From positions 186,001-250,000 of the forward strand of contig JAPOWH010000019.1 in NCBI GenBank assembly GCA_026707735.1: a stretch of DNA of 64,000 nucleotides. Direction: 5' to 3'. The translations under genes were made by a program, and so were the position numbers. Under the pieces are notes generated by a model that worked only from the letters and a program-made list of their open reading frames with translations, did not search any database and was not told where the DNA came from. The DNA is from Gammaproteobacteria bacterium (GTDB taxonomy: Bacteria > Pseudomonadota > Gammaproteobacteria > Pseudomonadales > Azotimanducaceae). Of this stretch, positions 1 to 64,000 are shown in pieces (the first letter of the stretch is position 1; each line of letters opens with the position of its first letter).

Positions 1-764
1 AGAAGCTCCAAAGCGCTGCGGACCGTCACGCCTCCCTCGTAGTCGCTCTCGAGTTGAGTTGCACCGATGACATAGTGCTCTCGGTCACGCGGCGCCACGT
101 AGAGACTGTACTTGGGATGCAGCAGGCGAACGGGTCGCGATAGTTCGACAGCGGGTGCGTGCAGGCGCACAACCTCTCCCCGCACAGCTCTAATTTCCGG
201 GTGGTTAGTTCCGACACCACGACAGTCCACTACAAGCTCGGCTTCCAACTCAAAAGGATCTACTTGAGTTTCATAGTAGATGTCGCCACATCGATTCTCC
301 AGTGCTCGAAGTAGCGCTCGATTGTCAAGCCATCCTTCCTCTTCCAAGTAAAGTGCGCGATTGAAGCGATGCGATAGACTGGGTTCGATTTCCTGTATCT
401 GGCTCTTGTGCAAAGGACGGAACGCAGTGACTCCATGTCTTCGGAGACTCGATTCAAACTTACGCAGCAAGTTTTCGTCATTAGGATGAGCCACGACGAC
501 GGAGCCGTCCAGACCATATGGCACCCTAAGCTCCTGTAGCCAGTTTGGCCATATGCGCAAACTCTCCTGTGCCAACCGCCAAACGATCTCGTTCGACTCT
601 GGACGTTCACTTTGCGCTGCTAGCATGGATGCTGCCACGTAGGCTGCACTGGTTGGATTGTCGTGTCGATCGCGTTCGTAGACGGTGACTTCATGATTCT
701 GAAGGGTGAGGCGCCAGCCAAGCAAGCGTCCAATAAGGCCTGCTCCGGCGACCTTAACTTCCAA
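1..764 (-). CDS. thiO: ThiO glycine oxidase, N-terminal part (cut by window edge)
   Basis: FAD-dependent glycine oxidase that makes iminoglycine for the thiazole half of thiamine. My reading of the minus strand gives 254 residues with no stop. The N-terminus has the dinucleotide-binding motif GAGLIGRLLGWRL, and a later stretch holds RGEVVRL and RLLHPKYSLYVAPR followed by HYVIGAT, the pattern of ThiO/DadA-type flavoproteins. There is no ATG near the start. A TTG at 764 gives MEVKVAGAG and lies two bases after the thiC stop, so the gene is translationally close to thiC and shares its riboswitch-led transcript. The C-terminus lies beyond base 1, where thiS and thiG would be expected by analogy with other bacteria. 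The function is well supported; the exact start is less so because of the rare TTG. Confidence 0.9.
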   Translation of the reverse strand, partial: MEVKVAGAGLIGRLLGWRLTLQNHEVTVYERDRHDNPTSAAYVAASMLAAQSERPESNEIVWRLAQESLRIWPNWLQELRVPYGLDGSVVVAHPNDENLLRKFESSLRRHGVTAFRPLHKSQIQEIEPSLSHRFNRALYLEEEGWLDNRALLRALENRCGDIYYETQVDPFELEAELVVDCRGVGTNHPEIRAVRGEVVRLHAPAVELSRPVRLLHPKYSLYVAPRDREHYVIGATQLESDYEGGVTVRSALEL

Positions 765-766
765 AT

Positions 767-2760
<1,994 letters not shown>

Positions 2761-2769
2761 AGTCTTCTT

Positions 2770-2798
2770 AGTATATAGCGAGACGTGTTGTCGTTTCA
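2770..2798 (-). promoter_or_regulatory. Probable promoter of the thiC riboswitch transcript
   Basis: On the minus strand a good -10 hexamer TATACT (2770-2775) is preceded after 17 bases by a weak -35, TGAAAC (2793-2798). Transcription would start about 2763, just before the first base of riboswitch stem P1. The position fits; the weak -35 limits confidence. Confidence 0.5.
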
Positions 2799-2904
2799 GT
2801 ATTTGCCTCTACAGCACCACACGACGGGCGAGGCAGCAAGCAAATCTGCGAGAATGTACGAGGCGTACATACTCCATTTGCTAGATTTGGGGAGAGAGAA
2901 CATC

Positions 2905-3171
2905 ATGCAGAATCGCGGCAATCTGTATGTGGCATCGGCTGGGCGAGTGATTTGCCTTCGCAAGAGCGACGGCAAGGAGCTTTGGAGAACCAAGTTGCCG
3001 AAGTTATTCAAGGACATAACCACGATTCTTGTTGAGGACGAAACCATCTTCGCTGCCACTCAGGGCGAGCTCTTTGCGCTGAATCCCAAGACGGGCAACG
3101 TCGACTGGCAAATGCCGCTAAAGGCGGGAGCAGGCGTATGCATTCTTGGCAGCGATGCACCTTCGGCCTAG
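2905..3171 (+). CDS. Miniature PQQ-repeat protein, copy 1
   Basis: An 88-residue protein that looks like one or two blades of a PQQ-type beta-propeller: NLYVASAGRVICLRKSDGKE, then LWRTKLPK, then IFAATQGELFALNPKTGNV and DW. Such repeats normally occur seven or eight together in BamB-like proteins, so a protein this short would have to oligomerise or bind a partner. The frame is open further upstream, but the ATG at 2905 has a purine-rich site GGGGAGAGAGAA in front and aligns with the start of the next gene. No signal peptide is visible, suggesting a cytoplasmic protein. It is clearly paralogous to 3214-3579. The precise function is unknown. Confidence 0.75.
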   Translation: MQNRGNLYVASAGRVICLRKSDGKELWRTKLPKLFKDITTILVEDETIFAATQGELFALNPKTGNVDWQMPLKAGAGVCILGSDAPSA

Positions 3172-3213
3172 TCGGTTAGATGTATAGACGTTGACATAGG
3201 CAGGCAACGAAAC

Positions 3214-3579
3214 ATGCAGGATAGAGGCAATCTCTATGCCGGAATAAGTCGGTGGGTCATATGCGTCCGCAAGCAAGATGGCAAGGAACTCTGGAGAACT
3301 AAGTTGCCCAAGCGTTCCTCTATCACAACGATTCTGATTGAGGAAGAATCAGTCTTTGCCGCCGCGGCAGGTATAGTCTACGCAATGAATCCCCGATCCG
3401 GCGACATTAGGTGGCAAAGTGCGCTAGGGGTAGGGCGCGGAGTTTGCATTCTCGGAAACGAGTCGCAAACCGGTATAGCGACTGCTATCCAGGCCACACA
3501 AGCCGCACAGGCCGCTGCAACAAGCGCTGCTGCGGCCGCAGCAGCCGCGGGCGCGGTGGTCGCAGCAACGTCAACCTAG
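3214..3579 (+). CDS. Miniature PQQ-repeat protein, copy 2, with Ala-rich tail
   Basis: A 121-residue tandem paralog of the gene at 2905-3171. The first 85 or so residues match closely, sharing RGNLY, VIC, DGKELWRTKLPK, ITTIL, and the terminal GVCILG. After this the protein adds a tail of about 35 residues built almost only of Ala, Thr and Gln, with a run of eight alanines. The tail is absent from copy 1. No signal peptide or membrane segment is seen. The 42-base gap from copy 1 suggests co-transcription after local duplication. The repeat resemblance is clear; the role is not known. Confidence 0.7.
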   Translation: MQDRGNLYAGISRWVICVRKQDGKELWRTKLPKRSSITTILIEEESVFAAAAGIVYAMNPRSGDIRWQSALGVGRGVCILGNESQTGIATAIQATQAAQAAATSAAAAAAAAGAVVAATST

Positions 3580-3627
3580 TTTGTGCAGTTGCGATATGAC
3601 CCTGTGATAGCGAAATTGGACCCGCGA

Positions 3628-4974
3628 CTAATGCTTCTGCGCTCTCGGTAGCGGAATCTGAAAGCGTCCGAGCGTGGATTCCATGGTCGGCTTGCTAAGG
3701 CGGATGCGCTCGTTGCTGAGAAGCATCGAGAAGATGAAGCCGAGGCTGAGAAACAGCACGCCAATCAAGAAGCAGTAGATCACTACGCGATTGGGATAGT
3801 TGTCCTTGAGGTACCCCACGTAGAGCGGGCCAATGATTCCCGCAAACGACCACGCGGTCAGTATCAGTCCGTATAGTGTGGACATCTTCTTCTGGCCGAA
3901 CACGTCTAGCACAAAGGAGGGCATGGTCGCGAACCCGCCTCCGAAACACAGCATGATGTAGCACACTAGCGCAGAGAAAATCCACGGGTCCCGCTCGGTC
4001 ATGAGAATGCCAAAGACAACCGTTTGGCTGGCTAGCAGAATTCGAAAAACCATGACTCGGCCGATGTGGTCGGACAGTAGACCCCATAGCAGACGACCAA
4101 CACCGTTGCAGACCGAGCTGACTGCGATCAGGTTCGCGCCATAGATTGCTAGCACCTCCGGCTCAACTGTAGCATCCGTCAATTTCCAGACGTCCTGAAG
4201 CAATGGTGATTGGAAGCTGATCACAGAGATACCGGCCGCAATGTTGAAGAAGAAGATAAGCCACATGATGATGAACTCGTACGAGCTCACGCACTTGCGT
4301 ACGTAATCGGGACGGTCTTCTTCGGTGGCGGGAGCGCTGGCTTGCTCCAGCGGCGTCATCCGGGTTGCTTCGACGCGAGGAGGATTGGTTACAAAGAGAC
4401 TCGACGGCAGCAGAATGCAGGAGAAAAGGACGCCAAGCAGCAGAAAAACCTGTGGCAGGTTCTCTTCGGTATGCACAAGAAGTGCGGGAGCCAACAACTT
4501 GCTGAGGAACAGCGCGCCCAATCCGAATCCCATCACAACCAGGCCGGTTGAAAGACCTTTGTGCTCGGGGAACCAATTGGCTACCGTGGCCACAGGCACG
4601 ACATAGCCAAATCCTAGCCCCGTGCCACCTACGAAGCCATAGCCGAACAGGAACATCGCCAAGTTGTCGTTTTGTAGTGCCCAGCTAGCAATGAAGTACC
4701 CGCTACAGAAAAGAACGCTGCCTGCAACCGCGAGTTTTCGCGGGCCCAGCTTTGGGAGCATCATGCCAGCCCATGCGGCTGACAACCCTAGCGAGAAAAT
4801 GGTCAGTCCGAAAGAAATCGATGTGTCTGTGAACGACCAGTCGAGGTGGTCGACAAGCAGTACTTGGAAGAAGCTCCAAGCGTAGACCGTGCCAAAGCAC
4901 AGATGAAGAAGAATGCAGAGCATTCCTCGCCCAATGCGTGAGATTGAGAAAGACAGGTTGTCCGCAGAAGCCAC
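3628..4974 (-). CDS. MFS transporter of the oxalate/formate antiporter (OFA) family
   Basis: A 448-residue major facilitator with about twelve membrane helices. The N-terminal pattern (FGTVYAWSFF, GLTIFSLGLSAAWAG, GYGFVGGTGLGFGYVVPVA, WFPEHKGLSTGL) is typical of the OFA group, which moves small carboxylates. The second half contains LLWGLLSDHIGR and the closing segment GIIGPLYVGYLKD. The likely start is the GTG at 4974, preceded by an AGAGGT site, and it lies 14 bases after the stop of the sensor-like gene, so the genes at 7025 to 3628 look like one transcript. The substrate cannot be told from sequence; the neighbours suggest a small organic acid. Confidence 0.85.
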   Translation of the reverse strand: MASADNLSFSISRIGRGMLCILLHLCFGTVYAWSFFQVLLVDHLDWSFTDTSISFGLTIFSLGLSAAWAGMMLPKLGPRKLAVAGSVLFCSGYFIASWALQNDNLAMFLFGYGFVGGTGLGFGYVVPVATVANWFPEHKGLSTGLVVMGFGLGALFLSKLLAPALLVHTEENLPQVFLLLGVLFSCILLPSSLFVTNPPRVEATRMTPLEQASAPATEEDRPDYVRKCVSSYEFIIMWLIFFFNIAAGISVISFQSPLLQDVWKLTDATVEPEVLAIYGANLIAVSSVCNGVGRLLWGLLSDHIGRVMVFRILLASQTVVFGILMTERDPWIFSALVCYIMLCFGGGFATMPSFVLDVFGQKKMSTLYGLILTAWSFAGIIGPLYVGYLKDNYPNRVVIYCFLIGVLFLSLGFIFSMLLSNERIRLSKPTMESTLGRFQIPLPRAQKH

Positions 4975-4988
4975 GCAGGTCTACCTCT

Positions 4989-5732
4989 TTAAGCCGACGG
5001 AGTCCCTGACGGCTCGCCGAGTTTGTTTGGGTCGGACACGGTAGAGAAGTATTGGTACAGGCGAGCTAAGTCGCCGGCCTCATCCTTGCGTTCCAGCAGC
5101 TTTCTATACTTTTCTTGGTCGACCGGTTCGTGTTTGGCCAAGTCAACAGCGTAGGATTGGAGCATCTCAATAGGTTTGGATGCGAAGTTCACAAACCATA
5201 TCGCTGCGAATATCCCAATGAAGAAGACGATGGCAATCAAATACACCTGCGCTCCGATGGCTGCCTGGATCTTCATCGAAACCGACTTGAGGTCCATTCC
5301 GATGTGTACAGCTCCTGCAACGCCTGCAAGAATGGGGCTTGCCACCTCGACAAAGTCGCCCATGCCTCGAATGGTGCGTTGCACGGTATCGGTTTTGGTG
5401 ACATCGCTATCGATGATCGACTGCGGGATACCTGGAACGAAAGTATGGGCAAGAAACTCGCCGCTCTCATTTGTGATGTAGATGTAGCTGATCCCCTCAT
5501 TCCCAACGAATTGGTCAATCAGGGATTGAAGAGTCGACAGGTCGCGATTGAGAATGATGTCGACACTGGAATTTGCAATTGTGCGGGCATTTCCCTTGCT
5601 GTTCGATTCGTACTCCCTGAACAGGTGACTATCGACAGCGTTGATGCTGAGTACTGAAGTGGATATGCCAATCAGTCCGAAGAGCGCAATGATCCCGAAC
5701 ACGGTCTTTTGAAATAGTTTTGTGATCTTCAT
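4989..5732 (-). CDS. Membrane protein with Cache-like periplasmic domain and HAMP-like end, no output domain
   Basis: A 247-residue protein with an N-terminal helix (residues 10-30), a periplasmic region of about 130 residues and a second helix near 165-187, followed by a short cytoplasmic segment. The periplasmic part contains ISYIYITNESGEFLAHTFVP and GAVHIGMDLKSV, as in Cache sensor domains. The stretch after the second helix resembles HAMP (FASKPIEMLQSYAVDLAK). No kinase, cyclase or methyl-accepting domain follows; the protein ends within about 60 residues. The ATG at 5732 abuts the stop codon of the binding-protein gene. It probably senses a ligand with that binding protein, but this is inference. 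Confidence 0.7.
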   Translation of the reverse strand: MKITKLFQKTVFGIIALFGLIGISTSVLSINAVDSHLFREYESNSKGNARTIANSSVDIILNRDLSTLQSLIDQFVGNEGISYIYITNESGEFLAHTFVPGIPQSIIDSDVTKTDTVQRTIRGMGDFVEVASPILAGVAGAVHIGMDLKSVSMKIQAAIGAQVYLIAIVFFIGIFAAIWFVNFASKPIEMLQSYAVDLAKHEPVDQEKYRKLLERKDEAGDLARLYQYFSTVSDPNKLGEPSGTPSA

Positions 5733-7025
5733 TTATGTAAACGAGCCCTTCCAATCTCGCAATGGCACGAAAACGCCATCTTGAACAACGGTGTAGTAAA
5801 CCCTGTCGAGTCCCTGTCGACGGTTTGCGCTGAAAGAAACACTCTCCCCAATGCCAAGGTCGAACTCATTGATGGAAAACACTGCGGATTCCAGATCGGC
5901 GCGCGTGGGACTAGGTCCGACGCGGCGAAGAATCTCGGTCATGAGCTTGGCGTTGAGAAACCCTTCCAAGCTTACGAAGCTTCGGTCGAAGGTTGCATAC
6001 TGTTCGTCATCGAATTCAACCGGCACTTCCGGAGCGTATTGCTCCATGAATGAATCGTATTCGACAACTCCAGGCAACGTGTCGTCCGTATAGCTAGGAA
6101 CCACCTGCGAGTTCACGAGGAACTTCGTGTAATCCCCACTGTTTTCCTGAGAGTCATCGATCAATTTCAGGAGATTCTCGCTACCCACAAACGAAACGTT
6201 CGCGATGGGAACCTGCAGTTCTCGATCGATGGCATCGCGCAGAAAAGCCGCACATGCCGCGTATGCCCCAATGCAGACAATTGCCTTGGGTTGAGAGGCC
6301 TTGAGAATCTCAACCTGGTCACGCAGATTCGAAGTGAATTTCGTTCCGCGCCGATATGTAGCTTCGCCGACTATGTTCAGGTTATATTTGGCAAGCGCAT
6401 TGCGCACTCCCTCCCAACCACTTCTGCCGTAGGCGTCAGCCTGATAGAACACGCCGATCCTATCCCGACCTATCCCTACAAAGTTGTCGACGAGTCCCTC
6501 GGTTTCTTGACGATAGGAAGCTCGCAAATTGAATGCGAAATCGCCATAGGGAAATTCTCTTTGCGGTTGCGCTCCCGTAAAGGGGAACATGAGCATGAAC
6601 TTGCGATCCTGAAACTTCTTCAGAAGCGGCAATACGCGCGTAACCGTTGGCGTGCCCACATATCCGAACAACGCGAAAACATCGTCCTCGACCATGAGAC
6701 GAGTCGTGTTGGTCACGGCGGGATCGGGTTGGTAGCCGTCGTCGTAGAGTTTGAGGACTATATTCCGACCAAACAACCCGCCCTGTTCGTTGATGTGCGA
6801 GAAATAGGCCATCGACCCTCGGTACAGCTCAATTCCCAGCCCTCGGGAGGGACCTCTGAAGGCAGCAGAGGTTCCCAAAACGATCTCGGTGTCGCTCACC
6901 CCCTCCAAATGGGATGCTTGGCCCAAGAGCTTGCTACCCATGAATGGGGCAACAGCTGTGGCTGCGATAGCGGATTTGACGAAGCTACGTCGAGAAAGTG
7001 GTCTTGTCGAGTTGCTTGATGTCAT
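5733..7025 (-). CDS. Type-1 periplasmic binding protein (branched-chain amino acid type) with Tat signal
   Basis: A substrate-binding protein of the Peripla_BP_6/LivJ class. From the ATG at 7025 the N-terminus has a twin-arginine motif, SRRSFVKSAIAATAVAP, so it should be exported folded. The mature part has GTSAAFRGPSRGLGIELYRG, YDDGYQPDPAV, DDVFALFGYVGTPT and IGVFYQADAYGRSGWEGV, standard for the family. A TTG nine codons upstream is another possible start. No ABC permease or ATPase gene is adjacent. It instead sits between a TPP enzyme and a Cache-like membrane protein followed by an MFS carrier. This suggests a sensory rather than an ABC-uptake role, but that is inference. Confidence 0.85.
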   Translation of the reverse strand: MTSSNSTRPLSRRSFVKSAIAATAVAPFMGSKLLGQASHLEGVSDTEIVLGTSAAFRGPSRGLGIELYRGSMAYFSHINEQGGLFGRNIVLKLYDDGYQPDPAVTNTTRLMVEDDVFALFGYVGTPTVTRVLPLLKKFQDRKFMLMFPFTGAQPQREFPYGDFAFNLRASYRQETEGLVDNFVGIGRDRIGVFYQADAYGRSGWEGVRNALAKYNLNIVGEATYRRGTKFTSNLRDQVEILKASQPKAIVCIGAYAACAAFLRDAIDRELQVPIANVSFVGSENLLKLIDDSQENSGDYTKFLVNSQVVPSYTDDTLPGVVEYDSFMEQYAPEVPVEFDDEQYATFDRSFVSLEGFLNAKLMTEILRRVGPSPTRADLESAVFSINEFDLGIGESVSFSANRRQGLDRVYYTVVQDGVFVPLRDWKGSFT

Positions 7026-7207
7026 TCCAATATAGCTACTTCGCCGACCCAATAATCCTGCGTTCTCTATATCCGGGATTCAACGTAGTTGCCAATCAAC
7101 TTGAGTACTCTCCATACTCCGCTGTAAATGATATGCGTTCCTACGCATTTGAATGTTTTCCTAGCCAGCTGATCCGTGAAATGTCTGTACTCAAAGGCTA
7201 GATTCAA

Positions 7208-8854
7208 CTACGCGTCTGCAAATCGTTCTGGCGCTCTCGAGTCTTCCGCACGCGTTCGCACATCGATTAACACCGTTCGACCTTGTCCATTGAGAATCTT
7301 TGCGCTCTGCAGAGCAGGCGCCATTTCGTCAGCCTTGGAAACTCGTATCCCTTCCGCGCCCATCGCAATGGCTAGGGCGGCGTAATCTCCATTCATGTGT
7401 GAGACACCGAATTTCTCGCGAGCAGTTGGAAAGCCACCAGGATAAGTTGCCATGATGCCGTTGTTCAACACAATGGTCGTGATGGGAATCTCTGCTCTCG
7501 CAGAGGTTTCGATGTCGAGTCCCGACATTCCAAATGCGCCATCGCCCATGAGATTAACGCACATGCGATCTGGCATTCCCATCTTTGCGCCGATCATGAG
7601 AGGTATGGAAAATCCCAAGTGAGTTGATTTTCCCCACCCTATATAGCTATGCGGTGTCGTTGCTTGATAGAAGGGCACGATCTGATCTCGTGGAGCCCCC
7701 GCGTCGTGGGTGACGATTGAATTCTCACCGTCGAGATTCTTGTTCATCTCGTGTATCACTCGATATGGAGAAAGCGGTTCGTCGTCGTTGGTGAGATACG
7801 GCTGCCACTTGGCCATCCAAGCACTTTTGATGTCGTGGATGCGTGAAGCTGTACCACGGTCGCGATTGCTCTCTCCGTAAATTCCCTTGAGTTGGTCAAT
7901 TAGGGCTTCCAATGTCAGTTTGGCGTCGCCAACCAGCGCGATATCTACGGGAACATCCTTGTTGACCTCTTCGTGGTCGATCACCGAATGGATGACGAAT
8001 TTATCAGGTCCGAGTCTTTGGGCATAGGGTGAAGATGTGAGGGAAGCTCCGATCGCGAGGACAATATCGCATTCACGCAACCAGTGTCGCGCTGGTCCCG
8101 TGGTAGTAGATCCTCCTGCGCCTACAGACAAAGGATGCCGTTCGTCGATGGCAGACTTACCCGGCATGGTGGTGAATACCGGAATATCCAGCAGCTCAGC
8201 AAGCGCTTGCAGTTCTTTCGTAGCCCCTGCGTTCAAGACACCTGATCCAGCCCAAATGATTGGATCATTGGCTTCAGCGAGTTTCGCTGCCGCGTCCTTT
8301 ATTGCACTGGCTGACGGCATGTAGTCTGCTGGAACGGGTGTGTTGTACGGCGGTGCGCTGTCAGGAATTTCCTGGGAGCACACATCCGCAGGCATTTCGG
8401 CGACAACCGGTGCGGGTCTTCCTGTTCGCAACGCATGAAAGGCGCGTCGCATCACTGTATTCGTTTGATCGGGCCGAGTGATGAGTTCCGCATGCTTGAC
8501 TACTGCTTCCCATGTCCTGCTCGCAACAAAGTTGGGACGCACGAAGAGCATGCTTAACGGGTTTCCTCCAGGAAGCACCAAAATCGGCACATTGTCTGCG
8601 TTGGCTTGAGCGAGGCCGCCAACCGAGTTCTCCGCGCCCGCCTGCGATTGCATTAATACCGTGCCGAATTTCTTGCGATTGGATACCCTGGAATAGCCGT
8701 CTGCGGCCATCACTGCACCACGTTCGTGTCGAAAGGCAACGGGACGAATTCCCTGTTTGGCAACAGCTTCAATCAATGGATTTGATGGATAGCAGGAGAC
8801 CCACTCGATTCCCTCCTGCTTCAGGATCTCGGCGATCCGATCGTTGCAATTCAT
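7208..8854 (-). CDS. Thiamine pyrophosphate-dependent enzyme, acetolactate synthase-like
   Basis: A 548-residue enzyme of the IlvB/POX fold. The N-terminal domain has the catalytic glutamate E44 in RHERGAVMAADGYSR, which activates the cofactor. The central domain has the nucleotide-fold pattern NDPIIWAGSGVLNAGA. The C-terminal domain carries the TPP/metal motif GDGAFGMSGLDIETSA followed by the NN pair in TTIVLNNGIMATYPGG. It does not look like a biosynthetic acetolactate synthase, and no small regulatory subunit is nearby. Substrate is unknown; decarboxylases, lyases and carboligases share these motifs. It is separated by 182 bases from the binding-protein gene and points the same way, so a link to a 2-oxo acid handled by this cluster is plausible. 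Confidence 0.85.
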   Translation of the reverse strand: MNCNDRIAEILKQEGIEWVSCYPSNPLIEAVAKQGIRPVAFRHERGAVMAADGYSRVSNRKKFGTVLMQSQAGAENSVGGLAQANADNVPILVLPGGNPLSMLFVRPNFVASRTWEAVVKHAELITRPDQTNTVMRRAFHALRTGRPAPVVAEMPADVCSQEIPDSAPPYNTPVPADYMPSASAIKDAAAKLAEANDPIIWAGSGVLNAGATKELQALAELLDIPVFTTMPGKSAIDERHPLSVGAGGSTTTGPARHWLRECDIVLAIGASLTSSPYAQRLGPDKFVIHSVIDHEEVNKDVPVDIALVGDAKLTLEALIDQLKGIYGESNRDRGTASRIHDIKSAWMAKWQPYLTNDDEPLSPYRVIHEMNKNLDGENSIVTHDAGAPRDQIVPFYQATTPHSYIGWGKSTHLGFSIPLMIGAKMGMPDRMCVNLMGDGAFGMSGLDIETSARAEIPITTIVLNNGIMATYPGGFPTAREKFGVSHMNGDYAALAIAMGAEGIRVSKADEMAPALQSAKILNGQGRTVLIDVRTRAEDSRAPERFADA

Positions 8855-8912
8855 GCACCGCCCCTAGCTGCATGCTCGTTGAAGCATTGTAAGCAGTGGG
8901 TCTGCTACATTC

Positions 8913-9854
8913 ATGGCTTCACAATCGAGGACTAAGGCATTGACTTCTCGCATTCCATTGTTGATCGACACTGACGCAAACAACGAACTCGATGATCAAC
9001 ACGCCCTTGCATACGCCTTCTTCAATAGGGACATATTCGATATCGTCGGAGTCACAGTGAACAACACTCCTCTGGGCGATGGCATTGACGGTCAATATAG
9101 CGAGGCACAACGCATCATGCACCTGTGCGATTGCCTTGACCAGATCCCTCTTGCTCGAGGTGTCGAAGGTAATTTGAAGGAAGTTTTGCCGACTGTTGGA
9201 GACAGTGAACACGATGGTTTTGCTGGCGTGGACTTTATCGTCGATTGTGCCCGGAGTTCTAGAGAGCAAACCCTAGTTCTAGTTGCCATCGGGAAGCTCA
9301 CCAACGTTGCACTGGCGCTGGCCAAGGCTCCCGACATCGCTTCCCGCATACGCTTGGTTTGGCTGGGCAGCAACTATCCCTACCCTGGCGAATACAACCT
9401 GTGGTCGGATCCTGACGCTGTGAGCTACTTGCTTAGTTCTACGATCAATTTTGAGATTGTGACGGTGCGGTATCGCGAGACTACGGGCGCCACCGCTGTT
9501 AGTGTGGAAGGCACTGAGATTGCGAGGCGTATGAAAGGAGCCGGACCTAAAGTTTCCGCTATCGGAGGTCGGCACGGAGGAATGTTCTCAACGTTCGGGG
9601 ACTACAGCATTTCGCTGTTCGAACACGTGAACTTGTCGCGAAGGCCGCTGTTCGACGTTGTTGCCGTCGCCGTTGTCAAGGAACCGACATGGGGTCGCTA
9701 CTCGACCATTCCGGCTCCGGAGCTCGAAAACCTTGAATGGGTTGAGAGTCGAAGTGCATCTCGCCACATTGGGATCTGGGAGAACTTTGAGCGAGACGCC
9801 ATCCTTGAAGACTTCTTTAGTTCTTGCCGGAGCCCAAGACTTGGGAGCATGTAG
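8913..9854 (+). CDS. Nucleoside hydrolase-like protein (variant metal-binding motif)
   Basis: A 313-residue protein related to inosine-uridine nucleoside hydrolases, which cut the N-glycosidic bond of ribonucleosides. The N-terminal calcium-site motif reads DTDANNELDDQHALAY in place of the usual DTDPGxDDAxA. Later parts include VALALAKAP, RLVWLGSNYPYPGEYNLWSD and PDAV, which match the family. An insertion of two residues in the first motif separates it from classical IunH/RihA enzymes, so the leaving group may not be a standard base. It is divergent from the TPP enzyme and convergent with tenI. The fold is secure; the substrate is not. Confidence 0.8.
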   Translation: MASQSRTKALTSRIPLLIDTDANNELDDQHALAYAFFNRDIFDIVGVTVNNTPLGDGIDGQYSEAQRIMHLCDCLDQIPLARGVEGNLKEVLPTVGDSEHDGFAGVDFIVDCARSSREQTLVLVAIGKLTNVALALAKAPDIASRIRLVWLGSNYPYPGEYNLWSDPDAVSYLLSSTINFEIVTVRYRETTGATAVSVEGTEIARRMKGAGPKVSAIGGRHGGMFSTFGDYSISLFEHVNLSRRPLFDVVAVAVVKEPTWGRYSTIPAPELENLEWVESRSASRHIGIWENFERDAILEDFFSSCRSPRLGSM

Positions 9855-9879
9855 CAACACTTATCACAAGCACTTGCTC

Positions 9880-10512
9880 CTATTGACGCGAAACGCTGTT
9901 CAGGTACAGTTCAATTGCTGAGGCCGCATCAGGTGTGTCCATGACACCGGACAAGGTGGCGATCCCATGTGCGCCCGCATCGATGCACGAACCACAGTTT
10001 GCAGGCGTAACACCACCGAGCGCGAAAACCGGAACGCTACTTGCATGACAAAGCGAACGCAGTCTCTTCAGTCCAATTCCCCTTGTTGCCTTCCAAGACG
10101 AGCTAAATACCGGCGAACACAATGCGGCGGTGATTGGCAATTCTTGTGCGATTTCTAGTTCTGACAGGTTATGCACAGCCGCGGAAAGGAAACTGAGATT
10201 GCCGATTGAAGTCGATTCGTTTTGGATCTCTCGCTGAGGCAGGTGGGCTCCCCAATAACCGAGCTCTTGCGCATAACGCGAGCTTCCGTTGAGGATTGCC
10301 CTGCAATTGGGTCCGAGGATGTCGAGCGCTTGTTGTGCGAGCGACAAATATTCGACTTCATCGCTGTTTTTGATCCGTACTTGTACCGCAACGTGTTTGG
10401 TTTGGGAGCAAGGGGCAAACTGGTGCAATACTTCGATCCATTTTCGCCGATTACCGATGAACCCATAGTCCGCTACGGCAATGAGCACAGGCAATTCATC
10501 ACAGGTCAACAC
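9880..10512 (-). CDS. tenI: TenI-like thiazole tautomerase / ThiE paralog
   Basis: A 210-residue TIM-barrel protein of the ThiE/TenI superfamily. It keeps the dipeptide VH within LSFLSAAVHNLSELE, where TenI has its catalytic histidine. It also has CSPVFSSSWKA and the phosphate-binding end VFALGGVTPANCGSC, then DAGAHGIATLSGV. It lacks the substrate-binding residues expected of a true ThiE, for example the YREK motif of the neighbour. TenI converts the thiazole tautomer into the form used by ThiE. The start overlaps the end of thiE by seven bases, so the genes are co-translated. A second condensing enzyme is a less likely alternative. Confidence 0.75.
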   Translation of the reverse strand: MLTCDELPVLIAVADYGFIGNRRKWIEVLHQFAPCSQTKHVAVQVRIKNSDEVEYLSLAQQALDILGPNCRAILNGSSRYAQELGYWGAHLPQREIQNESTSIGNLSFLSAAVHNLSELEIAQELPITAALCSPVFSSSWKATRGIGLKRLRSLCHASSVPVFALGGVTPANCGSCIDAGAHGIATLSGVMDTPDAASAIELYLNSVSRQ

Positions 10513-11132
10513 TTTTCAAGCTCTCGCACAAACTCCGCTGTGCGTTGACCGGGATCATCAGAGCAGACGATGGCAGACAGAATTGCTACTCCCGCTGCTC
10601 CAGCTTCAATCACCTCCGCGACGTTATGAAGTTGTATATTGCCTATTGCGATTACAGGATCGGGGCTTGTGGCACATATTCTTGAGAGGTTTTCCAGCCC
10701 CAGTTCTGCAGCCGGATTGGATTTGGACGATGTTCCATAGACGGGACCCACCCCTAGATAGTCGATGGACTCATGCCAAACCTCTTCCGCTTCCTTTAGA
10801 GAATTGGCGGTGGCTCCAATGCGAGCTGCTGAACCAAGAATTTCTCGGGCATAGAAGACCGGAAGGTCCAGCCTGCCCAAATGGATAGCTGCGGCGCCAA
10901 CGGCGTAGGCAACATCAACTCGATCGTTGACGACCAGCTTGGAATGGCCTGAGACGCCACACAGGTCGTGGATCTCGTCTGCCACACGGCAGAGTTCCAC
11001 AGTAGGCACTGCTCTCTTCTCACGATACTGAACGTAGTCTGCGCCATTTGTTGAGATGTGGCGAGTCAACTCGGAATGCGTGAATCTCGTTTGTACAGTC
11101 TCGTCAGTTATGACGTGCAGCAACGGACGCAT
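10506..11132 (-). CDS. thiE: Thiamine-phosphate synthase ThiE
   Basis: Couples hydroxymethylpyrimidine diphosphate with thiazole phosphate to give thiamine phosphate. The 208-residue product has the pyrimidine-binding motif YVQYREK, then LVVNDRVDVAYAVGAAAIHL, LGVGPVYGTSSKSN and the phosphate loop VIAIGNIQ with EAGAAGVAILSAI, all diagnostic. The length is typical. It begins six bases after thiD stops and overlaps the tenI gene, so thiD-thiE-tenI form one operon. No TPP riboswitch is visible upstream of thiD. Confidence 0.95.
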   Translation of the reverse strand: MRPLLHVITDETVQTRFTHSELTRHISTNGADYVQYREKRAVPTVELCRVADEIHDLCGVSGHSKLVVNDRVDVAYAVGAAAIHLGRLDLPVFYAREILGSAARIGATANSLKEAEEVWHESIDYLGVGPVYGTSSKSNPAAELGLENLSRICATSPDPVIAIGNIQLHNVAEVIEAGAAGVAILSAIVCSDDPGQRTAEFVRELEKC

Positions 11133-11138
11133 GTCGAA

Positions 11139-11942
11139 TCAGTCAGTGTGACTGGATTGATGATTCAGTGACCAGAATCCGGGCGCGAGTTCTTGTGCGG
11201 TGGCAATTGCCTTGGTCACGTACCGCTTGGCTCGAATTACCGCGTCGCGAACTTCTCGACCCCTGGCTAGTCCGCAGGCTATCGCGGATGCTAGGGCGCA
11301 TCCCGTTCCATGAACGTCCCGATGGGGAAAATACTCGCCACACTCGATGATTTCGGCGTTGGTAGAGTCGTAGCGACCCACCAGCACGTCGTTGCCAGGA
11401 AAGTCAGTCAAATGCCCTCCCTTTACGAGCACGAACTTGCTTCCATATTGCAGAATCGACCGTGCTGCGTCAATGGACTCTTCAAGTGTCGCAATCTTCC
11501 GCCCCAAGATATTTTGAGCTTCTGCAACATTCGGTGTCACCAGGGTTGCCAACGGAAAGAGTCTGTCGATCATTGACTTGAGAGATCCCGGCTCCACTAG
11601 TCCCGATCCCGATGTTGTGGCCAAAACAGGATCGAGCACATAAGGAGCGTCGACTTCGTACGACGTTAATGCGTTGCAAACGTTTGTTATAGATTTTCGT
11701 GTAGGGATCATGCCGGTTTTGACGGCGTGCACTTTTAGTTCCGAGAAAATGCTCTGTAGCTGAATTGCCACGCTGGATGGGCTTGCATGCTCCATGTGGA
11801 GCAAGCCAGTGCTGTTCTGCGCCGTAATCGAAGTCGCGACTGACAACGCATTGTGTCCATGCTTAGTGATGGTCTTGATGTCGCACTGCATACCAGCGCC
11901 GCCGGAACTGTCAGAGCCTGAGATTGCGAGAACATTTAGCAT
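11139..11942 (-). CDS. thiD: Hydroxymethylpyrimidine (phosphate) kinase ThiD
   Basis: A 267-residue ribokinase-fold enzyme that phosphorylates HMP and then HMP-phosphate for thiamine synthesis. Diagnostic segments are AISGSDSSGGAGMQCDIKT at the N-terminus, VKTGMIPT, YVLDPVLATTSGSGL and the anion-hole motif DVHGTGCALASAIA. FVLVKGGHL is the ATP-binding strand. It is the first gene of thiD-thiE-tenI. The upstream 220 bases have no THI element, so control differs from thiC. Confidence 0.95.
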   Translation of the reverse strand: MLNVLAISGSDSSGGAGMQCDIKTITKHGHNALSVATSITAQNSTGLLHMEHASPSSVAIQLQSIFSELKVHAVKTGMIPTRKSITNVCNALTSYEVDAPYVLDPVLATTSGSGLVEPGSLKSMIDRLFPLATLVTPNVAEAQNILGRKIATLEESIDAARSILQYGSKFVLVKGGHLTDFPGNDVLVGRYDSTNAEIIECGEYFPHRDVHGTGCALASAIACGLARGREVRDAVIRAKRYVTKAIATAQELAPGFWSLNHQSSHTD

Positions 11943-12164
11943 CGATTGCTAGAAACCAAAGAAATCCATCAAGAAACCTTCAAGGATTTCGCCCCTTGTC
12001 AGCTTTCTTCATTATCTACAGGCACTAAGTCGTTCACCACAAGAAACAGGGGGAATTGCAAGTGTGCAAGTGCAAGCACTGAATTTGGTTCTGATTCAGG
12101 CGTGCTATGCTTGCTGAAGGCTTCGTGCCTCAATCAAGAAAGGAACTGGGATTCTTACTTCACA

Positions 12165-12731
12165 ATGCCAAGGTCGGAAGAGGAAGGTCGTGCATGGGCA
12201 GCTATAAACTCCATAGATGACAATTTCCTCAAGTTATTCCTGAGATTTTCGCCAATTCTTACTGTCGCGGCCATTCTTGTCGCAGTGACTACCTGTGTGA
12301 CGTTCGCGGTGCGAGGGAGTCCCATGAGTTTCTGGGATTGGTTCGTGCTTATAGCTATCTGTGCCTCATGCGCGTCCCTTATCTATCCGTCAATCAAAGT
12401 ACGTCGCAGGGGTATTGGTTTCTTTTTCAGCGTTGAAGCGGAAAAACCATTGGAGATCTTGTCGGTTAATGAAAGGAATGCATACCGAGCACTAAATTGG
12501 ATAACCATTGCAATAACCGCAACAATGTCGTTGATTCTCTCGCTTGCCTTGTTCCTGCACTTTACGGGGAGGCTAAGCCTTGGTGTTCCGGTCTGGTTGA
12601 TTGTTTCGGCAGGATGTCTGCTATCCGTTTGCTTGGTTTTTTTGCTTGTTCATCGGACCCGCAGATTGGTAAGAAAAATGACCTCAATCCTTGCCAATGA
12701 GAACGTCTCTGCTCCTGCAGCAGACCCCTAA
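12165..12731 (+). CDS. Hypothetical inner-membrane protein, about four helices
   Basis: From the ATG at 12165 the protein has 188 residues. Hydrophobic segments lie near residues 28-45 (ILTVAAILVAVTTCV), 52-72, 115-135 and 142-163. A basic stretch RTRRLVRKM follows the last helix, suggesting a cytoplasmic C-terminus. The frame is open for another 73 codons upstream, but that part is not hydrophobic and reads like non-coding sequence. I do not recognise a family. The next gene, also a small membrane protein, starts 23 bases later, so the two may be co-expressed. Confidence 0.5.
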   Translation: MPRSEEEGRAWAAINSIDDNFLKLFLRFSPILTVAAILVAVTTCVTFAVRGSPMSFWDWFVLIAICASCASLIYPSIKVRRRGIGFFFSVEAEKPLEILSVNERNAYRALNWITIAITATMSLILSLALFLHFTGRLSLGVPVWLIVSAGCLLSVCLVFLLVHRTRRLVRKMTSILANENVSAPAADP

Positions 12732-12754
12732 ACCGGTATGAGGGCGAGCGCTTC

Positions 12755-13048
12755 ATGCAAACGCTTTGCGCGTCTCGTAATCTGGTTTCCAACCTTCAGT
12801 TCTTAGCAAGGAAAGAGGACAATTCCATTAGTCCGCAACCACCAAAGGTTCTCTATAGGATCAGTTTATGGGGATCCGCTCTTGGCGTGGTCGTGCTTCT
12901 TGTCGTGTTGGTTGCGGGAATCTTTGGCGTGCTGGCCATGAGCTTCTTGACTTGGGTTGGCGTTGTGGCATTGCTACTGGGAACGGTGGTGTTGGGGACT
13001 GCATGGATGCAGTACTCGCACAGTCGCAACGAGACACCGCGTAGCTAG
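12755..13048 (+). CDS. Small two-helix membrane protein
   Basis: A 97-residue protein with two strongly hydrophobic segments, about residues 37-61 (LWGSALGVVVLLVVLVAG) and 63-83 (WVGVVALLLGTVVLGTAW). A GAGGG site lies about 12 bases ahead of the ATG. It follows the previous membrane protein closely and may pair with it. No family is recognised; size and composition suggest a minor inner-membrane protein. Confidence 0.45.
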   Translation: MQTLCASRNLVSNLQFLARKEDNSISPQPPKVLYRISLWGSALGVVVLLVVLVAGIFGVLAMSFLTWVGVVALLLGTVVLGTAWMQYSHSRNETPRS

Positions 13049-13155
13049 ATTCTGGCTTCTGAAGTCAAGTTCTTGGATTATGTCGAAATCAGCAGGCTTC
13101 CACTGCTCGGCGACGAATCCCCAAGCAGTGGATAGGGCTGTGCTTCAACCGAGTG

Positions 13156-13800
13156 TCACTGCCGACCAGTGAGACGCCTCAGTTCTTCAAGTGTCGGGGT
13201 GCTGTATTGGCACCAGTTGATTACTGATACCAAGAAATGGCGCTCGTCAACTGAAGTTCCGTCCAAGTCTGCTTCACTCTTCGCCAAATCCAGCATTCCC
13301 ATTGCCTCTTGGCTGATCGCCTCGAGCGGCAATTCGGTAACCGGATCCTCGCTCTTCCGAGCTTTGTTCATGCGACTGCCATAAGCTAAGAATTTGTGAA
13401 ACAAGCTTCCACCGGAGTTTATCCCCAGAATGACAAGGATGTCCTCCTTCCAGTGTTCTGTGTTGACTCGCAGTTGCGTAAACCAATCCGACACGGGAGG
13501 GGGCAGGCGCAGATACGCAAGTACCAGGTGAAACTGATCGCAGGTGAGGTCACCTCGATTTCGCACTTCTGCCTCTGCTTGTGCTAGAAACGACTGTAGC
13601 CAAGGATGCTCTACTACCCATTCGGGCCATAGGTTTGGTTGAAGGTGTTGTGCAACAACGGTTGTGGGATTTTCATATTCTTGCGTGATCATCGATGAAT
13701 CCTCTGCAACTTGGAAGTGTTGACGAGCCGCAGAATAGGATTCACCAGTCTTGTTCATGCGAGAACGGATCTGGCGCTTTAGTGTATTGCGCGAAGTCAT
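13156..13800 (-). CDS. Hypothetical protein with Clp-N-like C-terminal part
   Basis: About 214 residues from the ATG at 13800, which has a GGAGGG site just upstream; an ATG eight codons earlier is also possible. The N-terminus, KRQIRSRMNKTGESYSAAR, resembles a short helical motif at the start of several bacterial proteins of unknown role. Residues 160-205, with AISQEAMGMLDLAKSEAD and DERHFLVSVI, resemble the Clp amino-terminal domain that recruits substrates or adaptors to ClpA/ClpB. There is no AAA+ ATPase domain. It may be a stand-alone adaptor; that is inference from weak similarity. Confidence 0.55.
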   Translation of the reverse strand: MTSRNTLKRQIRSRMNKTGESYSAARQHFQVAEDSSMITQEYENPTTVVAQHLQPNLWPEWVVEHPWLQSFLAQAEAEVRNRGDLTCDQFHLVLAYLRLPPPVSDWFTQLRVNTEHWKEDILVILGINSGGSLFHKFLAYGSRMNKARKSEDPVTELPLEAISQEAMGMLDLAKSEADLDGTSVDERHFLVSVINWCQYSTPTLEELRRLTGRQ

Positions 13801-14081
13801 CATACCCTCCATCTCTCCAAACATGGCCCCTCGGCGACCTGCCTAGAGCAGGAAGGACAATGACACTTCAAGGACGAAAGCCCCTTTTGCCTCGATGGTG
13901 ACCTTGCCGAGGAAGATCAATGAGGTTGCGCTGGAAGCAAGCGTGTTGATATGGTAGCAAATTCGTCGCATCACGGCTAACATAACCTTCAATCTAGTTG
14001 AAGAGCACGCAGGCCAGCACAAATCGAGTTGGCCGCTTGGTCTTTAGGCAGTACGCAATCCCTCCAATGGCAACCTGAGCA

Positions 14082-15476
14082 ATGGCCAATCTTCTTCACA
14101 ACGAAATGGCTCCCGACTCCATTGAGAGTCGCGACCTGCAAAACCTATTCCATCCCTGTACCAACTTAGCCGATTTGCACCAACGTGGACCAGCTGTGCG
14201 AAGTAAGGCGCAGGGAGTCTATCTTTGGGACAACCAAGGGAAGCAGTACTTGGAAGGAATGGCGGGACTTTGGTGCACGGCGTTGGGTTATGGAGTTCAG
14301 GAACTAGCGGATGTTGCCTATGAGCAAATGCGCAAGTTGTCGTATTCCCAGCTTTTTGCAAGCGCAACCAATGAGCCTAGCGTTCTCTTGGCGGAGAAAC
14401 TGATGTCTATGGTGCCGATGGACGCTGGTCGGGTGTTTTTCGGTCTTTCAGGGTCCGACGCAAACGACACTCAAATCAAGCTCATGTGGCACTACCACAA
14501 TCTCATTGGCAAACCAGATCGCAAGAAAATAATCTCCCGCAAGAATGGCTACCACGGTGTGACAATCGGATCGGGCAGCTTGACAGGACTGCCTCCATTT
14601 CACCAGAACTTTGATCTCCCCATACCGGGAGTACTTCACACCGACGCGCCCTACTTCTACCGAAATGCGCTGGAAGGCGAATCCGAAGAAGAGTTTGCAA
14701 CGCGACTTGCATCGAATCTCGAGGAGCTCATTCTTGCCGAAGGACCCGAAACCATTGCCGCTTTCATTGCCGAACCTGTGATGGGGGCGGGAGGCGTCAT
14801 TGTTCCGACGGTCGACTACTACCAGAAGATTCAGCAGGTACTCGACAAGTACGAAATCCTGTTCATTGACGACGAGGTTATCTGTGGATTCGGTCGTACT
14901 GGGAATCCCTTTGGCTGCCAAACAATGGAAATCGAGCCGACAACCATGAGCTTTGCCAAAGCGCTGTCAAGCGCTTATTTGCCGATAAGCGCGGTTGTAG
15001 TTCCAGAATGGCTGTACGAACCGATACGTGAAGCCACAAGGGACAGCCGGCTGTTTGGTCACGGCTTCACTTATTCCGGCCATCCTGTATGCGCGGCCGT
15101 GGCACTGCGCAACCTAGAGCTAATGGAAGAGCGGTCGATATTTGAACAAGCTGCACGCACAAGCATAGAGTTTCAAGAGAGGCTCAACTTGCTGGGCAGC
15201 CACCCCCTTGTGGGGGATGTACGAGGGATTGGGCTCGTTGGTGCATTGGAACTCGTGAAGGACAAAGCCACCAAGGAAGCTTTTCCCAAGGAGACAGGCG
15301 TAGGTCCTCATTGCATGGACCGATGCGCAGACCATGGGCTAATAGTGCGCTCGATTGGAGACAACATTGCCATTTGTCCTCCTTTGGTAATTACCAATGA
15401 GCAAGTCGATGAGCTCTTTGGCAAGCTCGCTCGAGGACTCAACGATACCTTGGAGTGGATTCGGAACGCCAAGTAG
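14082..15476 (+). CDS. Class III PLP-dependent aminotransferase
   Basis: A 464-residue fold-type I aminotransferase of the omega-amino acid/putrescine:pyruvate group. It shows FFGLSGSDANDTQIKL (cofactor phosphate site), YHGVTIGSGSLTG, FIDDEVICGFGRTG with the Asp that contacts the pyridine nitrogen, and the Schiff-base lysine in SFAKALSSAYLP. HGFTYSGHPVCAAVAL follows, as in omega-transaminases. Length and motif order are complete. The amino donor cannot be told from sequence; polyamines, beta-alanine and taurine are used by related enzymes. It stands alone, convergent with the toxin gene. Confidence 0.9.
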   Translation: MANLLHNEMAPDSIESRDLQNLFHPCTNLADLHQRGPAVRSKAQGVYLWDNQGKQYLEGMAGLWCTALGYGVQELADVAYEQMRKLSYSQLFASATNEPSVLLAEKLMSMVPMDAGRVFFGLSGSDANDTQIKLMWHYHNLIGKPDRKKIISRKNGYHGVTIGSGSLTGLPPFHQNFDLPIPGVLHTDAPYFYRNALEGESEEEFATRLASNLEELILAEGPETIAAFIAEPVMGAGGVIVPTVDYYQKIQQVLDKYEILFIDDEVICGFGRTGNPFGCQTMEIEPTTMSFAKALSSAYLPISAVVVPEWLYEPIREATRDSRLFGHGFTYSGHPVCAAVALRNLELMEERSIFEQAARTSIEFQERLNLLGSHPLVGDVRGIGLVGALELVKDKATKEAFPKETGVGPHCMDRCADHGLIVRSIGDNIAICPPLVITNEQVDELFGKLARGLNDTLEWIRNAK

Positions 15477-15518
15477 CTAGTCGGAGAAGCTCTCGATTTC
15501 AAGGAATCCGGTATCGGG

Positions 15519-15923
15519 TTACCAAACGCGATTGACTCCGAAGGAGTCGAATACCTTGTCGACTGAAAGGAACGCCAGATTCCTCAATAGTGCTTGTGCG
15601 GCAAGCATGCGGTCGAACGGGTCTCGATGTGGTCCCGGCAATCGTCCAGCGCTCCACGCATCCTCCATGCTAATGGGCATTTCCAAGAATCCTTGCATTG
15701 CGACATGGTGCAGGATGTCGACTAGTGAAAACTCGACTTGAGCTAGTCTTCCAATACGAATCTTTGTTGAGATTTCCCAAGCAGATGCCGCGCTCACAAA
15801 GATCTCGTTGTTCTCGTTACCGACAATTTCGCGGCTCGCATTGGTCATTTGATGGCTATCGGAAAGCCACCACAAAAGGGCGTGTGTATCTAGCAGTGCA
15901 CGCACATCTACCGACCTTCCCAT
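15519..15923 (-). CDS. PIN-domain toxin (VapC/PilT type)
   Basis: A 134-residue PIN-domain ribonuclease, toxin of a type II pair. The first catalytic aspartate is D12 in LLDTHALLWWL; the conserved glutamate is in SAWEISTK and the third acidic group is in HRDPFDRMLAAQA. DKVFDSFGV closes the domain. Its start overlaps the end of the antitoxin gene by 16 bases, the usual arrangement. It resembles the COG3744 PIN branch, which commonly pairs with Phd-like antitoxins. All acidic residues are present, so it is probably active. Confidence 0.9.
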   Translation of the reverse strand: MGRSVDVRALLDTHALLWWLSDSHQMTNASREIVGNENNEIFVSAASAWEISTKIRIGRLAQVEFSLVDILHHVAMQGFLEMPISMEDAWSAGRLPGPHRDPFDRMLAAQALLRNLAFLSVDKVFDSFGVNRVW

Positions 15924-16141
15924 GCGTCAAGCTCTTGTTCCGTTAGTGGATCGAAAAAGCCATCTGGAATCTCGAGGGCGCCCTTAAGAACGTCGGGTTT
16001 TCGCGCGACGGTTGGATTGCACCGAACAAGACGAGCAACCTGCTTTCCACGGCGTGCTATCACTACTTCCTCTCCGGACTCGACCAGTGCAAGTAGCCGC
16101 GACAGCTCAGTCTTCGCTTGGTGAACGTTGAAGATGTACAT
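15908..16141 (-). CDS. Phd/YefM-type antitoxin
   Basis: A 77-residue antitoxin of the Phd/YefM group: FNVHQAKTELSRLLALVESG followed by EEVVIARRGKQVARLV, the DNA-binding dimer part, and an acidic C-terminus that would bind the toxin (DPLTEQELDAWEGR). The start at 16141 is preferred over an upstream in-frame codon at 16165 because the latter falls inside the palindromic operator. The pair should repress its own promoter through that palindrome. Confidence 0.88.
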   Translation of the reverse strand: MYIFNVHQAKTELSRLLALVESGEEVVIARRGKQVARLVRCNPTVARKPDVLKGALEIPDGFFDPLTEQELDAWEGR

Positions 16142-16163
16142 TCCTATGCACGCCTTGGGGAAC

Positions 16164-16189
16164 AACTTAGCTAGGATTTTAGCTAAGTT
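16164..16189. promoter_or_regulatory. Palindromic operator of the toxin-antitoxin operon
   Basis: A perfect 10-base inverted repeat, AACTTAGCTA at 16164-16173 and TAGCTAAGTT at 16180-16189, with a six-base spacer, lies 23 bases upstream of the antitoxin start. Autoregulating Phd-like antitoxins bind such sites; the role here is inferred from position and symmetry. Confidence 0.65.
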
Positions 16190-16402
16190 AGCGAATACTG
16201 CAAGCAGATATAGAAGGCTACTTGTAGGAATTGGTCGCGGGCAGTAAGGAGCAGCTTAGCTGCGAATTGTTCCTGGCGAATCCCATGCTAGACGTATTGG
16301 TAGGCTCAGGCTTTCAATACGTCATCCAACGATTAGCGAGACAGGTCTGAACAGCCCATCGCTGATCTATTTCAACTTGGGACTGGTAGGCGTCCTAAAG
16401 AA

Positions 16403-16429
16403 GGTGGCTGAAGGAGGACTTCAGCCACC
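16403..16429 (-). terminator. Hairpin terminator after the ammonium transporter gene
   Basis: GGTGGCTGAAG at 16403-16413 and CTTCAGCCACC at 16419-16429 form a perfect 11-bp stem with a five-base loop, 17 bases downstream of the transporter stop. On the minus strand it is followed by TTCTTT, so it is a plausible intrinsic terminator. Confidence 0.75.
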
Positions 16430-16445
16430 AAAGACCGTCTAACTT

Positions 16446-17873
16446 CTAGCCGGTTTCTTCCGTCTCGGACACTTCTTCTGCATACATTTCTTGGTCTGGC
16501 ATGAGCACGAACTCGGGGTATGCCTCAATGCCGAGTTCCGCGGTATCCTGGCCTAATTCCTCAGTCCTTGCGGAGATTCTCAATCCAAGGAGTTGATCGA
16601 CTGCGAACCAAACTATCCAAGATGTGACGCACACGAATGCGCCAACGATCACGATTCCAACGAATTGTCCCCAGATTGTCGCATCGGAATTCGTAAAGCA
16701 GACTGCCATCGTGCCCCAAACACCGGCAACCAGATGTGCAGGGATTGCGGATACGACATCGTCAATCTTCCAAACCTCGAATAGTCGGATCGAGAATGTG
16801 CAGAGCGCGCCGCCCACTGCGCCTATTAGGAGGGCCAGCCAGATTTGTTCGTGAAAATCAGGCGCAGCCGTAATGGAAACCAATCCGGCAATGGCCCCAT
16901 TGAGGACCACCATGAGGCTTGTCCTGTGAAACACAAACCCAGATAGCACGAGCGCAGAAATGACTCCGGCGGCTGCGGCCAGGCAGGTGTTGGAAATTAC
17001 GTTGCTCATGATTACCGCTGAACTAGCTGAGCCGAGTGCAAGAACGGAGCCGCCATTGAACCCCAGCCAACCCAGCCAAAGAATCAGAACGCCCAATGTG
17101 ACGATGGGAACATTGGAGGGCGGCGTGGGATGAACGCTGCCGTCTTTGCGGAACTTCCCAATTCTTGGACCGACGACCAACACTCCCATGAGAGCGGCCC
17201 ATCCGCCCGTTGAGTGCACAATGGTCGATCCGGCGAAATCGATGAAACCAAACTGTTCCGTCAACAATCCGCCTCCCCACGTCATGGCTCCAACCATCGG
17301 ATAGATGATCGCAGTAAGGCAAAAGATGAACACGAGGAACGACCAAAGTCGAACTCGTTCGGCGAGTGCGCCCGAAACAATGGAGGCGGTTGTTGCCACA
17401 AAGACCATTTGGAAGAACCACTCGGACATTTTCGAAAAGCCCTGATCCACTACGGCATTCGTTGCGGCGGTAGCGTTTGCGCCGTCTGCAATGCTGAGCA
17501 TGGCTACTTCTTCAGGAGACGGGGTCTTGCCGAAGGTGGCCCAATCGGGAATGCCAATTACCCACTGTACGTTGTTGTACATGAAGTCGAACCCCACGAC
17601 GTAGTAGGTAATGCAGGCAATGGAGAATAGCCCGATGTTCTTCAAGCAAATTACGGAAGCGTTCTTGGTTCGAACCGTGCCGGATTCCAACATAGTGAAA
17701 CCAGCACACATCCAAAGCACCAGTGCGCCCCACACTAGAAAACCAAGTGAATCGAGTACGAAACTAGTTTCTGCACTAACCGATGCCAATGCAGGCAACG
17801 CCATCAGACTAAGAAAGGCCGCGCCGAGGAAGATGTTTCGATTGCGCCTTGAAGGTGTTGTCGGGTTCTTCAT
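16446..17873 (-). CDS. amtB: Ammonium transporter (Amt/AmtB family)
   Basis: From the ATG at 17873, preceded by an AGGGGAA site, the protein has 475 residues: a cleavable signal peptide followed by eleven predicted helices. Family marks are LWMCAGFTMLESGTVRTKNA, GSTIVHSTGGWAALMG with one of the twin pore histidines, GWLGFNGGSVLALG, and the second pore histidine in IPAHLVAGVWGTMAV. Its role is uptake of ammonium across the inner membrane. The tail after the last helix is longer than usual (about 45 residues, acidic). No glnK gene is adjacent, although the two usually occur together. A perfect hairpin ends the gene. Confidence 0.95.
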   Translation of the reverse strand: MKNPTTPSRRNRNIFLGAAFLSLMALPALASVSAETSFVLDSLGFLVWGALVLWMCAGFTMLESGTVRTKNASVICLKNIGLFSIACITYYVVGFDFMYNNVQWVIGIPDWATFGKTPSPEEVAMLSIADGANATAATNAVVDQGFSKMSEWFFQMVFVATTASIVSGALAERVRLWSFLVFIFCLTAIIYPMVGAMTWGGGLLTEQFGFIDFAGSTIVHSTGGWAALMGVLVVGPRIGKFRKDGSVHPTPPSNVPIVTLGVLILWLGWLGFNGGSVLALGSASSAVIMSNVISNTCLAAAAGVISALVLSGFVFHRTSLMVVLNGAIAGLVSITAAPDFHEQIWLALLIGAVGGALCTFSIRLFEVWKIDDVVSAIPAHLVAGVWGTMAVCFTNSDATIWGQFVGIVIVGAFVCVTSWIVWFAVDQLLGLRISARTEELGQDTAELGIEAYPEFVLMPDQEMYAEEVSETEETG

Positions 17874-18186
17874 GATTGCTGGTTCCCCTAATGCAACGCT
17901 GACGTTAAGACGGAAAACTCTAGACTGTTGTTTCAATTACGAGTCTATTCGAGCGCGTCCCCCCAAAGGATTTTAGCTAAAGCTGCACCGACTAAACTCG
18001 GGTTGCAGAAAGCAATTTTCACGACTTTATCAGACAACAGCAATTTGGTCGCTTCATACAATGCCCAGATCGCAATTGAAGAATTAGAGCAGGAGCCAAG
18101 AGCCCAGCAGGAGCGTCCACATTTTTTCAATCATTTCGGTAAATTACACCCTAGAATTTGCGTAGCTAGGCCTTGAGTAACGTCTG

Positions 18187-19353
18187 ATGATCAGTACTCT
18201 GAAGAAGTCCAGGATCATTCTCATGTCCTACCCTGTGCTCGGACTATTAATGGCAGCCGCACCCACATTAGGAACCATGGAAGAAGACCTATCGGCACTC
18301 CTAGAGAGTGCGCGAGTCGAAATGGAATTGCCGGGTTTGCGAGCCGCTGTTCGGTTTGGCAATGGTGAGATTGTTAGCGCATCTGTTGGTCTAGCAGACC
18401 GGGAAGCGGGAATACCACTTGACAACCAGGCGCCAATGCCTGGCGGAAGTACCGGCAAGACCTACGTGGCGGCTGTGGCCATGCTGCTAGTCGAAGAGGA
18501 AGTACTAGCGCTAGACGATTTAGCATCCAGATGGCTCAAAGACAAGGAATGGTTTGGTGATCTTCCCAATGCGAACGAAATCCAGGTCAGACATCTGCTA
18601 TCGCATAGTTCAGGTCTGTCGGACTATCCGGGAACTCGCGGCTATACATTGGCTTCGATTTGGCGCGCGTTACGCAGAGGCTCGATACATTTCGAACCTG
18701 AAGAGCTGATTAGATTTACTTTGAAGAAAAAGCCCCTGTTTCCGGTTGGGGAAGGGTACAGCTATACGGACATCGGCTACTTGGTGCTTGGGAAATTGAT
18801 TGAAGAAGCAACTGGGGAAAAGTACTACGATCTGGTTAGGGAGAAAATATTAGAAGCCCACGGACTTAATGAAATAGTCCTACAAGATCGGTCCATATTG
18901 CCCGACGTTGTTACAGGCTACATGCGCGGAGCCCCCAATCTTCGAGAGGATGGCAGCATGAAGATGGATCCCTCCTCCGAATGGACTGGCGGCGGGTTAG
19001 CCACCAATCCCACGATGCTAGTCAGTTTTCTGGGATTGCTCGCCCAGGGAGAAATCGTCAGTCAAGACAGTTTGGATCAAATGGTCAACTCGGGTTGGCG
19101 GGATTCGGCAACTCCCAACGTACACTACGGTCTGGGTCTATTCGTATACAACGACGGCAAGGCTTTTGGACATGCCGGACTTTGGCCGGGCTATCGAACC
19201 GACATGCTGCACTACGCGCCGTCGAACGTATCGATTGCTATTCAAACGAATCGCGACGGCAGCGTGGACACCGGCGAATTGGTTCGACGAATCGCGAACT
19301 TGGTGAACGCCGACGAACCGAAACCGGAGGAAACGCCCTCGACACACCCATAG
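18187..19353 (+). CDS. Exported serine hydrolase, beta-lactamase/transpeptidase family (1)
   Basis: A 388-residue protein of the class C beta-lactamase/EstB fold. The N-terminal segment to about residue 30 looks like a signal peptide. The nucleophile motif SxxK is in MPGGSTGKTYVAA, and the second motif is YSYTDIGYLVLG, with Tyr as general base. HAGLWPGYRTDM near the C-terminus takes the place of the KTG motif with an H-x-G variant, as in many esterase or D-aminopeptidase members. It is probably periplasmic. A related but not closely similar gene begins 179 bases downstream. Substrate is unknown; beta-lactam resistance should not be assumed. Confidence 0.8.
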   Translation: MISTLKKSRIILMSYPVLGLLMAAAPTLGTMEEDLSALLESARVEMELPGLRAAVRFGNGEIVSASVGLADREAGIPLDNQAPMPGGSTGKTYVAAVAMLLVEEEVLALDDLASRWLKDKEWFGDLPNANEIQVRHLLSHSSGLSDYPGTRGYTLASIWRALRRGSIHFEPEELIRFTLKKKPLFPVGEGYSYTDIGYLVLGKLIEEATGEKYYDLVREKILEAHGLNEIVLQDRSILPDVVTGYMRGAPNLREDGSMKMDPSSEWTGGGLATNPTMLVSFLGLLAQGEIVSQDSLDQMVNSGWRDSATPNVHYGLGLFVYNDGKAFGHAGLWPGYRTDMLHYAPSNVSIAIQTNRDGSVDTGELVRRIANLVNADEPKPEETPSTHP

Positions 19354-19531
19354 CCCGCAATGTGTTCGGATTTGCGAGAGTTTCCTGCGACCACATTCGA
19401 TCATACACGCACACGTGCGATTGTGGCTGGTCTACAATCAACCGAAATCAAAGCTGGTTGGGTTGGGGAATCTGTCGGCGTACAAGACTGAAAGAACTCA
19501 CCAGTAGTTCCATAACTACAGAGATTTGGGA

Positions 19532-20797
19532 ATGAAACAAGCAATTGCCTTTCTGTTGATTCTGGCTTGGTCCGCGTGGGTTTTTGCCAGTGAGCTAAAG
19601 CATGGCGAACCTGAGAGCGCGGGAATGTCCACTGACCGACTGGAGCGCGTTACAGATGTCATGCAGGGTTATCTGGATCGTGACGTCCTAGCTGGAATTC
19701 ACGTTTTGGTGGCGCGACGCGGCGTTATTGTCTACGACAACGCTCTCGGCACAAGGGGTTTAGACGATGATCGACCCTTGGAGAAGGACGCGCTATACCG
19801 CATTTATTCCATGACTAAGCCCATAACCGCGGTAGCGGCTATGCAGTTGTACGAGCAAGGCAAGTTCAAGCTTACCGATCCCGTCGCAGAGCACATTCCT
19901 GAATTCGCAGAAATCATGGTGTATTCCGAGGATGGTGAGCACAAGCCTCCGGAACGAACCATGGACATGCGACACCTGCTTACGCACACGACGGGTCTCG
20001 GATACGGTTTGGGCCGGTGGCATCCTGTCGACAGAATTTTTCAGGAAAAGCGAGTATTTCAATCTGCGAATCTCGAAGAAATGACTGAGAAGATCGCGTC
20101 GATTCCATTGAAATTCAATCCTGGTGATCGGTGGGCTTACAGCATTGCGGTGGATGTGACTGGTTTGGTTGTCGAACGGCTTAGCGGTCAGAGTTTTGAT
20201 CAATATTTGGACGAGCACATTTTCCAGCCACTGGGGATGGTCGACACCTTCTTCCAGATACCCGAGGAAAAACATGATCGGCTCCTTCCCGTACACAACT
20301 GGGACCGCGGCCAGAACAAACTCGTTATGCGTCCTGTAGAACCTGACGCCTATCGCGAAGTCAGCTTGTATTCCGGTGGCGGAGGATTGATCTCCACCGG
20401 TATTGATTACTTGAGATTTGCCGAAGCGCTGAGAGCTGGTGGAGAGCTGGATGGTGCCCGAATTATTGGGCGCAAGACTATCGACTACATGACACAGAAT
20501 CATCTGCCAGCGGCCACTCCCGGTGCTGGCGCGGGGGACACGCCAACCCAGGCGGCGACCCGTGAACAAATAAGCAGTTTTGGTTTTGGCTTGGGATTTG
20601 GTGTTAACACGAATCCAATTGCGGCTGGAAACCTATCGTCTCAGGGGGAGTACAACTGGGGCGGAGCGGCCGGCACAGTGTTTTGGGTTGATCCCGAGGA
20701 AGAGCTGGTTGTTGTTGGCATGATTCAGCTTATGGGAGCAAGTGGATTGCTATCGACAGACTTGAAGATTGCGGTACTTCAGGCCATCATTGATTGA
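19532..20797 (+). CDS. Exported serine hydrolase, beta-lactamase family (2)
   Basis: A 421-residue relative of the preceding gene, with a clear signal peptide (KQAIAFLLILAWSAWVFA). The nucleophile motif is SMTK in YRIYSMTKPITAVAAM; the second is WAYSIAVDVTGLVV. The C-terminal motif is a glycine-rich GGAAGTVFWVDP. This pattern is found in the COG1680 family of esterases and peptidases. The ATG at 19532 is chosen over a TTG two codons upstream. It may be co-transcribed with the next small gene, which starts 29 bases after the stop. Confidence 0.85.
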   Translation: MKQAIAFLLILAWSAWVFASELKHGEPESAGMSTDRLERVTDVMQGYLDRDVLAGIHVLVARRGVIVYDNALGTRGLDDDRPLEKDALYRIYSMTKPITAVAAMQLYEQGKFKLTDPVAEHIPEFAEIMVYSEDGEHKPPERTMDMRHLLTHTTGLGYGLGRWHPVDRIFQEKRVFQSANLEEMTEKIASIPLKFNPGDRWAYSIAVDVTGLVVERLSGQSFDQYLDEHIFQPLGMVDTFFQIPEEKHDRLLPVHNWDRGQNKLVMRPVEPDAYREVSLYSGGGGLISTGIDYLRFAEALRAGGELDGARIIGRKTIDYMTQNHLPAATPGAGAGDTPTQAATREQISSFGFGLGFGVNTNPIAAGNLSSQGEYNWGGAAGTVFWVDPEEELVVVGMIQLMGASGLLSTDLKIAVLQAIID

Positions 20798-20826
20798 GTG
20801 GGGAATCATTGAGAGGAGGGCGCGTG

Positions 20827-21288
20827 GTGTCAGGTCAGCTCAAGAGTTCGGAAGAGGAGCCCGTAACGGAATGGCAATACCAATTGCGTCTTCAATTGGC
20901 GGACGGTCCGGCGTCAGCGGCTAGGGAACAAAAAGACGCTCCGAAGCTGCAAGAGCTGTATGAAGTGTTGCAAGCGCACAATGCAGAATTAGTCTGTCAA
21001 TACGATGCGTTTGCCGGATATTGCGAACAGGCCGAAAGACTCGGACAAGACAACCTTCCTCTCTACAGATGGACCAAGGAAACCATTGAGAATCCGCAAA
21101 AGAAAGCCAAATACATAAAAATTTTCACTCTCTACGTCAAAGGAGAAGAGGTCTACGCCAAGGAGTCCGCAGAAGCCTTGGAGCGCGACCTGGAGCCGAT
21201 GGTCGGCGGTCCTGTAGTCGAGAGACTTTCGAAGTACGATTCCAACCCGGAGAACAATCCCCAAGTTCCAGAGAGATTTCGCTCCTGA
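20827..21288 (+). CDS. Hypothetical protein, charged and soluble
   Basis: About 153 residues from a GTG at 20827, chosen because a strong ribosome site GAGGAGGG ends six bases upstream. The protein is rich in Glu, Lys and Gln, has no signal peptide or membrane segment, and is mostly helical by composition. A stretch IENPQKKAKYIKIFTLYVKG is the most distinctive. I do not recognise a family. It lies between a serine hydrolase and the rpoH regulatory region. Confidence 0.5.
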   Translation: MSGQLKSSEEEPVTEWQYQLRLQLADGPASAAREQKDAPKLQELYEVLQAHNAELVCQYDAFAGYCEQAERLGQDNLPLYRWTKETIENPQKKAKYIKIFTLYVKGEEVYAKESAEALERDLEPMVGGPVVERLSKYDSNPENNPQVPERFRS

Positions 21289-21368
21289 TCGGTCAAAAAG
21301 GCGTCTGCATGGCAATCCAAGGTTTGAAACAACTCGGACCGAACCTCTTGAAGGAACCGATTGCGAAT

Positions 21369-21395
21369 CTAGCACTCTAATTCTCTGAGTGCTAA
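21369..21395. promoter_or_regulatory. CIRCE element (HrcA operator) upstream of rpoH
   Basis: The sequence is C-TAGCACTC, nine bases, GAGTGCTAA. Against the CIRCE consensus TTAGCACTC-N9-GAGTGCTAA it matches 17 of 18 bases, the only difference being the first. It sits 47 bases before the rpoH start. HrcA binds this operator and releases it on heat shock in other bacteria; its use on rpoH here is inferred from location. Confidence 0.88.
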
Positions 21396-21441
21396 AATGC
21401 ATGTGCAAACTTGATTCTTGATTGGGTCAGGGGGTGTGTGA

Positions 21442-22299
21442 ATGAGTACAAGCTTAGTTTCAATTTCGAGTCTATCGCCCGGAGGCGACCTCTCTTCCTA
21501 TATCAATACGGTCAATGCACACCCAGTGCTTACGGCCGATGAGGAAAGGGAGCTGGCATTTCGTTTCTATGACGAAGGCGATTTGGATGCCGCACGAGAA
21601 TTGATCATGAGCCATCTGCGGTTTGTGGTCTACCTGGCTCGCACCTATCGAGGCTATGGACTGCCCGAGGCGGACATCATTCAGGAAGGAAATGTCGGCC
21701 TGATGAAGGCGGTCAAGAGATTCGATCCCAACGTTGGGGTTCGTCTGGTCTCGTTTGCTGTTCACTGGATCCGCGCAGAAATTCACGAATTCATCATTCG
21801 CAACTGGCGAATTGTCAAGATTGCCACTACGAAAGCGCAACGCAAGCTTTTCTTCAAGTTGCGGGAGCGCAAGAAAGATGTGGGTTGGCTGACGCAAAGC
21901 GAGACGCAAGATATCGCCCGCGACCTTGGCGTTCGGCCTGTCGACGTAACTCATATGGAAGGACGATTGTCGTCTACTGACCTAGCCTTCGACGTATCCG
22001 ACGATGACGAGGACGATGGCGCCAATTGGGTTCCGGCCCACTCGCTCGTCGACGATAGCCCCACTGTGCTGGAAGTAATAGAAGAGAAAGAATGGGCGGA
22101 CCATAGGCAACAACAGTTGTATAAAGCCATTCAAACTCTTGACGAGCGAAGTCGAGTGATATTGAGTTCTCGATGGTTGTCAGAGTCCAAATCAACTTTG
22201 CATGAACTTGCTGCTCAGTTTGGTGTTTCTGCGGAACGGATTCGGCAGATCGAGAATTCAGCAATGGACCAAATCAAGGAGCAATTGGTCGCGGTCTAG
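21442..22299 (+). CDS. rpoH: RNA polymerase heat-shock sigma factor RpoH
   Basis: A 285-residue sigma-70-family factor of the RpoH class. Region 2 has LRFVVYLARTYRGYGLPEAD and IIQEGNVGLMKAVKRFDP, then FAVHWIRAEIHEFIIRNWRI. The RpoH box, QRKLFFKLRERK, follows and marks this subclass. Region 4 ends with LHELAAQFGVSAERIRQIE. It directs transcription of chaperone and protease genes. In many gammaproteobacteria rpoH follows ftsYEX; here it stands alone before trmB. The upstream CIRCE site suggests control by HrcA. Confidence 0.97.
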   Translation: MSTSLVSISSLSPGGDLSSYINTVNAHPVLTADEERELAFRFYDEGDLDAARELIMSHLRFVVYLARTYRGYGLPEADIIQEGNVGLMKAVKRFDPNVGVRLVSFAVHWIRAEIHEFIIRNWRIVKIATTKAQRKLFFKLRERKKDVGWLTQSETQDIARDLGVRPVDVTHMEGRLSSTDLAFDVSDDDEDDGANWVPAHSLVDDSPTVLEVIEEKEWADHRQQQLYKAIQTLDERSRVILSSRWLSESKSTLHELAAQFGVSAERIRQIENSAMDQIKEQLVAV

Positions 22300-22374
22300 C
22301 AGTTCGAATGCGTTCGGCCTAATGCGCTGAATTAGCATTACTTTCACTCAATTCTTCAGCTATTTCCCCTAGCG

Positions 22375-23025
22375 ATGCGACAGTTGTACGTTCGACGCGG
22401 CTCTCGCATGACAGCCGCTCAAGCTAAAGCTTACGCGCTACTCGACGAATTCACTTTAGATCTGGAAGACGCGAAATGCACTGCTGAAATTCTGCAGGGC
22501 AATCGCAAACTGCTAGTGGAAATTGGGTTTGGAAACGGTGATGCACTAGCTCAATTCGCATCGAATCACCCTGAGTGGCTATGTATAGGAGTAGAAGTAT
22601 TTCGTCCGGGCATCGGCTCATTGATTCGACGGTGTCAGAAGGACGAATTGACTAACGTCCGAATCGCCGAAACCGATGCGCTGACTCTACTCGAGGCGTT
22701 ACCGGACTCGACTGTCGATCTATTGCTCGTGTTCTTTCCTGATCCTTGGCCGAAGCGGCGCCACCATCGTCGTCGTCTTGTGAATGAAGAATTTTCCGAA
22801 ATTGCCAGCCGCAAACTCGTGCCCAACGGATCGATGGTGCTAGCAACCGATTGGGAAGACTATGCAGTTCAGATCCAAGATGTGCTGAGCCGCAACCGAT
22901 TGATGGAGGGGGGTCCTATTCCGCGATACGAGGCGCGCCCGAAGACTAGGTTCGAGGAGCGTGGAGAAAAATTAGGTCACAATGTCTGGGACTTTCAATA
23001 CGAACGCGTCAGCACCACCAAGTAA
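22375..23025 (+). CDS. trmB: tRNA (guanine-N7-)-methyltransferase TrmB
   Basis: A 216-residue SAM-dependent enzyme that methylates G46 of tRNA. The SAM site is LLVEIGFGNGDALAQFA, followed by the acidic GVEVFRPGIGSL and the catalytic stretch FFPDPWPKRRHHRRR. The C-terminal TRFEERGEKLGHNVWDF is also characteristic. It lies 75 bases downstream of rpoH on the same strand. No clear ribosome-binding site precedes the ATG at 22375, and an internal ATG eleven codons later is possible. Confidence 0.95.
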   Translation: MRQLYVRRGSRMTAAQAKAYALLDEFTLDLEDAKCTAEILQGNRKLLVEIGFGNGDALAQFASNHPEWLCIGVEVFRPGIGSLIRRCQKDELTNVRIAETDALTLLEALPDSTVDLLLVFFPDPWPKRRHHRRRLVNEEFSEIASRKLVPNGSMVLATDWEDYAVQIQDVLSRNRLMEGGPIPRYEARPKTRFEERGEKLGHNVWDFQYERVSTTK

Positions 23026-23070
23026 ATGTCAATTGCAGGACCGATATTTGTCATTGGTCATACCGTTTAG

Positions 23071-23952
23071 CTAACCAATCTGTGGGAATCGTTCGTCATT
23101 AACGTTGTAGCCAAATTTCACTTCCTCGAGCATCTTTAGCGGATCGCGAAGATCGACCATACCGGGGCCCACGAAGTTCAGTCCGTGCTGATAGCCGACG
23201 AGCCTGCGCAATCTTTCAGGCATTTTCGGCAATTGTTCCCGTGGTATCCCTATGAACTGATTTTCCTGCTGTCTCAAGTAGGAGAGATTGAAATTGATGT
23301 CTATGGCCAATCGACTGCTGTCTGATCGGTTTGCGCCGCCTCCGTGCCACAGGGCGCCCGTCCAGATGAGCATCGATCCAGCAGACATTTCCACCTGAAT
23401 GGGACTAATGTCGGGTGGCTGCTGTACTGGCCTGTCGTGCCACTTGTGTGATTCAGGAACCAGCATGGTCGCGCCATTTTCGACGGTGAAGTCATCGACC
23501 GCAATTACCGCATTTGCCACAAACGGAGGATGCGGTCGTGGAATGGGCCACAAACCATCGTCTTGGTGAAGTCCTTGCGCTTTCGCACCCGGCAGCAGAT
23601 CGAACATGGCAACTACAGACACTTGTACATGAGGACCCAACATGCCTTGAACGACGGCGAGCAGCCGAGGGTCGCAAACCAAGTCGTCAACACAACGTGT
23701 CTTGCCGAGCAGATTGTGCGCGCGAACGGTAGTTTTGTCGGGAGGCATAAGTTCAACGATGGGTCGAACTTCGTTGACAAGATCATCTCTCAGTTTGGAG
23801 ACACGTTTTTCCGACAGCCAATTCGGAAAAACGAAGTAGCCGACTTCAGATATATTGCAAAGCGCATCGTCAAGACTTGGCAGCACGATCTCTTCGCCAA
23901 ACACTGTTGCTGTATCCGGTTTGCGAAGCGTTTCTTTTTCAGCGGAAGGCAT
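23071..23952 (-). CDS. Phytanoyl-CoA dioxygenase (PhyH) family protein (1)
   Basis: A 293-residue Fe(II)/2-oxoglutarate-dependent dioxygenase. The metal triad is HxD in GLHQDDGLWPIPRP and the distal histidine in GALWHGGGANRSDSSRLAI, with the Arg in the last motif as the likely 2-oxoglutarate contact. VENGATMLVPESHKW is also typical. The substrate is unknown; the PhyH family hydroxylates fatty acyl-CoAs, ectoine and other small molecules. It is followed on the same strand, 42 bases upstream, by an enoyl-CoA hydratase gene, so an acyl-CoA substrate is possible. Confidence 0.85.
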   Translation of the reverse strand: MPSAEKETLRKPDTATVFGEEIVLPSLDDALCNISEVGYFVFPNWLSEKRVSKLRDDLVNEVRPIVELMPPDKTTVRAHNLLGKTRCVDDLVCDPRLLAVVQGMLGPHVQVSVVAMFDLLPGAKAQGLHQDDGLWPIPRPHPPFVANAVIAVDDFTVENGATMLVPESHKWHDRPVQQPPDISPIQVEMSAGSMLIWTGALWHGGGANRSDSSRLAIDINFNLSYLRQQENQFIGIPREQLPKMPERLRRLVGYQHGLNFVGPGMVDLRDPLKMLEEVKFGYNVNDERFPQIG

Positions 23953-23994
23953 TGATTGAGACCCAGACGTCAGAGCGAATGCAAACTATGTGAT

Positions 23995-24768
23995 CTATCG
24001 CTTGAATACAGGTTGACGTTTTTCGAGGAATGCTGCGACAGCTTCGTGGTGCTCATCGGATTGGTACGCTTGCGCAAGTACTTTGCCCTCCCTCTCGTGA
24101 ACTTTGTTGATGTCGGTTTCTGATCCGTTTTCGGTTAGCAGCTGCTTGACCCATCGTAACTGGCGTGAGGGGTTCGCAGCAATTTCCATCGCGAGTGCGC
24201 GAGCAGTTGGAAGTAGCTCATCCGGCTGCACTACACGGTCGGCCAGCCTCTTTGCGAATGCTTCCTCTCCGGAATAAAGCCGGCCAGTCAAACACATTTC
24301 ATTGGCTGCGCCAAATCCTACGCGTTGCACCAGAAAGTGGGAACTTGCAAGCTCTGGAGTTACTCCCATTTTCACAAACAACATTCCAAATTTGGCCTCA
24401 GTGGACGCGATGATCACATCCATGGGCAAAATCATTGTCGCTCCCACCCCAACGCAAGCTCCATTGACAGCAGCGATCATGGGTTTGGATGAACGAACCA
24501 ATTCAATCCAATCGCCGCCGCCGGTCTGCCGTTTCCCGTCGAGGCGGGCCTTAAAGTTGTCGCGTATGTCGGCACCCGAGCAAAATCCTCGGCCAGCTCC
24601 CGTGAAAACCATTGCGCCGACGTGTGGGTTTTCATTGCATGCATGTATGGCGTCTTGCAGCTCCATGCTCATTTCGTGCGTCCATGCGTTGAGTCGTTCC
24701 GGGCGATTCAACGTGATTGTCGTTACTTCGTCGGTAGTGTCGACAAGAATGGTCAGGTAGTTTTTCAT
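23995..24768 (-). CDS. Enoyl-CoA hydratase/isomerase family protein
   Basis: A 257-residue crotonase-fold protein. The CoA-binding oxyanion pattern GAMVFTGAGRGFCSGADIRD and KPMIAAVNGACVGVGATMIL are clear, and the second half has FGMLFVKMGVTPELASSHFL as in hydratases/isomerases of this family. One catalytic glutamate position appears conserved in PELASS. Likely acts on a CoA-thioester; the precise reaction cannot be told. It precedes the PhyH gene in the same direction and probably belongs to the same transcript. Confidence 0.9.
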   Translation of the reverse strand: MKNYLTILVDTTDEVTTITLNRPERLNAWTHEMSMELQDAIHACNENPHVGAMVFTGAGRGFCSGADIRDNFKARLDGKRQTGGGDWIELVRSSKPMIAAVNGACVGVGATMILPMDVIIASTEAKFGMLFVKMGVTPELASSHFLVQRVGFGAANEMCLTGRLYSGEEAFAKRLADRVVQPDELLPTARALAMEIAANPSRQLRWVKQLLTENGSETDINKVHEREGKVLAQAYQSDEHHEAVAAFLEKRQPVFKR

Positions 24769-24988
24769 TGGGTGCCGTTCAGCCGTGGGAGAAAATTATT
24801 TTAGAGATCATGTACACGGACACTTCTGTGTAGTGGGTTGCAGAAATATAGCAACAGTCCTAAAGTCGATTGTTGATGCGGACACAAATAACGGCAAACC
24901 CACTTGCTGGCATTGGGATCGATCCAAGCAAGTTGATATATCGTCGAGCGACCAGAGCCTAGGAGAAGCTGCCAAAAAACACCGGTCT

Positions 24989-26269
24989 TTAAGTTTCACT
25001 CGAAACGAGTATGGTTGATGGCTGCATGGCAACTAGCTGTCTCTCTATGAAACTTGAGATTTCGGTGCGCATCGGTTCAGGGATGTCATGTTCACGTGCA
25101 AGCGGTACCCACTTCGTTAAGGCCTCAGAAACTTGCTGCAATACTCGTTGAACATCTCGCTTTGGGACGGACGCTCGCTTGGCGACTTCCCAAATATCAA
25201 CTTCAGATATGTCCTTGGCGCGACCATTGATTGAAGAAGCATGCCCTCTCGAGCGATTGGGGGACCAGGTGATGTCGTAGGCTGGGGTGCATGACCATTC
25301 CTTGCTATCAGTTAGCATGAACGCGAAATTCCTCGTGTGGTCGTTTTGGTTCCCGGCAATAGCATTGAAGATCATCTGCCTGAACAGGAAGAGCTTGTAG
25401 GTGTAGTTGTGCGTCAATACATCGGACAATTTGAATAGATCGAGATAGTCAATGCTGCCAGTTCGGCAGTCTAGACTGAGCAAACTAGCTGCACTCTGGA
25501 CGTGGACACGTCTGCCGTGGCCTTTCCTGTCGAATCGACGAGTCATGAAGTAGTGGGTGCCGTGGTCTCCGAGAATAAGCCGTACCGGCGACATATGAAT
25601 TCCCGCTTCGACCGCCATCTTGGCGAACAAGAACTCGATGGTTCCCGCTTGGTTTTCCTGTGAATTTGAATGTATCGGAAGTTTGACAATCCAATGAGAG
25701 TATCCACTGGGCAGCTTCGCTGCTCCCTCCACGGCATGGTTTCCGTCAAAACCGACCAGCAGCTTCGGTGTTGTGCCGGCCAACGGTGCTCCATTGACCA
25801 CGTGGCAATCGCCAATATCGGAGATGGCGCCATTCACTAGATGTAATGCTTCCTCCCACAGGAAGTCTAGTTTGAGTTCTTGGTCAATACTGGGCGACGA
25901 GACCAAATCGTGCTTAGGCCCGTATGACAAAGCGCCCATCCCACGATCGGCAATGTAGCTCAATCTCTCAACGGGCGTAGTTGTTTCGAAAGAGATATCG
26001 TTTTGTTCGAATGTCCGGTGCATGAGAAACAAGCCCCAGCCATCGGGCAGAGATTCATGGAAGAGTCCGTGCAGGCCATTGAAGACTGAGCGGCTCGCTT
26101 CCTGTAGTTCCAATGAAAATTTCAATCCGAACGGCGAAGGATTGATTTCGTGCTCTAGAAATTCGCGTGAGAATTGAAACCACGACTTTTTGTCGTGCCA
26201 TGCTAGTGTGCCCATGTAGATGGGATCGTGATCGCTCAGACCGTGAAACGCGACATCGAGTTGATTCAC
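24989..26269 (-). CDS. hipA: HipA-family serine/threonine kinase toxin
   Basis: A 426-residue HipA kinase. The N-terminal part has LHGLFHESLPDGWGLFLM. The kinase core has GTTPKLLVGFDG (P-loop-like), KLPIHSN and VRLILGDHG, with RRFDRKGHGRRVHV. The catalytic aspartate is D310 in GNQNDHTRNFAFM, and a second metal-binding aspartate is D332 in AYDITWS. Both match the E. coli toxin at similar positions. HipA of E. coli phosphorylates GltX; the target here is unknown. The start is a GTG at 26269 that overlaps the antitoxin stop by four bases. Confidence 0.92.
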   Translation of the reverse strand: MNQLDVAFHGLSDHDPIYMGTLAWHDKKSWFQFSREFLEHEINPSPFGLKFSLELQEASRSVFNGLHGLFHESLPDGWGLFLMHRTFEQNDISFETTTPVERLSYIADRGMGALSYGPKHDLVSSPSIDQELKLDFLWEEALHLVNGAISDIGDCHVVNGAPLAGTTPKLLVGFDGNHAVEGAAKLPSGYSHWIVKLPIHSNSQENQAGTIEFLFAKMAVEAGIHMSPVRLILGDHGTHYFMTRRFDRKGHGRRVHVQSAASLLSLDCRTGSIDYLDLFKLSDVLTHNYTYKLFLFRQMIFNAIAGNQNDHTRNFAFMLTDSKEWSCTPAYDITWSPNRSRGHASSINGRAKDISEVDIWEVAKRASVPKRDVQRVLQQVSEALTKWVPLAREHDIPEPMRTEISSFIERQLVAMQPSTILVSSET

Positions 26270-26556
26270 GGGCTAAATGCGTCGTTGGCGAGTTCGTTTA
26301 TTGAGCTTGGTGAGCGAGTTAACAGAACGTCGTGTGCCCGATCAAGATTTCCATAGGTTCCACATAGGATTAGAAACTGTCGCAGAGAGATTTCCCCGGA
26401 ATCTTCAAAGCGTCGAATCGTAGGCTCGGGTACACCTGTACGAGTGCTGGCTGCTTTGCGGCTGTGCCTGAGCGCTTTGCGGGCCGTTCGAAATGCATGC
26501 GCCAGTTGCATCTGCGTCTCGAATGGAGTCAATATTTCTGATAACAATGTATCCAA
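26266..26556 (-). CDS. hipB: HipB-like antitoxin (helix-turn-helix)
   Basis: A 96-residue protein with a helix-turn-helix pattern RHSRKAASTRTGVPEPTIRR and FEDSGEISLRQFLILC, typical of HipB/XRE regulators. The N-terminus begins with a TTG at 26556; the first ATG is 15 codons in, at 26511, and would still keep the HTH. It overlaps hipA by four bases (GTGA). It should bind and repress its own promoter; an AT-rich palindrome lies upstream at 26579-26596. Confidence 0.82.
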   Translation of the reverse strand: MDTLLSEILTPFETQMQLAHAFRTARKALRHSRKAASTRTGVPEPTIRRFEDSGEISLRQFLILCGTYGNLDRAHDVLLTRSPSSINELANDAFSP

Positions 26557-26578
26557 AATCGTATGTATAGTGAAGATA

Positions 26579-26596
26579 TTGATAGTATATTATCAA
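26579..26596. promoter_or_regulatory. Probable operator of the hipBA operon
   Basis: TTGATA-GTATAT-TATCAA, a perfect six-base inverted repeat with six-base spacer in an AT-rich region, lies about 25 bases upstream of hipB. It differs from the E. coli HipB site but is placed like an autoregulatory operator. Confidence 0.5.
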
Positions 26597-26747
26597 ATAT
26601 ATTAGAAACTTTTGGCGATATTGTCCTGCGATGTAAGTTTTGGAACTGGCTCAGGCGCATTGCTAGCGCAATCGACTGTGTGCAATTGCTTGGCTGTTGC
26701 GAGCAACATCTGGACATCGTGCAGCGAAGGTTGTTTCTCGAAAAGGT

Positions 26748-27443
26748 TTAGCGTCGTGGGGAAATGGCGGGATACATGACCTCTCCCCAATCATGGCTGG
26801 GTTGTTCCAACATGATGAAAACGAACTGGGGCACCAAATAGTGAAGTATGCTGGAGCCATCCTTGACCTGATCGCGGTTCACAGAACCTTGATATGTGGC
26901 AGAACCGTGTATGAGCTGGTTTCGTAGCGTGTAGAGGCGATCGAACACGATGGACAACAAACCACTTGTTCGATTCTTGTTGGTCAGAGCGGTCTGCGCA
27001 GTTATTTCAGATTTCTTCAATTCAGTTTCCCAATCCACGTCGTGGTCCCGGCCCAACGTGTAGTCCCAATAGGGTGTAAACACATACTGATTCTTCACCA
27101 ATGTACGAATCGAATCGGGAAATCGTTCCCAAAGAGTTCCGTAAATGGAGTCGCTCTGATCGAAACCGAGCAGCTTATCGAAGAAACCAGTCATTTGGGC
27201 CGTATCGGATGGAATCCTGCCGGTTCCAGGCTCGACAGCGTACATGGCATTGAAGGAGATCCAGAAGAAGATGAATGCTCCGTCAAAGTCGTTGCTCTCG
27301 TGAAGTGGCTGCGCCTTTGTTAGCCAGCTGATGGCTCTGCGCATTCGTATCGAAAACGAATCGGACAGGTCTCCCCTGATTTTCTCGTAAGCTCCCTCGA
27401 GTTGCGTTGCGGACGTAGGACTATCGTGGCTCGCGATTGTCAT
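26748..27443 (-). CDS. HEPN-domain protein
   Basis: A 231-residue protein with the HEPN ribonuclease motif R-x4-H at R174-H179, in LYTLRNQLIHGSATYQGSVN. The rest is helical, with an acidic stretch SNDFDGAFIFFWISFNAMYA characteristic of the Apea-like HEPN group. HEPN proteins cut RNA in toxin-antitoxin and abortive-infection systems. It begins 13 bases after hemW stops and sits between that operon and hipBA. No nucleotidyltransferase partner is visible. Its position next to hipBA suggests a small stress or defence island. Confidence 0.78.
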   Translation of the reverse strand: MTIASHDSPTSATQLEGAYEKIRGDLSDSFSIRMRRAISWLTKAQPLHESNDFDGAFIFFWISFNAMYAVEPGTGRIPSDTAQMTGFFDKLLGFDQSDSIYGTLWERFPDSIRTLVKNQYVFTPYWDYTLGRDHDVDWETELKKSEITAQTALTNKNRTSGLLSIVFDRLYTLRNQLIHGSATYQGSVNRDQVKDGSSILHYLVPQFVFIMLEQPSHDWGEVMYPAISPRR

Positions 27444-27456
27444 GGAGAGTTCTCGA

Positions 27457-28551
27457 TTAGGAATTCAAAAACTGCGCGACAACACCATTCAGTTGTCGCA
27501 AGCCTTGAGATGAAAGTTGCAGTCGGGTTGGATGCATTAGCTTCCATGATCGCAGTTGCTCGACTGTTTCACGTATGACATCAATCTCTAACCCCGTATT
27601 CATGGAGAAAGCGCGTTCCTCCACACCATTCAACAATCTCAATGCGTTCATCATAAACTCCGCTGGCAAGTCTTCGTCTGGCACTCGTTTGAACGATCCC
27701 GCAGTACCACTCAGATACGATCCTGGCTGGCGTATTTTTGTTGTTCGAAATATGCCGTCTTGCGTGGTCTTCTTGCCATGTGCTCCTGCTCCAACTCCAA
27801 TGTAGTCGCCAAACGTCCAGTAGTTGAGATTGTGACGGCATTCCTGGCCGCTACGAGCGTAGGCTGAGACTTCATATCGTCGGTATCCGTGCTCCGAAAG
27901 CAATTCGACTCCGGCATCTTCCATGTCGGCTCGGTAATCGATAGTCGACAGGGGCGGAGGTGTCTTTGCGAATACCGTGTTAGGTTCAATGGTTAGTTCA
28001 TACCACGAAATGTGTTGCGGCTGGTAGTTGATCGCTACGTCCAAGTCTTTCAAAGCCTGGTTGATCGACTGGTGAGGGAGTCCGTACATCAGATCCAAGT
28101 TGACGGAGTCGAATCCCGCTGCCATCGCTTTCTCAATTGCATGCTGAGCTTCGTTCGGACCATGAATACGACCTAGAGTCTCAAGGTGGCCGGAATCGAA
28201 TGATTGAACGCCAATCGAAAGTCGAGTGATTCCCGCTTCTCTGTAGAGATTCAAATTCGAGTACTCGGTTGTGCCAGGGTTTGCTTCCATGGTCACTTCC
28301 TCTAGTGAGTCCTGTTCAAATCTATCTAGGATTTTCGCGAAGGAGTCTGGTCCGAAAAGACTTGGAGTTCCGCCGCCAAAATATACGGTGCCGATGTCGA
28401 ATTGCCCACTGCTCAATTCGGTTCCCAGGTCTTCAACTAGCCGATCGACGTATGCGGCTTCGTCGAAGTCACTCCGCTTCTCATGCGAATTGAAATCGCA
28501 GTAGGGGCACTTTCGAATGCACCAAGGAATATGAACGTACAGTCCAGTCAT
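27457..28551 (-). CDS. hemW: Heme chaperone HemW (radical SAM, HemN-like)
   Basis: A 364-residue radical-SAM protein. The iron-sulfur motif C11-X3-C15-X2-C18 occurs in HIPWCIRKCPYCDFNSHEKR. Then come VYFGGGTPSLF, EVTMEANPGTTE, SIGVQSFDSGHLETLGRIH and VNLDLMYGLPHQ, all diagnostic. It lacks the extra CxxC of HemN and is the form known as HemW, which transfers heme. It directly follows rdgB (stop and start adjacent), as in pseudomonads. Confidence 0.93.
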   Translation of the reverse strand: MTGLYVHIPWCIRKCPYCDFNSHEKRSDFDEAAYVDRLVEDLGTELSSGQFDIGTVYFGGGTPSLFGPDSFAKILDRFEQDSLEEVTMEANPGTTEYSNLNLYREAGITRLSIGVQSFDSGHLETLGRIHGPNEAQHAIEKAMAAGFDSVNLDLMYGLPHQSINQALKDLDVAINYQPQHISWYELTIEPNTVFAKTPPPLSTIDYRADMEDAGVELLSEHGYRRYEVSAYARSGQECRHNLNYWTFGDYIGVGAGAHGKKTTQDGIFRTTKIRQPGSYLSGTAGSFKRVPDEDLPAEFMMNALRLLNGVEERAFSMNTGLEIDVIRETVEQLRSWKLMHPTRLQLSSQGLRQLNGVVAQFLNS

Positions 28552-29169
28552 TTAGGTATTCAATCGTCTCTCTAGTAGCTGTACGAACTCCAATGTGGCA
28601 CGGGCACGATGACTCAATCGATTTTTTTCGCTTGCGTCGAGTTCAGCAGCTGTGCATGCCATGCCGATTGGCAAAAAAACAGGATCGTATCCAAATCCAT
28701 TGGATCCTCTAGGCTGTTCGATTATGCGGCCATGCCAAATTCCTGTCGAAATCACTGGAGTTGGATCGTTGGAGTTGCTTAAGTAAACAAGCGTCGCACA
28801 GAAATAGGCTCGGCAGTCATCGAACGTCTCTTGCTTGTCCACTAGGTTGCTCAGGACGAGACTATAGTTTTCTGCATCCGACGCATCTTCGCCGGCATAG
28901 CGAGCTGAGCGAACACCGGGTTCGCCGTCCAATCGTGGTATCACCAAACCCGAGTCGTCCGCTATGGCCGGAAGGTGAGTCAAGGAACAGGCATGACGAG
29001 CTTTGATCAGAGCGTTTTCGAAGAACGTAGATCCCGTTTCGGCAGGTGACGGGACATGCCATCGCGATTGAGGAACAAGATCAATAGGCAATTTGCCCAG
29101 GAGGGCCTTCAACTCCTTCAGCTTGTGCTGGTTGTTGCTGGCAAGAACAACCTGCTTTGGCTCTGACAT
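28552..29169 (-). CDS. rdgB: XTP/dITP diphosphatase RdgB (HAM1)
   Basis: A 205-residue house-cleaning enzyme that removes non-canonical purine nucleotides. Marks: VVLASNNQHKLKELKALL at the N-terminus, PAIADDSGLVIPRLDGEPG with the catalytic acidic pair, GVRSARYAGE, and RGSNGFGYDPVFLPIG. The ATG at 29169 starts directly at the family N-terminus; the frame continues 17 codons further upstream but without similarity. It sits in the metX-metW-DUF4426-rdgB-hemW run. Confidence 0.95.
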   Translation of the reverse strand: MSEPKQVVLASNNQHKLKELKALLGKLPIDLVPQSRWHVPSPAETGSTFFENALIKARHACSLTHLPAIADDSGLVIPRLDGEPGVRSARYAGEDASDAENYSLVLSNLVDKQETFDDCRAYFCATLVYLSNSNDPTPVISTGIWHGRIIEQPRGSNGFGYDPVFLPIGMACTAAELDASEKNRLSHRARATLEFVQLLERRLNT

Positions 29170-29292
29170 TTCTCGGGACCAATAGGAATAAGCTAAATGT
29201 TGTAGGTAGTCAGCAGGCAAATTCGGCAGTGGAATGCCTTAGCTTCTGATGGGGCTTCCTGCCTAAAGCCGGCGATTGCCCTGCAGTCGGTC

Positions 29293-29724
29293 CTAGTTGG
29301 TATCGTCGAGACGCGAGTACACCTCTTGCTCAAACTTGACAGTTTCCTCGTGCTCTTCGAACTCAACTTCAATCTCAAACTTGAGCTTTTCGCCCTCCGT
29401 GAACTTGAAGCTTGCGAGAAAGTAAACGGCTTCGGATTCCTTGATGGTCTTGAAATTCAGCTTGAGGTCCTGACCCATTAGGTTCTTGAAGCCACCGGAG
29501 ACCTTCGCTTCATACGAATTCCCGTCCGGGTCGACAACCGAAATGTTGCACACTGCGCGGTCTTTGCCGCGAACGATCTTGTGTTTCTCTGCGATCTCCT
29601 TGGAGATGAAAGTGGACGGAATTACGCTGTAGTGGACAGTCCAGTCGTCGAATTCGACAGACTGTTCTGCGAATGTAATGCCTGCGACCAAGAGAATGAC
29701 AACGAGGGAAAGGAAGCTTCTCAT
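29293..29724 (-). CDS. DUF4426 periplasmic protein
   Basis: A 143-residue protein with a signal peptide (SFLSLVVILLVAGITFA) and the DUF4426 pattern, beginning QSVEFDDWTVHYSVIPSTFI with later VVDPDGNSYEAKVSG and FKNLMGQ. Function is unknown; it recurs between metW and rdgB in pseudomonads. It overlaps metW by four bases. The mature protein is acidic toward the C-terminus. Confidence 0.88.
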   Translation of the reverse strand: MRSFLSLVVILLVAGITFAEQSVEFDDWTVHYSVIPSTFISKEIAEKHKIVRGKDRAVCNISVVDPDGNSYEAKVSGGFKNLMGQDLKLNFKTIKESEAVYFLASFKFTEGEKLKFEIEVEFEEHEETVKFEQEVYSRLDDTN

Positions 29725-30317
29725 TGGGGACGACCTAACACATAAAACCCAGTGGTGCCGAACAGATTGGACAACCCGCTCTTCTTGGAGACCTTGCGAT
29801 ATTGAGGATCCACAACACTCCTCTCTACTACCTGTAGCCCCTCAGATTGGCACAGCTCATCAAAGTCTCTAAACGTACACAAATGAATGTTTGGCGTGTC
29901 ATACCACTGATGCGGTAAGTGTTCTGCAACCGGCATGCGCCCTCGAAACAGCAATTGGAAACGGCATTGCCAATGGCCGAAATTGGGAAACGAAACAATA
30001 CACCGGTTCGCGATCCGCAAAAGCTCTTTGAGCAGTTTCCGTGGCGACTCGAGGGCTTGCAGCGTCTCTGTCATTACAACAATGTCGAAGCTGTCGTCGG
30101 GAAATCGATCCAACCCAAAATTGAGGTCGTGCTCGATGACATTGACTCCTCGTCGGATGCACTCCTCAATGGCTTCCTGATCCTTCTCGATGCCATAGCC
30201 CTTGATGTTCTTAGATTCCTGCAAGTGCGCTAGGAGTTCGCCATCGCCGCATCCCAGATCAAGTACGCGCGAATTCTCCTCTACAAAGTCGGCGACGTGC
30301 TGCAGATCAACTCTCAT
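29721..30317 (-). CDS. metW: Methionine biosynthesis protein MetW
   Basis: A 198-residue SAM-methyltransferase-like protein. The nucleotide-binding motif is [15 protein letters not shown], followed by [18 protein letters not shown] and [13 protein letters not shown]. The C-terminal [20 protein letters not shown] is the MetW signature. It works with MetX in acylating homoserine. Both ends overlap neighbours by four bases (metX and DUF4426), showing tight translational coupling. Confidence 0.95.
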
Positions 30318-31456
30318 ACGTCCACTTCGCTCGCCACGCTGTCGAGATATGCGCCCAACACACTGAAGTATCTCGGAATTTCCATCAAGAAGGAGTCGTG
30401 TCCCATGCTGCTTATTATGTTCGCACTTGCTGTATTTTTGCCCGCGGCCACAAGAGCATCAATAATTTCGTTTGATCGATCGGGAGCGAATCTCCAATCG
30501 CTCGTGAACGAAATTACAAGGAATTTCGCTGTAGCTCGCCGTAAGGTTTCCACCAAGTCTCCATCGTGTTCGATTGCCGGATCGAAATAGTCCAATGCGC
30601 GGGTAACTAGTACGTAGGTGTTAGGGTCGAAAGCTTGTGCGAACTTCGAACCTTGATAGTGAAGATAGCTCTCAACTTGAAACTGCACGTCTCGACCTTG
30701 CCCGATATCGCCGGTCTTGACTTCCCGTCCGAACTTCGTGCCCATCGAGTCGTCCGACAGGTAGGTAACGTGCCCAATCATTCGTGCCAGTCCCAGCCCG
30801 GGCATTGCCTCTGGCGCGACGTCAGGCGGACTATCCATTTTGATGGCTAGACGAGCAATTTCGTTAAATGCTATGTTTTGCGCCGAGAGCTTCGATGCAC
30901 AGGCAATAAGAACGGCATGCGCGACTCGGTCAGGATAGTCAATGCTCCATTGAAGAGCTTGCATCCCACCTAGACTGCCGCCGACAATGGCGGCGAAGCG
31001 CTCAATCCCTAGCGCATCGGCCAGCATCGCTTGGGTCCGTACCCAGTCCTTTACCGTGACTGTCGGAAAACCTGCACCATATGGCATATCCGTTTGCGGG
31101 TTTTTTGAGCGAGGCCCAGTGGATCCGTGGCAACCCCCCAAATTGTTGAGCGACACTACATGGAATCGGTTGGTGTCAATGGGCTTGCCGGGACCGATGC
31201 AGTTGTCCCACCACCCCGGTCGATCCTCGTCTTCTTCGTGATATCCCGCCGCGTGGTGGTGTCCCGAGAGGGCGTGACAGATCAGCACTGCATTGGTGCG
31301 CTCTGGATTTAGTTCACCGTAGGTTTCGTAGACGAGGTCGAAGCTAGGCAGGTGTTCGCCGCATTGCAGCGTTATGCCTTGGTCGAACGACAACGTGTGG
31401 GGCGAGACAATGCCCACGGAGCCTGGATTGTCGCGGGAGGTCGCTTGCATCGACAC
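30314..31456 (-). CDS. metX: Homoserine O-acyltransferase MetX
   Basis: A 380-residue alpha/beta hydrolase-fold enzyme that acylates homoserine for methionine synthesis. The nucleophile is S161 in [14 protein letters not shown]; the other members of the triad lie in [11 protein letters not shown] (Asp) and [12 protein letters not shown] (His). [14 protein letters not shown] and [12 protein letters not shown] are characteristic. Whether acetyl or succinyl is transferred is uncertain; proteobacterial MetX proteins next to metW are often succinyl-specific. It begins six bases after yggT. Confidence 0.95.
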
Positions 31457-31462
31457 GATCCA

Positions 31463-32041
31463 TCACGTGGGAAGTGAAGTCGAAGGCAAGATTCTTAGGT
31501 AGGGGAGTACGTACGACTGCACGGCGAGAAGAACGAACATGGCAATCATTGGCGAAAAATCGAAACCGGCCATGGATGGCAGGAACTTCCGAATGGGCGC
31601 GAGAAACGGATCGGCCAATTGGCGTGCGAGCTCGGCGGCCGGCGAATAGATGTTGGGTGCAATCCAACTCATGATCACTGAGATCAAGATGGCAACGAGA
31701 TAAATCCATATCGAAAACTTCACTGCTTCAACGGCGCCGTTCCAAGGAAACGCCCATATTGGCAGAATGCCGAGTGCGTCGCCGGCCACTCGCGTTGTCA
31801 GCAGGTACTCGGAAATCGAAAATAGAATTAGCACCGCAATGAGAGAAGCCAGATCTATCTGGCCAGAGGTCGGCAGGAACTTGCGTATTGGTTGCAGAAC
31901 GGGATCCGTTATTCGCTTGATCGATTCCACAATGGGGCTGTAGAAATTTGCTTTTGCAAGTTGCAATAGAAATCTGAGTAGACAGAACAGCGCAAAAACA
32001 TTTACTGCGAAATTTAGTATGAGAAGCAGAGGGTTGGTCAC
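31463..32041 (-). CDS. yggT: YggT family membrane protein
   Basis: A 192-residue inner-membrane protein with two YggT units, each a helix pair with a short conserved loop: SIKRITDPVLQPIRKFLPTS in the first and LARQLADPFLAPIRKFLPSM in the second. It has about four to five hydrophobic helices. Its role is not established; in other bacteria it is linked to cell-division or membrane-protein complexes. It stands five bases after proC in the proC-yggT-metX order. Confidence 0.92.
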   Translation of the reverse strand: MTNPLLLILNFAVNVFALFCLLRFLLQLAKANFYSPIVESIKRITDPVLQPIRKFLPTSGQIDLASLIAVLILFSISEYLLTTRVAGDALGILPIWAFPWNGAVEAVKFSIWIYLVAILISVIMSWIAPNIYSPAAELARQLADPFLAPIRKFLPSMAGFDFSPMIAMFVLLAVQSYVLPYLRILPSTSLPT

Positions 32042-32046
32042 AGTAA

Positions 32047-32853
32047 TTACAAACTCGCGGTTAGTTCGGTAGATCGTGTGAAAGCGGCCTTGACCGCTTC
32101 GATGATGGACTCTCGGACTCCATTTGCGTCCAACGTCGCCAATGCACGCTCAGTGGTGCCGCCTGGGGAGGCAACTTCATTGCGCAACGTCGCAGGCGCT
32201 TTGGAGGAATTCACTGACATGCTCGACGCTCCAAGCGCAGTTCTCGTAGCCAATTCTCGTGCGACCGATGTGTCCATCCCCAATTCGGTGGCCGCTTGAA
32301 TCATTGCGTCCATCAAATAGAAGAAGTAGGCCGGGCCACTGCCCGATATCGCCGTTACGATGTCGATGTGGCGGTCGTCTTTGATCCACACGGTATCGCC
32401 TACTGCCTTGAATATGCGGTCCGTTAGAGCTTTCTGGTCACTGGACACGAACGGATTGGCAATGATTGCGGTGACTCCCTCGCAAACGGCTGCAGGCAGA
32501 TTGGGCATGCAATGGATGATTGCGGTTGATGGCTTCAACCACAATTCCAAGTGTCCCATCGGCACGCCTGCCGCGATTGAAATCACCAGTTTTTGCTGCA
32601 GCGCTCCAGAATGTTCGACAACAACGGATTTGATCACTTGAGGTTTGACCGCAAGGACAACGACATCCGACTGGGCGATTGCTTCGTTGTTGTTCGTTGT
32701 TGTGCTTACGTTGTGCTGTTGGTATCCAGCGAGCTGATTCGCAAGCGGGTCTGCGACAACGATCTCGGCGTCCAGGTCGACGCAATTGGCGATGCCTGTT
32801 GCAAGAGCGCGACCCATGTGGCCGCCGCCGACAATTGCGATTCTCAACTTCAT
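32047..32853 (-). CDS. proC: Pyrroline-5-carboxylate reductase ProC
   Basis: A 268-residue NAD(P)H-dependent enzyme that makes proline. The cofactor motif is IAIVGGGHMGRALATGI. Later segments VVVLAVKPQVIKSV, CMPNLPAAVCEGVTAI, SGSGPAYFFYLMDAMIQAA and NEVASPGGTTERALATL complete the signature. The ATG overlaps the yggS stop by four bases. Confidence 0.96.
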   Translation of the reverse strand: MKLRIAIVGGGHMGRALATGIANCVDLDAEIVVADPLANQLAGYQQHNVSTTTNNNEAIAQSDVVVLAVKPQVIKSVVVEHSGALQQKLVISIAAGVPMGHLELWLKPSTAIIHCMPNLPAAVCEGVTAIIANPFVSSDQKALTDRIFKAVGDTVWIKDDRHIDIVTAISGSGPAYFFYLMDAMIQAATELGMDTSVARELATRTALGASSMSVNSSKAPATLRNEVASPGGTTERALATLDANGVRESIIEAVKAAFTRSTELTASL

Positions 32854-33575
32854 GCTCGGGGACCGAATAGTGCAGTGCCTAAGCGCACCATGGTTGAACC
32901 TTCCTCAATGGCAATTTGATAGTCGCTTGTCATTCCCATGGATAGCGTGTCCCAACAATCGGACGCCGCCGGCTTCAAACTTTGAAATAGTTCGTAAAGA
33001 TTACTAAATGCCGACCGGGAGTTCTCTGGGTTGCTTTGCATACGCGGAATTGCCATCAATCCCCGCAATCGAAGATAAGGCATTTCCTGTACGCGTTGAA
33101 CCAAGTCAGGGAGAAATCCGATCGAAACACCGGACTTGGTCGATTCGTCGTCAATGTTTACCTGAATGCACACATTCAGCGGTCCGATGGCGCCGCAATT
33201 GCGTCGCGCTTCATTCAATCGCCAAGCTATGTGCTCTCGGTCCACAGACTGAACCCAGTCGAAATGCTGGGCGATCGGTTTCGTCTTGTTTGACTGCACT
33301 GTTCCAATGAAATGCCAATTCATTGAGTGCGAAGAAAACTCAATGATTTTTGGGATTGCTTCGGATACATAGTTCTCTCCGAAGTCGGTTTGGCCCAGTT
33401 GGGCCAGTGCGCCAATCTCGTTTATCGAGCGTGTCTTGCTTACGGCAAGCACTGAAGCACTCGAAGAGTTCTTGCCAGTGCTATCGCTAGTGCGTCGGAC
33501 CGACTCCAATATGGCTTTGTAGCGGTCCCACAGGCTACTTGAGGCGCGCTCCTGCACATCGACGGGGCGCGTCAA
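32850..33575 (-). CDS. yggS: PLP homeostasis protein YggS (PLPBP)
   Basis: A 241-residue PLP-binding protein of the YggS/PROSC family. The Schiff-base lysine is in SVLAVSKTRS; GQTDFGENYVSEAIPKI, NWHFIGTVQSNKTK, LNVCIQVNIDDESTKSGVS, LRGLMAIPR and LSMGMTSDYQIAIEEGSTMVR follow in order. No ATG lies near the family start. A TTG at 33575 overlaps the ruvX stop (TTGA) and is the most natural start; a GTG at 33557 is also possible. The frame continues upstream over ruvX, which is not used. Confidence 0.9.
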   Translation of the reverse strand: MTRPVDVQERASSSLWDRYKAILESVRRTSDSTGKNSSSASVLAVSKTRSINEIGALAQLGQTDFGENYVSEAIPKIIEFSSHSMNWHFIGTVQSNKTKPIAQHFDWVQSVDREHIAWRLNEARRNCGAIGPLNVCIQVNIDDESTKSGVSIGFLPDLVQRVQEMPYLRLRGLMAIPRMQSNPENSRSAFSNLYELFQSLKPAASDCWDTLSMGMTSDYQIAIEEGSTMVRLGTALFGPRA

Positions 33576-33988
33576 GGGCTGCCACTTCGGAAGCTGTTGT
33601 TGACGATGTGCTCGTGCAGCCAAGTTTCGCCAATGGCACATGCGGCGATGGCGTGGTCCGGTCGTGCATTGCCGGTTCGTTGCCGCGCATCCAGCGTCGT
33701 GAGACGTTCGTCGACAAAGTGCACCGGCAGAGAGAAGCGCTTTTCCAGATACTTGCCGAATTTGCGCGAAGCTTTGGACATGGAGGATTCGCTGTCATCC
33801 ATATTGAGAGGCAGCCCTACGATCAGTTCCGTAGGCTTCCAAGTGTTCACAAGAAAATCCAGTTGGTCTGTGTTGGGTCTTCCGCTCTTGGCCTTTATGG
33901 TGCCTGTTGGTTGAATTGAGCGGGTGGCAATTTCGATTAACGCCACACCAATGTGCGACATGCCGAAATCGAAGGACATTGCTCCCAC
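33572..33988 (-). CDS. ruvX: Holliday-junction resolvase-like protein RuvX (YqgF)
   Basis: A 138-residue RNase H-like protein. Characteristic motifs are SFDFGMSHIGVALIEIAT with the first metal-binding Asp, ELIVGLPLNMDDSES, and LPVHFVDERLTTLDA with the second acidic pair. The GTG at 33988 is the preferred start because AGGAG lies 10 bases upstream; the ATG three codons later is less well placed. It follows yqgE by 13 bases, the usual partner. YqgF proteins act in 16S rRNA 5'-end processing in E. coli. Confidence 0.93.
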   Translation of the reverse strand: MGAMSFDFGMSHIGVALIEIATRSIQPTGTIKAKSGRPNTDQLDFLVNTWKPTELIVGLPLNMDDSESSMSKASRKFGKYLEKRFSLPVHFVDERLTTLDARQRTGNARPDHAIAACAIGETWLHEHIVNNSFRSGSP

Positions 33989-34001
33989 CTGTGTAGATCT
34001 C

Positions 34002-34574
34002 CTATGCCATGCCGCCCTGAGGCGAGAATTTGCTGAAGTCCACACCGATGATGGACGATACGCATTGAACCTTCGATTGATGGGGTTCTTCGAACAATAT
34101 CTTTCGATCGGCGGGGCAAGTTACCCAGGCGTTTTCCTTGAGCTCACCCTCCAATTGACCTGGAGCCCAACCTGCATAGCCCAATACAAACATGTATTGC
34201 TTCGGTCCGCTGCCTTCGGCGATTGCCTTAAGTGTTGCGTAAATTCCAGCTCCCGAGGGTTCGGTTGTGAGACCGATGCCTTCGGCGACTTCCACGGTGC
34301 TGTCGGTGCTGAAATCAGACGAATGTATGATCGAAGGATGCGTCGGGCTGACCGGTCCTCCTTCCCACAGGTGCGAGTCCTCGCCGGAAATCGGGTCAAG
34401 ATTGGCTTCCTTGAGCAGCTCTGCCAACTTGATGGGCATGGGCCGATTCACGATGAATCCCATCGCTCCTTCGTCGCTGTGACGAACGAGAAATGTCAAG
34501 GTGTCCTCAAAGTAGGTGCCGATTTGGTTGGGCAGAGCTAGGAGAAAGTGATTGACGAGGGACGGTTCGGTCAT
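34002..34574 (-). CDS. yqgE: YqgE/AlgH family protein
   Basis: A 190-residue protein of the YqgE/AlgH family: LNHFLLALPNQIG-like start (LVNHFLLALPNQIGTYFED), then HSDEGAMGFIVNRPMPIKL, LWEGGPVSPTHPSIIHSS and FVLGYAGWAPGQLEGELKEN. Function is not firmly established. It is always beside ruvX in proteobacteria, and here it lies between tonB and ruvX as in pseudomonads. Confidence 0.95.
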   Translation of the reverse strand: MTEPSLVNHFLLALPNQIGTYFEDTLTFLVRHSDEGAMGFIVNRPMPIKLAELLKEANLDPISGEDSHLWEGGPVSPTHPSIIHSSDFSTDSTVEVAEGIGLTTEPSGAGIYATLKAIAEGSGPKQYMFVLGYAGWAPGQLEGELKENAWVTCPADRKILFEEPHQSKVQCVSSIIGVDFSKFSPQGGMA

Positions 34575-34613
34575 TGGATTATGGTAATCGCTAATAGATT
34601 GAGCTTGGAGGAC

Positions 34614-35429
34614 TTAGTCCTCCTCTTCCGAAGGCGGATCGGTGGTGTAGGTACCCTTGCGAAATTCCCATTCCCGAACGATCTCCAGCAATTCGGTGTC
34701 TTTCGCAATTGAGGCCGGAAATTGTGCAAATGGAGCTGCGAGCTTGACAATGTCCACGGCAGCTTTGTCGAGGACTTCGTGGCCCGACGACTCCAAAACC
34801 CGGGTCTCGACCAGCGATCCGTCCGGTGCAATCGAGACATAGAGGCTCAGTGTTCCGTAGAGTTTCTTTTCGACAGCTTCGCTGGGATAGTTCATCTGGC
34901 CAATGCGACGCACCTTTCGGAGCCAAGCCCTTAAGTAGAAGGTCTCTTCAATGGAGGATGTTCCATCTCCCGCAAGCCTGCGAATTCGTTTTTCCTCTTC
35001 GCCTTGAGAGTTTGCCACAGCGATGTCCGCGATGGATTGCACCATGTCTTCGACTGACATTTGTGCAATTGGATTGTCAATAGTGCCAGCGCCCGCTATT
35101 GAATCGGGCTCTTCAAGCTGAATGTCCAAATCCGCTAGAAAGTCGTCGGGGAACAGCATGTTCTCGAAATTCAATGTGCTGCCTATGTCCGGATCGATGT
35201 CCTCAAAGACTGGTTCTTCAGGACCGGCTATGCCGGGCGCTGGTTCCAGTGGCGCATCTTTTTCGCTTGGAAGCGGACCGACAGGCTTGACCAATCGCAT
35301 ATTGAGCACGATTGGATCTGTTGGAAGGGGTCTAAATTCAGGCTTGACGAACAATACGAAGGCTATGTGAAGAACTAGCGACACGCCTAGAGCAATCCAT
35401 AGCGGGCGATTGCCGATTAGAGCTTCCAT
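34614..35429 (-). CDS. tonB: TonB-family energy transducer
   Basis: A 271-residue protein with an N-terminal membrane anchor (PLWIALGVSLVLHIAFVLFV) and a C-terminal TonB domain: RRIGQMNYPSEAVEKKLYGT, LSLYVSIAPDGSLVETRVL and SSGHEVLDKAAVDIVK. The middle is acidic and has fewer Pro-Lys repeats than classical TonB, so it may be a pseudomonad-type TonB2 or a periplasmic spanning relative. Its place just before yqgE matches the gshB-tonB-yqgE-ruvX order of pseudomonads, but gshB is 8.6 kb away here. Confidence 0.85.
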   Translation of the reverse strand: MEALIGNRPLWIALGVSLVLHIAFVLFVKPEFRPLPTDPIVLNMRLVKPVGPLPSEKDAPLEPAPGIAGPEEPVFEDIDPDIGSTLNFENMLFPDDFLADLDIQLEEPDSIAGAGTIDNPIAQMSVEDMVQSIADIAVANSQGEEEKRIRRLAGDGTSSIEETFYLRAWLRKVRRIGQMNYPSEAVEKKLYGTLSLYVSIAPDGSLVETRVLESSGHEVLDKAAVDIVKLAAPFAQFPASIAKDTELLEIVREWEFRKGTYTTDPPSEEED

Positions 35430-35668
35430 TTTGTCAACAATATTCGAAAAACGTTAGCCTTTGGATTGTAGACGACACGAGGTGTACGAATTGCTTTAAA
35501 CAACGGGCCAAATGCCCTCGCCTCTTCTTCTGCTCTTTAGATTTGCAACGATGGAATCAAGCTGCGATGCCTCTGTAGGGTAGACCGCTACTAAGCGAAT
35601 TTGTTGCGAATCGAGCGATAGACGTCGAACGTCGCCCTGTCGCTTCCGCTGGCGCTAGTTTCAGCGGA

Positions 35669-36862
35669 CTAGGGCTCCGATTGCTCCTCACCGGCTATTG
35701 TTTCCGCTGGTGCTGCAGCTTTGATAGGCTCTCTGTCAGGATTGGGGTCGAGAGCATTGCCTTCATCGATCTTCTTTGAGATTTCCTGCTGCGTCGCGAC
35801 TATGTTTTCGATTCGCCCATCTTTGTGCTGATGGGTGATTCGCATAAGAGAGTCCTCGGGAATACTTTTCCAAAATTCGGCAGTTTGAGTGGTGTCTACA
35901 CCTGCTCTAGCAAGCATGTACATTCCCAAGTAGTCAGCTTCTAGCTCGTGCCGGTGCTTGAAGATTTTTGGCGCATTCTCTGATGAGAACAATCTGATGG
36001 GCTCGTCGATGTCGGGATCTTCGCCAGCAACCGCCGCCACTAGCATCCCAATTCCAGCCAGCACATTGACAACCGTGTCAGCGGCAACGGCGGCGGTTTC
36101 GCCAGCAGATATCCCAGCGCGATGTCTGGAAACACGGTGTGCAAGTTCATGGGCGAGCAACGTTTGAAAATCCTCATCAGACTTTGCGAAGTCGTACAGC
36201 GCCAATGAAACCAAGATCGAGTTGCCTTCGGAAAAAGACATAATCTCAGTGCTATCGACCATGGAGACCGAGTAGCTGCATCTTGTCGCTGGCTGAAACT
36301 CCACGTCGAACAGCTCGTCGCCCCTACGGTATTGAACCGTAATAGTAGGATCGTTCTCAAAGGCTTGTCGCACTAACCTGTTGAATTGCCACCGATAGAA
36401 ACGCTCGCCGTTGATACGGCCTTCGAAGAGTGAATCCTTGTCTTCACGTAGGGGCTCACCGTTTAAAGCGATCAGTACATCTCCCTGTCGCAGTCCGGCT
36501 TGGTACGCGGCGGAACCAGACGTAACGGTTGTAACGTAGGGATGTCGGGATATTCCGAGAGTAATGCCGGCAATGCGCTCTAGAGGTTCATCGAAGTCTT
36601 TGAGAGTGACCCACTGGAAGTCGATTTCCTTTTTGACTTTCGAACCACACAGGTCCGCATTCGCCACGAAGAGCGGATAGGACAGCCGCGCAATGCGATC
36701 CTTGCGGTCCCAGTGGTCTTGGATCGACTGCATTTTCAACTGCACCCGTTGGTACTCTTCTTCGGCTCTTTGTTCCGCAGATTGAGGAACTGAAGAGACA
36801 CAACCGACTGTGACGAGAAGCGGCAGAATGAGTGTCGCGGCCGTTCGACAGTGCAATGGCAT
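35669..36862 (-). CDS. M48-type metallopeptidase lipoprotein with PDZ-like domain
   Basis: From the ATG at 36862 the protein has 397 residues. It starts with a lipoprotein signal ending in LLVTVGC. The middle holds a PDZ-like domain (AYQAGLRQGDVLIALNGEPL). The zinc site is HELAHRVSRH, with the third ligand in RHELEADYLGMYMLARAG, as in M48 peptidases. The C-terminal tail is charged. Probably membrane-anchored in the periplasm, with a role in envelope quality control by analogy with BepA/LoiP-type enzymes. A stable hairpin (35646-35667) follows the stop. Confidence 0.88.
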   Translation of the reverse strand: MPLHCRTAATLILPLLVTVGCVSSVPQSAEQRAEEEYQRVQLKMQSIQDHWDRKDRIARLSYPLFVANADLCGSKVKKEIDFQWVTLKDFDEPLERIAGITLGISRHPYVTTVTSGSAAYQAGLRQGDVLIALNGEPLREDKDSLFEGRINGERFYRWQFNRLVRQAFENDPTITVQYRRGDELFDVEFQPATRCSYSVSMVDSTEIMSFSEGNSILVSLALYDFAKSDEDFQTLLAHELAHRVSRHRAGISAGETAAVAADTVVNVLAGIGMLVAAVAGEDPDIDEPIRLFSSENAPKIFKHRHELEADYLGMYMLARAGVDTTQTAEFWKSIPEDSLMRITHQHKDGRIENIVATQQEISKKIDEGNALDPNPDREPIKAAAPAETIAGEEQSEP

Positions 36863-36995
36863 AACAATGCACCCGATGTATTCTGGTATGTAACTAATAG
36901 TAAATGTATTTAGCGTCCATCGGGATGCGCGCATAGGCCCTGTTGCATGGCAATTGTCCAAGCTGCGCCACGCACGATCTCACGGAGGCTTGCGA

Positions 36996-38504
36996 TTGAG
37001 GATGGATGGTCCAACGTTGGTAGAGTTATTCCGGTCTAATACCTTCAATCGTCTCTTAGTCCTGACGAGCGGAGCCGTGAGCTGTGTGTCCTACGCTCCA
37101 TTTGGACTGTGGCCATTGGCATTGGTGTGCATTGTGGCTTTGTTCCATTCGGTGTTTTCCGCGAACACCTCTCCAGAAAAGCTGCTACGCGGATTCCTTT
37201 TCGGTGTAGGAAAATTCTCAGTGGGCAGCCACTGGATACTCGATAGCCTGATCAGTCACGCTGACGCCAACATTTATGTCTCTGTTGTGCTGTTCTCGCT
37301 ACTTGTCTTCTTGCTTTCGCTGCTCTTTTGTTTTGTTTGCACAGCCGCATTGAAACTTCAGTCAAAGTTGGTTTCCTGTGCGTTGTTTGGCGCAGCAGTT
37401 TGCCTCTACGAGATACTAATGAGTTTTCCGATCGCCTTTAGCTTTCCATTGCTTCATACAGGCTACGCGTTCGTGTCTTCTCCTTTGGCGGCGTATGCGC
37501 CAATCGGTGGCGTTTGGCTAGTTGGGTATAGTGCGATTTTCTCCTCAGTCGCGTTGTACTTTGCATTTAGAAAATCTTTTCTGCCCGGAGCCATAGCGAT
37601 TGCAATTTGGATTATTGGCGTTCCTCTCTCGAGTGTCTCATGGACCGAACGGTCGGGTGAGGTTTCTGTTGCGCTGGTCCAAGCAAATCTCAAATCAGAT
37701 CCAGTTGCTGGGCTTGCGGAGCAAACTGGGCATTGGCGCATATACGAAAGACTGACGAGACAAGTCAGATGGGCAGATCTGGTTTTTTGGCCCGAGTCTG
37801 CTCTGCCTGCCAATTGGCACAGTGTTCAGCCCCAACTCAGCGAACTGGCAGATAAGCTTCGTGCATCGCTAATACTAGGCACCTTCGAGCACCGATCGAT
37901 TGGATTGCGCAGAGAGACGTTCAATGTCGCCATGGTGGCAGGAGATGCCAGCAAAATCTACCGAAAGCAGCAGCTTGTCCCATTCGGAGAATACACTCCA
38001 GATTGGTGGCTTGTTAGTACACTAATATCCCAAGTAGATTTCCCTATCGCCCACATGTCGGCTGGGTCTCGGAGCGATGCCTTGCTGAAAGCCGGAGGGC
38101 TCAATTTGAAAGTAGCGATTTGCTACGAAGTTGCCTATCCGCATCTTGTTGGCAGGAATTCAGAGTCGTCCGACCTCATTGTGTCGCTAAACGCGGACGC
38201 CTGGTTTGGTGAAACCATAGGTCCTTGGCAACAGCTTCAAGTTGCTCGCATGCGTGCCCAAGAGTCCGGCAGGTCCCTGTTGCGCGTATCGAACGTCGGT
38301 CCAACGGCAATCATTAGTAGCGACGGATCGATTCTGCGCTCGCTGCCTGCACACGAGGAAGGAGTGCTCGACGACAGGGTCGATGTCCTGACGGGGAGCA
38401 CTCCGTTCGTGAGGTATGGTTTGCTGCCTATAGGCCTTTTATTGCTTGTCTCCTTTGCCACACCTTTGCTCGGACTGGTGTTGGCGTCGAGGAGTCCTCA
38501 ATAG
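36996..38504 (+). CDS. lnt: Apolipoprotein N-acyltransferase Lnt
   Basis: A 502-residue inner-membrane enzyme that adds the third acyl chain to lipoproteins. Six to eight helices fill the N-terminal half; the nitrilase-like domain carries the triad E267 (FWPESALP), K324 (YRKQQLVPFGEY) and C376 (AICYEVAYPHL), in almost the same positions as in E. coli. A GGAGG site at 36984-36988 favours the TTG at 36996; the ATG at 37002 is the alternative. Its stop overlaps that of the convergent subtilase gene by seven bases. It is not beside corC/ybeX as in many bacteria. Confidence 0.95.
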   Translation: MRMDGPTLVELFRSNTFNRLLVLTSGAVSCVSYAPFGLWPLALVCIVALFHSVFSANTSPEKLLRGFLFGVGKFSVGSHWILDSLISHADANIYVSVVLFSLLVFLLSLLFCFVCTAALKLQSKLVSCALFGAAVCLYEILMSFPIAFSFPLLHTGYAFVSSPLAAYAPIGGVWLVGYSAIFSSVALYFAFRKSFLPGAIAIAIWIIGVPLSSVSWTERSGEVSVALVQANLKSDPVAGLAEQTGHWRIYERLTRQVRWADLVFWPESALPANWHSVQPQLSELADKLRASLILGTFEHRSIGLRRETFNVAMVAGDASKIYRKQQLVPFGEYTPDWWLVSTLISQVDFPIAHMSAGSRSDALLKAGGLNLKVAICYEVAYPHLVGRNSESSDLIVSLNADAWFGETIGPWQQLQVARMRAQESGRSLLRVSNVGPTAIISSDGSILRSLPAHEEGVLDDRVDVLTGSTPFVRYGLLPIGLLLLVSFATPLLGLVLASRSPQ

Positions 38505-41500
38505 GGATCATCCTCTATGTTCGATGCTCGTTCAAATATAAGGAGCGAATCGATCAGGTCGTCAACAACAATGTAGACTCGACTGTCATCCGAGTTGACA
38601 GCTCCTTGGGTCAATCCGCGACCGATGTACGTAACCTCCCTTAGGTCGCCAATGAATCGATCACTTTCACCATTGAGAAGCATGTCTTCGACTGCCAGCT
38701 TCTCGTCTATGTAGGTTATGGTGTAGAGCACCCCATTGCACATTAGGTCGATGGCTTCGGCTTGCTGGGATGCAGAGAAGAGACGGCAGTCGTACGAGCT
38801 GATCGGCAAGTTTTCTCGCGTCTGGAAGTAATAGAGATCGTAGTTGTACGGGTCAGCATGAAACTTGGTCATGCTCGCCAGCAGCGCAGGATTCTTTGGG
38901 TCAGTCTCAATGTCGTAGATCGCTACATAGGGAGCACCGTGACCGACTACGAACACCCGATTCCCAGAACCCGCTATCGCGATGGAGCTGTAGTCCCAAT
39001 CGTACGCATGCCCGTCCTCTCGTTCGGAAGCAGAAATAGTCGATTCATAGTTGAGTTCGCCCGTTGAACTATCTCGAGTGAGCGTCACGAGACCATCGTC
39101 GGTTGTCACGTAGAGATGATTCTGATTCGGTCCCATCGTGGCGGCTCTACCGTCTCGGAACTCACTCACGTCTTCTCGGCTAACTCTCGACACCGCGGAG
39201 AAGTTGCAGTCGTCGTCTCTCTTGTAGATGTCAATCTCCATCCCAATGTCGTCTCCAACTACATAGAAAAATTGAGATTGCGAGTCGATCAACAATTGTT
39301 CGGCACCACGAAAGAATGTATCGTCGAAGGCAATGCATCGTTCGACATATGGAGAGTCGGAACTCAGTTCGCGCAGGACATACATTGCGTCACCGTTGAC
39401 AGCGTAGAGATTCGAGTTAGTGCTATCCCATCCAAGAACTGCTTCGTCCAGTAACCTAATTGTGCTTCCACTTTCATCAACGTGCTGGATGGCTTTGGTG
39501 AATTCCGCCTCTCCGGTGTCGGAATCAATGGACAGAACGACGATTCCTGATTCTGCGGTGATGTAAATAGTGTTGTTGGCACCGTCGATGGCAATGCTAT
39601 GCGGGGACAGCAGCGATTCGACTTCGTTGGTCATGCCGGGTCTTGCGGCATTGACCAATTGTTCCTGAAATCTCAACCAAGGCGGAGCGTCTGTAGTGTC
39701 CCAGCTGAAACTCGACTCAGCGAACGGATCGACGGAAGAATCGGCTCTCAGCAGCACTTGGACTTCATACTCATTGCCAGAGCTAGCGAAAAAGGTGGCT
39801 TCGGGTTTGCCGTTTAGGACATAGGATCTGTCGGACGTCGCCAGTACGTCTGTATTGCTTCCGGAACGCAGCACGGCAAGAATATTGTCGACTTGCCTTT
39901 CTAGTATGGGAACGGCCTCCTCTGCATCGAGCACAAACTTGAACCAACCGGAGCTGGGCGCGGTCCACGACCACCACAGCGAATGGGTGCCTACCATTCT
40001 GCGTGGGTCGTCAACCGACAATGTCGCGTATTCATGACTGAAGGTGACAGAGCCGCGTGACTCGGAAAGCGCTATCGCTTCTGATCTCAGGTCGTTTTCC
40101 GGACTCGCACCCCACCTAAAGGCAGCTTCGCGTGAGTACTGGCCTTCTAGGTCGTTGAAGCTGAATCTTTCACTCACGCCATAGGCGATGTAGTACGACT
40201 CATCGGCTGCTGCGGATACCGAAACCTCTGAGCCACTAGCAAGAAGCGAAAGATCCGACACGGTCTCCCCGGAGAAAATCGACAGGTGCTCCACATAGAC
40301 GTCTTGTAGTGAAAACGTGTAGTAGCCCGATTCGCTCGGCGTCCACTTCCACCAGAGAGTTCCAATCCCTGTTTCATTGGGTTCGCCGGGTTCGAGCGTG
40401 CGAGGGGTGCTGGAAATGTAGTCGTTGACCTCGCCAGAGTTTCCGCTAATCTCTTTAGCCGCTTCGAATTGGTCGTTGTCGACGAGACTCGCGTCCGACG
40501 AGCTGTTCCAAGTCAATTCATAGTCATTGATGGTCCCGTCGTCGGCGGAACTGACAATGCCTATGTAGTACTGCTCGTTAGCTTCGGTTCTCACGTAGTT
40601 TGAGGAAGTGGAGACGGGGAGGCTGGATATGCGAAGCAGATTCGAAGTGTCCGTTCCGCTGAACACTAGCACCTTTGCCGGCGACGCGCGGAAGCGATAG
40701 GTGCCGGCTTCGGGAGCGGTCCATTTGAACCACGTCGATTCCGAGTCGCGGCTTCCGTAGAACTCGAAAGCTTCAAGCGACGAGTTAAAGTTGGAGCCAG
40801 CAACCGAGCCGCTGTCGCCAGTGATTTGCTCAGCATTCTGAAAGTCGTCGTTGGACGGCGGCACGTCTTGGCCCAAGGACCAACGAATCGCACCCGCCTC
40901 AGGCGAAAAGGCTGGATTGTAGATTTGTATTTGATACCGTTGCGATGGCTTTACCCGCAACGAGAAATCCGAGGATTCATACGGACTTCCGAGGTAGGCA
41001 AAGATCAGAACTGACTCTTCCTCTGTTGCTTCAAAGACGGCAATGTTAGTGTCGGTAGGCACGTCGAAAAGAGATAGAAGCACGGAGTCTTCCTGAGATG
41101 TGATTTCATACCAAACGCTGCTATAACGTGAATATCCGGAAAAGGCTTCCAAAGAGTACGAGTCAACGGAGTCGTTGAAGAACTTCTTGATCGTCCCTCC
41201 GCCCTGGTCTCCCCGGACCATTCGCTCGCCCGGTTCGCGGGATGCGAGGAGAAGGTTCACGTCGAATTCGCCGGAATCCCCACTCAATGCGAAGGAATTC
41301 TCCATTTGGTCGTTGTCCGGCGGAGCGACTTCTGCGGGGAGATCTTGATCGTCGGCGACCACTATTTCTACTGCGACAAATGCAGAAGTGGCGTTGAATG
41401 AACTGGCAACGAAATACAGAGTGTGAGTGTCGTCTACGACACCTTTGGGAATCTTGAGTTGAATTCGGCGACTCTGCCCCTCGGAAACTTCTCCTACCGA

Positions 41501-43945
41501 TAGCGGCACAGACATGGACTGTTGCACCAGCTCTTGCACTGTGCCATCCTCGTGTTCCGCGTGGCTGACTCGGTGCCAGGTGGACTCGTCCTCATATTCC
41601 CAGCACGAAAAATCGCCTTGGCAAGCCATGTGTATCGTCGTGCCGGCAGACAGGAACTCGTCAACCGAAACCGTCAGTTCTACTTCCAAAGAGTCATTGC
41701 GATCTATTGCTATGCGGGTACTGGACGCCACCACTGAGAGCTGGGGCATGGATTCGCCAATCGCTCGCCAGGCAACTCCAATCTTCGCCGGTGAAGTGAA
41801 GTCGTTTGCCGCCACAACCTTGATTGTGTAGGGACCTGGTTCAGGATTCTTGATCAATAGCCATTCGTTGTTGTCTATGGGCGAGCGTGAAGAATGTTCG
41901 CCGCAAGCCCCACTTCCGCAATCCGAGTTCTCGTCGAGGTACAGGTCAAGATTTGCCAAGACCGTTTCGGAGAAATTGGTGGCGGGAGGTTCGATCCAGG
42001 TCAGAACCACATCCAAGCGAGATGTGCCTGCAGGAACGTTGATCGTTTGGGTGAATTCGTCTGAGGACGACAACTCGCTCGCGTACTCGTCTCCTGCCGC
42101 CCAATCGCTCGTTGCCGTTACGATTCCCATGCCGTATTCGGCTTGATACGCACCTGGACCCTCGGTGTTGTCGATCGGGATGCCGTACGAGTGGCCAATG
42201 ATCGGATCGGGCTTGATGGCTTCTGCCATCAAGACTGCTCGTAGCAGTGCGGGTTTCCAATCGTTCGATTCCAATCGAACGGCCGCAAGCCCCGCGATCA
42301 TCGGTGCTGCCATGCTAGTTCCGCTGTATTGGACGTATCCGTACCTGCTGCCGTCTCCCTCTACTGCAGTTACCAGGCTTCCCGGCGCGGCGACATGAGG
42401 CGAAAGCCGACCATCGGCTGTCGGCCCGTGGCTGCTGAAGTCGGTGACTATGCCGTTGTCGTAGATTGCGGCGGCGACAATCGCATTCTTCGTCGAACCA
42501 ATGTTTGATATTCCGCCCGATCCAGAGTTACCCGCGGCGATTACGTACGCCTGATCGTGTTCGTAGATCGTGGCATCGAGCTTACGATTAAACAAAGCCT
42601 TGCCGTCAGAGTGGCTAGACGATCCTCCAAGACTGACGTTCACGATGGATGGAACCGTCGAGGAAGTACCGTCGTCGCAGGGATTGTCCTCAAACATGAA
42701 GCTCACGGCATTGAACACATCAAGAAACGTTCCCGATCCCGATTCATTGAGCACTTTCGCAATTCTGATTTGCGAGATTCCAGGCGCAACTCCCACGTAG
42801 TTCCTATTGCTTCTGCCTTCGCCTGAGAGGATTCCTGTCACGTGGCTGCCGTGCCCCGCGGCGTCGTTGAAAAGATCCCGCTCATCGAATGTGGTATTCG
42901 AGAGGAAGTTTGCGCCGCACACGTCTTTGGAGCTGAAATCCAAGTGATCCACGTTCAGTCCAGTGTCGAGAACACCTATAGCGACGCCAGTTCCCGTCGC
43001 CCCTTCGAAGTTTCCTGTGGACTGCTGGTACTCTCGAAGACCATCGATTCCTATAGTGGGATTTGCAGAATCCAGAAGCATGGTGACTATTCCGTTGGGA
43101 GACACCTCTTCCACGAAGTCGAGCTCCAACACGTCCGCCAGAGCGAGAGTCGGGACGTTAGCGGAGTAGGATCGAATGTCGCCAAACCACTGGCCCACTG
43201 TGACACCTAAGTCGGCTAGCGACGTTCTTGTGTCACTTGAGTCCTCGTTCTGCATGACCGAAATGAACACAGGCAACTCGGGAGCAGACCCATATGTTGC
43301 AAGGAGGCGATCAAATTCTTCGCTAGTCTTCTGATCGGTTGGCTTGATTCCAAGTCCTACAATGTCGGAGTCTTGCGCTAGATTCTCTAGTGAAGTACTG
43401 GATGCTGGAAGCCGAACTCTGGCGTAGAGGCCAGTCATTCCAAGGATCGTAGTCTGATTCTGTTCAAGACGATCCGCGAGCCGCTGGCGATCAAATTCGG
43501 TTTGCATCTGCAACCAACCGAACACAAACTTCTGATTGGTCGATTTGGCAAACTCAAGGATGCTCTTTATAGACGTCTCAGGGTCCAGCCATTCGAATGA
43601 TGGACCATCAGCGTTGCGGAGAAGCACTGGTGTTGGCGAATCCGATTCTGAAACTTCAGCTTCCTCGACGGTCGCCACGGAGACTGGAGCTAGATCTGCA
43701 GTTGAGGGCGAATAGGTGGGCTTAGCCGGTTGCCCCTTACCGCTTCTGGATTGACGAGCAGCCGCAGATCGCTGTCCCCTACTCGTCGCTTCATTCTCGG
43801 CTAGCGAATTTTCCAACAGTTTCTTTACAACGGATTGAACGGATTCATTACGAGCTTTGCCCGGAATGGTAGAGAACACTATCAGCGATATCGAGGCTAG
43901 ACATAGGAGAAATAGCGCGCAAATGGCGAGTTTGCGTTTCTTCAT
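38498..43945 (-). CDS. Very large secreted subtilisin-like protease with PPC-type repeats and beta-propeller end
   Basis: A 1815-residue exported protein from the ATG at 43945, which has a GGAGG site seven bases upstream. It begins with a signal peptide (KRKLAICALFLLCLASISL). The S8 peptidase domain has the triad D327 (GVLDTGLNVDHLDF), H365 (AAGHGSHVTG) and S544 (YSGTSMAAPM) with N473 (AAGNSG) as oxyanion residue. About residues 900-1480 contain repeated jelly-roll units recognised by paired Trp/Phe and G-x-YxF patterns (SLWWSWTAPSSGWFKFVL, TLWWKWTPSESGYYTF, STWFKWTAPEAGTYRF). The last 300 residues look like a beta-propeller (NNTIYITAESGIVVLSIDSD). It is probably cell-surface or extracellular. 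Confidence 0.9.
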   Translation of the reverse strand: MKKRKLAICALFLLCLASISLIVFSTIPGKARNESVQSVVKKLLENSLAENEATSRGQRSAAARQSRSGKGQPAKPTYSPSTADLAPVSVATVEEAEVSESDSPTPVLLRNADGPSFEWLDPETSIKSILEFAKSTNQKFVFGWLQMQTEFDRQRLADRLEQNQTTILGMTGLYARVRLPASSTSLENLAQDSDIVGLGIKPTDQKTSEEFDRLLATYGSAPELPVFISVMQNEDSSDTRTSLADLGVTVGQWFGDIRSYSANVPTLALADVLELDFVEEVSPNGIVTMLLDSANPTIGIDGLREYQQSTGNFEGATGTGVAIGVLDTGLNVDHLDFSSKDVCGANFLSNTTFDERDLFNDAAGHGSHVTGILSGEGRSNRNYVGVAPGISQIRIAKVLNESGSGTFLDVFNAVSFMFEDNPCDDGTSSTVPSIVNVSLGGSSSHSDGKALFNRKLDATIYEHDQAYVIAAGNSGSGGISNIGSTKNAIVAAAIYDNGIVTDFSSHGPTADGRLSPHVAAPGSLVTAVEGDGSRYGYVQYSGTSMAAPMIAGLAAVRLESNDWKPALLRAVLMAEAIKPDPIIGHSYGIPIDNTEGPGAYQAEYGMGIVTATSDWAAGDEYASELSSSDEFTQTINVPAGTSRLDVVLTWIEPPATNFSETVLANLDLYLDENSDCGSGACGEHSSRSPIDNNEWLLIKNPEPGPYTIKVVAANDFTSPAKIGVAWRAIGESMPQLSVVASSTRIAIDRNDSLEVELTVSVDEFLSAGTTIHMACQGDFSCWEYEDESTWHRVSHAEHEDGTVQELVQQSMSVPLSVGEVSEGQSRRIQLKIPKGVVDDTHTLYFVASSFNATSAFVAVEIVVADDQDLPAEVAPPDNDQMENSFALSGDSGEFDVNLLLASREPGERMVRGDQGGGTIKKFFNDSVDSYSLEAFSGYSRYSSVWYEITSQEDSVLLSLFDVPTDTNIAVFEATEEESVLIFAYLGSPYESSDFSLRVKPSQRYQIQIYNPAFSPEAGAIRWSLGQDVPPSNDDFQNAEQITGDSGSVAGSNFNSSLEAFEFYGSRDSESTWFKWTAPEAGTYRFRASPAKVLVFSGTDTSNLLRISSLPVSTSSNYVRTEANEQYYIGIVSSADDGTINDYELTWNSSSDASLVDNDQFEAAKEISGNSGEVNDYISSTPRTLEPGEPNETGIGTLWWKWTPSESGYYTFSLQDVYVEHLSIFSGETVSDLSLLASGSEVSVSAAADESYYIAYGVSERFSFNDLEGQYSREAAFRWGASPENDLRSEAIALSESRGSVTFSHEYATLSVDDPRRMVGTHSLWWSWTAPSSGWFKFVLDAEEAVPILERQVDNILAVLRSGSNTDVLATSDRSYVLNGKPEATFFASSGNEYEVQVLLRADSSVDPFAESSFSWDTTDAPPWLRFQEQLVNAARPGMTNEVESLLSPHSIAIDGANNTIYITAESGIVVLSIDSDTGEAEFTKAIQHVDESGSTIRLLDEAVLGWDSTNSNLYAVNGDAMYVLRELSSDSPYVERCIAFDDTFFRGAEQLLIDSQSQFFYVVGDDIGMEIDIYKRDDDCNFSAVSRVSREDVSEFRDGRAATMGPNQNHLYVTTDDGLVTLTRDSSTGELNYESTISASEREDGHAYDWDYSSIAIAGSGNRVFVVGHGAPYVAIYDIETDPKNPALLASMTKFHADPYNYDLYYFQTRENLPISSYDCRLFSASQQAEAIDLMCNGVLYTITYIDEKLAVEDMLLNGESDRFIGDLREVTYIGRGLTQGAVNSDDSRVYIVVDDLIDSLLIFERASNIEDDPY

Positions 43946-44084
43946 GGGCGGACCTCCTTCAGGAACCAAGTCATCGATATTGGATTGAAGAGTTTGAGAA
44001 ATTCGTGACTATTGAATTACGGGTCAAACGCGTGTGTCACATGCATATTGTCAAGGAGAGTTGAAACCTATTCAATAAGTCAAG

Positions 44085-45083
44085 CTACTCAACGGCTTCT
44101 ATGGTGCGCAAGCGTTTATGGACGGAATCCATCAATTGACCGGCAATGTCAAGTTCACGTGCCTTGTCGATTTCGCGAATGCAGGTAGGACAGGTCACAT
44201 TGATCTCAGTAAGATAGTCACCGATAACGTCTATGCCCACAAACAGCAGCCCTCGCCTGACCAGCTTTGGCCCCAATTCCTCGGCGATCTCTCTATCTCG
44301 AGTGGATAACGGGCGCACTTCACCCGCGGCGCCTGCGGCGAGATTGCCACGCGTTTCACCTTTTTTTGGGATCCGCGCCAGCAAATAGGGAACGGGCTCG
44401 CCGTCCACAATGAGCACTCGCTTGTCGCCGTCTTCGATTTCTGGAACGAATTTTTGTGCCATGATGGGGATCGATTCGTTGTCCGTGAGCGTTTCGATCA
44501 CCACATTCAGATTGGGATCATCCTCGCGCATTCGGAAAATGCTTGTGCCTCCCATACCGTCGAGCTTCTTGTAAACGACATCGCGATGTTCAATATGAAA
44601 CTCTCGCAATTTGTCCGCGCGTTGCGAAACCACCATAGGTGGCGCCAATTCGGCAAATTCGGTCGTGTAGAACTTCTCGTTGCAGTCGCGCAGGCTCTGT
44701 GCATTGTTCACCACTAGAGTTCCATCGCGTTCGGCTTGGTCCAGCATGTAAGTTGCATAGATGTAGTTCATGTCGAAAGGAGGATCCTTGCGCATGAAGA
44801 TCACATTGAACGCTGACAGAGCAGTGAACTCCTCACTTTCGGCCCGGTACCAAAGCTCGCCTTCGCCAATCAGTTCGGCTTCCAATGTGGAGGCGAATGC
44901 AGCCGTTAGACAAACACGCTGGGAGTATGCGTATGCATCTCCTTGAATCCAGCAGAGGTTCTTGGGGTAGACAACGTGCACATCCCAGTCACGGGCCTGT
45001 GCCGCTCCCATCATGGCGATGGTCGAGTCTTTTGTGACGTTGAGCGCGTCGAGGGGATCGATGACGAAAGCAACGCGGAGCAT
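44085..45083 (-). CDS. gshB: Glutathione synthetase GshB
   Basis: A 332-residue ATP-grasp enzyme that joins gamma-glutamylcysteine to glycine. Diagnostic segments: MLRVAFVIDPLDALNVTKDS, FMRKDPPFDMNYIYATYMLD, VYKKLDGMGGTSIFRMREDD, MAQKFVPEIEDGDKRVLIVD and FVGIDVIGDYLTEINVTCPT. Length is standard for the bacterial enzyme. In pseudomonads this gene directly precedes tonB; here it is separated by the protease, lnt and M48 genes. Confidence 0.97.
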   Translation of the reverse strand: MLRVAFVIDPLDALNVTKDSTIAMMGAAQARDWDVHVVYPKNLCWIQGDAYAYSQRVCLTAAFASTLEAELIGEGELWYRAESEEFTALSAFNVIFMRKDPPFDMNYIYATYMLDQAERDGTLVVNNAQSLRDCNEKFYTTEFAELAPPMVVSQRADKLREFHIEHRDVVYKKLDGMGGTSIFRMREDDPNLNVVIETLTDNESIPIMAQKFVPEIEDGDKRVLIVDGEPVPYLLARIPKKGETRGNLAAGAAGEVRPLSTRDREIAEELGPKLVRRGLLFVGIDVIGDYLTEINVTCPTCIREIDKARELDIAGQLMDSVHKRLRTIEAVE

Positions 45084-45292
45084 GTCCGAATTATAGGATT
45101 GGCATTCGGACTGGACGTCCGCGACTTGAATGAAATGTATTGAAACCCTGATGGAGTATTCGTTAGCTGCTTTGGTCTTTAGGTAGCCGCAAGATGGACC
45201 TTGGTCGAATTAAATGACCCAGTTGCTGCGTAGGGTGGTATCAGATTGGAGTTCGCTGGAGCCGATGATGGAAGAGCTACCACTTCAAGGGT

Positions 45293-45598
45293 TTAGGCTT
45301 GTCCAAATGACTTTTCGGGATCTACTCTAGGTTTTCGCATAAGTGAGACAAGCTTGATGATCCCTTCAATCAATACAAAGGAGATCAATGATCCTGCAAC
45401 GTAGGCGACTATGACAGTCAGTAGAAGTACTCCACTAAACCCGTTGAGGTAAGCAAATAGTGCAAGCATTAGGATAGCCCCTATGCCCCCACCAATTGCC
45501 GTATTGACCCAAAAGTTCGCACGATGCTTCAGCGGCTCTTGCCAAGGAGGCAGGTAATTGCGGTTCATGTTTCCAGCCGGCTCCGCAGTTTTTCTCAC
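45293..45598 (-). CDS. Small two-helix membrane protein
   Basis: A 101-residue protein, or 91 from the internal ATG at 45568. Hydrophobic segments near 31-52 (FWVNTAIGGGIGAILMLALF) and 57-80 (VLLLTVIVAYVAGSLISFVL) are separated by a short loop. The C-terminal tail is basic and cytoplasmic. No family is recognised; size and two-helix plan recall AtpI/AtpZ-like proteins, without clear similarity. Confidence 0.5.
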   Translation of the reverse strand: MRKTAEPAGNMNRNYLPPWQEPLKHRANFWVNTAIGGGIGAILMLALFAYLNGFSGVLLLTVIVAYVAGSLISFVLIEGIIKLVSLMRKPRVDPEKSFGQA

Positions 45599-45841
45599 AA
45601 ATTTACACGGTTCCGCGTCTCGATTCTAAAACGAGAACCAAACACGCATCTATACGGAAACAGCGCTAGACACCAAACGTTGCGAATTCGAATACGGTCT
45701 ATGTTCCTGTCTTTGCTACCAATAGATGCGTTGCACTTCTTATTGAAAATGTTCAACTGTGCAAAATTCGTAGAGACCTCTGACACGTTGCCACGATTTT
45801 GAGGTCATTGCGAATAGTTCGCAATTGAGGAGGGGTTGAGT

Positions 45842-47443
45842 TTGAGCCTAATTGCCTGGTCTTGGGTTTTCTTAGTCGTTTACACCATCGGGATGCTCGC
45901 ATTCGGAGTTTGGGGGCAACGGCGCGTCAAACACGCAGATGACTACGCAACGGCTAGAGGAGCCTACGGACCCACTTTCCTAGCGTTTGCCTTTGCCGCA
46001 ACCACCGCAAGTGGTGCGACATTCTTGGGAGGTCCCGGTCTCGCCTATGTGCTGGGTTTCTCTTCGATTTGGGGCAATTTCCTCTACCCCATGGGAGTCT
46101 ACATTGGGGTTCTCATTTGCATGCGCCTCGTAGCTACAGCCGGCAATCGGTTTGGCAACAGGAGCATACCGGAATACCTAGGCGACAGGTATCAGTCGGA
46201 AGGCATAAGAATCGTCGTATCGATTCTGTCACTCGTGCTGTTCTTCTATATAGCAGGACAGCTTGTATCAGGGTTGGTAATGTTTGAGACGATGCTTGGC
46301 TTAGACCCATTCTGGGCCCTAGTCATTACTACCGTGGTCTTGGGAATCTATGTCGTAATGGGTGGTGCTCACGCAGACATACTCACTGACGGCGTGCAAG
46401 GCATCATGATGATAATTCTGGCAGTCATCGTCATAGTCATTTTCTTAGTTGGAGTTGGAGTCGACGGCGGCATTGGGGGTATCGCTTCTTCGCTGCACGA
46501 ACAAGACCCAAATCTAACAAAACCGTTGAATCCCACGAATCCGCTGACGCATTCTCCATGGTCAGTGATTGCAATACTCTTGGCGCACATTCCTCTTGGT
46601 CTGCTGCCACATCTCGGAAACAAGCTGTGGGCACTGAAGTCGGTAAAGCAACAGCATTCCTTTGTGCGACTGGCGTTTCTTTGTGGACTAACGCTTGGAA
46701 TGATGGGACTTGGAGGATTGCTAGCGCGAACAGTGATCGGAGACGACTTGCTCACAAGCCTGAGCCACAACGCATCGTTGCCTTTGCTTTTCATCGAGCT
46801 ATTTCCAACTTGGCTTGCCGCCCTGATAGGCGTAGGCATTCTCGCAGCGATTATGTCCACAGCCGATGGGCTTGTAGTTTCTTCGTCTCAAGTAATTGCC
46901 AACGACCTCTACCGTAGAACCGTGGCGCCACGGTTTCAGAAACACTTGACCGAGGAACAGTTGGATCGGCGAGTCTTGTTGATTAGCCGCGTCAGCACCG
47001 TGCTCGTACTGGTTTTGTGCGCGACAATGGCGTGGGCACTACAGAAGACCAACATCGCATTGATTGTGTTTATAGGGATTGGTGGAATGATGGCAGCATT
47101 TGCGGGACCACTAGTAGTCGGAGCGCTCTGGCGAGGCGTCACCCGTTCCGGGGCGTATGCTGGAATAATTTCAGGATTCGTCGTGTTTGTTGTCCTCCAT
47201 GCTCAGCTACTTGACCCTGCTTGGTTTGGCAGTGGGGTTCTGTTTAAGGTAGTGTCCTGGCTACATGGAGAGGCCCCCAATCCATTCTCCTGTGCTGCAA
47301 TGGGAGAAATTGTCTCGGTAGTCTTAACGGTTCTTGTTTCAAAGTTGACTAAACGATTGCCGGAAAGCCACGTGCAGGAGATATTTGGCGAGGATCCGGC
47401 ACTAAACGTCGCCGATCGCCAAGAACTCACGCCTCGCCACTGA
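45842..47443 (+). CDS. Sodium:solute symporter (SSS family)
   Basis: A 533-residue carrier with about thirteen helices. The start is a TTG at 45842, six bases after a strong GGAGGGG site; the TTG at 45836 touches that site and is less likely. Family marks include FAFAATTASGATFLGGPGLA, YLGDRYQSEGIRIVVSILSL, DGVQGIMMIILAVIVI and LAAIMSTADGLVVSSSQVIA. The last part holds the sodium site serines. The substrate is unknown. A PhyH dioxygenase gene follows 78 bases downstream and may act on what this carrier imports. Confidence 0.9.
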   Translation: MSLIAWSWVFLVVYTIGMLAFGVWGQRRVKHADDYATARGAYGPTFLAFAFAATTASGATFLGGPGLAYVLGFSSIWGNFLYPMGVYIGVLICMRLVATAGNRFGNRSIPEYLGDRYQSEGIRIVVSILSLVLFFYIAGQLVSGLVMFETMLGLDPFWALVITTVVLGIYVVMGGAHADILTDGVQGIMMIILAVIVIVIFLVGVGVDGGIGGIASSLHEQDPNLTKPLNPTNPLTHSPWSVIAILLAHIPLGLLPHLGNKLWALKSVKQQHSFVRLAFLCGLTLGMMGLGGLLARTVIGDDLLTSLSHNASLPLLFIELFPTWLAALIGVGILAAIMSTADGLVVSSSQVIANDLYRRTVAPRFQKHLTEEQLDRRVLLISRVSTVLVLVLCATMAWALQKTNIALIVFIGIGGMMAAFAGPLVVGALWRGVTRSGAYAGIISGFVVFVVLHAQLLDPAWFGSGVLFKVVSWLHGEAPNPFSCAAMGEIVSVVLTVLVSKLTKRLPESHVQEIFGEDPALNVADRQELTPRH

Positions 47444-47521
47444 TCGGTAGTCCTAGTTTGGTCTCGATTGTGCGGGCTAATACAATCAATCTTCTCGCAA
47501 TAAGGGTTCAGAAGCGCGCAG

Positions 47522-48610
47522 ATGACGGAAGCGACTTGGGAGGAGTATGCTGCGGCAGGAGTCGCAAGCGCGAATTCTCTAGGCAATCGGGGACCGGTCC
47601 GTCTCGACAATGATGGTCATCTCCTGCCTGAGATCCTCGACGCCTATCGTCGAATAGGATTCTACGTCTTCACAGGGGTTCTAGACGACGAGGAACTCCG
47701 CGAGTTGACAGGCGAGTTCGACGCTCTTCTCGACAACGCTCCAACGGCGTCGGGTGGAGATACTGACCAGCACGGTCGGCCTTCGCTATTTGGTGGCTAC
47801 TTCACCATGATGGAGGATGAAGACGATCCTGACGCACCGGCGCGTGTCTACCTATTGTCCCATCCTTTCATTTACATGGAATCGACGCTACGTCTGTATG
47901 CACATCCTAAGATTCTTGCCATTGCAGAGAGTTTGTATGGACCGGACTTCGTGCCGTTTCATGAGGCAATCTTCTACAAAGCGCCACACGATGGTCTACC
48001 CACACGTTGGCATCAGGACGGTCGCACTCATTGGACCGACGAGGGTGTAAGTCTTGAACAACCAGACGGTTCCGGCATGTGCCATGGCTACAACATGAGC
48101 GTGGCGTTGTCGCACTGCACAGCCGACAACTGCCTGTGGGTTGTGCCAGGCAGCCATCGCAATTGGTTGAAGGCCGATGGTGGTCGATTTCCGCCAATCA
48201 CTGAGCGTTTGCCCGACGCCGTGCCTGTATTGCTCGCGCCTGGAGACTGCGGCATCGTCAGTCGCAGCTCTTTGCATGGTTCATATCCGAACCGGTCGGC
48301 CGAACGCCGCGTAACCGTTTTGCTGGGGTTTCACCACCGCGATTCTGCCATCGGAGCGTCTACCACCAACGTACATGCTTTCAAAATACCGGGAGCCGAG
48401 ACGAAGAAGATCACGTATACAGAGGACTACGTACTCAGGCGCACTCGAATGATTCCATTGGCCATTGACGCGCGACGTCAGCATCGTCCAGATGAGATTC
48501 CCTTCAGGTATCAGGGGAGTTTCATTGGCGATTCAAAGTGGAACGAAAGTACCCGTGCAGAAATCAGTCGCGACGGTGACGAATACTGGCAGCGAGACAT
48601 CACGCTGTAG
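47522..48610 (+). CDS. Phytanoyl-CoA dioxygenase (PhyH) family protein (2)
   Basis: A 362-residue Fe(II)/2-oxoglutarate-dependent dioxygenase. The iron triad is H and D in TRWHQDGRTHW and the distal His in SRSSLHGSYPNRSAERRVTV, where the Arg is the likely 2-oxoglutarate ligand. LSHCTADNCLWVVPGSHRNW is also typical. It is unlike the PhyH protein at 23071-23952 in length and detail. It follows the SSS symporter closely on the same strand. Substrate unknown. Confidence 0.88.
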   Translation: MTEATWEEYAAAGVASANSLGNRGPVRLDNDGHLLPEILDAYRRIGFYVFTGVLDDEELRELTGEFDALLDNAPTASGGDTDQHGRPSLFGGYFTMMEDEDDPDAPARVYLLSHPFIYMESTLRLYAHPKILAIAESLYGPDFVPFHEAIFYKAPHDGLPTRWHQDGRTHWTDEGVSLEQPDGSGMCHGYNMSVALSHCTADNCLWVVPGSHRNWLKADGGRFPPITERLPDAVPVLLAPGDCGIVSRSSLHGSYPNRSAERRVTVLLGFHHRDSAIGASTTNVHAFKIPGAETKKITYTEDYVLRRTRMIPLAIDARRQHRPDEIPFRYQGSFIGDSKWNESTRAEISRDGDEYWQRDITL

Positions 48611-48807
48611 AACAGGGAAAATTGATTTACCGCAGGCAATGCGCTTGGCGTTTCCTTGGCTTTTCGCTAACAAACAGCCTAGGGATCGACACTCTAAGAT
48701 GGTCAATGCATAGTCTAGAGAATCAGTTCAAAACTCCAAAAAACCAATAGCGCGACAGAACGGGATGAGATTTCAAGTGTTGTCAAGCCATGTAGATGGC
48801 TCCGCTC

Positions 48808-51800
48808 TTATTCATCTATTGGTGTCCATCTGATTGCATCAGCGACTCCCCAGCCCTCCGAAATTTCTTCGATCCGCACTTCCACATCGTGAGAGTCAAC
48901 CTCAAACGTACCCATTTCATACCATCCCGCGTCTACTACATCTGCTTCGATTTGGACGCTAGTGCTACTGCTTCCCGTGTCAACCAAGACTTGATGCATC
49001 CCTAATTTGGCAGGCCAGACGAAGCGGGTATCCTCGTCCGGCGAACGCTTGTGAAATCGGAAGTTCAAGTCCACCAACTTGATGGAAGGAATGTGGAACT
49101 CCAGCTTCCAATTCCCAAGAGTAGGCAGTGTGGCCGAGAATTTTGGTCTAGTTTGTCCTACTCCCAGTGTTGTAACGGCGTAGGTGTGCCGGTATTTGCC
49201 GTAACTGGTGGGATGATAGTCTCGGAACCAAGGCTGCCCTCTATCGATGGGCTGAACTATGTGCTCCCCTCCCAACCTCATACTTGGCAAAGCATCGTCC
49301 AACCGAGGTAATCCATGGTCACGATCGAGCTCTCTCGGTTGAGCGGAGAAAAGCCAAATGTTGTCCACGTTCAAGGACACTGGAGCGGTTGGATCGTAGT
49401 TGACGCTGAACCCTGCATCCAAGTCATCGACAACGATGGCGGTAGAGTTCGGTTGGTTCCAATGAACTACCGATGTGTAGGGCAGTTTAGTTTCGCTTGT
49501 TGAAATAGAGTCGTCCATTGGAGGAAATTCGATGCGAATAGAACCTCGATTGAGCGAGAAAATTGGTGTTACCCATACGTATGCGGGAGGGCGTGCAGGA
49601 TATAGCCAGCTTGTGAATGCGACTCGAAGCGATGTGTTTGCATCGACTTGGATTGGTTCCAAGTGATAGCGTGTATTGCTCTTTGGATCATCGTGTTGGT
49701 AAATGAGTTCTACTACACCAGGTATGGGTTCAGTGTTGCGAAGCGTGAAGCTTGCTTGATAGTGCATACTGCCGTCTTGCCGCGTCAATTGCTCCAATTC
49801 CGGTTCCGCTACCACGAACCCAGGCAATCTTGGGTCGTTAAGCCAGTCCCCTACTAATGCCTCAATGTCTATGCCGACATCCATGGCTGTTCGGTGGAAG
49901 TCACTTTGAGTGAAAGTTCGTCCTCTGTAGTTGTCAAGCAATTCGCGAAGAAGTGCAGGCACTTGGTTGCTTTTGAAGATCGTCGCAATCGACTCAGCTA
50001 CAGGAGCCGTCCGAAACAGCAAAGCCCTATAGGCAAATTCAGGATCTGACTCGAAATCGATACTGCTGGGCGAAATTCCGGAGAATTCAGTCCAAGCCGA
50101 TGGTGTATTCACGTGTCTTTCGCGGTGGTCTGGCGGTGAGACGAAAGGACTCAACAAATCCATCCAGGCATCGACCCTTGCCATCCAGTTCTTGTCGTCC
50201 TGTTTTAGCGCCGTGTGTACTGAAAAATACCCGCGGTGTTCGTCAATGAGGCCAGCCGCTAAATCTTCAACAACATGCTTTAGGGCAGTGGCTCCCGTTC
50301 CTTCCAGCGATGTCTGATAGCTCACCAATTGTTTAGGTAAGTTTTCTATTGGATTGCTTCCTAGGGAATCTCGCTTCAAGTAGTTGACAAGGCGTGAAAA
50401 CGCTCGGGACGAACGAGTTCCCTGCAGCGAACTTTCCATTGCTTCTGCGATGGCCTCGTCGAACATACGGTCAAAGCGTCGTCCCTCGACGAGTTTTTTG
50501 ACGCGAGCTATTGGCAAGCCGGATTCCCTGAGCATGAGTAGGCCTGGCGACGAGTAGGTGCTTGCCATTTGCCAACCTCCACCGTAGCTGCGCAAGCAAT
50601 TTGGTACTTCCACAACAGAGAGAGTGCCATAGGGATAGCCGAGACCGCCCCTTCGAAGTCGTGTCGTTGCCTCGTCTATCCACTCACGCAGAGGATCCGC
50701 GAGTGTCTTGAGCACGTCGAAGTTCTTAGTGTGCCTCCTGTGGAGCAGAACTTCAAAATCAACACCATCGACAGAAACTGCACGTCGTTCGAAGTTGGAG
50801 CCAATGAGCGTTACTTCCGGCACTGGCTTTTCTGGGCTAAACCTATAGCGGGACTTGCCGGTTTCCTCTAAAGGCATTCGCGTGCCAGGACCCGCGACGA
50901 TCCACTGTTTAGGTACGGACACCTCTATATCAACCTGAAAGAAGTCTTGACGACGCGTTTGCCAGGCCGTTTTGCCGTATGCCGAGCCTGAAGTGGGAAG
51001 CCAATTGACCCCAGGCATGAGAACAAAGAAACCGCGATGGAAAATGAAACTGTCGCTCCCATAGGGGAAGAGTGTTCGTCGTTCGTCGCGATTTAGTTTG
51101 GTTGTGTCCAAACTTGCATCTAGGTACGCAAATCGGGAATCTGGCTTGCCTTGCGCGACGATCCTCACGTCTGCTTCTGATTCTCGGCTATCGCGTTTAG
51201 GAATGGTGAGCAACCCCTGGCTGAACGTGTAGTTCTCGGTTTCTGAACCGTCTAGGTACAACAGTTGGAGGCGGTAACCCGGGTTTAGCGACAGCAGCCA
51301 TTCGTCGTCCGAAGACTCAGCATTTGGCTCGAGCGTCAGAGTTACATCCAAATGCACGATTGTTCCCGGTCTAACTACCACAGAGCCGGAGATCTTCCTG
51401 ATGTCAGTAAGTGAGTGGGTTTGTAGCTCGGCATGAGCCAAAGCCCACTTCCTTACTTGCTGCTGATCCAGGTATTTGGCACACACCAGCCCGAGAAGCA
51501 TGATCAAACCCGCGAGACAAGGTGCCAATCCAGCGAAGAGCCATCCAATTCGCTTCTCCGAATCCGTCTTCTTCGACTGCATACCTACGCCCAGCAAAAA
51601 GAAACCAAATGAGACTAGAAGGATTGCGGTTCGGTTGAGAAGAATGTCCGATGAGAAGAATGTGGGTGCCAGCTCCGTTGGAAGCGAGTTCGGTCCCATG
51701 AAGAAGGTCAAGGGTTCGAGAATCGGAGATGGAAACTTTGCGTAAACCAGGTAATAGAGCAGTGAGATAGCTAGAACAATCGTCGCAATTAGCCAACCAG

Positions 51801-52347
51801 ACTTCAGGAAACTGTTGAGCACAATTGCCAATGACCCCCATAGGAGGAAATTGGGGATTAAATCCCAGACAAAGAAGGCCAAAACACTGATTGATTCGAT
51901 GGAAGAGCCAATCGAGGCATTCGTGGAATCCAAGAGCCAACCCAACCCACAAATAAAAACGATTAGGCCGATAGCCAAGAAAAACATAAGGCCAACTGCC
52001 CCCAACAGCTTTCCGGTCAATGTTTCGAGGCGCGGTGTCTGTGAAGTCTCGTTAGATTCGATTTCACTATGCGATGATCGGCTTTTTCGTTCGGCGAACA
52101 CCAGCAAAGCCGTTCCACAGGCGAATAGTGCCAATACCAACCCACCCATGTGGTGTATTAGGTAATTTGGAGCGAGCGCCCCTGCGGAAGGGAAATAGGG
52201 AGACGCAGCGCCATGGATCACGCCTAGAACGATCCAATAGCCAATGCATGTGAGACCTGTGAGGAAGTAAAACACCCAGGTTCGTGCAAGACGTACAAAG
52301 TAACGCATTTCGGCTAGCACGAGCAACGATAGATTTGAAAACCGCAT
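48808..52347 (-). CDS. Large membrane protein, ABC-permease/M1-peptidase-like with golvesin-like C-terminus
   Basis: A 1179-residue protein. The N-terminal 300 residues hold about seven helices like those of ABC-2 permeases. The following periplasmic part resembles the M1 aminopeptidase-like domains fused to such permeases (YPYGTLSVVEVPNCLRSYGG), but I find no HExxH zinc motif, so it is probably not a peptidase. The end, WYEMGTFEVDSHDVEVRIEE followed by GWGVADAIRWTP, matches the golvesin/Xly carbohydrate- or surface-binding fold. No ABC ATPase gene is adjacent. It may need an ATPase encoded elsewhere, or act as a surface-binding scaffold. Confidence 0.7.
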   Translation of the reverse strand: MRFSNLSLLVLAEMRYFVRLARTWVFYFLTGLTCIGYWIVLGVIHGAASPYFPSAGALAPNYLIHHMGGLVLALFACGTALLVFAERKSRSSHSEIESNETSQTPRLETLTGKLLGAVGLMFFLAIGLIVFICGLGWLLDSTNASIGSSIESISVLAFFVWDLIPNFLLWGSLAIVLNSFLKSGWLIATIVLAISLLYYLVYAKFPSPILEPLTFFMGPNSLPTELAPTFFSSDILLNRTAILLVSFGFFLLGVGMQSKKTDSEKRIGWLFAGLAPCLAGLIMLLGLVCAKYLDQQQVRKWALAHAELQTHSLTDIRKISGSVVVRPGTIVHLDVTLTLEPNAESSDDEWLLSLNPGYRLQLLYLDGSETENYTFSQGLLTIPKRDSRESEADVRIVAQGKPDSRFAYLDASLDTTKLNRDERRTLFPYGSDSFIFHRGFFVLMPGVNWLPTSGSAYGKTAWQTRRQDFFQVDIEVSVPKQWIVAGPGTRMPLEETGKSRYRFSPEKPVPEVTLIGSNFERRAVSVDGVDFEVLLHRRHTKNFDVLKTLADPLREWIDEATTRLRRGGLGYPYGTLSVVEVPNCLRSYGGGWQMASTYSSPGLLMLRESGLPIARVKKLVEGRRFDRMFDEAIAEAMESSLQGTRSSRAFSRLVNYLKRDSLGSNPIENLPKQLVSYQTSLEGTGATALKHVVEDLAAGLIDEHRGYFSVHTALKQDDKNWMARVDAWMDLLSPFVSPPDHRERHVNTPSAWTEFSGISPSSIDFESDPEFAYRALLFRTAPVAESIATIFKSNQVPALLRELLDNYRGRTFTQSDFHRTAMDVGIDIEALVGDWLNDPRLPGFVVAEPELEQLTRQDGSMHYQASFTLRNTEPIPGVVELIYQHDDPKSNTRYHLEPIQVDANTSLRVAFTSWLYPARPPAYVWVTPIFSLNRGSIRIEFPPMDDSISTSETKLPYTSVVHWNQPNSTAIVVDDLDAGFSVNYDPTAPVSLNVDNIWLFSAQPRELDRDHGLPRLDDALPSMRLGGEHIVQPIDRGQPWFRDYHPTSYGKYRHTYAVTTLGVGQTRPKFSATLPTLGNWKLEFHIPSIKLVDLNFRFHKRSPDEDTRFVWPAKLGMHQVLVDTGSSSTSVQIEADVVDAGWYEMGTFEVDSHDVEVRIEEISEGWGVADAIRWTPIDE

Positions 52348-52765
52348 GTGCTTATCCCTTAATGGACTCGTTGGTGCTACTGCCGAGCGTCACTGCCTAT
52401 AGGCTGAAGTATTTTGCACTACCCAGCTAGTGCAATAGTTCTTCATTTCATGCCTATTGCACAATTGCGTTTTCCAGTAGAAATGCGGTCCCTGATACCC
52501 TTGCCTCACAACGCAAAACGGGTTGCACCAACGTCAAATTCAAGCAATCGGTGATTGCTCTGGGAACTGACTACACACTACTATGTCCAAAAACCGACCA
52601 TTAGCCGTTCTACTCAAAGCAAGGTTTTGGTGGGCAGAAGGTCGGTGGTTTAGGTCCGCTTTCGACGCGAAGCCGCTTTGTAGGGACGCCAAAGCAAATC
52701 GGACCCGCTGACCGAATTCCTTGCCAACTCTTGATGGTTTTGAAGTCAATTGCAAGGAGAAATAC
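52348..52765. other. Intergenic region between divergent genes
   Basis: About 420 bases separate two divergent genes. Apart from the inverted repeats at 52414-52461 and the ribosome site AAGGAG before 52766, I see no gene, tRNA or terminator in it. Confidence 0.6.
52414..52461. promoter_or_regulatory. Cluster of TTGCAC/GTGCAA inverted repeats
   Basis: TTGCACTA (52414-52421) and TAGTGCAA (52428-52435) form a perfect 8-bp inverted repeat with six-base spacer. TGCAATAG (52431-52438) and CTATTGCA (52454-52461) form a second, partly overlapping one. The core hexamer occurs three times in 48 bases, upstream of the 48808-52347 gene and 300 bases ahead of the divergent gene. It looks like a regulator-binding region. 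Confidence 0.5.
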
Positions 52766-53299
52766 TTGATCCTACGCGCAACGACGACACGTCTCAATTT
52801 ACTCGCAGCTATTCAGATTGTCACAATTGCCTTAGCAATGGGGATTGCCACCTATTGGGTGAATGCGAATGGTGAGTCCACGGGAGAGAGCATTGATTCC
52901 GAGGGCGAGGAGTCAGGCACCCAATACCAAATTGACGAGACTTTCGATGAAACTAGAAACGGCGCCCGACTCGTCTTGAAGTACGACTCGAAAGTCCAAA
53001 ACTTCACGGGTCACGTAGAGAACACCACCAAAGCCAAATTGACCAACGTTCGGGTCGAGGTCCATCTCTCCAACGGAACTGAATTGGGACCAACGAAGCC
53101 ACAGGATCTCGAGCCAAACCAGAAAATATCGGTGACGCTATCTGCAACTGACCAGAAATTCAAAACGTGGGGAGCTCACCCCGAAGTAGGGAAACAGGGC
53201 TCAGGTGAACACGGAGGTTCGGAAGGAGACGGCGAACATAGCGGCAAGGAATCGTCGGGAGAGCATGGCGACGAGTCCGAGCGCGGCGAACACAGCTAA
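52766..53299 (+). CDS. Membrane-anchored FxLYD-like protein with His/Gly/Glu-rich tail
   Basis: From a TTG at 52766, six bases after AAGGAG, the protein has 177 residues. Residues 9-30 form a single anchor (NLLAAIQIVTIALAMGIATY). The middle, FTGHVENTTKAKLTNVRVEV followed by HLSNGTELGPT, has the FxLYD pattern of an immunoglobulin-like fold. The last 40 residues are Gly, Glu, Ser and His in short repeats of SGEHG and GEH, which could bind metal. It probably faces the periplasm. The tail is low-complexity, so similarity searches should use the middle part. Confidence 0.65.
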   Translation: MILRATTTRLNLLAAIQIVTIALAMGIATYWVNANGESTGESIDSEGEESGTQYQIDETFDETRNGARLVLKYDSKVQNFTGHVENTTKAKLTNVRVEVHLSNGTELGPTKPQDLEPNQKISVTLSATDQKFKTWGAHPEVGKQGSGEHGGSEGDGEHSGKESSGEHGDESERGEHS

Positions 53300-53488
53300 A
53301 CATACACACATACTTCAGATTCGGGTACACCGAGCATGTCACGTTGGTGCCAAGTGTCTTTTGGGCATTCAGCGGCAGTGGCAGCGAAAACTGAGCAGCG
53401 ATCAGAACATACAACACAGGAGACCTGTACCATGACGGAAATTCGCACACGTTACACATTTCCACCAATGAAACTAAGAGAGTCAACT

Positions 53489-54088
53489 ATGAAATTGTTA
53501 GCAGTCCCAATAGTGGCCTTAATGACATTCGCGTTACCGCTTTCCGCAGACCAACTGGTTCTCGGCGCTTACTCCCATGCGACCGTTGACGATAAGGAAG
53601 CCGGCATCGATTTCGAAGTCGGCGGACTAAATTTCATGTATGCCAATTTTGAGGGTGACCTGTTTTGGGCCATCGGCGCTGGCGGGGCTAGAGGTGAAGA
53701 CGAACTGTGCCAACTGGACTTCTGCATCGACTTCGAGACACAATCTAGAACACTTGATTTCTCGCTAGGGTTCAACTTCAACAATTGGCTCACTCCCTTT
53801 GTAACTGTAGCGAGATCAACCACTGACATTGACTGGGGCGTCACCGGACTAGGATTGGCAGATGCATCCGATAGCGAGTCGTCCATTGATGCAGGGCTTT
53901 GGATAGGCCGCAAAGACCTTCGGATCCAAATAGCAGCCCTGGGAGTCGACGACGAGTACCGCGCGGTATCAATTGGAGGGTACACGGTGCTGAACAGTGG
54001 ATTGGCTTTGGCAGGATTCTTTTCCAAGTCGATTGAAGGGGAAGGAGATGCGACAGGAATCTCTGTGGGATTGGGCTGGAGTTTCTAA
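53489..54088 (+). CDS. Small exported beta-barrel protein
   Basis: A 199-residue protein from the ATG at 53489, which has GAGAG six bases upstream. The signal peptide is KLLAVPIVALMTFALPLSA. The rest consists of alternating hydrophobic strands (FEGDLFWAIGAGGARG, LDFSLGFNFNNWLTPFVTVA, ATGISVGLGWSF) ending in Phe, the usual mark of outer-membrane barrels. Two cysteines near CQLDFC may form a loop disulfide. Family not recognised. Confidence 0.65.
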   Translation: MKLLAVPIVALMTFALPLSADQLVLGAYSHATVDDKEAGIDFEVGGLNFMYANFEGDLFWAIGAGGARGEDELCQLDFCIDFETQSRTLDFSLGFNFNNWLTPFVTVARSTTDIDWGVTGLGLADASDSESSIDAGLWIGRKDLRIQIAALGVDDEYRAVSIGGYTVLNSGLALAGFFSKSIEGEGDATGISVGLGWSF

Positions 54089-54130
54089 GGCACTCTAAAT
54101 CGCTGTCAACACCCACAGCACGTTAGGAGC

Positions 54131-54180
54131 CTATAGCGCAAGTGCGGCGGTCACGCTTGAAGTGAGACCGTTCGCTATAG
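54131..54180. terminator. Long imperfect hairpin between convergent genes
   Basis: CTATAGCG (54131-54138) pairs with CGCTATAG (54173-54180), and inside these GGTCAC pairs with GTGAGACC with a two-base bulge. It sits between two convergent barrel genes and overlaps the last codons of the right-hand one. It may end transcription from both sides, but lacks a clear T-run. Confidence 0.5.
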
Positions 54181-54975
54181 CGTATGGCGCAGGGAGAGCT
54201 TGAACCCTTGGCCCTTCAAACGTCCACGAGTCAAGTCCAAGTCGAGGAGCAAGGGTTCTCGACTGCCGCTTCGCCAAGCAACTTGCCCTACGTTGCGTGC
54301 CGTTCGAATCTCCCCGAGATCCATATATCGCCACGTCAAGTCCAACATCGTCCGTTGCTGGTTCAGAGCAAATGACAATCCCAGCGCTAGAACACCCGCA
54401 AAATTTGTCCGAGCGTCACCGGGAACGGTCGTGATCGTTCTAGGAAAGTCCATGCGCATATCGCTGCATTCATTGCGAACGAATCCGAATCCAAAACCCA
54501 CGAAGGGTGTGATCCCGCCGAAGCGAGAGCTCTTTCGATTTGTCAAATCCACATGTGCGACTAGGAGGCCTAGAGTCGATTCGATTGACGCAACGACGTC
54601 CTGTTGTTCTCCAGGCTGAAGGAAATTTGCCAATCCGACAAACTCGCTCTGACGGCGTTTCTCGGCGACGAGTTCTGCTCGAAATCTTGAGGTTGCAGAG
54701 TATCCCAGACCAAGTTCGAATGCTGGTGCCGATTTGAATCCACCATCGGAGCGGTAGGGATGCCCGTCTCCGCCGGTTCCACATCCGTATAGTGCATATG
54801 GGTATAGGTTTAGGCAGTTGCGGTCTGTGAACACTGTATCGCTGGCTTGGTCAAGAGCAACTCCGAATCGAAGGTAGTAGTCTCCAGCAAGCGCCGGAAG
54901 AGAAACGCACAGCACACAGATCGTGGCAATAACTCGAGCTGCCCGAAGGTGAAAATATGGATGCGCCGCCTGCAT
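54175..54975 (-). CDS. Exported outer-membrane beta-barrel protein
   Basis: A 266-residue protein with a signal peptide (RVIATICVLCVSLPALA). The mature part has the strand pattern of a porin-like barrel: FELGLGYSATSRFRAELVAE, LLVAHVDLTNRKSSRFGG, ITPFVGFGFGFVRN and MLDLTWRYMDLGEIRTA, ending in FKLSLRHTL. It recalls the OmpW/OprF-N barrel style, without identity to a named family. Cys pairs occur early (CLNLYPYALYGC). Confidence 0.7.
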   Translation of the reverse strand: MQAAHPYFHLRAARVIATICVLCVSLPALAGDYYLRFGVALDQASDTVFTDRNCLNLYPYALYGCGTGGDGHPYRSDGGFKSAPAFELGLGYSATSRFRAELVAEKRRQSEFVGLANFLQPGEQQDVVASIESTLGLLVAHVDLTNRKSSRFGGITPFVGFGFGFVRNECSDMRMDFPRTITTVPGDARTNFAGVLALGLSFALNQQRTMLDLTWRYMDLGEIRTARNVGQVAWRSGSREPLLLDLDLTRGRLKGQGFKLSLRHTL

Positions 54976-55069
54976 GCCTTTCCTGCCTTACTTTTGCTTT
55001 TTCGTTCTAGCCAAGAGCTAACGATTCGGCCGACATGTTAGCAGGTGAGGGCGACGGACTCTTAGGCCT

Positions 55070-55360
55070 TTAGGCGTCCTCGGATAGATTGTTGCGCACT
55101 TCGTACTCTACGAATCCGAGCTTGCGTAACTCTTGAGCCAAACGATTGAGGTCCTGCCATTCGCGTCGATTGTTGCGAACGCTAACTAGCGAATGCATGA
55201 CACCGTCAATGGGAATGGCAACGGCCCATGCAAGCGGTTTAGTCTTATTGTCTCCTAGACTCCCCCCCAATATCAGCCGATGAACACGATAAACCAGCGG
55301 TTTGCCCATCGCATGTCGGTATTCGTCAATCTGAGTTGCAAGAATGGTCCTAGTTTGCAT
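55070..55360 (-). CDS. Hypothetical protein, 96 residues
   Basis: A small soluble protein, TRTILATQIDEYRHAMGKPL followed by VYRVHRLILGG, with a middle segment AWAVAIPIDGVMHSLVSVRN and a charged C-terminus. No signal peptide or membrane segment. I do not recognise a family. The open frame is supported by length and by its sensible protein composition only. Confidence 0.45.
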   Translation of the reverse strand: MQTRTILATQIDEYRHAMGKPLVYRVHRLILGGSLGDNKTKPLAWAVAIPIDGVMHSLVSVRNNRREWQDLNRLAQELRKLGFVEYEVRNNLSEDA

Positions 55361-55601
55361 AGCTAGTTCTTACAAGAGTAACTGCATATGTGGGCTTGTG
55401 ATCTAGTGTGTGCGGACCAAGGCTGGCTGTAGCACTGCAGTTCTTTAGTTGGATATTCTGCACGACACAAAATTTTGGTGCATGACGACCATTAACCATG
55501 CTGAAGAAGTCTCAAGTACACTTCCATTAATACTGACATGAAAAATCATCACTTAATACAATTATGCAGACAACATTGGCAATGATGTATTATGTAAGTT
55601 C

Positions 55602-55616
55602 ATTGTCTTAGACAAT
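55602..55616. promoter_or_regulatory. Palindrome upstream of the TAXI/GluR0 operon
   Basis: ATTGTC-TTA-GACAAT, a perfect inverted repeat with six-base arms and a three-base centre, lies 33 bases upstream of the operon's first start. It could be an operator; there is no further support. Confidence 0.35.
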
Positions 55617-55649
55617 TGTCGTTCACAGCATCGTCCAAAGGAGTTTCCA

Positions 55650-57245
55650 ATGCTAGGCCGCATTATCGCATTTTGCGCTGTCTTCCTGCTCGTTTTCGCA
55701 ACTGCATACGATCTAGAAGCGCGCCGATTCGGAGGATCATTCAAGTTCAAGTCGTCCTCGAGCTACGCCAAACCCAAGTGGAGCGGGTCTCGAAAACCTA
55801 AGGCGGCGCCAAGCCGCACCGCGCAAAACACACGTGGGGCAGCAACCACCCGGAACGTGTCGAGCGCTCAAGCGCGTGGCAGCAATTTGGCACGCACACC
55901 TACGAATCACTTTTCAAGCACCAAACAGAAAGCTGCCTATCAGAATTACCAGTCGCAACAGCAATCCAAGTTCCAAGGTCGTTCCATAACTTCGAAGTCG
56001 AAAGCCGCTTCGCGACCCCTTTACCAAAAGGCAGCGAGAAACGCTCGCACGTCGTCTGGCAACTATTGGGATAGACGGGACAACTTCTACGGTGGCTGGA
56101 ACGCGCCCAACTATGTCTATTTCGGGGCGCCGAGCTACGGTATGTGGGACGGGTTCTTCCTGGGCTACATGCTTTCACATGCTATGACTCCTTCCTATGC
56201 CCGTCTTGCCTATCACCACCAACATGATCCAGGAATGCGGGAATGGCGAACTGAAATGGATACGCTGGCTGCAAGCAATGAAGAACTCAAAGCTCAACTC
56301 GACGCTCTCGATGCACAAGTCGCCGAACTAAGTGGAACGGCAATCGATCCCACGTACTTGCCTGCGGGAGTGAATGCGGACTTGGTAATGCCACCTGACA
56401 TGGTCGCCGAACTCAAGCCGACGTTCAAGCTATGCACGGCAGACAAGAATGGCAACTACTACGCATTCGGAAAGCTTCTCGAAGACCAGGCAGGTGGTCA
56501 GGTCAATGTGGAAGTCGTTACAACGGCGGGCTCAATGGAGAATCTCGAAGGCATGCAGAACGGACGTTGCGACGGCGCATTCGTGCAGCGCAATGCCTTT
56601 ACGACATATGCCGACCGCAATCCCGATGGCGCTTACAACTTTGAAAGAGTGTCCACCCCGGCACTGGAATACGCCCATCTAGTCTGCAATCGCAATAGCA
56701 AAGTGAAAGCAGTTGGCGATCTAATTGGAAAGTCGTTGCTAGTCGGCGAGGAAGGATCGGGAACGGAAGTCACTTGGACCGAAATCGTGGCCGTCGACGA
56801 CACTTATAAGGAAGTCAGCACGCGAAATGTTGGCGGCATGTCGGCACTTCAAGACGTCATTGCGGGAAGAAGCGACTGCATGCTCTATGTGGCATCACTC
56901 AATACGCAACTGATGAAGCAAGCCAACAATCGCGGAAAGGAACTGATTCTGGTTCCTGTGAACGACCGAAACCTTGACGACAAGACCTATGGCGAAGGTG
57001 TGAAGTTCGACGGACACATAGATCAATCCGGCGAACAGGTCTACGAATTCACCGATTTGCCAAGCGAGCAGTATGCAAACATCCAGGACGGATTCATCTT
57101 CACACAAGTGAAGACCTTGAGCGTTCCCGTGGACATGGTCGCAAGCCTGGAATGGAAGGGTCAGCATCCTGAGGTCTACAACGACTTGCTTGCCGCCGTC
57201 GGTGGAATTCAACCTAGCATCGATTCCCTAACTGACAAACGCTGA
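55650..57245 (+). CDS. TAXI-type periplasmic binding protein with unusual N-terminal half
   Basis: A 531-residue exported protein; AAGGAG lies seven bases before the ATG. Residues 1-24 are a signal peptide. Residues 25-140 are basic and rich in Ser, Lys, Gln and Arg. Then comes an aromatic stretch (APNYVYFGAPSYGMWDGFF) and a short coiled coil (TLAASNEELKAQLDALDAQ). Residues 270-531 form a periplasmic binding domain of the TAXI class (FKLCTADKNGNYYAFGKLLE, SMENLEGMQNGRCDGAFVQR, GKSLLVGEEGSGTEVTW). Several cysteines (LC, RCDG, VCN, DCM) suggest disulfides. It heads an operon without TRAP permease genes. Confidence 0.8.
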   Translation: MLGRIIAFCAVFLLVFATAYDLEARRFGGSFKFKSSSSYAKPKWSGSRKPKAAPSRTAQNTRGAATTRNVSSAQARGSNLARTPTNHFSSTKQKAAYQNYQSQQQSKFQGRSITSKSKAASRPLYQKAARNARTSSGNYWDRRDNFYGGWNAPNYVYFGAPSYGMWDGFFLGYMLSHAMTPSYARLAYHHQHDPGMREWRTEMDTLAASNEELKAQLDALDAQVAELSGTAIDPTYLPAGVNADLVMPPDMVAELKPTFKLCTADKNGNYYAFGKLLEDQAGGQVNVEVVTTAGSMENLEGMQNGRCDGAFVQRNAFTTYADRNPDGAYNFERVSTPALEYAHLVCNRNSKVKAVGDLIGKSLLVGEEGSGTEVTWTEIVAVDDTYKEVSTRNVGGMSALQDVIAGRSDCMLYVASLNTQLMKQANNRGKELILVPVNDRNLDDKTYGEGVKFDGHIDQSGEQVYEFTDLPSEQYANIQDGFIFTQVKTLSVPVDMVASLEWKGQHPEVYNDLLAAVGGIQPSIDSLTDKR

Positions 57246-57280
57246 CCCATCGAGCACCGTTAGATAGGGAGGATTTCGTC

Positions 57281-58042
57281 GTGTCCATGAAGGTGTACCT
57301 GTCGATGAAATTCGACGACATCAAGACGCGTTTCAGAAACCGCAAGGACCAGAGAGCCAGAGTCGACAAGGACCTTCCCTTGAATGTCAGGTGGGGTTCC
57401 CGAGTCGAGATCTCAGAGGCGCCGTTTCTCTTGCGCGAGGGGTATGGATTCGTGCCATACCCCGGACCGGAATCGCTCATAGGAGCTTTCAGTCGTGTAG
57501 ACATGGCAGGATTGCCGACAGTTCGCTTCTACATGAAGGATCGGGAGAATCCCGATTCGGAATCGATGCTGCTGGTCGCCAGCTCGCCAGACGGCGGAAA
57601 CACCCAAGACGAAATCTATCTCTTTCGAGAAAAGGAAGAGATTCCCATGTATTACACGCGGACGGATGAAGCTCCCAACGAAGATGCGGTGGAGAATGCG
57701 GTTGACTTTTGGATTGGGAAGGACGAGGGCATCATTGGGATGCCCTACTTTCACAGTCCCGATGAAGTCACCTACGAAAGGCTTTGGGAGCCCGACAAAG
57801 ATGAACGAATCGCTGGCGCCAAGTTCACCGAAGACATCAAGCTTGATCCTTACGGCGCGCAATCGTTGCAAGTCGAACACATGAGCACGATGCTTTATGC
57901 ACGCACCTTCGAAGGGATTGGTGGTGAGCAGGATGAATACATGCTGCCAACCGTCGAACACGATGAAAGCGGATTTCGCGTGCGCATTTGGTTGGGACTG
58001 CCTTTGTCGGAAGCCGATTTGGGATTTCCCGATGCGGTGTAG
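57281..58042 (+). CDS. DUF2491 family protein (YjfK-like)
   Basis: A 253-residue soluble protein of the DUF2491 group, to which E. coli YjfK belongs. Distinctive segments are LPLNVRWGSRVEISEAPFLL, DEIYLFREKEEIPMYYTRTD and LYARTFEGIGGEQDEYML. The GTG at 57281 is chosen because GGGAGG ends eight bases upstream; an ATG two codons later is possible. In E. coli, yjfK is the neighbour of the PspA-like yjfJ, and here a coiled-coil protein follows 96 bases downstream. Function unknown. Confidence 0.8.
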   Translation: MSMKVYLSMKFDDIKTRFRNRKDQRARVDKDLPLNVRWGSRVEISEAPFLLREGYGFVPYPGPESLIGAFSRVDMAGLPTVRFYMKDRENPDSESMLLVASSPDGGNTQDEIYLFREKEEIPMYYTRTDEAPNEDAVENAVDFWIGKDEGIIGMPYFHSPDEVTYERLWEPDKDERIAGAKFTEDIKLDPYGAQSLQVEHMSTMLYARTFEGIGGEQDEYMLPTVEHDESGFRVRIWLGLPLSEADLGFPDAV

Positions 58043-58074
58043 CTCATAAATAACCCGTCCAACGCAATCACTCA

Positions 58075-58086
58075 CTCTCTAGAGAG
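58075..58086. promoter_or_regulatory. Palindrome within the operon
   Basis: CTCTCT-AGAGAG, a perfect 12-base palindrome, lies in the 96-base gap before the coiled-coil gene. It may be a processing or regulatory site; position is the only support. Confidence 0.3.
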
Positions 58087-58138
58087 AAATCACAAGAAAA
58101 TCACAAACTAGAAAATTGTCACAACGAGGAAAAGCACC

Positions 58139-58912
58139 ATGTTGAAACATCTAACCTTTTGGAAGAACTACGGCGAGGGGAAACTCGCCAAAGCAGGAGA
58201 CGCCATTCTTGCAGGAATGGTTGAAATCGACCCCGAGGGAGTTTCCCGCGCCGAGATCGCGACCGAACGGGAGAAATTCGAGAAGTTTAGTTTGGAAGTG
58301 GAGGATTATCGCCAGACGTATCGCAAGGAAGCGCAGGAAGCAGAAGCTGCTCGCACATCCTACAACAAGAAAATGGACCAGATCCGAGCTCTCGAGAATG
58401 CGGCTGGATCAGCAGACTCCGCCGACAAGCAGGTCAAGTTTCAAGACGCGGCCGAAAAGCTTCGCAACGAGGCCGCGGAATTGCTGTCCATTGCCAAGAC
58501 CGAAATCGAGGAAGCGGAGATAGCCAAGCAGGATTTGGATGAAGTGGAAGCCATCCAACAGGAGATGGCGGAGACTGTAAAGCTTCTCGAAAGCAATCTG
58601 AAGAAGGCGCAGGCGGAAATGGAAAGAGCTAAGCGCGCGGAATCCAGAGCGCAAAAGCGCGCGGAGCACCAAGAACGATTGGCAGGAATTCGAGAGAATT
58701 CCGGCGCAATGGGCATAGCGTCTCAAGCAATGCAGAAGAAAGCGGAAGCAGCACGCATGAGCGCCAATGCCGCCAATCGTAGAGCAGAACTTCTCGGTGA
58801 TGCCAAGGACAAGAAGGATGAGGTCTTCGGCGATGGCGACGTGGCCGCCGTTCTGGAGAGCGTTGAGACCGCAAGTCAACCGCCGGCGCCCGACCTACCA
58901 GACAAGCTGTAG
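58139..58912 (+). CDS. Coiled-coil protein, PspA/IM30-like by context
   Basis: A 257-residue, highly charged protein that is almost all coiled coil, from about residue 40 to 215 (KRAESRAQKRAEHQERLAGI). The N-terminus (LKHLTFWKNYGEGKLAKAGD) is short and amphipathic, as in membrane-stress proteins PspA and IM30, which use such a helix to bind lipids. Its place after a DUF2491 gene matches the yjfJ-yjfK pair. The sequence itself gives only general coiled-coil similarity, so the PspA link rests partly on context. A GAGGA site precedes the ATG. Confidence 0.6.
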   Translation: MLKHLTFWKNYGEGKLAKAGDAILAGMVEIDPEGVSRAEIATEREKFEKFSLEVEDYRQTYRKEAQEAEAARTSYNKKMDQIRALENAAGSADSADKQVKFQDAAEKLRNEAAELLSIAKTEIEEAEIAKQDLDEVEAIQQEMAETVKLLESNLKKAQAEMERAKRAESRAQKRAEHQERLAGIRENSGAMGIASQAMQKKAEAARMSANAANRRAELLGDAKDKKDEVFGDGDVAAVLESVETASQPPAPDLPDKL

Positions 58913-58921
58913 ACCACAAAC

Positions 58922-59935
58922 ATGAAAAGGTTCATCGTTGCATGCCTATTGCTGGCCGCAGTTCCGTCCCTCGCGGAAACCGAGCTTTCGGTAGTGGTCA
59001 GCGAACTGGCGCCGTGCGCCATGCAACGCGACGGAGAATGGATGGGGTTTTCCGTCGAGTTGTGGGACACCATCGCCGAAGAGCTCGACTGGAACTATGA
59101 CATTGCGGCTCAGGACATTCCAACGATGCTTTCCCAAGTGGAATCAAAGGCTGTAGATGTTGGGATTGGATGCATCAGCGTCAACTATGAGAGAGAGCAG
59201 AGCTTGGATTTCACACACCCGATTTTGGACGGTGGCGTCAAAGCGCTCAGTCGCAAGAGCATGGGAGTGCTTCCACAACTGAGTCGCGAGAGTCAGATCA
59301 TGTTGGTGTTGCTTCTCAGTGTTGTTCTCGTGTTTGCGCACTTGATGTGGTTTTCAGAACGCGGGCGGGAAACTATCGATGATCGCTACTTTCCTGGCAT
59401 ATTCGAAGCGTGCTGGTTCAGCATCGTAACCATGTCGACGGTCGGCTACGGCGACGTCGCGCCACGACGGTGGCTGGGCCGGATCAGCGCCATGCTGATT
59501 ATCTTGCTTGGAGTGACGACGTTCGGGATTATCTTTGGTCAGTTCGCCGCCGACGCCATTAGTCCGCCCGCGGCGAATCCAGTGTCCTCGTACTCAGATC
59601 TCCACAAGTATCGGATCGGAGCGAAGGTTGGAACGTATGCGTACGACTACCTAACGAACTCTGACTTGGAGGTCGTCGACTACGAGACTATGGAAGCGGC
59701 AATTGAGGATCTCCGCAATCGGGAAATAGACTTGGTGATTCACGACTATGTCGCAGTTAGCTACGCCGCAAGGAAAAACGGTGACCTGGTTGAGACCAAC
59801 GCGATGTTCTATCCGCACCACTTAGGATTTGCTTTGGCTCAAGGTTCGCAACTGGTCGAGAGCATTAATCGAACGTTGCTGCAGCTTCGAGAGGACGGTC
59901 GTTATCAGGCCATTCATGACAAGTGGATTAAGTAG
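58922..59935 (+). CDS. Ligand-gated potassium channel, prokaryotic glutamate-receptor (GluR0) type
   Basis: A 337-residue protein with a signal peptide (1-19) and a periplasmic amino-acid-binding domain split in two by a pore, the architecture of GluR0. Lobe 1 (20-120) has the receptor pattern ISVNYEREQSLDFTHPI, in which R91 aligns with the arginine that binds the ligand carboxylate in ionotropic glutamate receptors. Then come helix 1 (126-144), a pore loop with filter TMSTVGYGDVAP (residues 173-178 TVGYGD) and helix 2 (188-210). Lobe 2 (220-337) has VIHDYVAVSY, where D275 could bind the amino group. It starts nine bases after the coiled-coil gene and is co-transcribed. Confidence 0.92.
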   Translation: MKRFIVACLLLAAVPSLAETELSVVVSELAPCAMQRDGEWMGFSVELWDTIAEELDWNYDIAAQDIPTMLSQVESKAVDVGIGCISVNYEREQSLDFTHPILDGGVKALSRKSMGVLPQLSRESQIMLVLLLSVVLVFAHLMWFSERGRETIDDRYFPGIFEACWFSIVTMSTVGYGDVAPRRWLGRISAMLIILLGVTTFGIIFGQFAADAISPPAANPVSSYSDLHKYRIGAKVGTYAYDYLTNSDLEVVDYETMEAAIEDLRNREIDLVIHDYVAVSYAARKNGDLVETNAMFYPHHLGFALAQGSQLVESINRTLLQLREDGRYQAIHDKWIK

Positions 59936-60075
59936 ACGGAAGCCTTGCGCTGTTGTCAATCGTTGGCCAATCGCAAAAATTCAGCTTGTCGCATGTGGCC
60001 CGATCGCGGCGGCCTGTTGCTTGTTCACTGCGTCCTCGCTGTTTTTCCGAGCAAACGACTATGTAAGGTTCCTGC

Positions 60076-60537
60076 TCAGCGCTGGTCAATCCACTCCACG
60101 AGAGCCTTGCTTGGGTCCGATAGCTCATCAAGGGATGTGAAGCAATATCGCTCCCATCCCACTCTTGGAAGTCCGGTGTACAGCATCAGATTTAGGGGAT
60201 AGTTCTCGCAAGGAGTGCAGGTGCGTGAGTCATCCCGAAATAGAAATATAGCCTTCTTCCAAGCAGTGGCTAGTCCAAGCTCGAAAACTACCCCTTCGTC
60301 CGGTGGAACTCCGTTCACCACGGCAAAAATCCCGTCGGCGTTCCAAACGTCGGAAACATCTGCCTGTCCGATGTGATAAGCCCATCCCTTTGTGGTTCTG
60401 TCGATTTGGTTGTTGCGCTCGAATGGTTCGTACACAACCAAACCCAAGGACTGAAGTCTTGCAACCAGCTTACTTAGCGTTTCGCTCTGTAGTGGCGAGA
60501 AACCATAACCGTTGGCAAGGTATACGGATTTGCTCAT
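60076..60537 (-). CDS. Nucleoside 2-deoxyribosyltransferase-like protein
   Basis: A 153-residue protein of the NDT superfamily, which includes enzymes acting on nucleosides and short TIR-like proteins. Marks are VYLANGYGFSPLQ at the N-terminus, NADGIFAVVNGVPPDEG and the catalytic glutamate in EGVVFELGLATAW. KAIFLFRDDSRTC follows. Length and motif order agree with the family. It may salvage deoxynucleosides or process modified ones; substrate not determined. Confidence 0.85.
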   Translation of the reverse strand: MSKSVYLANGYGFSPLQSETLSKLVARLQSLGLVVYEPFERNNQIDRTTKGWAYHIGQADVSDVWNADGIFAVVNGVPPDEGVVFELGLATAWKKAIFLFRDDSRTCTPCENYPLNLMLYTGLPRVGWERYCFTSLDELSDPSKALVEWIDQR

Positions 60538-61436
60538 CGAATTTGCGTTTCCTTGTACTCGTCAATCAGGAGAAATCCAGGCCGCTATTGACGATACGCA
60601 CTAAAAGCCAAATCGACAAGAGTCCGCCTTTCTGAACGTTGCCGCGATCGCAATAGTCTTTCCCAAGTATAGATTGGAGCATTGTTCACAACACGAGTGC
60701 ATAGTGCTTATTTGTCGCAGTAGGCCAGTTATGAGCAAATCGCTTTAGCCCTCCCCCAATAAGCACAAGTTAGCATTTGTTGTACCGCTCATCAGAACGG
60801 CCTCTAATCTCGAATTCGTTTTTGCTGTTTGGGTAGATATCAACCTAGGCAATGTTGTGGAGCAGATCAAGTATCTCTGTGCGTAGATAAGCTTGCAGCA
60901 TTGCAGATGATTGTGCAAGCACGACAGAAATCGCTCGACGACCATCAATGGCGATTCGTCAAGTTGTTCAATGCGGTTTGGCCAGTATAGGGCTCAAGCG
61001 ATTGATCGGTTTAAGGCATTTATTGACGGAACGACTTGCGATAGCTAGCGGGAACGATCGGTATTGATCACTTGGACACAACTATTCTGATTACACAAGT
61101 CGGTCGATTAAATCAATCTACTCTTTACTGATTCATTGGTCGGCTAGCAACACGGTTCAATTAGAGACTTAGGTTGAAGACGCACGCTTGGTCTAAAGAG
61201 TCACATTTCTAGATCACCTGTTCAATACCCATCAACCGCGGAAGTGGCGCATATTCCGCCCTATGAGTGTTGCTGGCTCTACGCCAAAAGAGGGCACAGC
61301 TTATTCCTGTGAAAAATGCGTTGCACGATCCCATCATATGACCGCCGCTAGTAACTCTAACTGGTCTGCCTGAAACTTTGCAATCGCTGGTAGTATCTAA
61401 TTTCAGAACAGTGGCATCAGTTCGAGCGGACATTCA
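60538..61436. other. Long intergenic region, no gene recognised
   Basis: Nearly 900 bases with only short open frames of improbable composition. I saw no tRNA-like T-loop, terminator, CRISPR or insertion-sequence end. It may hold regulatory sequence or decayed coding DNA. Confidence 0.55.
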
Positions 61437-63392
61437 ATGAATTCACCTAAACGAAGAACCCCAGTTCGTACTGCTGGACTAATCGTAATTGGAATGGTTG
61501 CGGGCGCAGGTGCCGTGATTGGGTTCTCGTTGCTTACCAATCAGGAGGGGGCACTAGACAAAGCAAACTCAATTGCAAGCGATGGCCTAACAAATCGTGC
61601 AACAAAAAGCGCGACAAGTCAAGGTTACTCTGATTCATCGGAATTGTTAGGAGAAAACTATAACGCTGACCTGAATGAGTTATCGCAACTAGCAGCTGAC
61701 TTCGCCGGAACGGTGGCTCTACACAATCTGCTTCTCAATACCGGAGAAGAAAGTCTTCAGACATTTTTAGAGCAATCCCGGAAGATCGACTCGCCGCACC
61801 GACGTCACGTTGCCGAACAGTCTATCTTCCAGCGATGGGGCGCATTGAACCCCAAGCGAGCGCTTTCGCAAATCTCTATGTTGCCCGATTACCGGCACGA
61901 TGCTATGGTGGCGACGGTGTTTGGGGAGTGGTCGGTAGCCGACTTGGATAGCGCAGTGAGGCATGCCAAGTCTCTAGAGAACCAATATCGGTTCGCCGCG
62001 TTACAGGGGATTCTTAGAACAAGAGACGATCTGTCGAGTGACCTTCAACGGCAGATCGCCAAGCAGCTGGGCAACGAGCAGTACGCTTTGGACCTGAAAC
62101 ACAATTCAAGAGTATCTGAACCTAGCCAAAGTCCGGATCAGTCATGGCATGAGCTCGTCAATGATGACCAAGACGACGTGTCTCAACTAACCATATTGAT
62201 CGAGCTCGCCGATTCCTTGGTGGAAAAGCAAGGGATCCAAGCGATTGGCCTAATCAACGAATCACTGACTGATAGAAGTGTACGCTCGGCCGTTGTCAGA
62301 TCTGCATTGCACCGAATCGCACGATCGAACCCGCAGAAGACTTTTCATCAGGCAATGTCGTTGCCTCGAGACTTGCGCGAGACATCCCTGCGCACCATTG
62401 TTGAAGCTTGGGCCCAATCAGATCCGATGGGAGCGCTTGATCGCATCGGATCGCTCAAGACGAACAGCATGCAACGTACATTGCAGGAACGAGTCTTGCG
62501 AGCATGGGCCAACCGAGATCCCCAAAATCTCTTTGATAACGTTGAGCACCTACCCGAGAATCTGCAATCCTCAGGCGAGCAAGAGGCCATGCTCGGAGTG
62601 GCGCGATCCTCGCTGGCTGAAGCCGTCATGTACCTGTCAGTTTTGACGGACTCGAAGAGGAAATCAGAACTAGCGAACGCAATTGCGTCGAGCTGGGCGC
62701 ATCTCGACGCCTATGGAGCCCTTGACTGGGCGTTGTCGGTCGAACTCACCGACGACGCTGTGCATCGCAACGTAATGTCGCGTGTATTGCGCGCGGTTGT
62801 GCAGATCGATCCTGATCTCGCCATGGAAACGGCATTGAACCTGCCGTTTTACAAGTCTCGATTTGGGCTGGAATCCGTGGTCATTGTTGACTTGGCTCAA
62901 GTGGATTTGGAAAAGGCCGTAGCGTTTCTTCCGAAAGTTCGTGAAGGAAGAACCAAGACAAGTGCATACAGCAGCGTGGGTAAGGTCCTTGTGGAGAATG
63001 GAGAATTCGATCGAGCACGGAGGCTGAGTGGGCAGTTGCCGGAAAACGCTCGCTCGAGCTATTTGAGCTCAATATTCGGACATTGGGCACAACAGGATCC
63101 CCACTCGCTGTTTGAAGCGCTCGATCGGATTTCTGATGCTGGCACAAAAGCGCTGGCCGCACTCCAACTTGTGGTCCACAATTCTCGCGCAAAAATGCTA
63201 GAAGCAGATCAACTTGCCCATATTACGAGCCTCTTCGGCGATGGCACTTCAATCCCAGGGCACGGGAGCTTTGTAATCTCCGTTGACGAATCGGCTCAAC
63301 GCGCTGCGAACCTCGATGTGGTTCGCATGACATTAGAGCAGTCGCTTGCTGAATCCCTGCTGAAAGAAGCAGTTAGGTCGAGTTCCGAGTAG
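61437..63392 (+). CDS. Membrane-anchored alpha-solenoid repeat protein
   Basis: A 651-residue protein with one N-terminal anchor (residues 13-33, GLIVIGMVAGAGAVIGFSLL) and then helical repeats of about 36-40 residues recognised by W-x4-DP-x2-A/L: WGALNPKRALSQI, WAQSDPMGALDRI, WANRDPQNLFDNV, WAHLDAYGALDWA, WAQQDPHSLFEAL. The pattern suggests a HEAT- or TPR-like solenoid facing the periplasm. No catalytic motif is visible. It could be a scaffold or assembly factor. I do not recognise a named family. Confidence 0.75.
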   Translation: MNSPKRRTPVRTAGLIVIGMVAGAGAVIGFSLLTNQEGALDKANSIASDGLTNRATKSATSQGYSDSSELLGENYNADLNELSQLAADFAGTVALHNLLLNTGEESLQTFLEQSRKIDSPHRRHVAEQSIFQRWGALNPKRALSQISMLPDYRHDAMVATVFGEWSVADLDSAVRHAKSLENQYRFAALQGILRTRDDLSSDLQRQIAKQLGNEQYALDLKHNSRVSEPSQSPDQSWHELVNDDQDDVSQLTILIELADSLVEKQGIQAIGLINESLTDRSVRSAVVRSALHRIARSNPQKTFHQAMSLPRDLRETSLRTIVEAWAQSDPMGALDRIGSLKTNSMQRTLQERVLRAWANRDPQNLFDNVEHLPENLQSSGEQEAMLGVARSSLAEAVMYLSVLTDSKRKSELANAIASSWAHLDAYGALDWALSVELTDDAVHRNVMSRVLRAVVQIDPDLAMETALNLPFYKSRFGLESVVIVDLAQVDLEKAVAFLPKVREGRTKTSAYSSVGKVLVENGEFDRARRLSGQLPENARSSYLSSIFGHWAQQDPHSLFEALDRISDAGTKALAALQLVVHNSRAKMLEADQLAHITSLFGDGTSIPGHGSFVISVDESAQRAANLDVVRMTLEQSLAESLLKEAVRSSSE

Positions 63393-63529
63393 CAGAGCAG
63401 TTGAGGTGGATAGAACTCGTACACACAGTCAATTCGTGCACACCCGCTTCGGCCAACAAATAATCTTGCACTGCGCACTTTGCAGTTCGTCACTTGAGCG
63501 CGATAATCGCCCCGTCCTGTGTCTATCTC

Positions 63530-63541
63530 TGTTTATAAACA
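63530..63541. promoter_or_regulatory. AT-rich palindrome
   Basis: TGTTTATAAACA, a perfect 12-base palindrome in the gap between two convergent genes. Its role is unknown; it could be a regulator site or part of a transcription end. Confidence 0.25.
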
Positions 63542-63595
63542 ACATTCAGCGGACTGAATAGAACGTCGTCGCGGTAGATTCAGAAGTTGCGACTT

Positions 63596-63898
63596 TCAAA
63601 GGACCTGTTCAAAGACTTCTAGTTGTGGATGGCCCACGTATGTGCCTTTGGGAGCACTCCGTTGCCCGTGGGCTTTACGAAATGCATCCGACTCAGTCCA
63701 AGCTTCAAATGCACCGCGCGACTCCCAGACTGAATGCGAGGCATACAGCGTGAACTCGTCGTTGGTGGGTCCACGCAATAGAGCAAACTGCTTGAATCCG
63801 GGCACATCAGCCAAGTGCGACTCTCGTGTCCGCCAAACGGTTTCAAATCCTTCCTCGAAACCTTTGTTGATTTTGAACCGATTCATAGCTAGAAACAT
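63596..63898 (-). CDS. Antibiotic biosynthesis monooxygenase (ABM) domain protein
   Basis: A 100-residue protein of the ABM/IsdG ferredoxin-like fold: FLAMNRFKINKGFEEGFETV, WRTRESHLADVPGFKQFALL, EFTLYASHSVWESRGAFEAW. From memory, N, W and H in these positions are also those used by heme-degrading IsdG proteins, so a heme-degrading or a quinol-oxidising role is possible. The ATG at 63898 is chosen because AAGGAG lies about eight bases upstream; the open frame extends 20 codons further. Confidence 0.85.
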   Translation of the reverse strand: MFLAMNRFKINKGFEEGFETVWRTRESHLADVPGFKQFALLRGPTNDEFTLYASHSVWESRGAFEAWTESDAFRKAHGQRSAPKGTYVGHPQLEVFEQVL

Positions 63899-64000
63899 GG
63901 AGCTTTCTCCTTGGTTTAGATGGCAATCACCAGTAGCCGATCTAGGTTCTTGTGCCACTCGACCTTTATAGGCAACTGCGATATCTTGGATAGTACATCG

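Follow-up and report, generated by a model that had tools for sequence, protein, structure and literature searches.

A DUF2491 locus that combines a TAXI protein, a PspA/Vipp1-like coiled-coil protein and a predicted GluR0-type potassium channel in a gammaproteobacterium

Why a TAXI-domain periplasmic protein, a DUF2491 protein, a coiled-coil protein (hereafter COIL) and a ligand-gated K+ channel are encoded side by side is the question raised by positions 55650-59935 of the 64,000-nucleotide stretch of DNA analyzed here (the window). The features considered are as follows:

55650..57245, plus strand: TAXI-domain periplasmic protein, 531 aa (ORF call, Pfam and TIGRFAM matches)
57281..58042, plus strand: DUF2491 protein, 253 aa, GTG start (PF10679, E 7.6e-14)
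58139..58912, plus strand: PspA/Vipp1-like coiled-coil protein (COIL), 257 aa (hhalign of the wider family, structure model, Foldseek)
58922..59935, plus strand: GluR0-type K+ channel, 337 aa (Pfam and PDB profile matches)
55070..55360, minus strand: 96-aa gene without a Pfam family, divergent from the quartet
55533..55562, plus strand: promoter-like site CTGACA-18-TACAAT, 5' of the TAXI gene
56457..56669, plus strand: stretch with Y270, S295, Q313 and E340 of the TAXI protein (alignment to 8s4j)
59192..59194, plus strand: S1-lobe arginine R91 of the channel, invariant in 7/7 and 26/26 aligned rows
59438..59455, plus strand: K+ selectivity filter TVGYGD, channel residues 173-178 (sequence, alignments)
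59744..59746, plus strand: S2-lobe aspartate D275 of the channel, invariant in 7/7 rows and in 24/26 of a wider alignment

The ORF coordinates agree with the initial annotation, which described four plus-strand genes with short gaps (35, 96 and 9 bases). Its family identities are borne out by matches to PF16868, PF10679 and SBP_bac_3 plus Ion_trans_2 and, for COIL, by profile-profile and fold comparison; its statement that no TRAP permease or polyamine gene is present also stands for the four genes, none of which is of either kind. No terminator-like site was found on the plus strand in the three intergenic gaps of the quartet, and promoter-like sites are no more frequent in the region than expected by chance (3 found versus 4.8 expected). 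The divergent 96-aa gene adjoins the quartet in six of six same-genus relatives (72-76% identical) and has no match at locus L041; its membership of the system is uncertain.

The association of the four genes is not due to chance, because six genomes of the genus, one of them with an incomplete copy, keep the same order, as does Candidatus Azophilus, where the flanks are different. The gene order is complete at loci L030-L034 and L041; L029 has the same order, with a contig end inside the channel gene and a broken or gapped TAXI gene. Across 18 same-genus genomes (own included; three below 90% complete), the channel and DUF2491 are jointly present in seven and jointly absent in 11 (Fisher p 3e-5, a statistic that ignores relatedness). 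Within the genomes searched here, the exact four-gene set was found only in the genus of the window and in Ca. Azophilus.

A framework for this arrangement is provided by the third group of PspA operons, the yjf type, which contains CesT/Tir-PspA, a K+ channel sensing an intracellular ligand, DUF2491, DUF350, DUF1190 and a GspS-like ATP-grasp protein (PMC11237479). Both these operons, including E. coli yjfIJKL, and the window have DUF2491 beside a PspA-type protein, often together with a K+ channel. The differences are that the sensor of the window's channel lies outside, whereas yjf-type channels carry a cytoplasmic TrkA_N domain; that a TAXI protein is added; that COIL replaces a Pfam-recognizable PspA; and that the YjfI, DUF350, DUF1190 and YjfC genes are absent from the four-gene locus. 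Within positions 50001-64000, the YjfI, PspA and YjfC profiles had no match, and neither the CesT/Tir (YjfI)-PspA dyad nor the GspS-like ATP-grasp protein, the hallmarks of the yjf type, was found. The initial annotation left open whether this exact set had been described: the combination of a K+ channel with DUF2491 and PspA is already reported in PMC11237479, whereas the GluR0-type sensor differs from it. Our preferred reading, held tentatively and at slightly less than an even chance, is that the locus is a sensor-swapped variant of these DUF2491/PspA membrane-maintenance operons, with the function that we infer and the mechanism proposed below.

A survey of the phylum places the locus relative to these operons. 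DUF2491 was found in 30 of 398 phylum genomes (own included), compared with 6 of 299 (own included) in a narrower first search; the PF10679 family search missed the window's own gene, so false negatives are possible, and counts obtained from alignments are lower bounds. In the stretches examined, 24 of the 30 genomes have PspA and six have COIL, none having both or neither. Among the 24 yjf-type loci, 19 contain a pore-bearing frame, and the ten of these channels that were scanned all matched Ion_trans_2, eight matched TrkA_N (E <= 0.01) and none had a solute-binding lobe. On a DUF2491 tree that includes seven window-type loci, all with the channel, and leaves out L029, the 12 COIL-partnered sequences group together (support 0.945); the association with a channel is therefore seen in two separate branches, each with its own kind of sensor. 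A COIL search of the 398 genomes gave 17 matches at E <= 0.001, eight of which were treated as real (E 4.5e-13 or better) and nine, at E 3.4e-6 or worse, as coiled-coil similarity arising by chance; the weakest COIL, that of G640 (L060), has E 5e-15. DUF2491 lies beside COIL in six of the eight treated as real. In G441 (L155), the contig ends just upstream of COIL, and in G637 (L156, 5.5 kb) no DUF2491 adjoins COIL; G522 carries COIL twice, and its second copy (L157) has no DUF2491. COIL neighbors DUF350 in G400 and DUF350, YjfC and DUF1190 in G637, and it therefore replaces PspA in yjf-like settings. At the level of sequences and models, these comparisons show that the PspA-like COIL occupies the position of PspA (YjfJ) next to DUF2491, and that the TAXI protein and the predicted GluR0-type channel replace the TrkA_N-type channel.

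In the channel, SBP_bac_3 (E 2.4e-23, spanning 28-336) surrounds Ion_trans_2 (E 2.5e-15, 131-209), giving a layout of signal-like N-terminus, S1 lobe (~24-111), TM1, pore loop, TM2 and S2 lobe (~217-336), with the TM segments assigned by eye; PDB matches include 2pyy, 6h30 and GlnH. Two ligand-binding half-domains on either side of the TM1-pore-TM2 core, together with a K+ filter and an Arg/Asp pair, mark it as a predicted GluR0-type (Group 1) channel. According to PMC2950845, the S1 arginine of prokaryotic glutamate receptors contacts the alpha-carboxyl group and the S2 aspartate the alpha-amino group of the ligand, and R91 and D275 fit a predicted glutamate-class ligand. K235 and H274, considered as clade-specific residues, were rejected as not specific to this channel clade. 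Synechocystis GluR0 is described in PMC13099474 as a K+ channel whose ligand lobes face outward and which affects cell volume. It and other Group 1 receptors (PMC13099474, PMC2950845) share the S1-TM-pore-TM-S2 order, the K+ filter and the Arg and Asp residues with the window's channel, which differs in sitting within a DUF2491/PspA-like locus and in having a ligand predicted from sequence. An outside ligand gating a K+ pore, as initially proposed, thus remains the natural reading of the predicted channel.

Whether this channel belongs to the mechanism is questioned by the first alternative, in which TAXI, DUF2491 and COIL work together as a unit and the channel is a neighbor peculiar to this lineage, co-located or co-expressed for osmotic reasons and mechanistically unconnected. 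Three of the 30 DUF2491 genomes (G522, G497 and G405) carry TAXI-DUF2491-COIL triads without a channel, an arrangement absent from the initial annotation, and the core therefore does not need it; in same-genus relatives, the channel starts ~200-460 bases 3' of COIL, with small membrane-protein frames between. GluR0-type channels elsewhere also occur apart from these genes, as 0/18 other loci (18 regions from 17 genomes, several ending at contig ends; partial matches in G566, G477, G519 and G571 left out) had DUF2491, COIL or TAXI in the stretch fetched. The scattering of homologs that the initial annotation had named as counting against an association is thus seen for GluR0-type channels in general, but the four genes of this lineage remain grouped. 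The alternative is made unlikely, though it keeps appreciable weight, by the cohesion of the four genes despite different flanks, by the joint presence or absence of channel and DUF2491 across the 18 same-genus genomes, and by the recurrence of K+ channels as DUF2491 partners in the other branch (19/24). Separately, a match to the PspA profile (1e-9) at locus L193 lies next to a GluR0-like receptor that lacks the K+ filter.

The TAXI protein matches NMT1_3 (PF16868, E 2.3e-17, residues 262-444; 64 bits versus a cut-off of 27) and TIGR02122 TRAP_TAXI (E 1e-20, but 73.9 bits, below the cut-off of 84.35), with PDB matches to 1us4 (E 1.9e-6) and 8s4j (E 1.4e-3). Its layout comprises a signal-like N-terminus (signal peptide assigned by eye from the alignment, with A-x-A before RRFGG in relatives), a Ser/Arg-rich stretch, a conserved YGxWD module (~146-258) and the TAXI domain (~262-528). 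Y270, S295, Q313 and E340 align with Y45, S75, Q93 and E125 of VcGluP, a glutamate-binding TAXI protein for which the roles of these residues are taken from PMC11574862 (8s4j numbering being that of the paper with an offset of 28), and all four are kept in 10/10 aligned TAXI proteins. Many TAXI proteins have equivalents of Y45 and Q93 (78% and 54%, respectively, in the alignment of PMC11574862), and the four residues fit a predicted glutamate-class ligand. TtGluBP (1us4/1us5), VcGluP (PMC11574862) and BP0403 (PMC12344293) resemble the window's protein in TAXI domain and glutamate-contact residues, and BP0403 does so too in carrying additional N-terminal domains and lacking a TRAP partner; the window's protein differs in its N-terminal module and in having DUF2491 and COIL, not a transporter, as neighbors. 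In G400, a single protein unites the N-terminal module of the window-type TAXI protein (E 2e-11), a hydrophobic segment with Arg/Lys residues after it, and DUF2491, which supports a link across the membrane. Five proteins were compared with the module's profile: this fusion matched, whereas three TAXI proteins (L056, L057 and L059) and one secreted protein (L060) did not at E <= 10.

These features have a bearing on a second alternative, an amino-acid sensing or uptake system in which the TAXI protein delivers glutamate to a partner, the channel balances charge, and DUF2491 and COIL form a membrane scaffold. The predicted glutamate-class sites in both receptors would suit it, and a TAXI protein that lacks a TRAP permease can work with a different transporter, as does the multidomain BP0403, which is paired with GltS (PMC12344293). 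However, no transporter is encoded among the four genes, a pore with a K+ filter does not carry amino acids, and none of four DctM-type TRAP permease matches elsewhere in the genome scored above the TIGR02123 cut-off for fused permeases (assembly 95.8% complete), so that such a system is quite improbable.

The sensor-swapped reading further requires COIL to be a relative of PspA. COIL has no Pfam family above cut-off; PspA_IM30 was not among its matches at E <= 1, a PF04012 profile search did not report it, PHROGs gave no informative match, and of four distant members scanned, one matched PspA_IM30 (E 0.048; 13.7 versus a cut-off of 33.9 bits). Nevertheless, the profile of the wider family aligned with PspA in hhalign at 93.1% over 225 columns (94.9% in the other direction), against 0.3-1.5% for reversed-sequence and RmuC controls. 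This signal rests on the distant members (92.1%, over 64 columns only) and the combined profile, because the window lineage alone gives 18.3%. The COIL model (pLDDT 72.7, pTM 0.45) contains helices 6-13, 16-24, 35-90, 95-186, 193-224 and 233-245. When it was compared by Foldseek with 350,542 PDB chains, ranks 1-10 were all Vipp1 (TM 0.22-0.43, best E 5.7e-3), rank 11 onward were other coiled coils, and 0/663 matches reached E <= 0.001. COIL and members of the PspA/Vipp1/YjfJ family are alike in predicted helix layout, end-to-end alignment of the combined family and place beside DUF2491; COIL differs in falling below the PF04012 cut-off and in its second hairpin arm, predicted at 92 residues. 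The corresponding arm of PspA and Vipp1 is shorter. COIL looks, from profiles and model, like a branch of PspA/ESCRT-III-like proteins unrecognized by Pfam, and the initial PspA-like call, which Pfam misses, is backed by the profile comparison and, with weak scores, by the fold search. That COIL is instead an unrelated scaffold whose likeness arose by convergence of long helical hairpins would agree with the Pfam results and the low score of the window lineage, but is more doubtful still, given the controls, the uniform Vipp1 ranks and its replacement of PspA beside DUF2491, DUF350 and YjfC.

Two Pfam-recognized PspA genes occur elsewhere in the genome, and among viral contigs, 99 pattern stretches yielded no confirmed COIL. 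A PDB sequence search returned nothing significant for COIL or DUF2491. The DUF2491 protein scores 51.8 bits against PF10679 (cut-off 25), and its model (pLDDT 66.2, pTM 0.67) is beta-rich with an N-terminal helix (3-19); assignment of a function from fold search was rejected, as the 50 matches listed were unrelated, mostly beta proteins (query TM 0.10-0.21). Some defence systems use ion channels as effectors, and a system for phage defence or self-killing, with the channel as leak effector, was also considered, but it is very improbable and was set aside on the PADLOC result: three of the four proteins have no match at E <= 0.01, and COIL matches LmuB and JetC only (best E 2.3e-4), apparently through a likeness common to coiled coils.

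Under the preferred reading of a sensor-swapped yjf-type operon, a glutamate/glutamine-class amino acid would bind the outward-facing lobes of the channel and open it, and K+ would run down its gradient, shifting turgor and membrane potential. The TAXI protein would bind the same ligand class and signal, through its N-terminal module, across the membrane to DUF2491 on the cytoplasmic side; DUF2491 would control COIL, which would assemble on the inner leaflet and stabilize the membrane. The natural signal may be the glutamate and K+ that leak out when cells are stressed or damaged. Judged from the predicted binding sites and domains, the likely role of the locus would be to let extracellular glutamate or glutamine gate K+ flux and inform a PspA-like module for membrane maintenance. 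The more specific proposal of a membrane-repair circuit gated by periplasmic glutamate, in which the TAXI protein and channel would read leaked glutamate and COIL would carry out repair under DUF2491 control, is considered doubtful.

If true, this proposal would mean that a bacterial glutamate receptor is wired to an ESCRT-III-like machine, an arrangement reached independently of the intracellularly sensing yjf channels. That K+ channels with unlike sensors turn up in both DUF2491 branches suggests that K+ flux is part of the work of these systems. Little is known of what prokaryotic glutamate receptors and DUF2491 proteins do, and a locus that joins such a channel to a PspA/ESCRT-III-like protein may offer a concrete and testable setting.

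Rechecking of open reading frame coordinates bore out the placement, in the initial annotation, of four plus-strand genes separated by 35, 96 and 9 bases, which encode, in order, a TAXI-domain periplasmic protein, a DUF2491 protein, a coiled-coil protein (hereafter COIL) and a GluR0-type K+ channel. The accompanying family assignments generally hold, with two exceptions: no Pfam family passes its cut-off for COIL, and the match of the TAXI protein falls short of the TIGR02122 cut-off. The operon and its neighbours are as follows:

55070-55360, minus strand: 96-aa gene with no Pfam family, divergent neighbour of the operon
55650-59935, plus strand: TAXI-DUF2491-COIL-channel operon
60076-60537, minus strand: nucleoside 2-deoxyribosyltransferase-like gene (PF05014, E 8e-26), convergent, downstream of the channel

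This operon is real, conserved and lineage-restricted, and is a variant within an already known operon kind; what is new is the pairing of a sensor with a K+ channel, together with a PspA branch that Pfam does not recognise. In a survey of 58 genomes (own included) searched for the channel and for DUF2491, both were present in 7 of the 18 same-genus genomes (own included) and neither in 11, with weak pore-only matches (G004; second matches in G010 and G017) left out of the channel count. Six other same-genus genomes (loci L029-L034) show the identical gene order; at L029 the stretch stops within the channel gene, and the gene for TAXI is interrupted or contains a gap. Conservation is highest for COIL, which in relatives is 71-75% identical to the window protein, with 55-58% for TAXI, 50-53% for DUF2491 and 46-49% for the channel. 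A COIL scan of one genome per species (84,980 species), based on two exact peptide patterns that detect near relatives only and may omit the window's own genome, returned seven loci, namely the L029-L034 contigs (equated by length) and L041 from Candidatus Azophilus lithoversatilis (NCBI placement Pseudomonadales, Candidatus Azotimanducaceae), which keeps all four genes amid flanking genes other than the window's, as compared by eye. No published description of the set was found in a search confined to an open-access library, where a single paper, on DUF2491 operons (PMC11237479), mentions DUF2491; the terms TAXI, SBP, glutamate receptor and ligand-gated are absent from its main text.

The 96-aa gene is retained beside the operon in 6/6 same-genus relatives, though the remaining flanks differ from the window's; the downstream ORFs listed for L030-L034 begin differently from the transferase-like gene (starts compared only). 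Between COIL and the channel, L031 has an open frame (8190-8345) that would encode a basic-tailed protein of ~50 aa with one TM segment, and a small single-TM frame lies at the matching position in L029, L030 and L032-L034 (only a partial match in L029 and L030). The window lacks this frame within its 9-base gap, and L041 has a dissimilar hydrophobic frame right after COIL. By analogy, the position of the small frame recalls PspB-like small membrane partners.

For the wider family, DUF2491 was detected in 30 of 398 phylum genomes, and one stretch per matching genome (the window for its own) was examined by scoring open frames with profiles. Twenty-four loci are of the type of E. coli yjfIJKL, with PspA, YjfI, DUF350 and YjfC in 24/24 and DUF1190 in 23/24; PspA and YjfI are on the opposite strand in some, and the frame adjoining DUF2491 has a K+ pore motif in 19/24. 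The remaining six, including the window, have COIL in place of PspA, such that the two are mutually exclusive across the 30 stretches (both, 0; neither, 0). Three of these (L056, L057, L059) show TAXI-DUF2491-COIL with the channel absent, L058 combines a fused DUF2491 protein with DUF350 and COIL, and L060 has DUF2491 and COIL, apparently downstream of a secreted Ser-rich protein. In a midpoint-rooted FastTree phylogeny of 36 DUF2491 domains, the 12 COIL-partnered domains form one group (support 0.945). From these neighbourhood counts and the tree, it follows that the exact set is narrow, the TAXI-DUF2491-COIL triad wider, and K+ channels recurrent. A search of 341 genomes of the order with COIL itself gave three full matches, each in the window's genus and one of them in its own genome, plus a partial match, while a wider COIL profile gave 17 matches at E <= 0.001 in the 398 phylum genomes (8 strong). 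Side observations include a locus resembling the yjf type (L156, G637, 1960-5281; YjfC, DUF350 and DUF1190 present) in which COIL stands where PspA would and a profile scan of the short stretch found no DUF2491; an additional COIL gene in G522 (L157, contig 353) that has no DUF2491 and lies close to a response-regulator-like gene run labelled by eye; and a 320-aa protein after COIL in the G405 triad (L059:6976-7938, minus strand) with weak, below-cut-off Pfam matches to SOGP_N and Arrestin_N.

We conclude that COIL is distantly related to PspA. When 15 COIL sequences were compared with PspA sequences profile to profile, the probability was 93.1% (E 3.3e-7) in an end-to-end alignment of 225 columns and 94.9% over 172 columns in the reverse direction, against 1.5% for reversed COIL, 0.3% for reversed PspA and 0.9% for RmuC, an unrelated coiled-coil family (7 sequences). 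The window lineage alone reached 18.3% and distant members alone 92.1% over 64 columns, while comparing these two halves with one another gave 99.2%. A structure model from 8 close sequences (pLDDT 72.7, pTM 0.45) comprises a long hairpin and two more helices, with short N-terminal helices at low confidence; its ten best Foldseek matches in the PDB are all Vipp1, with weak E values (5.7e-3 to 7.3e-2) and large rmsd. Membrane binding by COIL would be consistent with this kinship. The genome to which the window belongs carries another two PspA genes: one has PspF-, PspB- and PspC-like genes as neighbours, and the other adjoins a band-7/flotillin-like gene (labels by eye from sequence).

The channel has an S1-TM-P-TM-S2 layout with a TVGYGD filter (Pfam, sequence alignment), and among proteins of solved structure it is closest to a bacterial glutamate-receptor homologue (2pyy) and to glutamine-binding proteins. 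K235 and H274, which align with GlnH positions that we take to be ligand contacts, occur together in 7/7 window-type channels (elsewhere, K in 1/19 and H in 5/19). R91 and D275, kept in 26/26 and 24/26 channels compared, correspond to the Arg and Asp to which glutamate binding is ascribed in prokaryotic receptors (PMC2950845). A Pfam scan of ten of the 19 yjf-type channels found Ion_trans_2 in all ten, a solute-binding lobe in none, and TrkA_N at E <= 0.01 in eight (three of them reaching the cut-off), whereas the window channel has an outward-type ligand lobe. At a threshold of E <= 1e-20, 22/249 phylum genomes (own included) have a GluR0-type match. Among 18 further GluR0-type loci fetched, six have a T-x-G-Y-G filter motif, and no DUF2491, COIL, TAXI or yjf-type profile was matched in the stretches except for a PspA-profile match (1e-9) adjoining a GluR0-like receptor that lacks the K+ filter (L193:5086-6285, minus strand, G470); since 0/18 carry DUF2491, the channel-DUF2491 association looks specific to the window's lineage.

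In the TAXI protein, Y270, S295, Q313 and E340, kept in 10/10 proteins compared, align with Y45, S75, Q93 and E125 of the glutamate-binding VcGluP, in which Y45A reportedly lowers glutamate affinity 213-fold and Q93A 990-fold (PMC11574862). A profile search of the assembly found no fused TRAP permease past cut-off; there is precedent for a TAXI protein that lacks a TRAP permease (PMC12344293). The protein (55650-57245, plus strand) also matches phrog_6856, of unknown function (E 1.1e-38), better than all Pfam and NCBIfam models; such TAXI-like proteins therefore exist in phage or prophage sets.

YjfK, from an operon strongly up-regulated in heat-evolved E. coli (yjfIJKL), has been suggested as a porin-like barrel, which two membrane predictors did not confirm (PMC12492005). 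Our DUF2491 fold search gave no usable match. A fusion in G400 bears on the question:

L058:7322-8908: signal-like N-terminus, module common to window-type TAXI, hydrophobic stretch, then DUF2491

Its N-terminal module (E 2e-11 for a search space of 1000) is joined to DUF2491 by a hydrophobic stretch with basic residues after it, which suggests, from sequence, a module outside and DUF2491 inside, and would favour a cytoplasmic DUF2491 over a porin role. Counting against this topology, the module profile gave no match to the TAXI proteins of L056, L057 or L059; these have Ser-rich N-termini that are dissimilar in other respects.

Beyond the demonstrated gene order, conservation, K+ filter, ligand residues and profile-level PspA relationship, a mechanism may be proposed in which glutamate or glutamine would be the ligand and would open K+ flux, the TAXI module would signal across the membrane to DUF2491, and COIL would polymerise on the inner leaflet. 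Synechocystis GluR0, a K+ channel with its ligand lobes outside, influences cell volume under KCl shock, and effluxed glutamate has been suggested as its activator (PMC13099474). The operon would act in a stress response, for which leakage of K-glutamate could be a signal.
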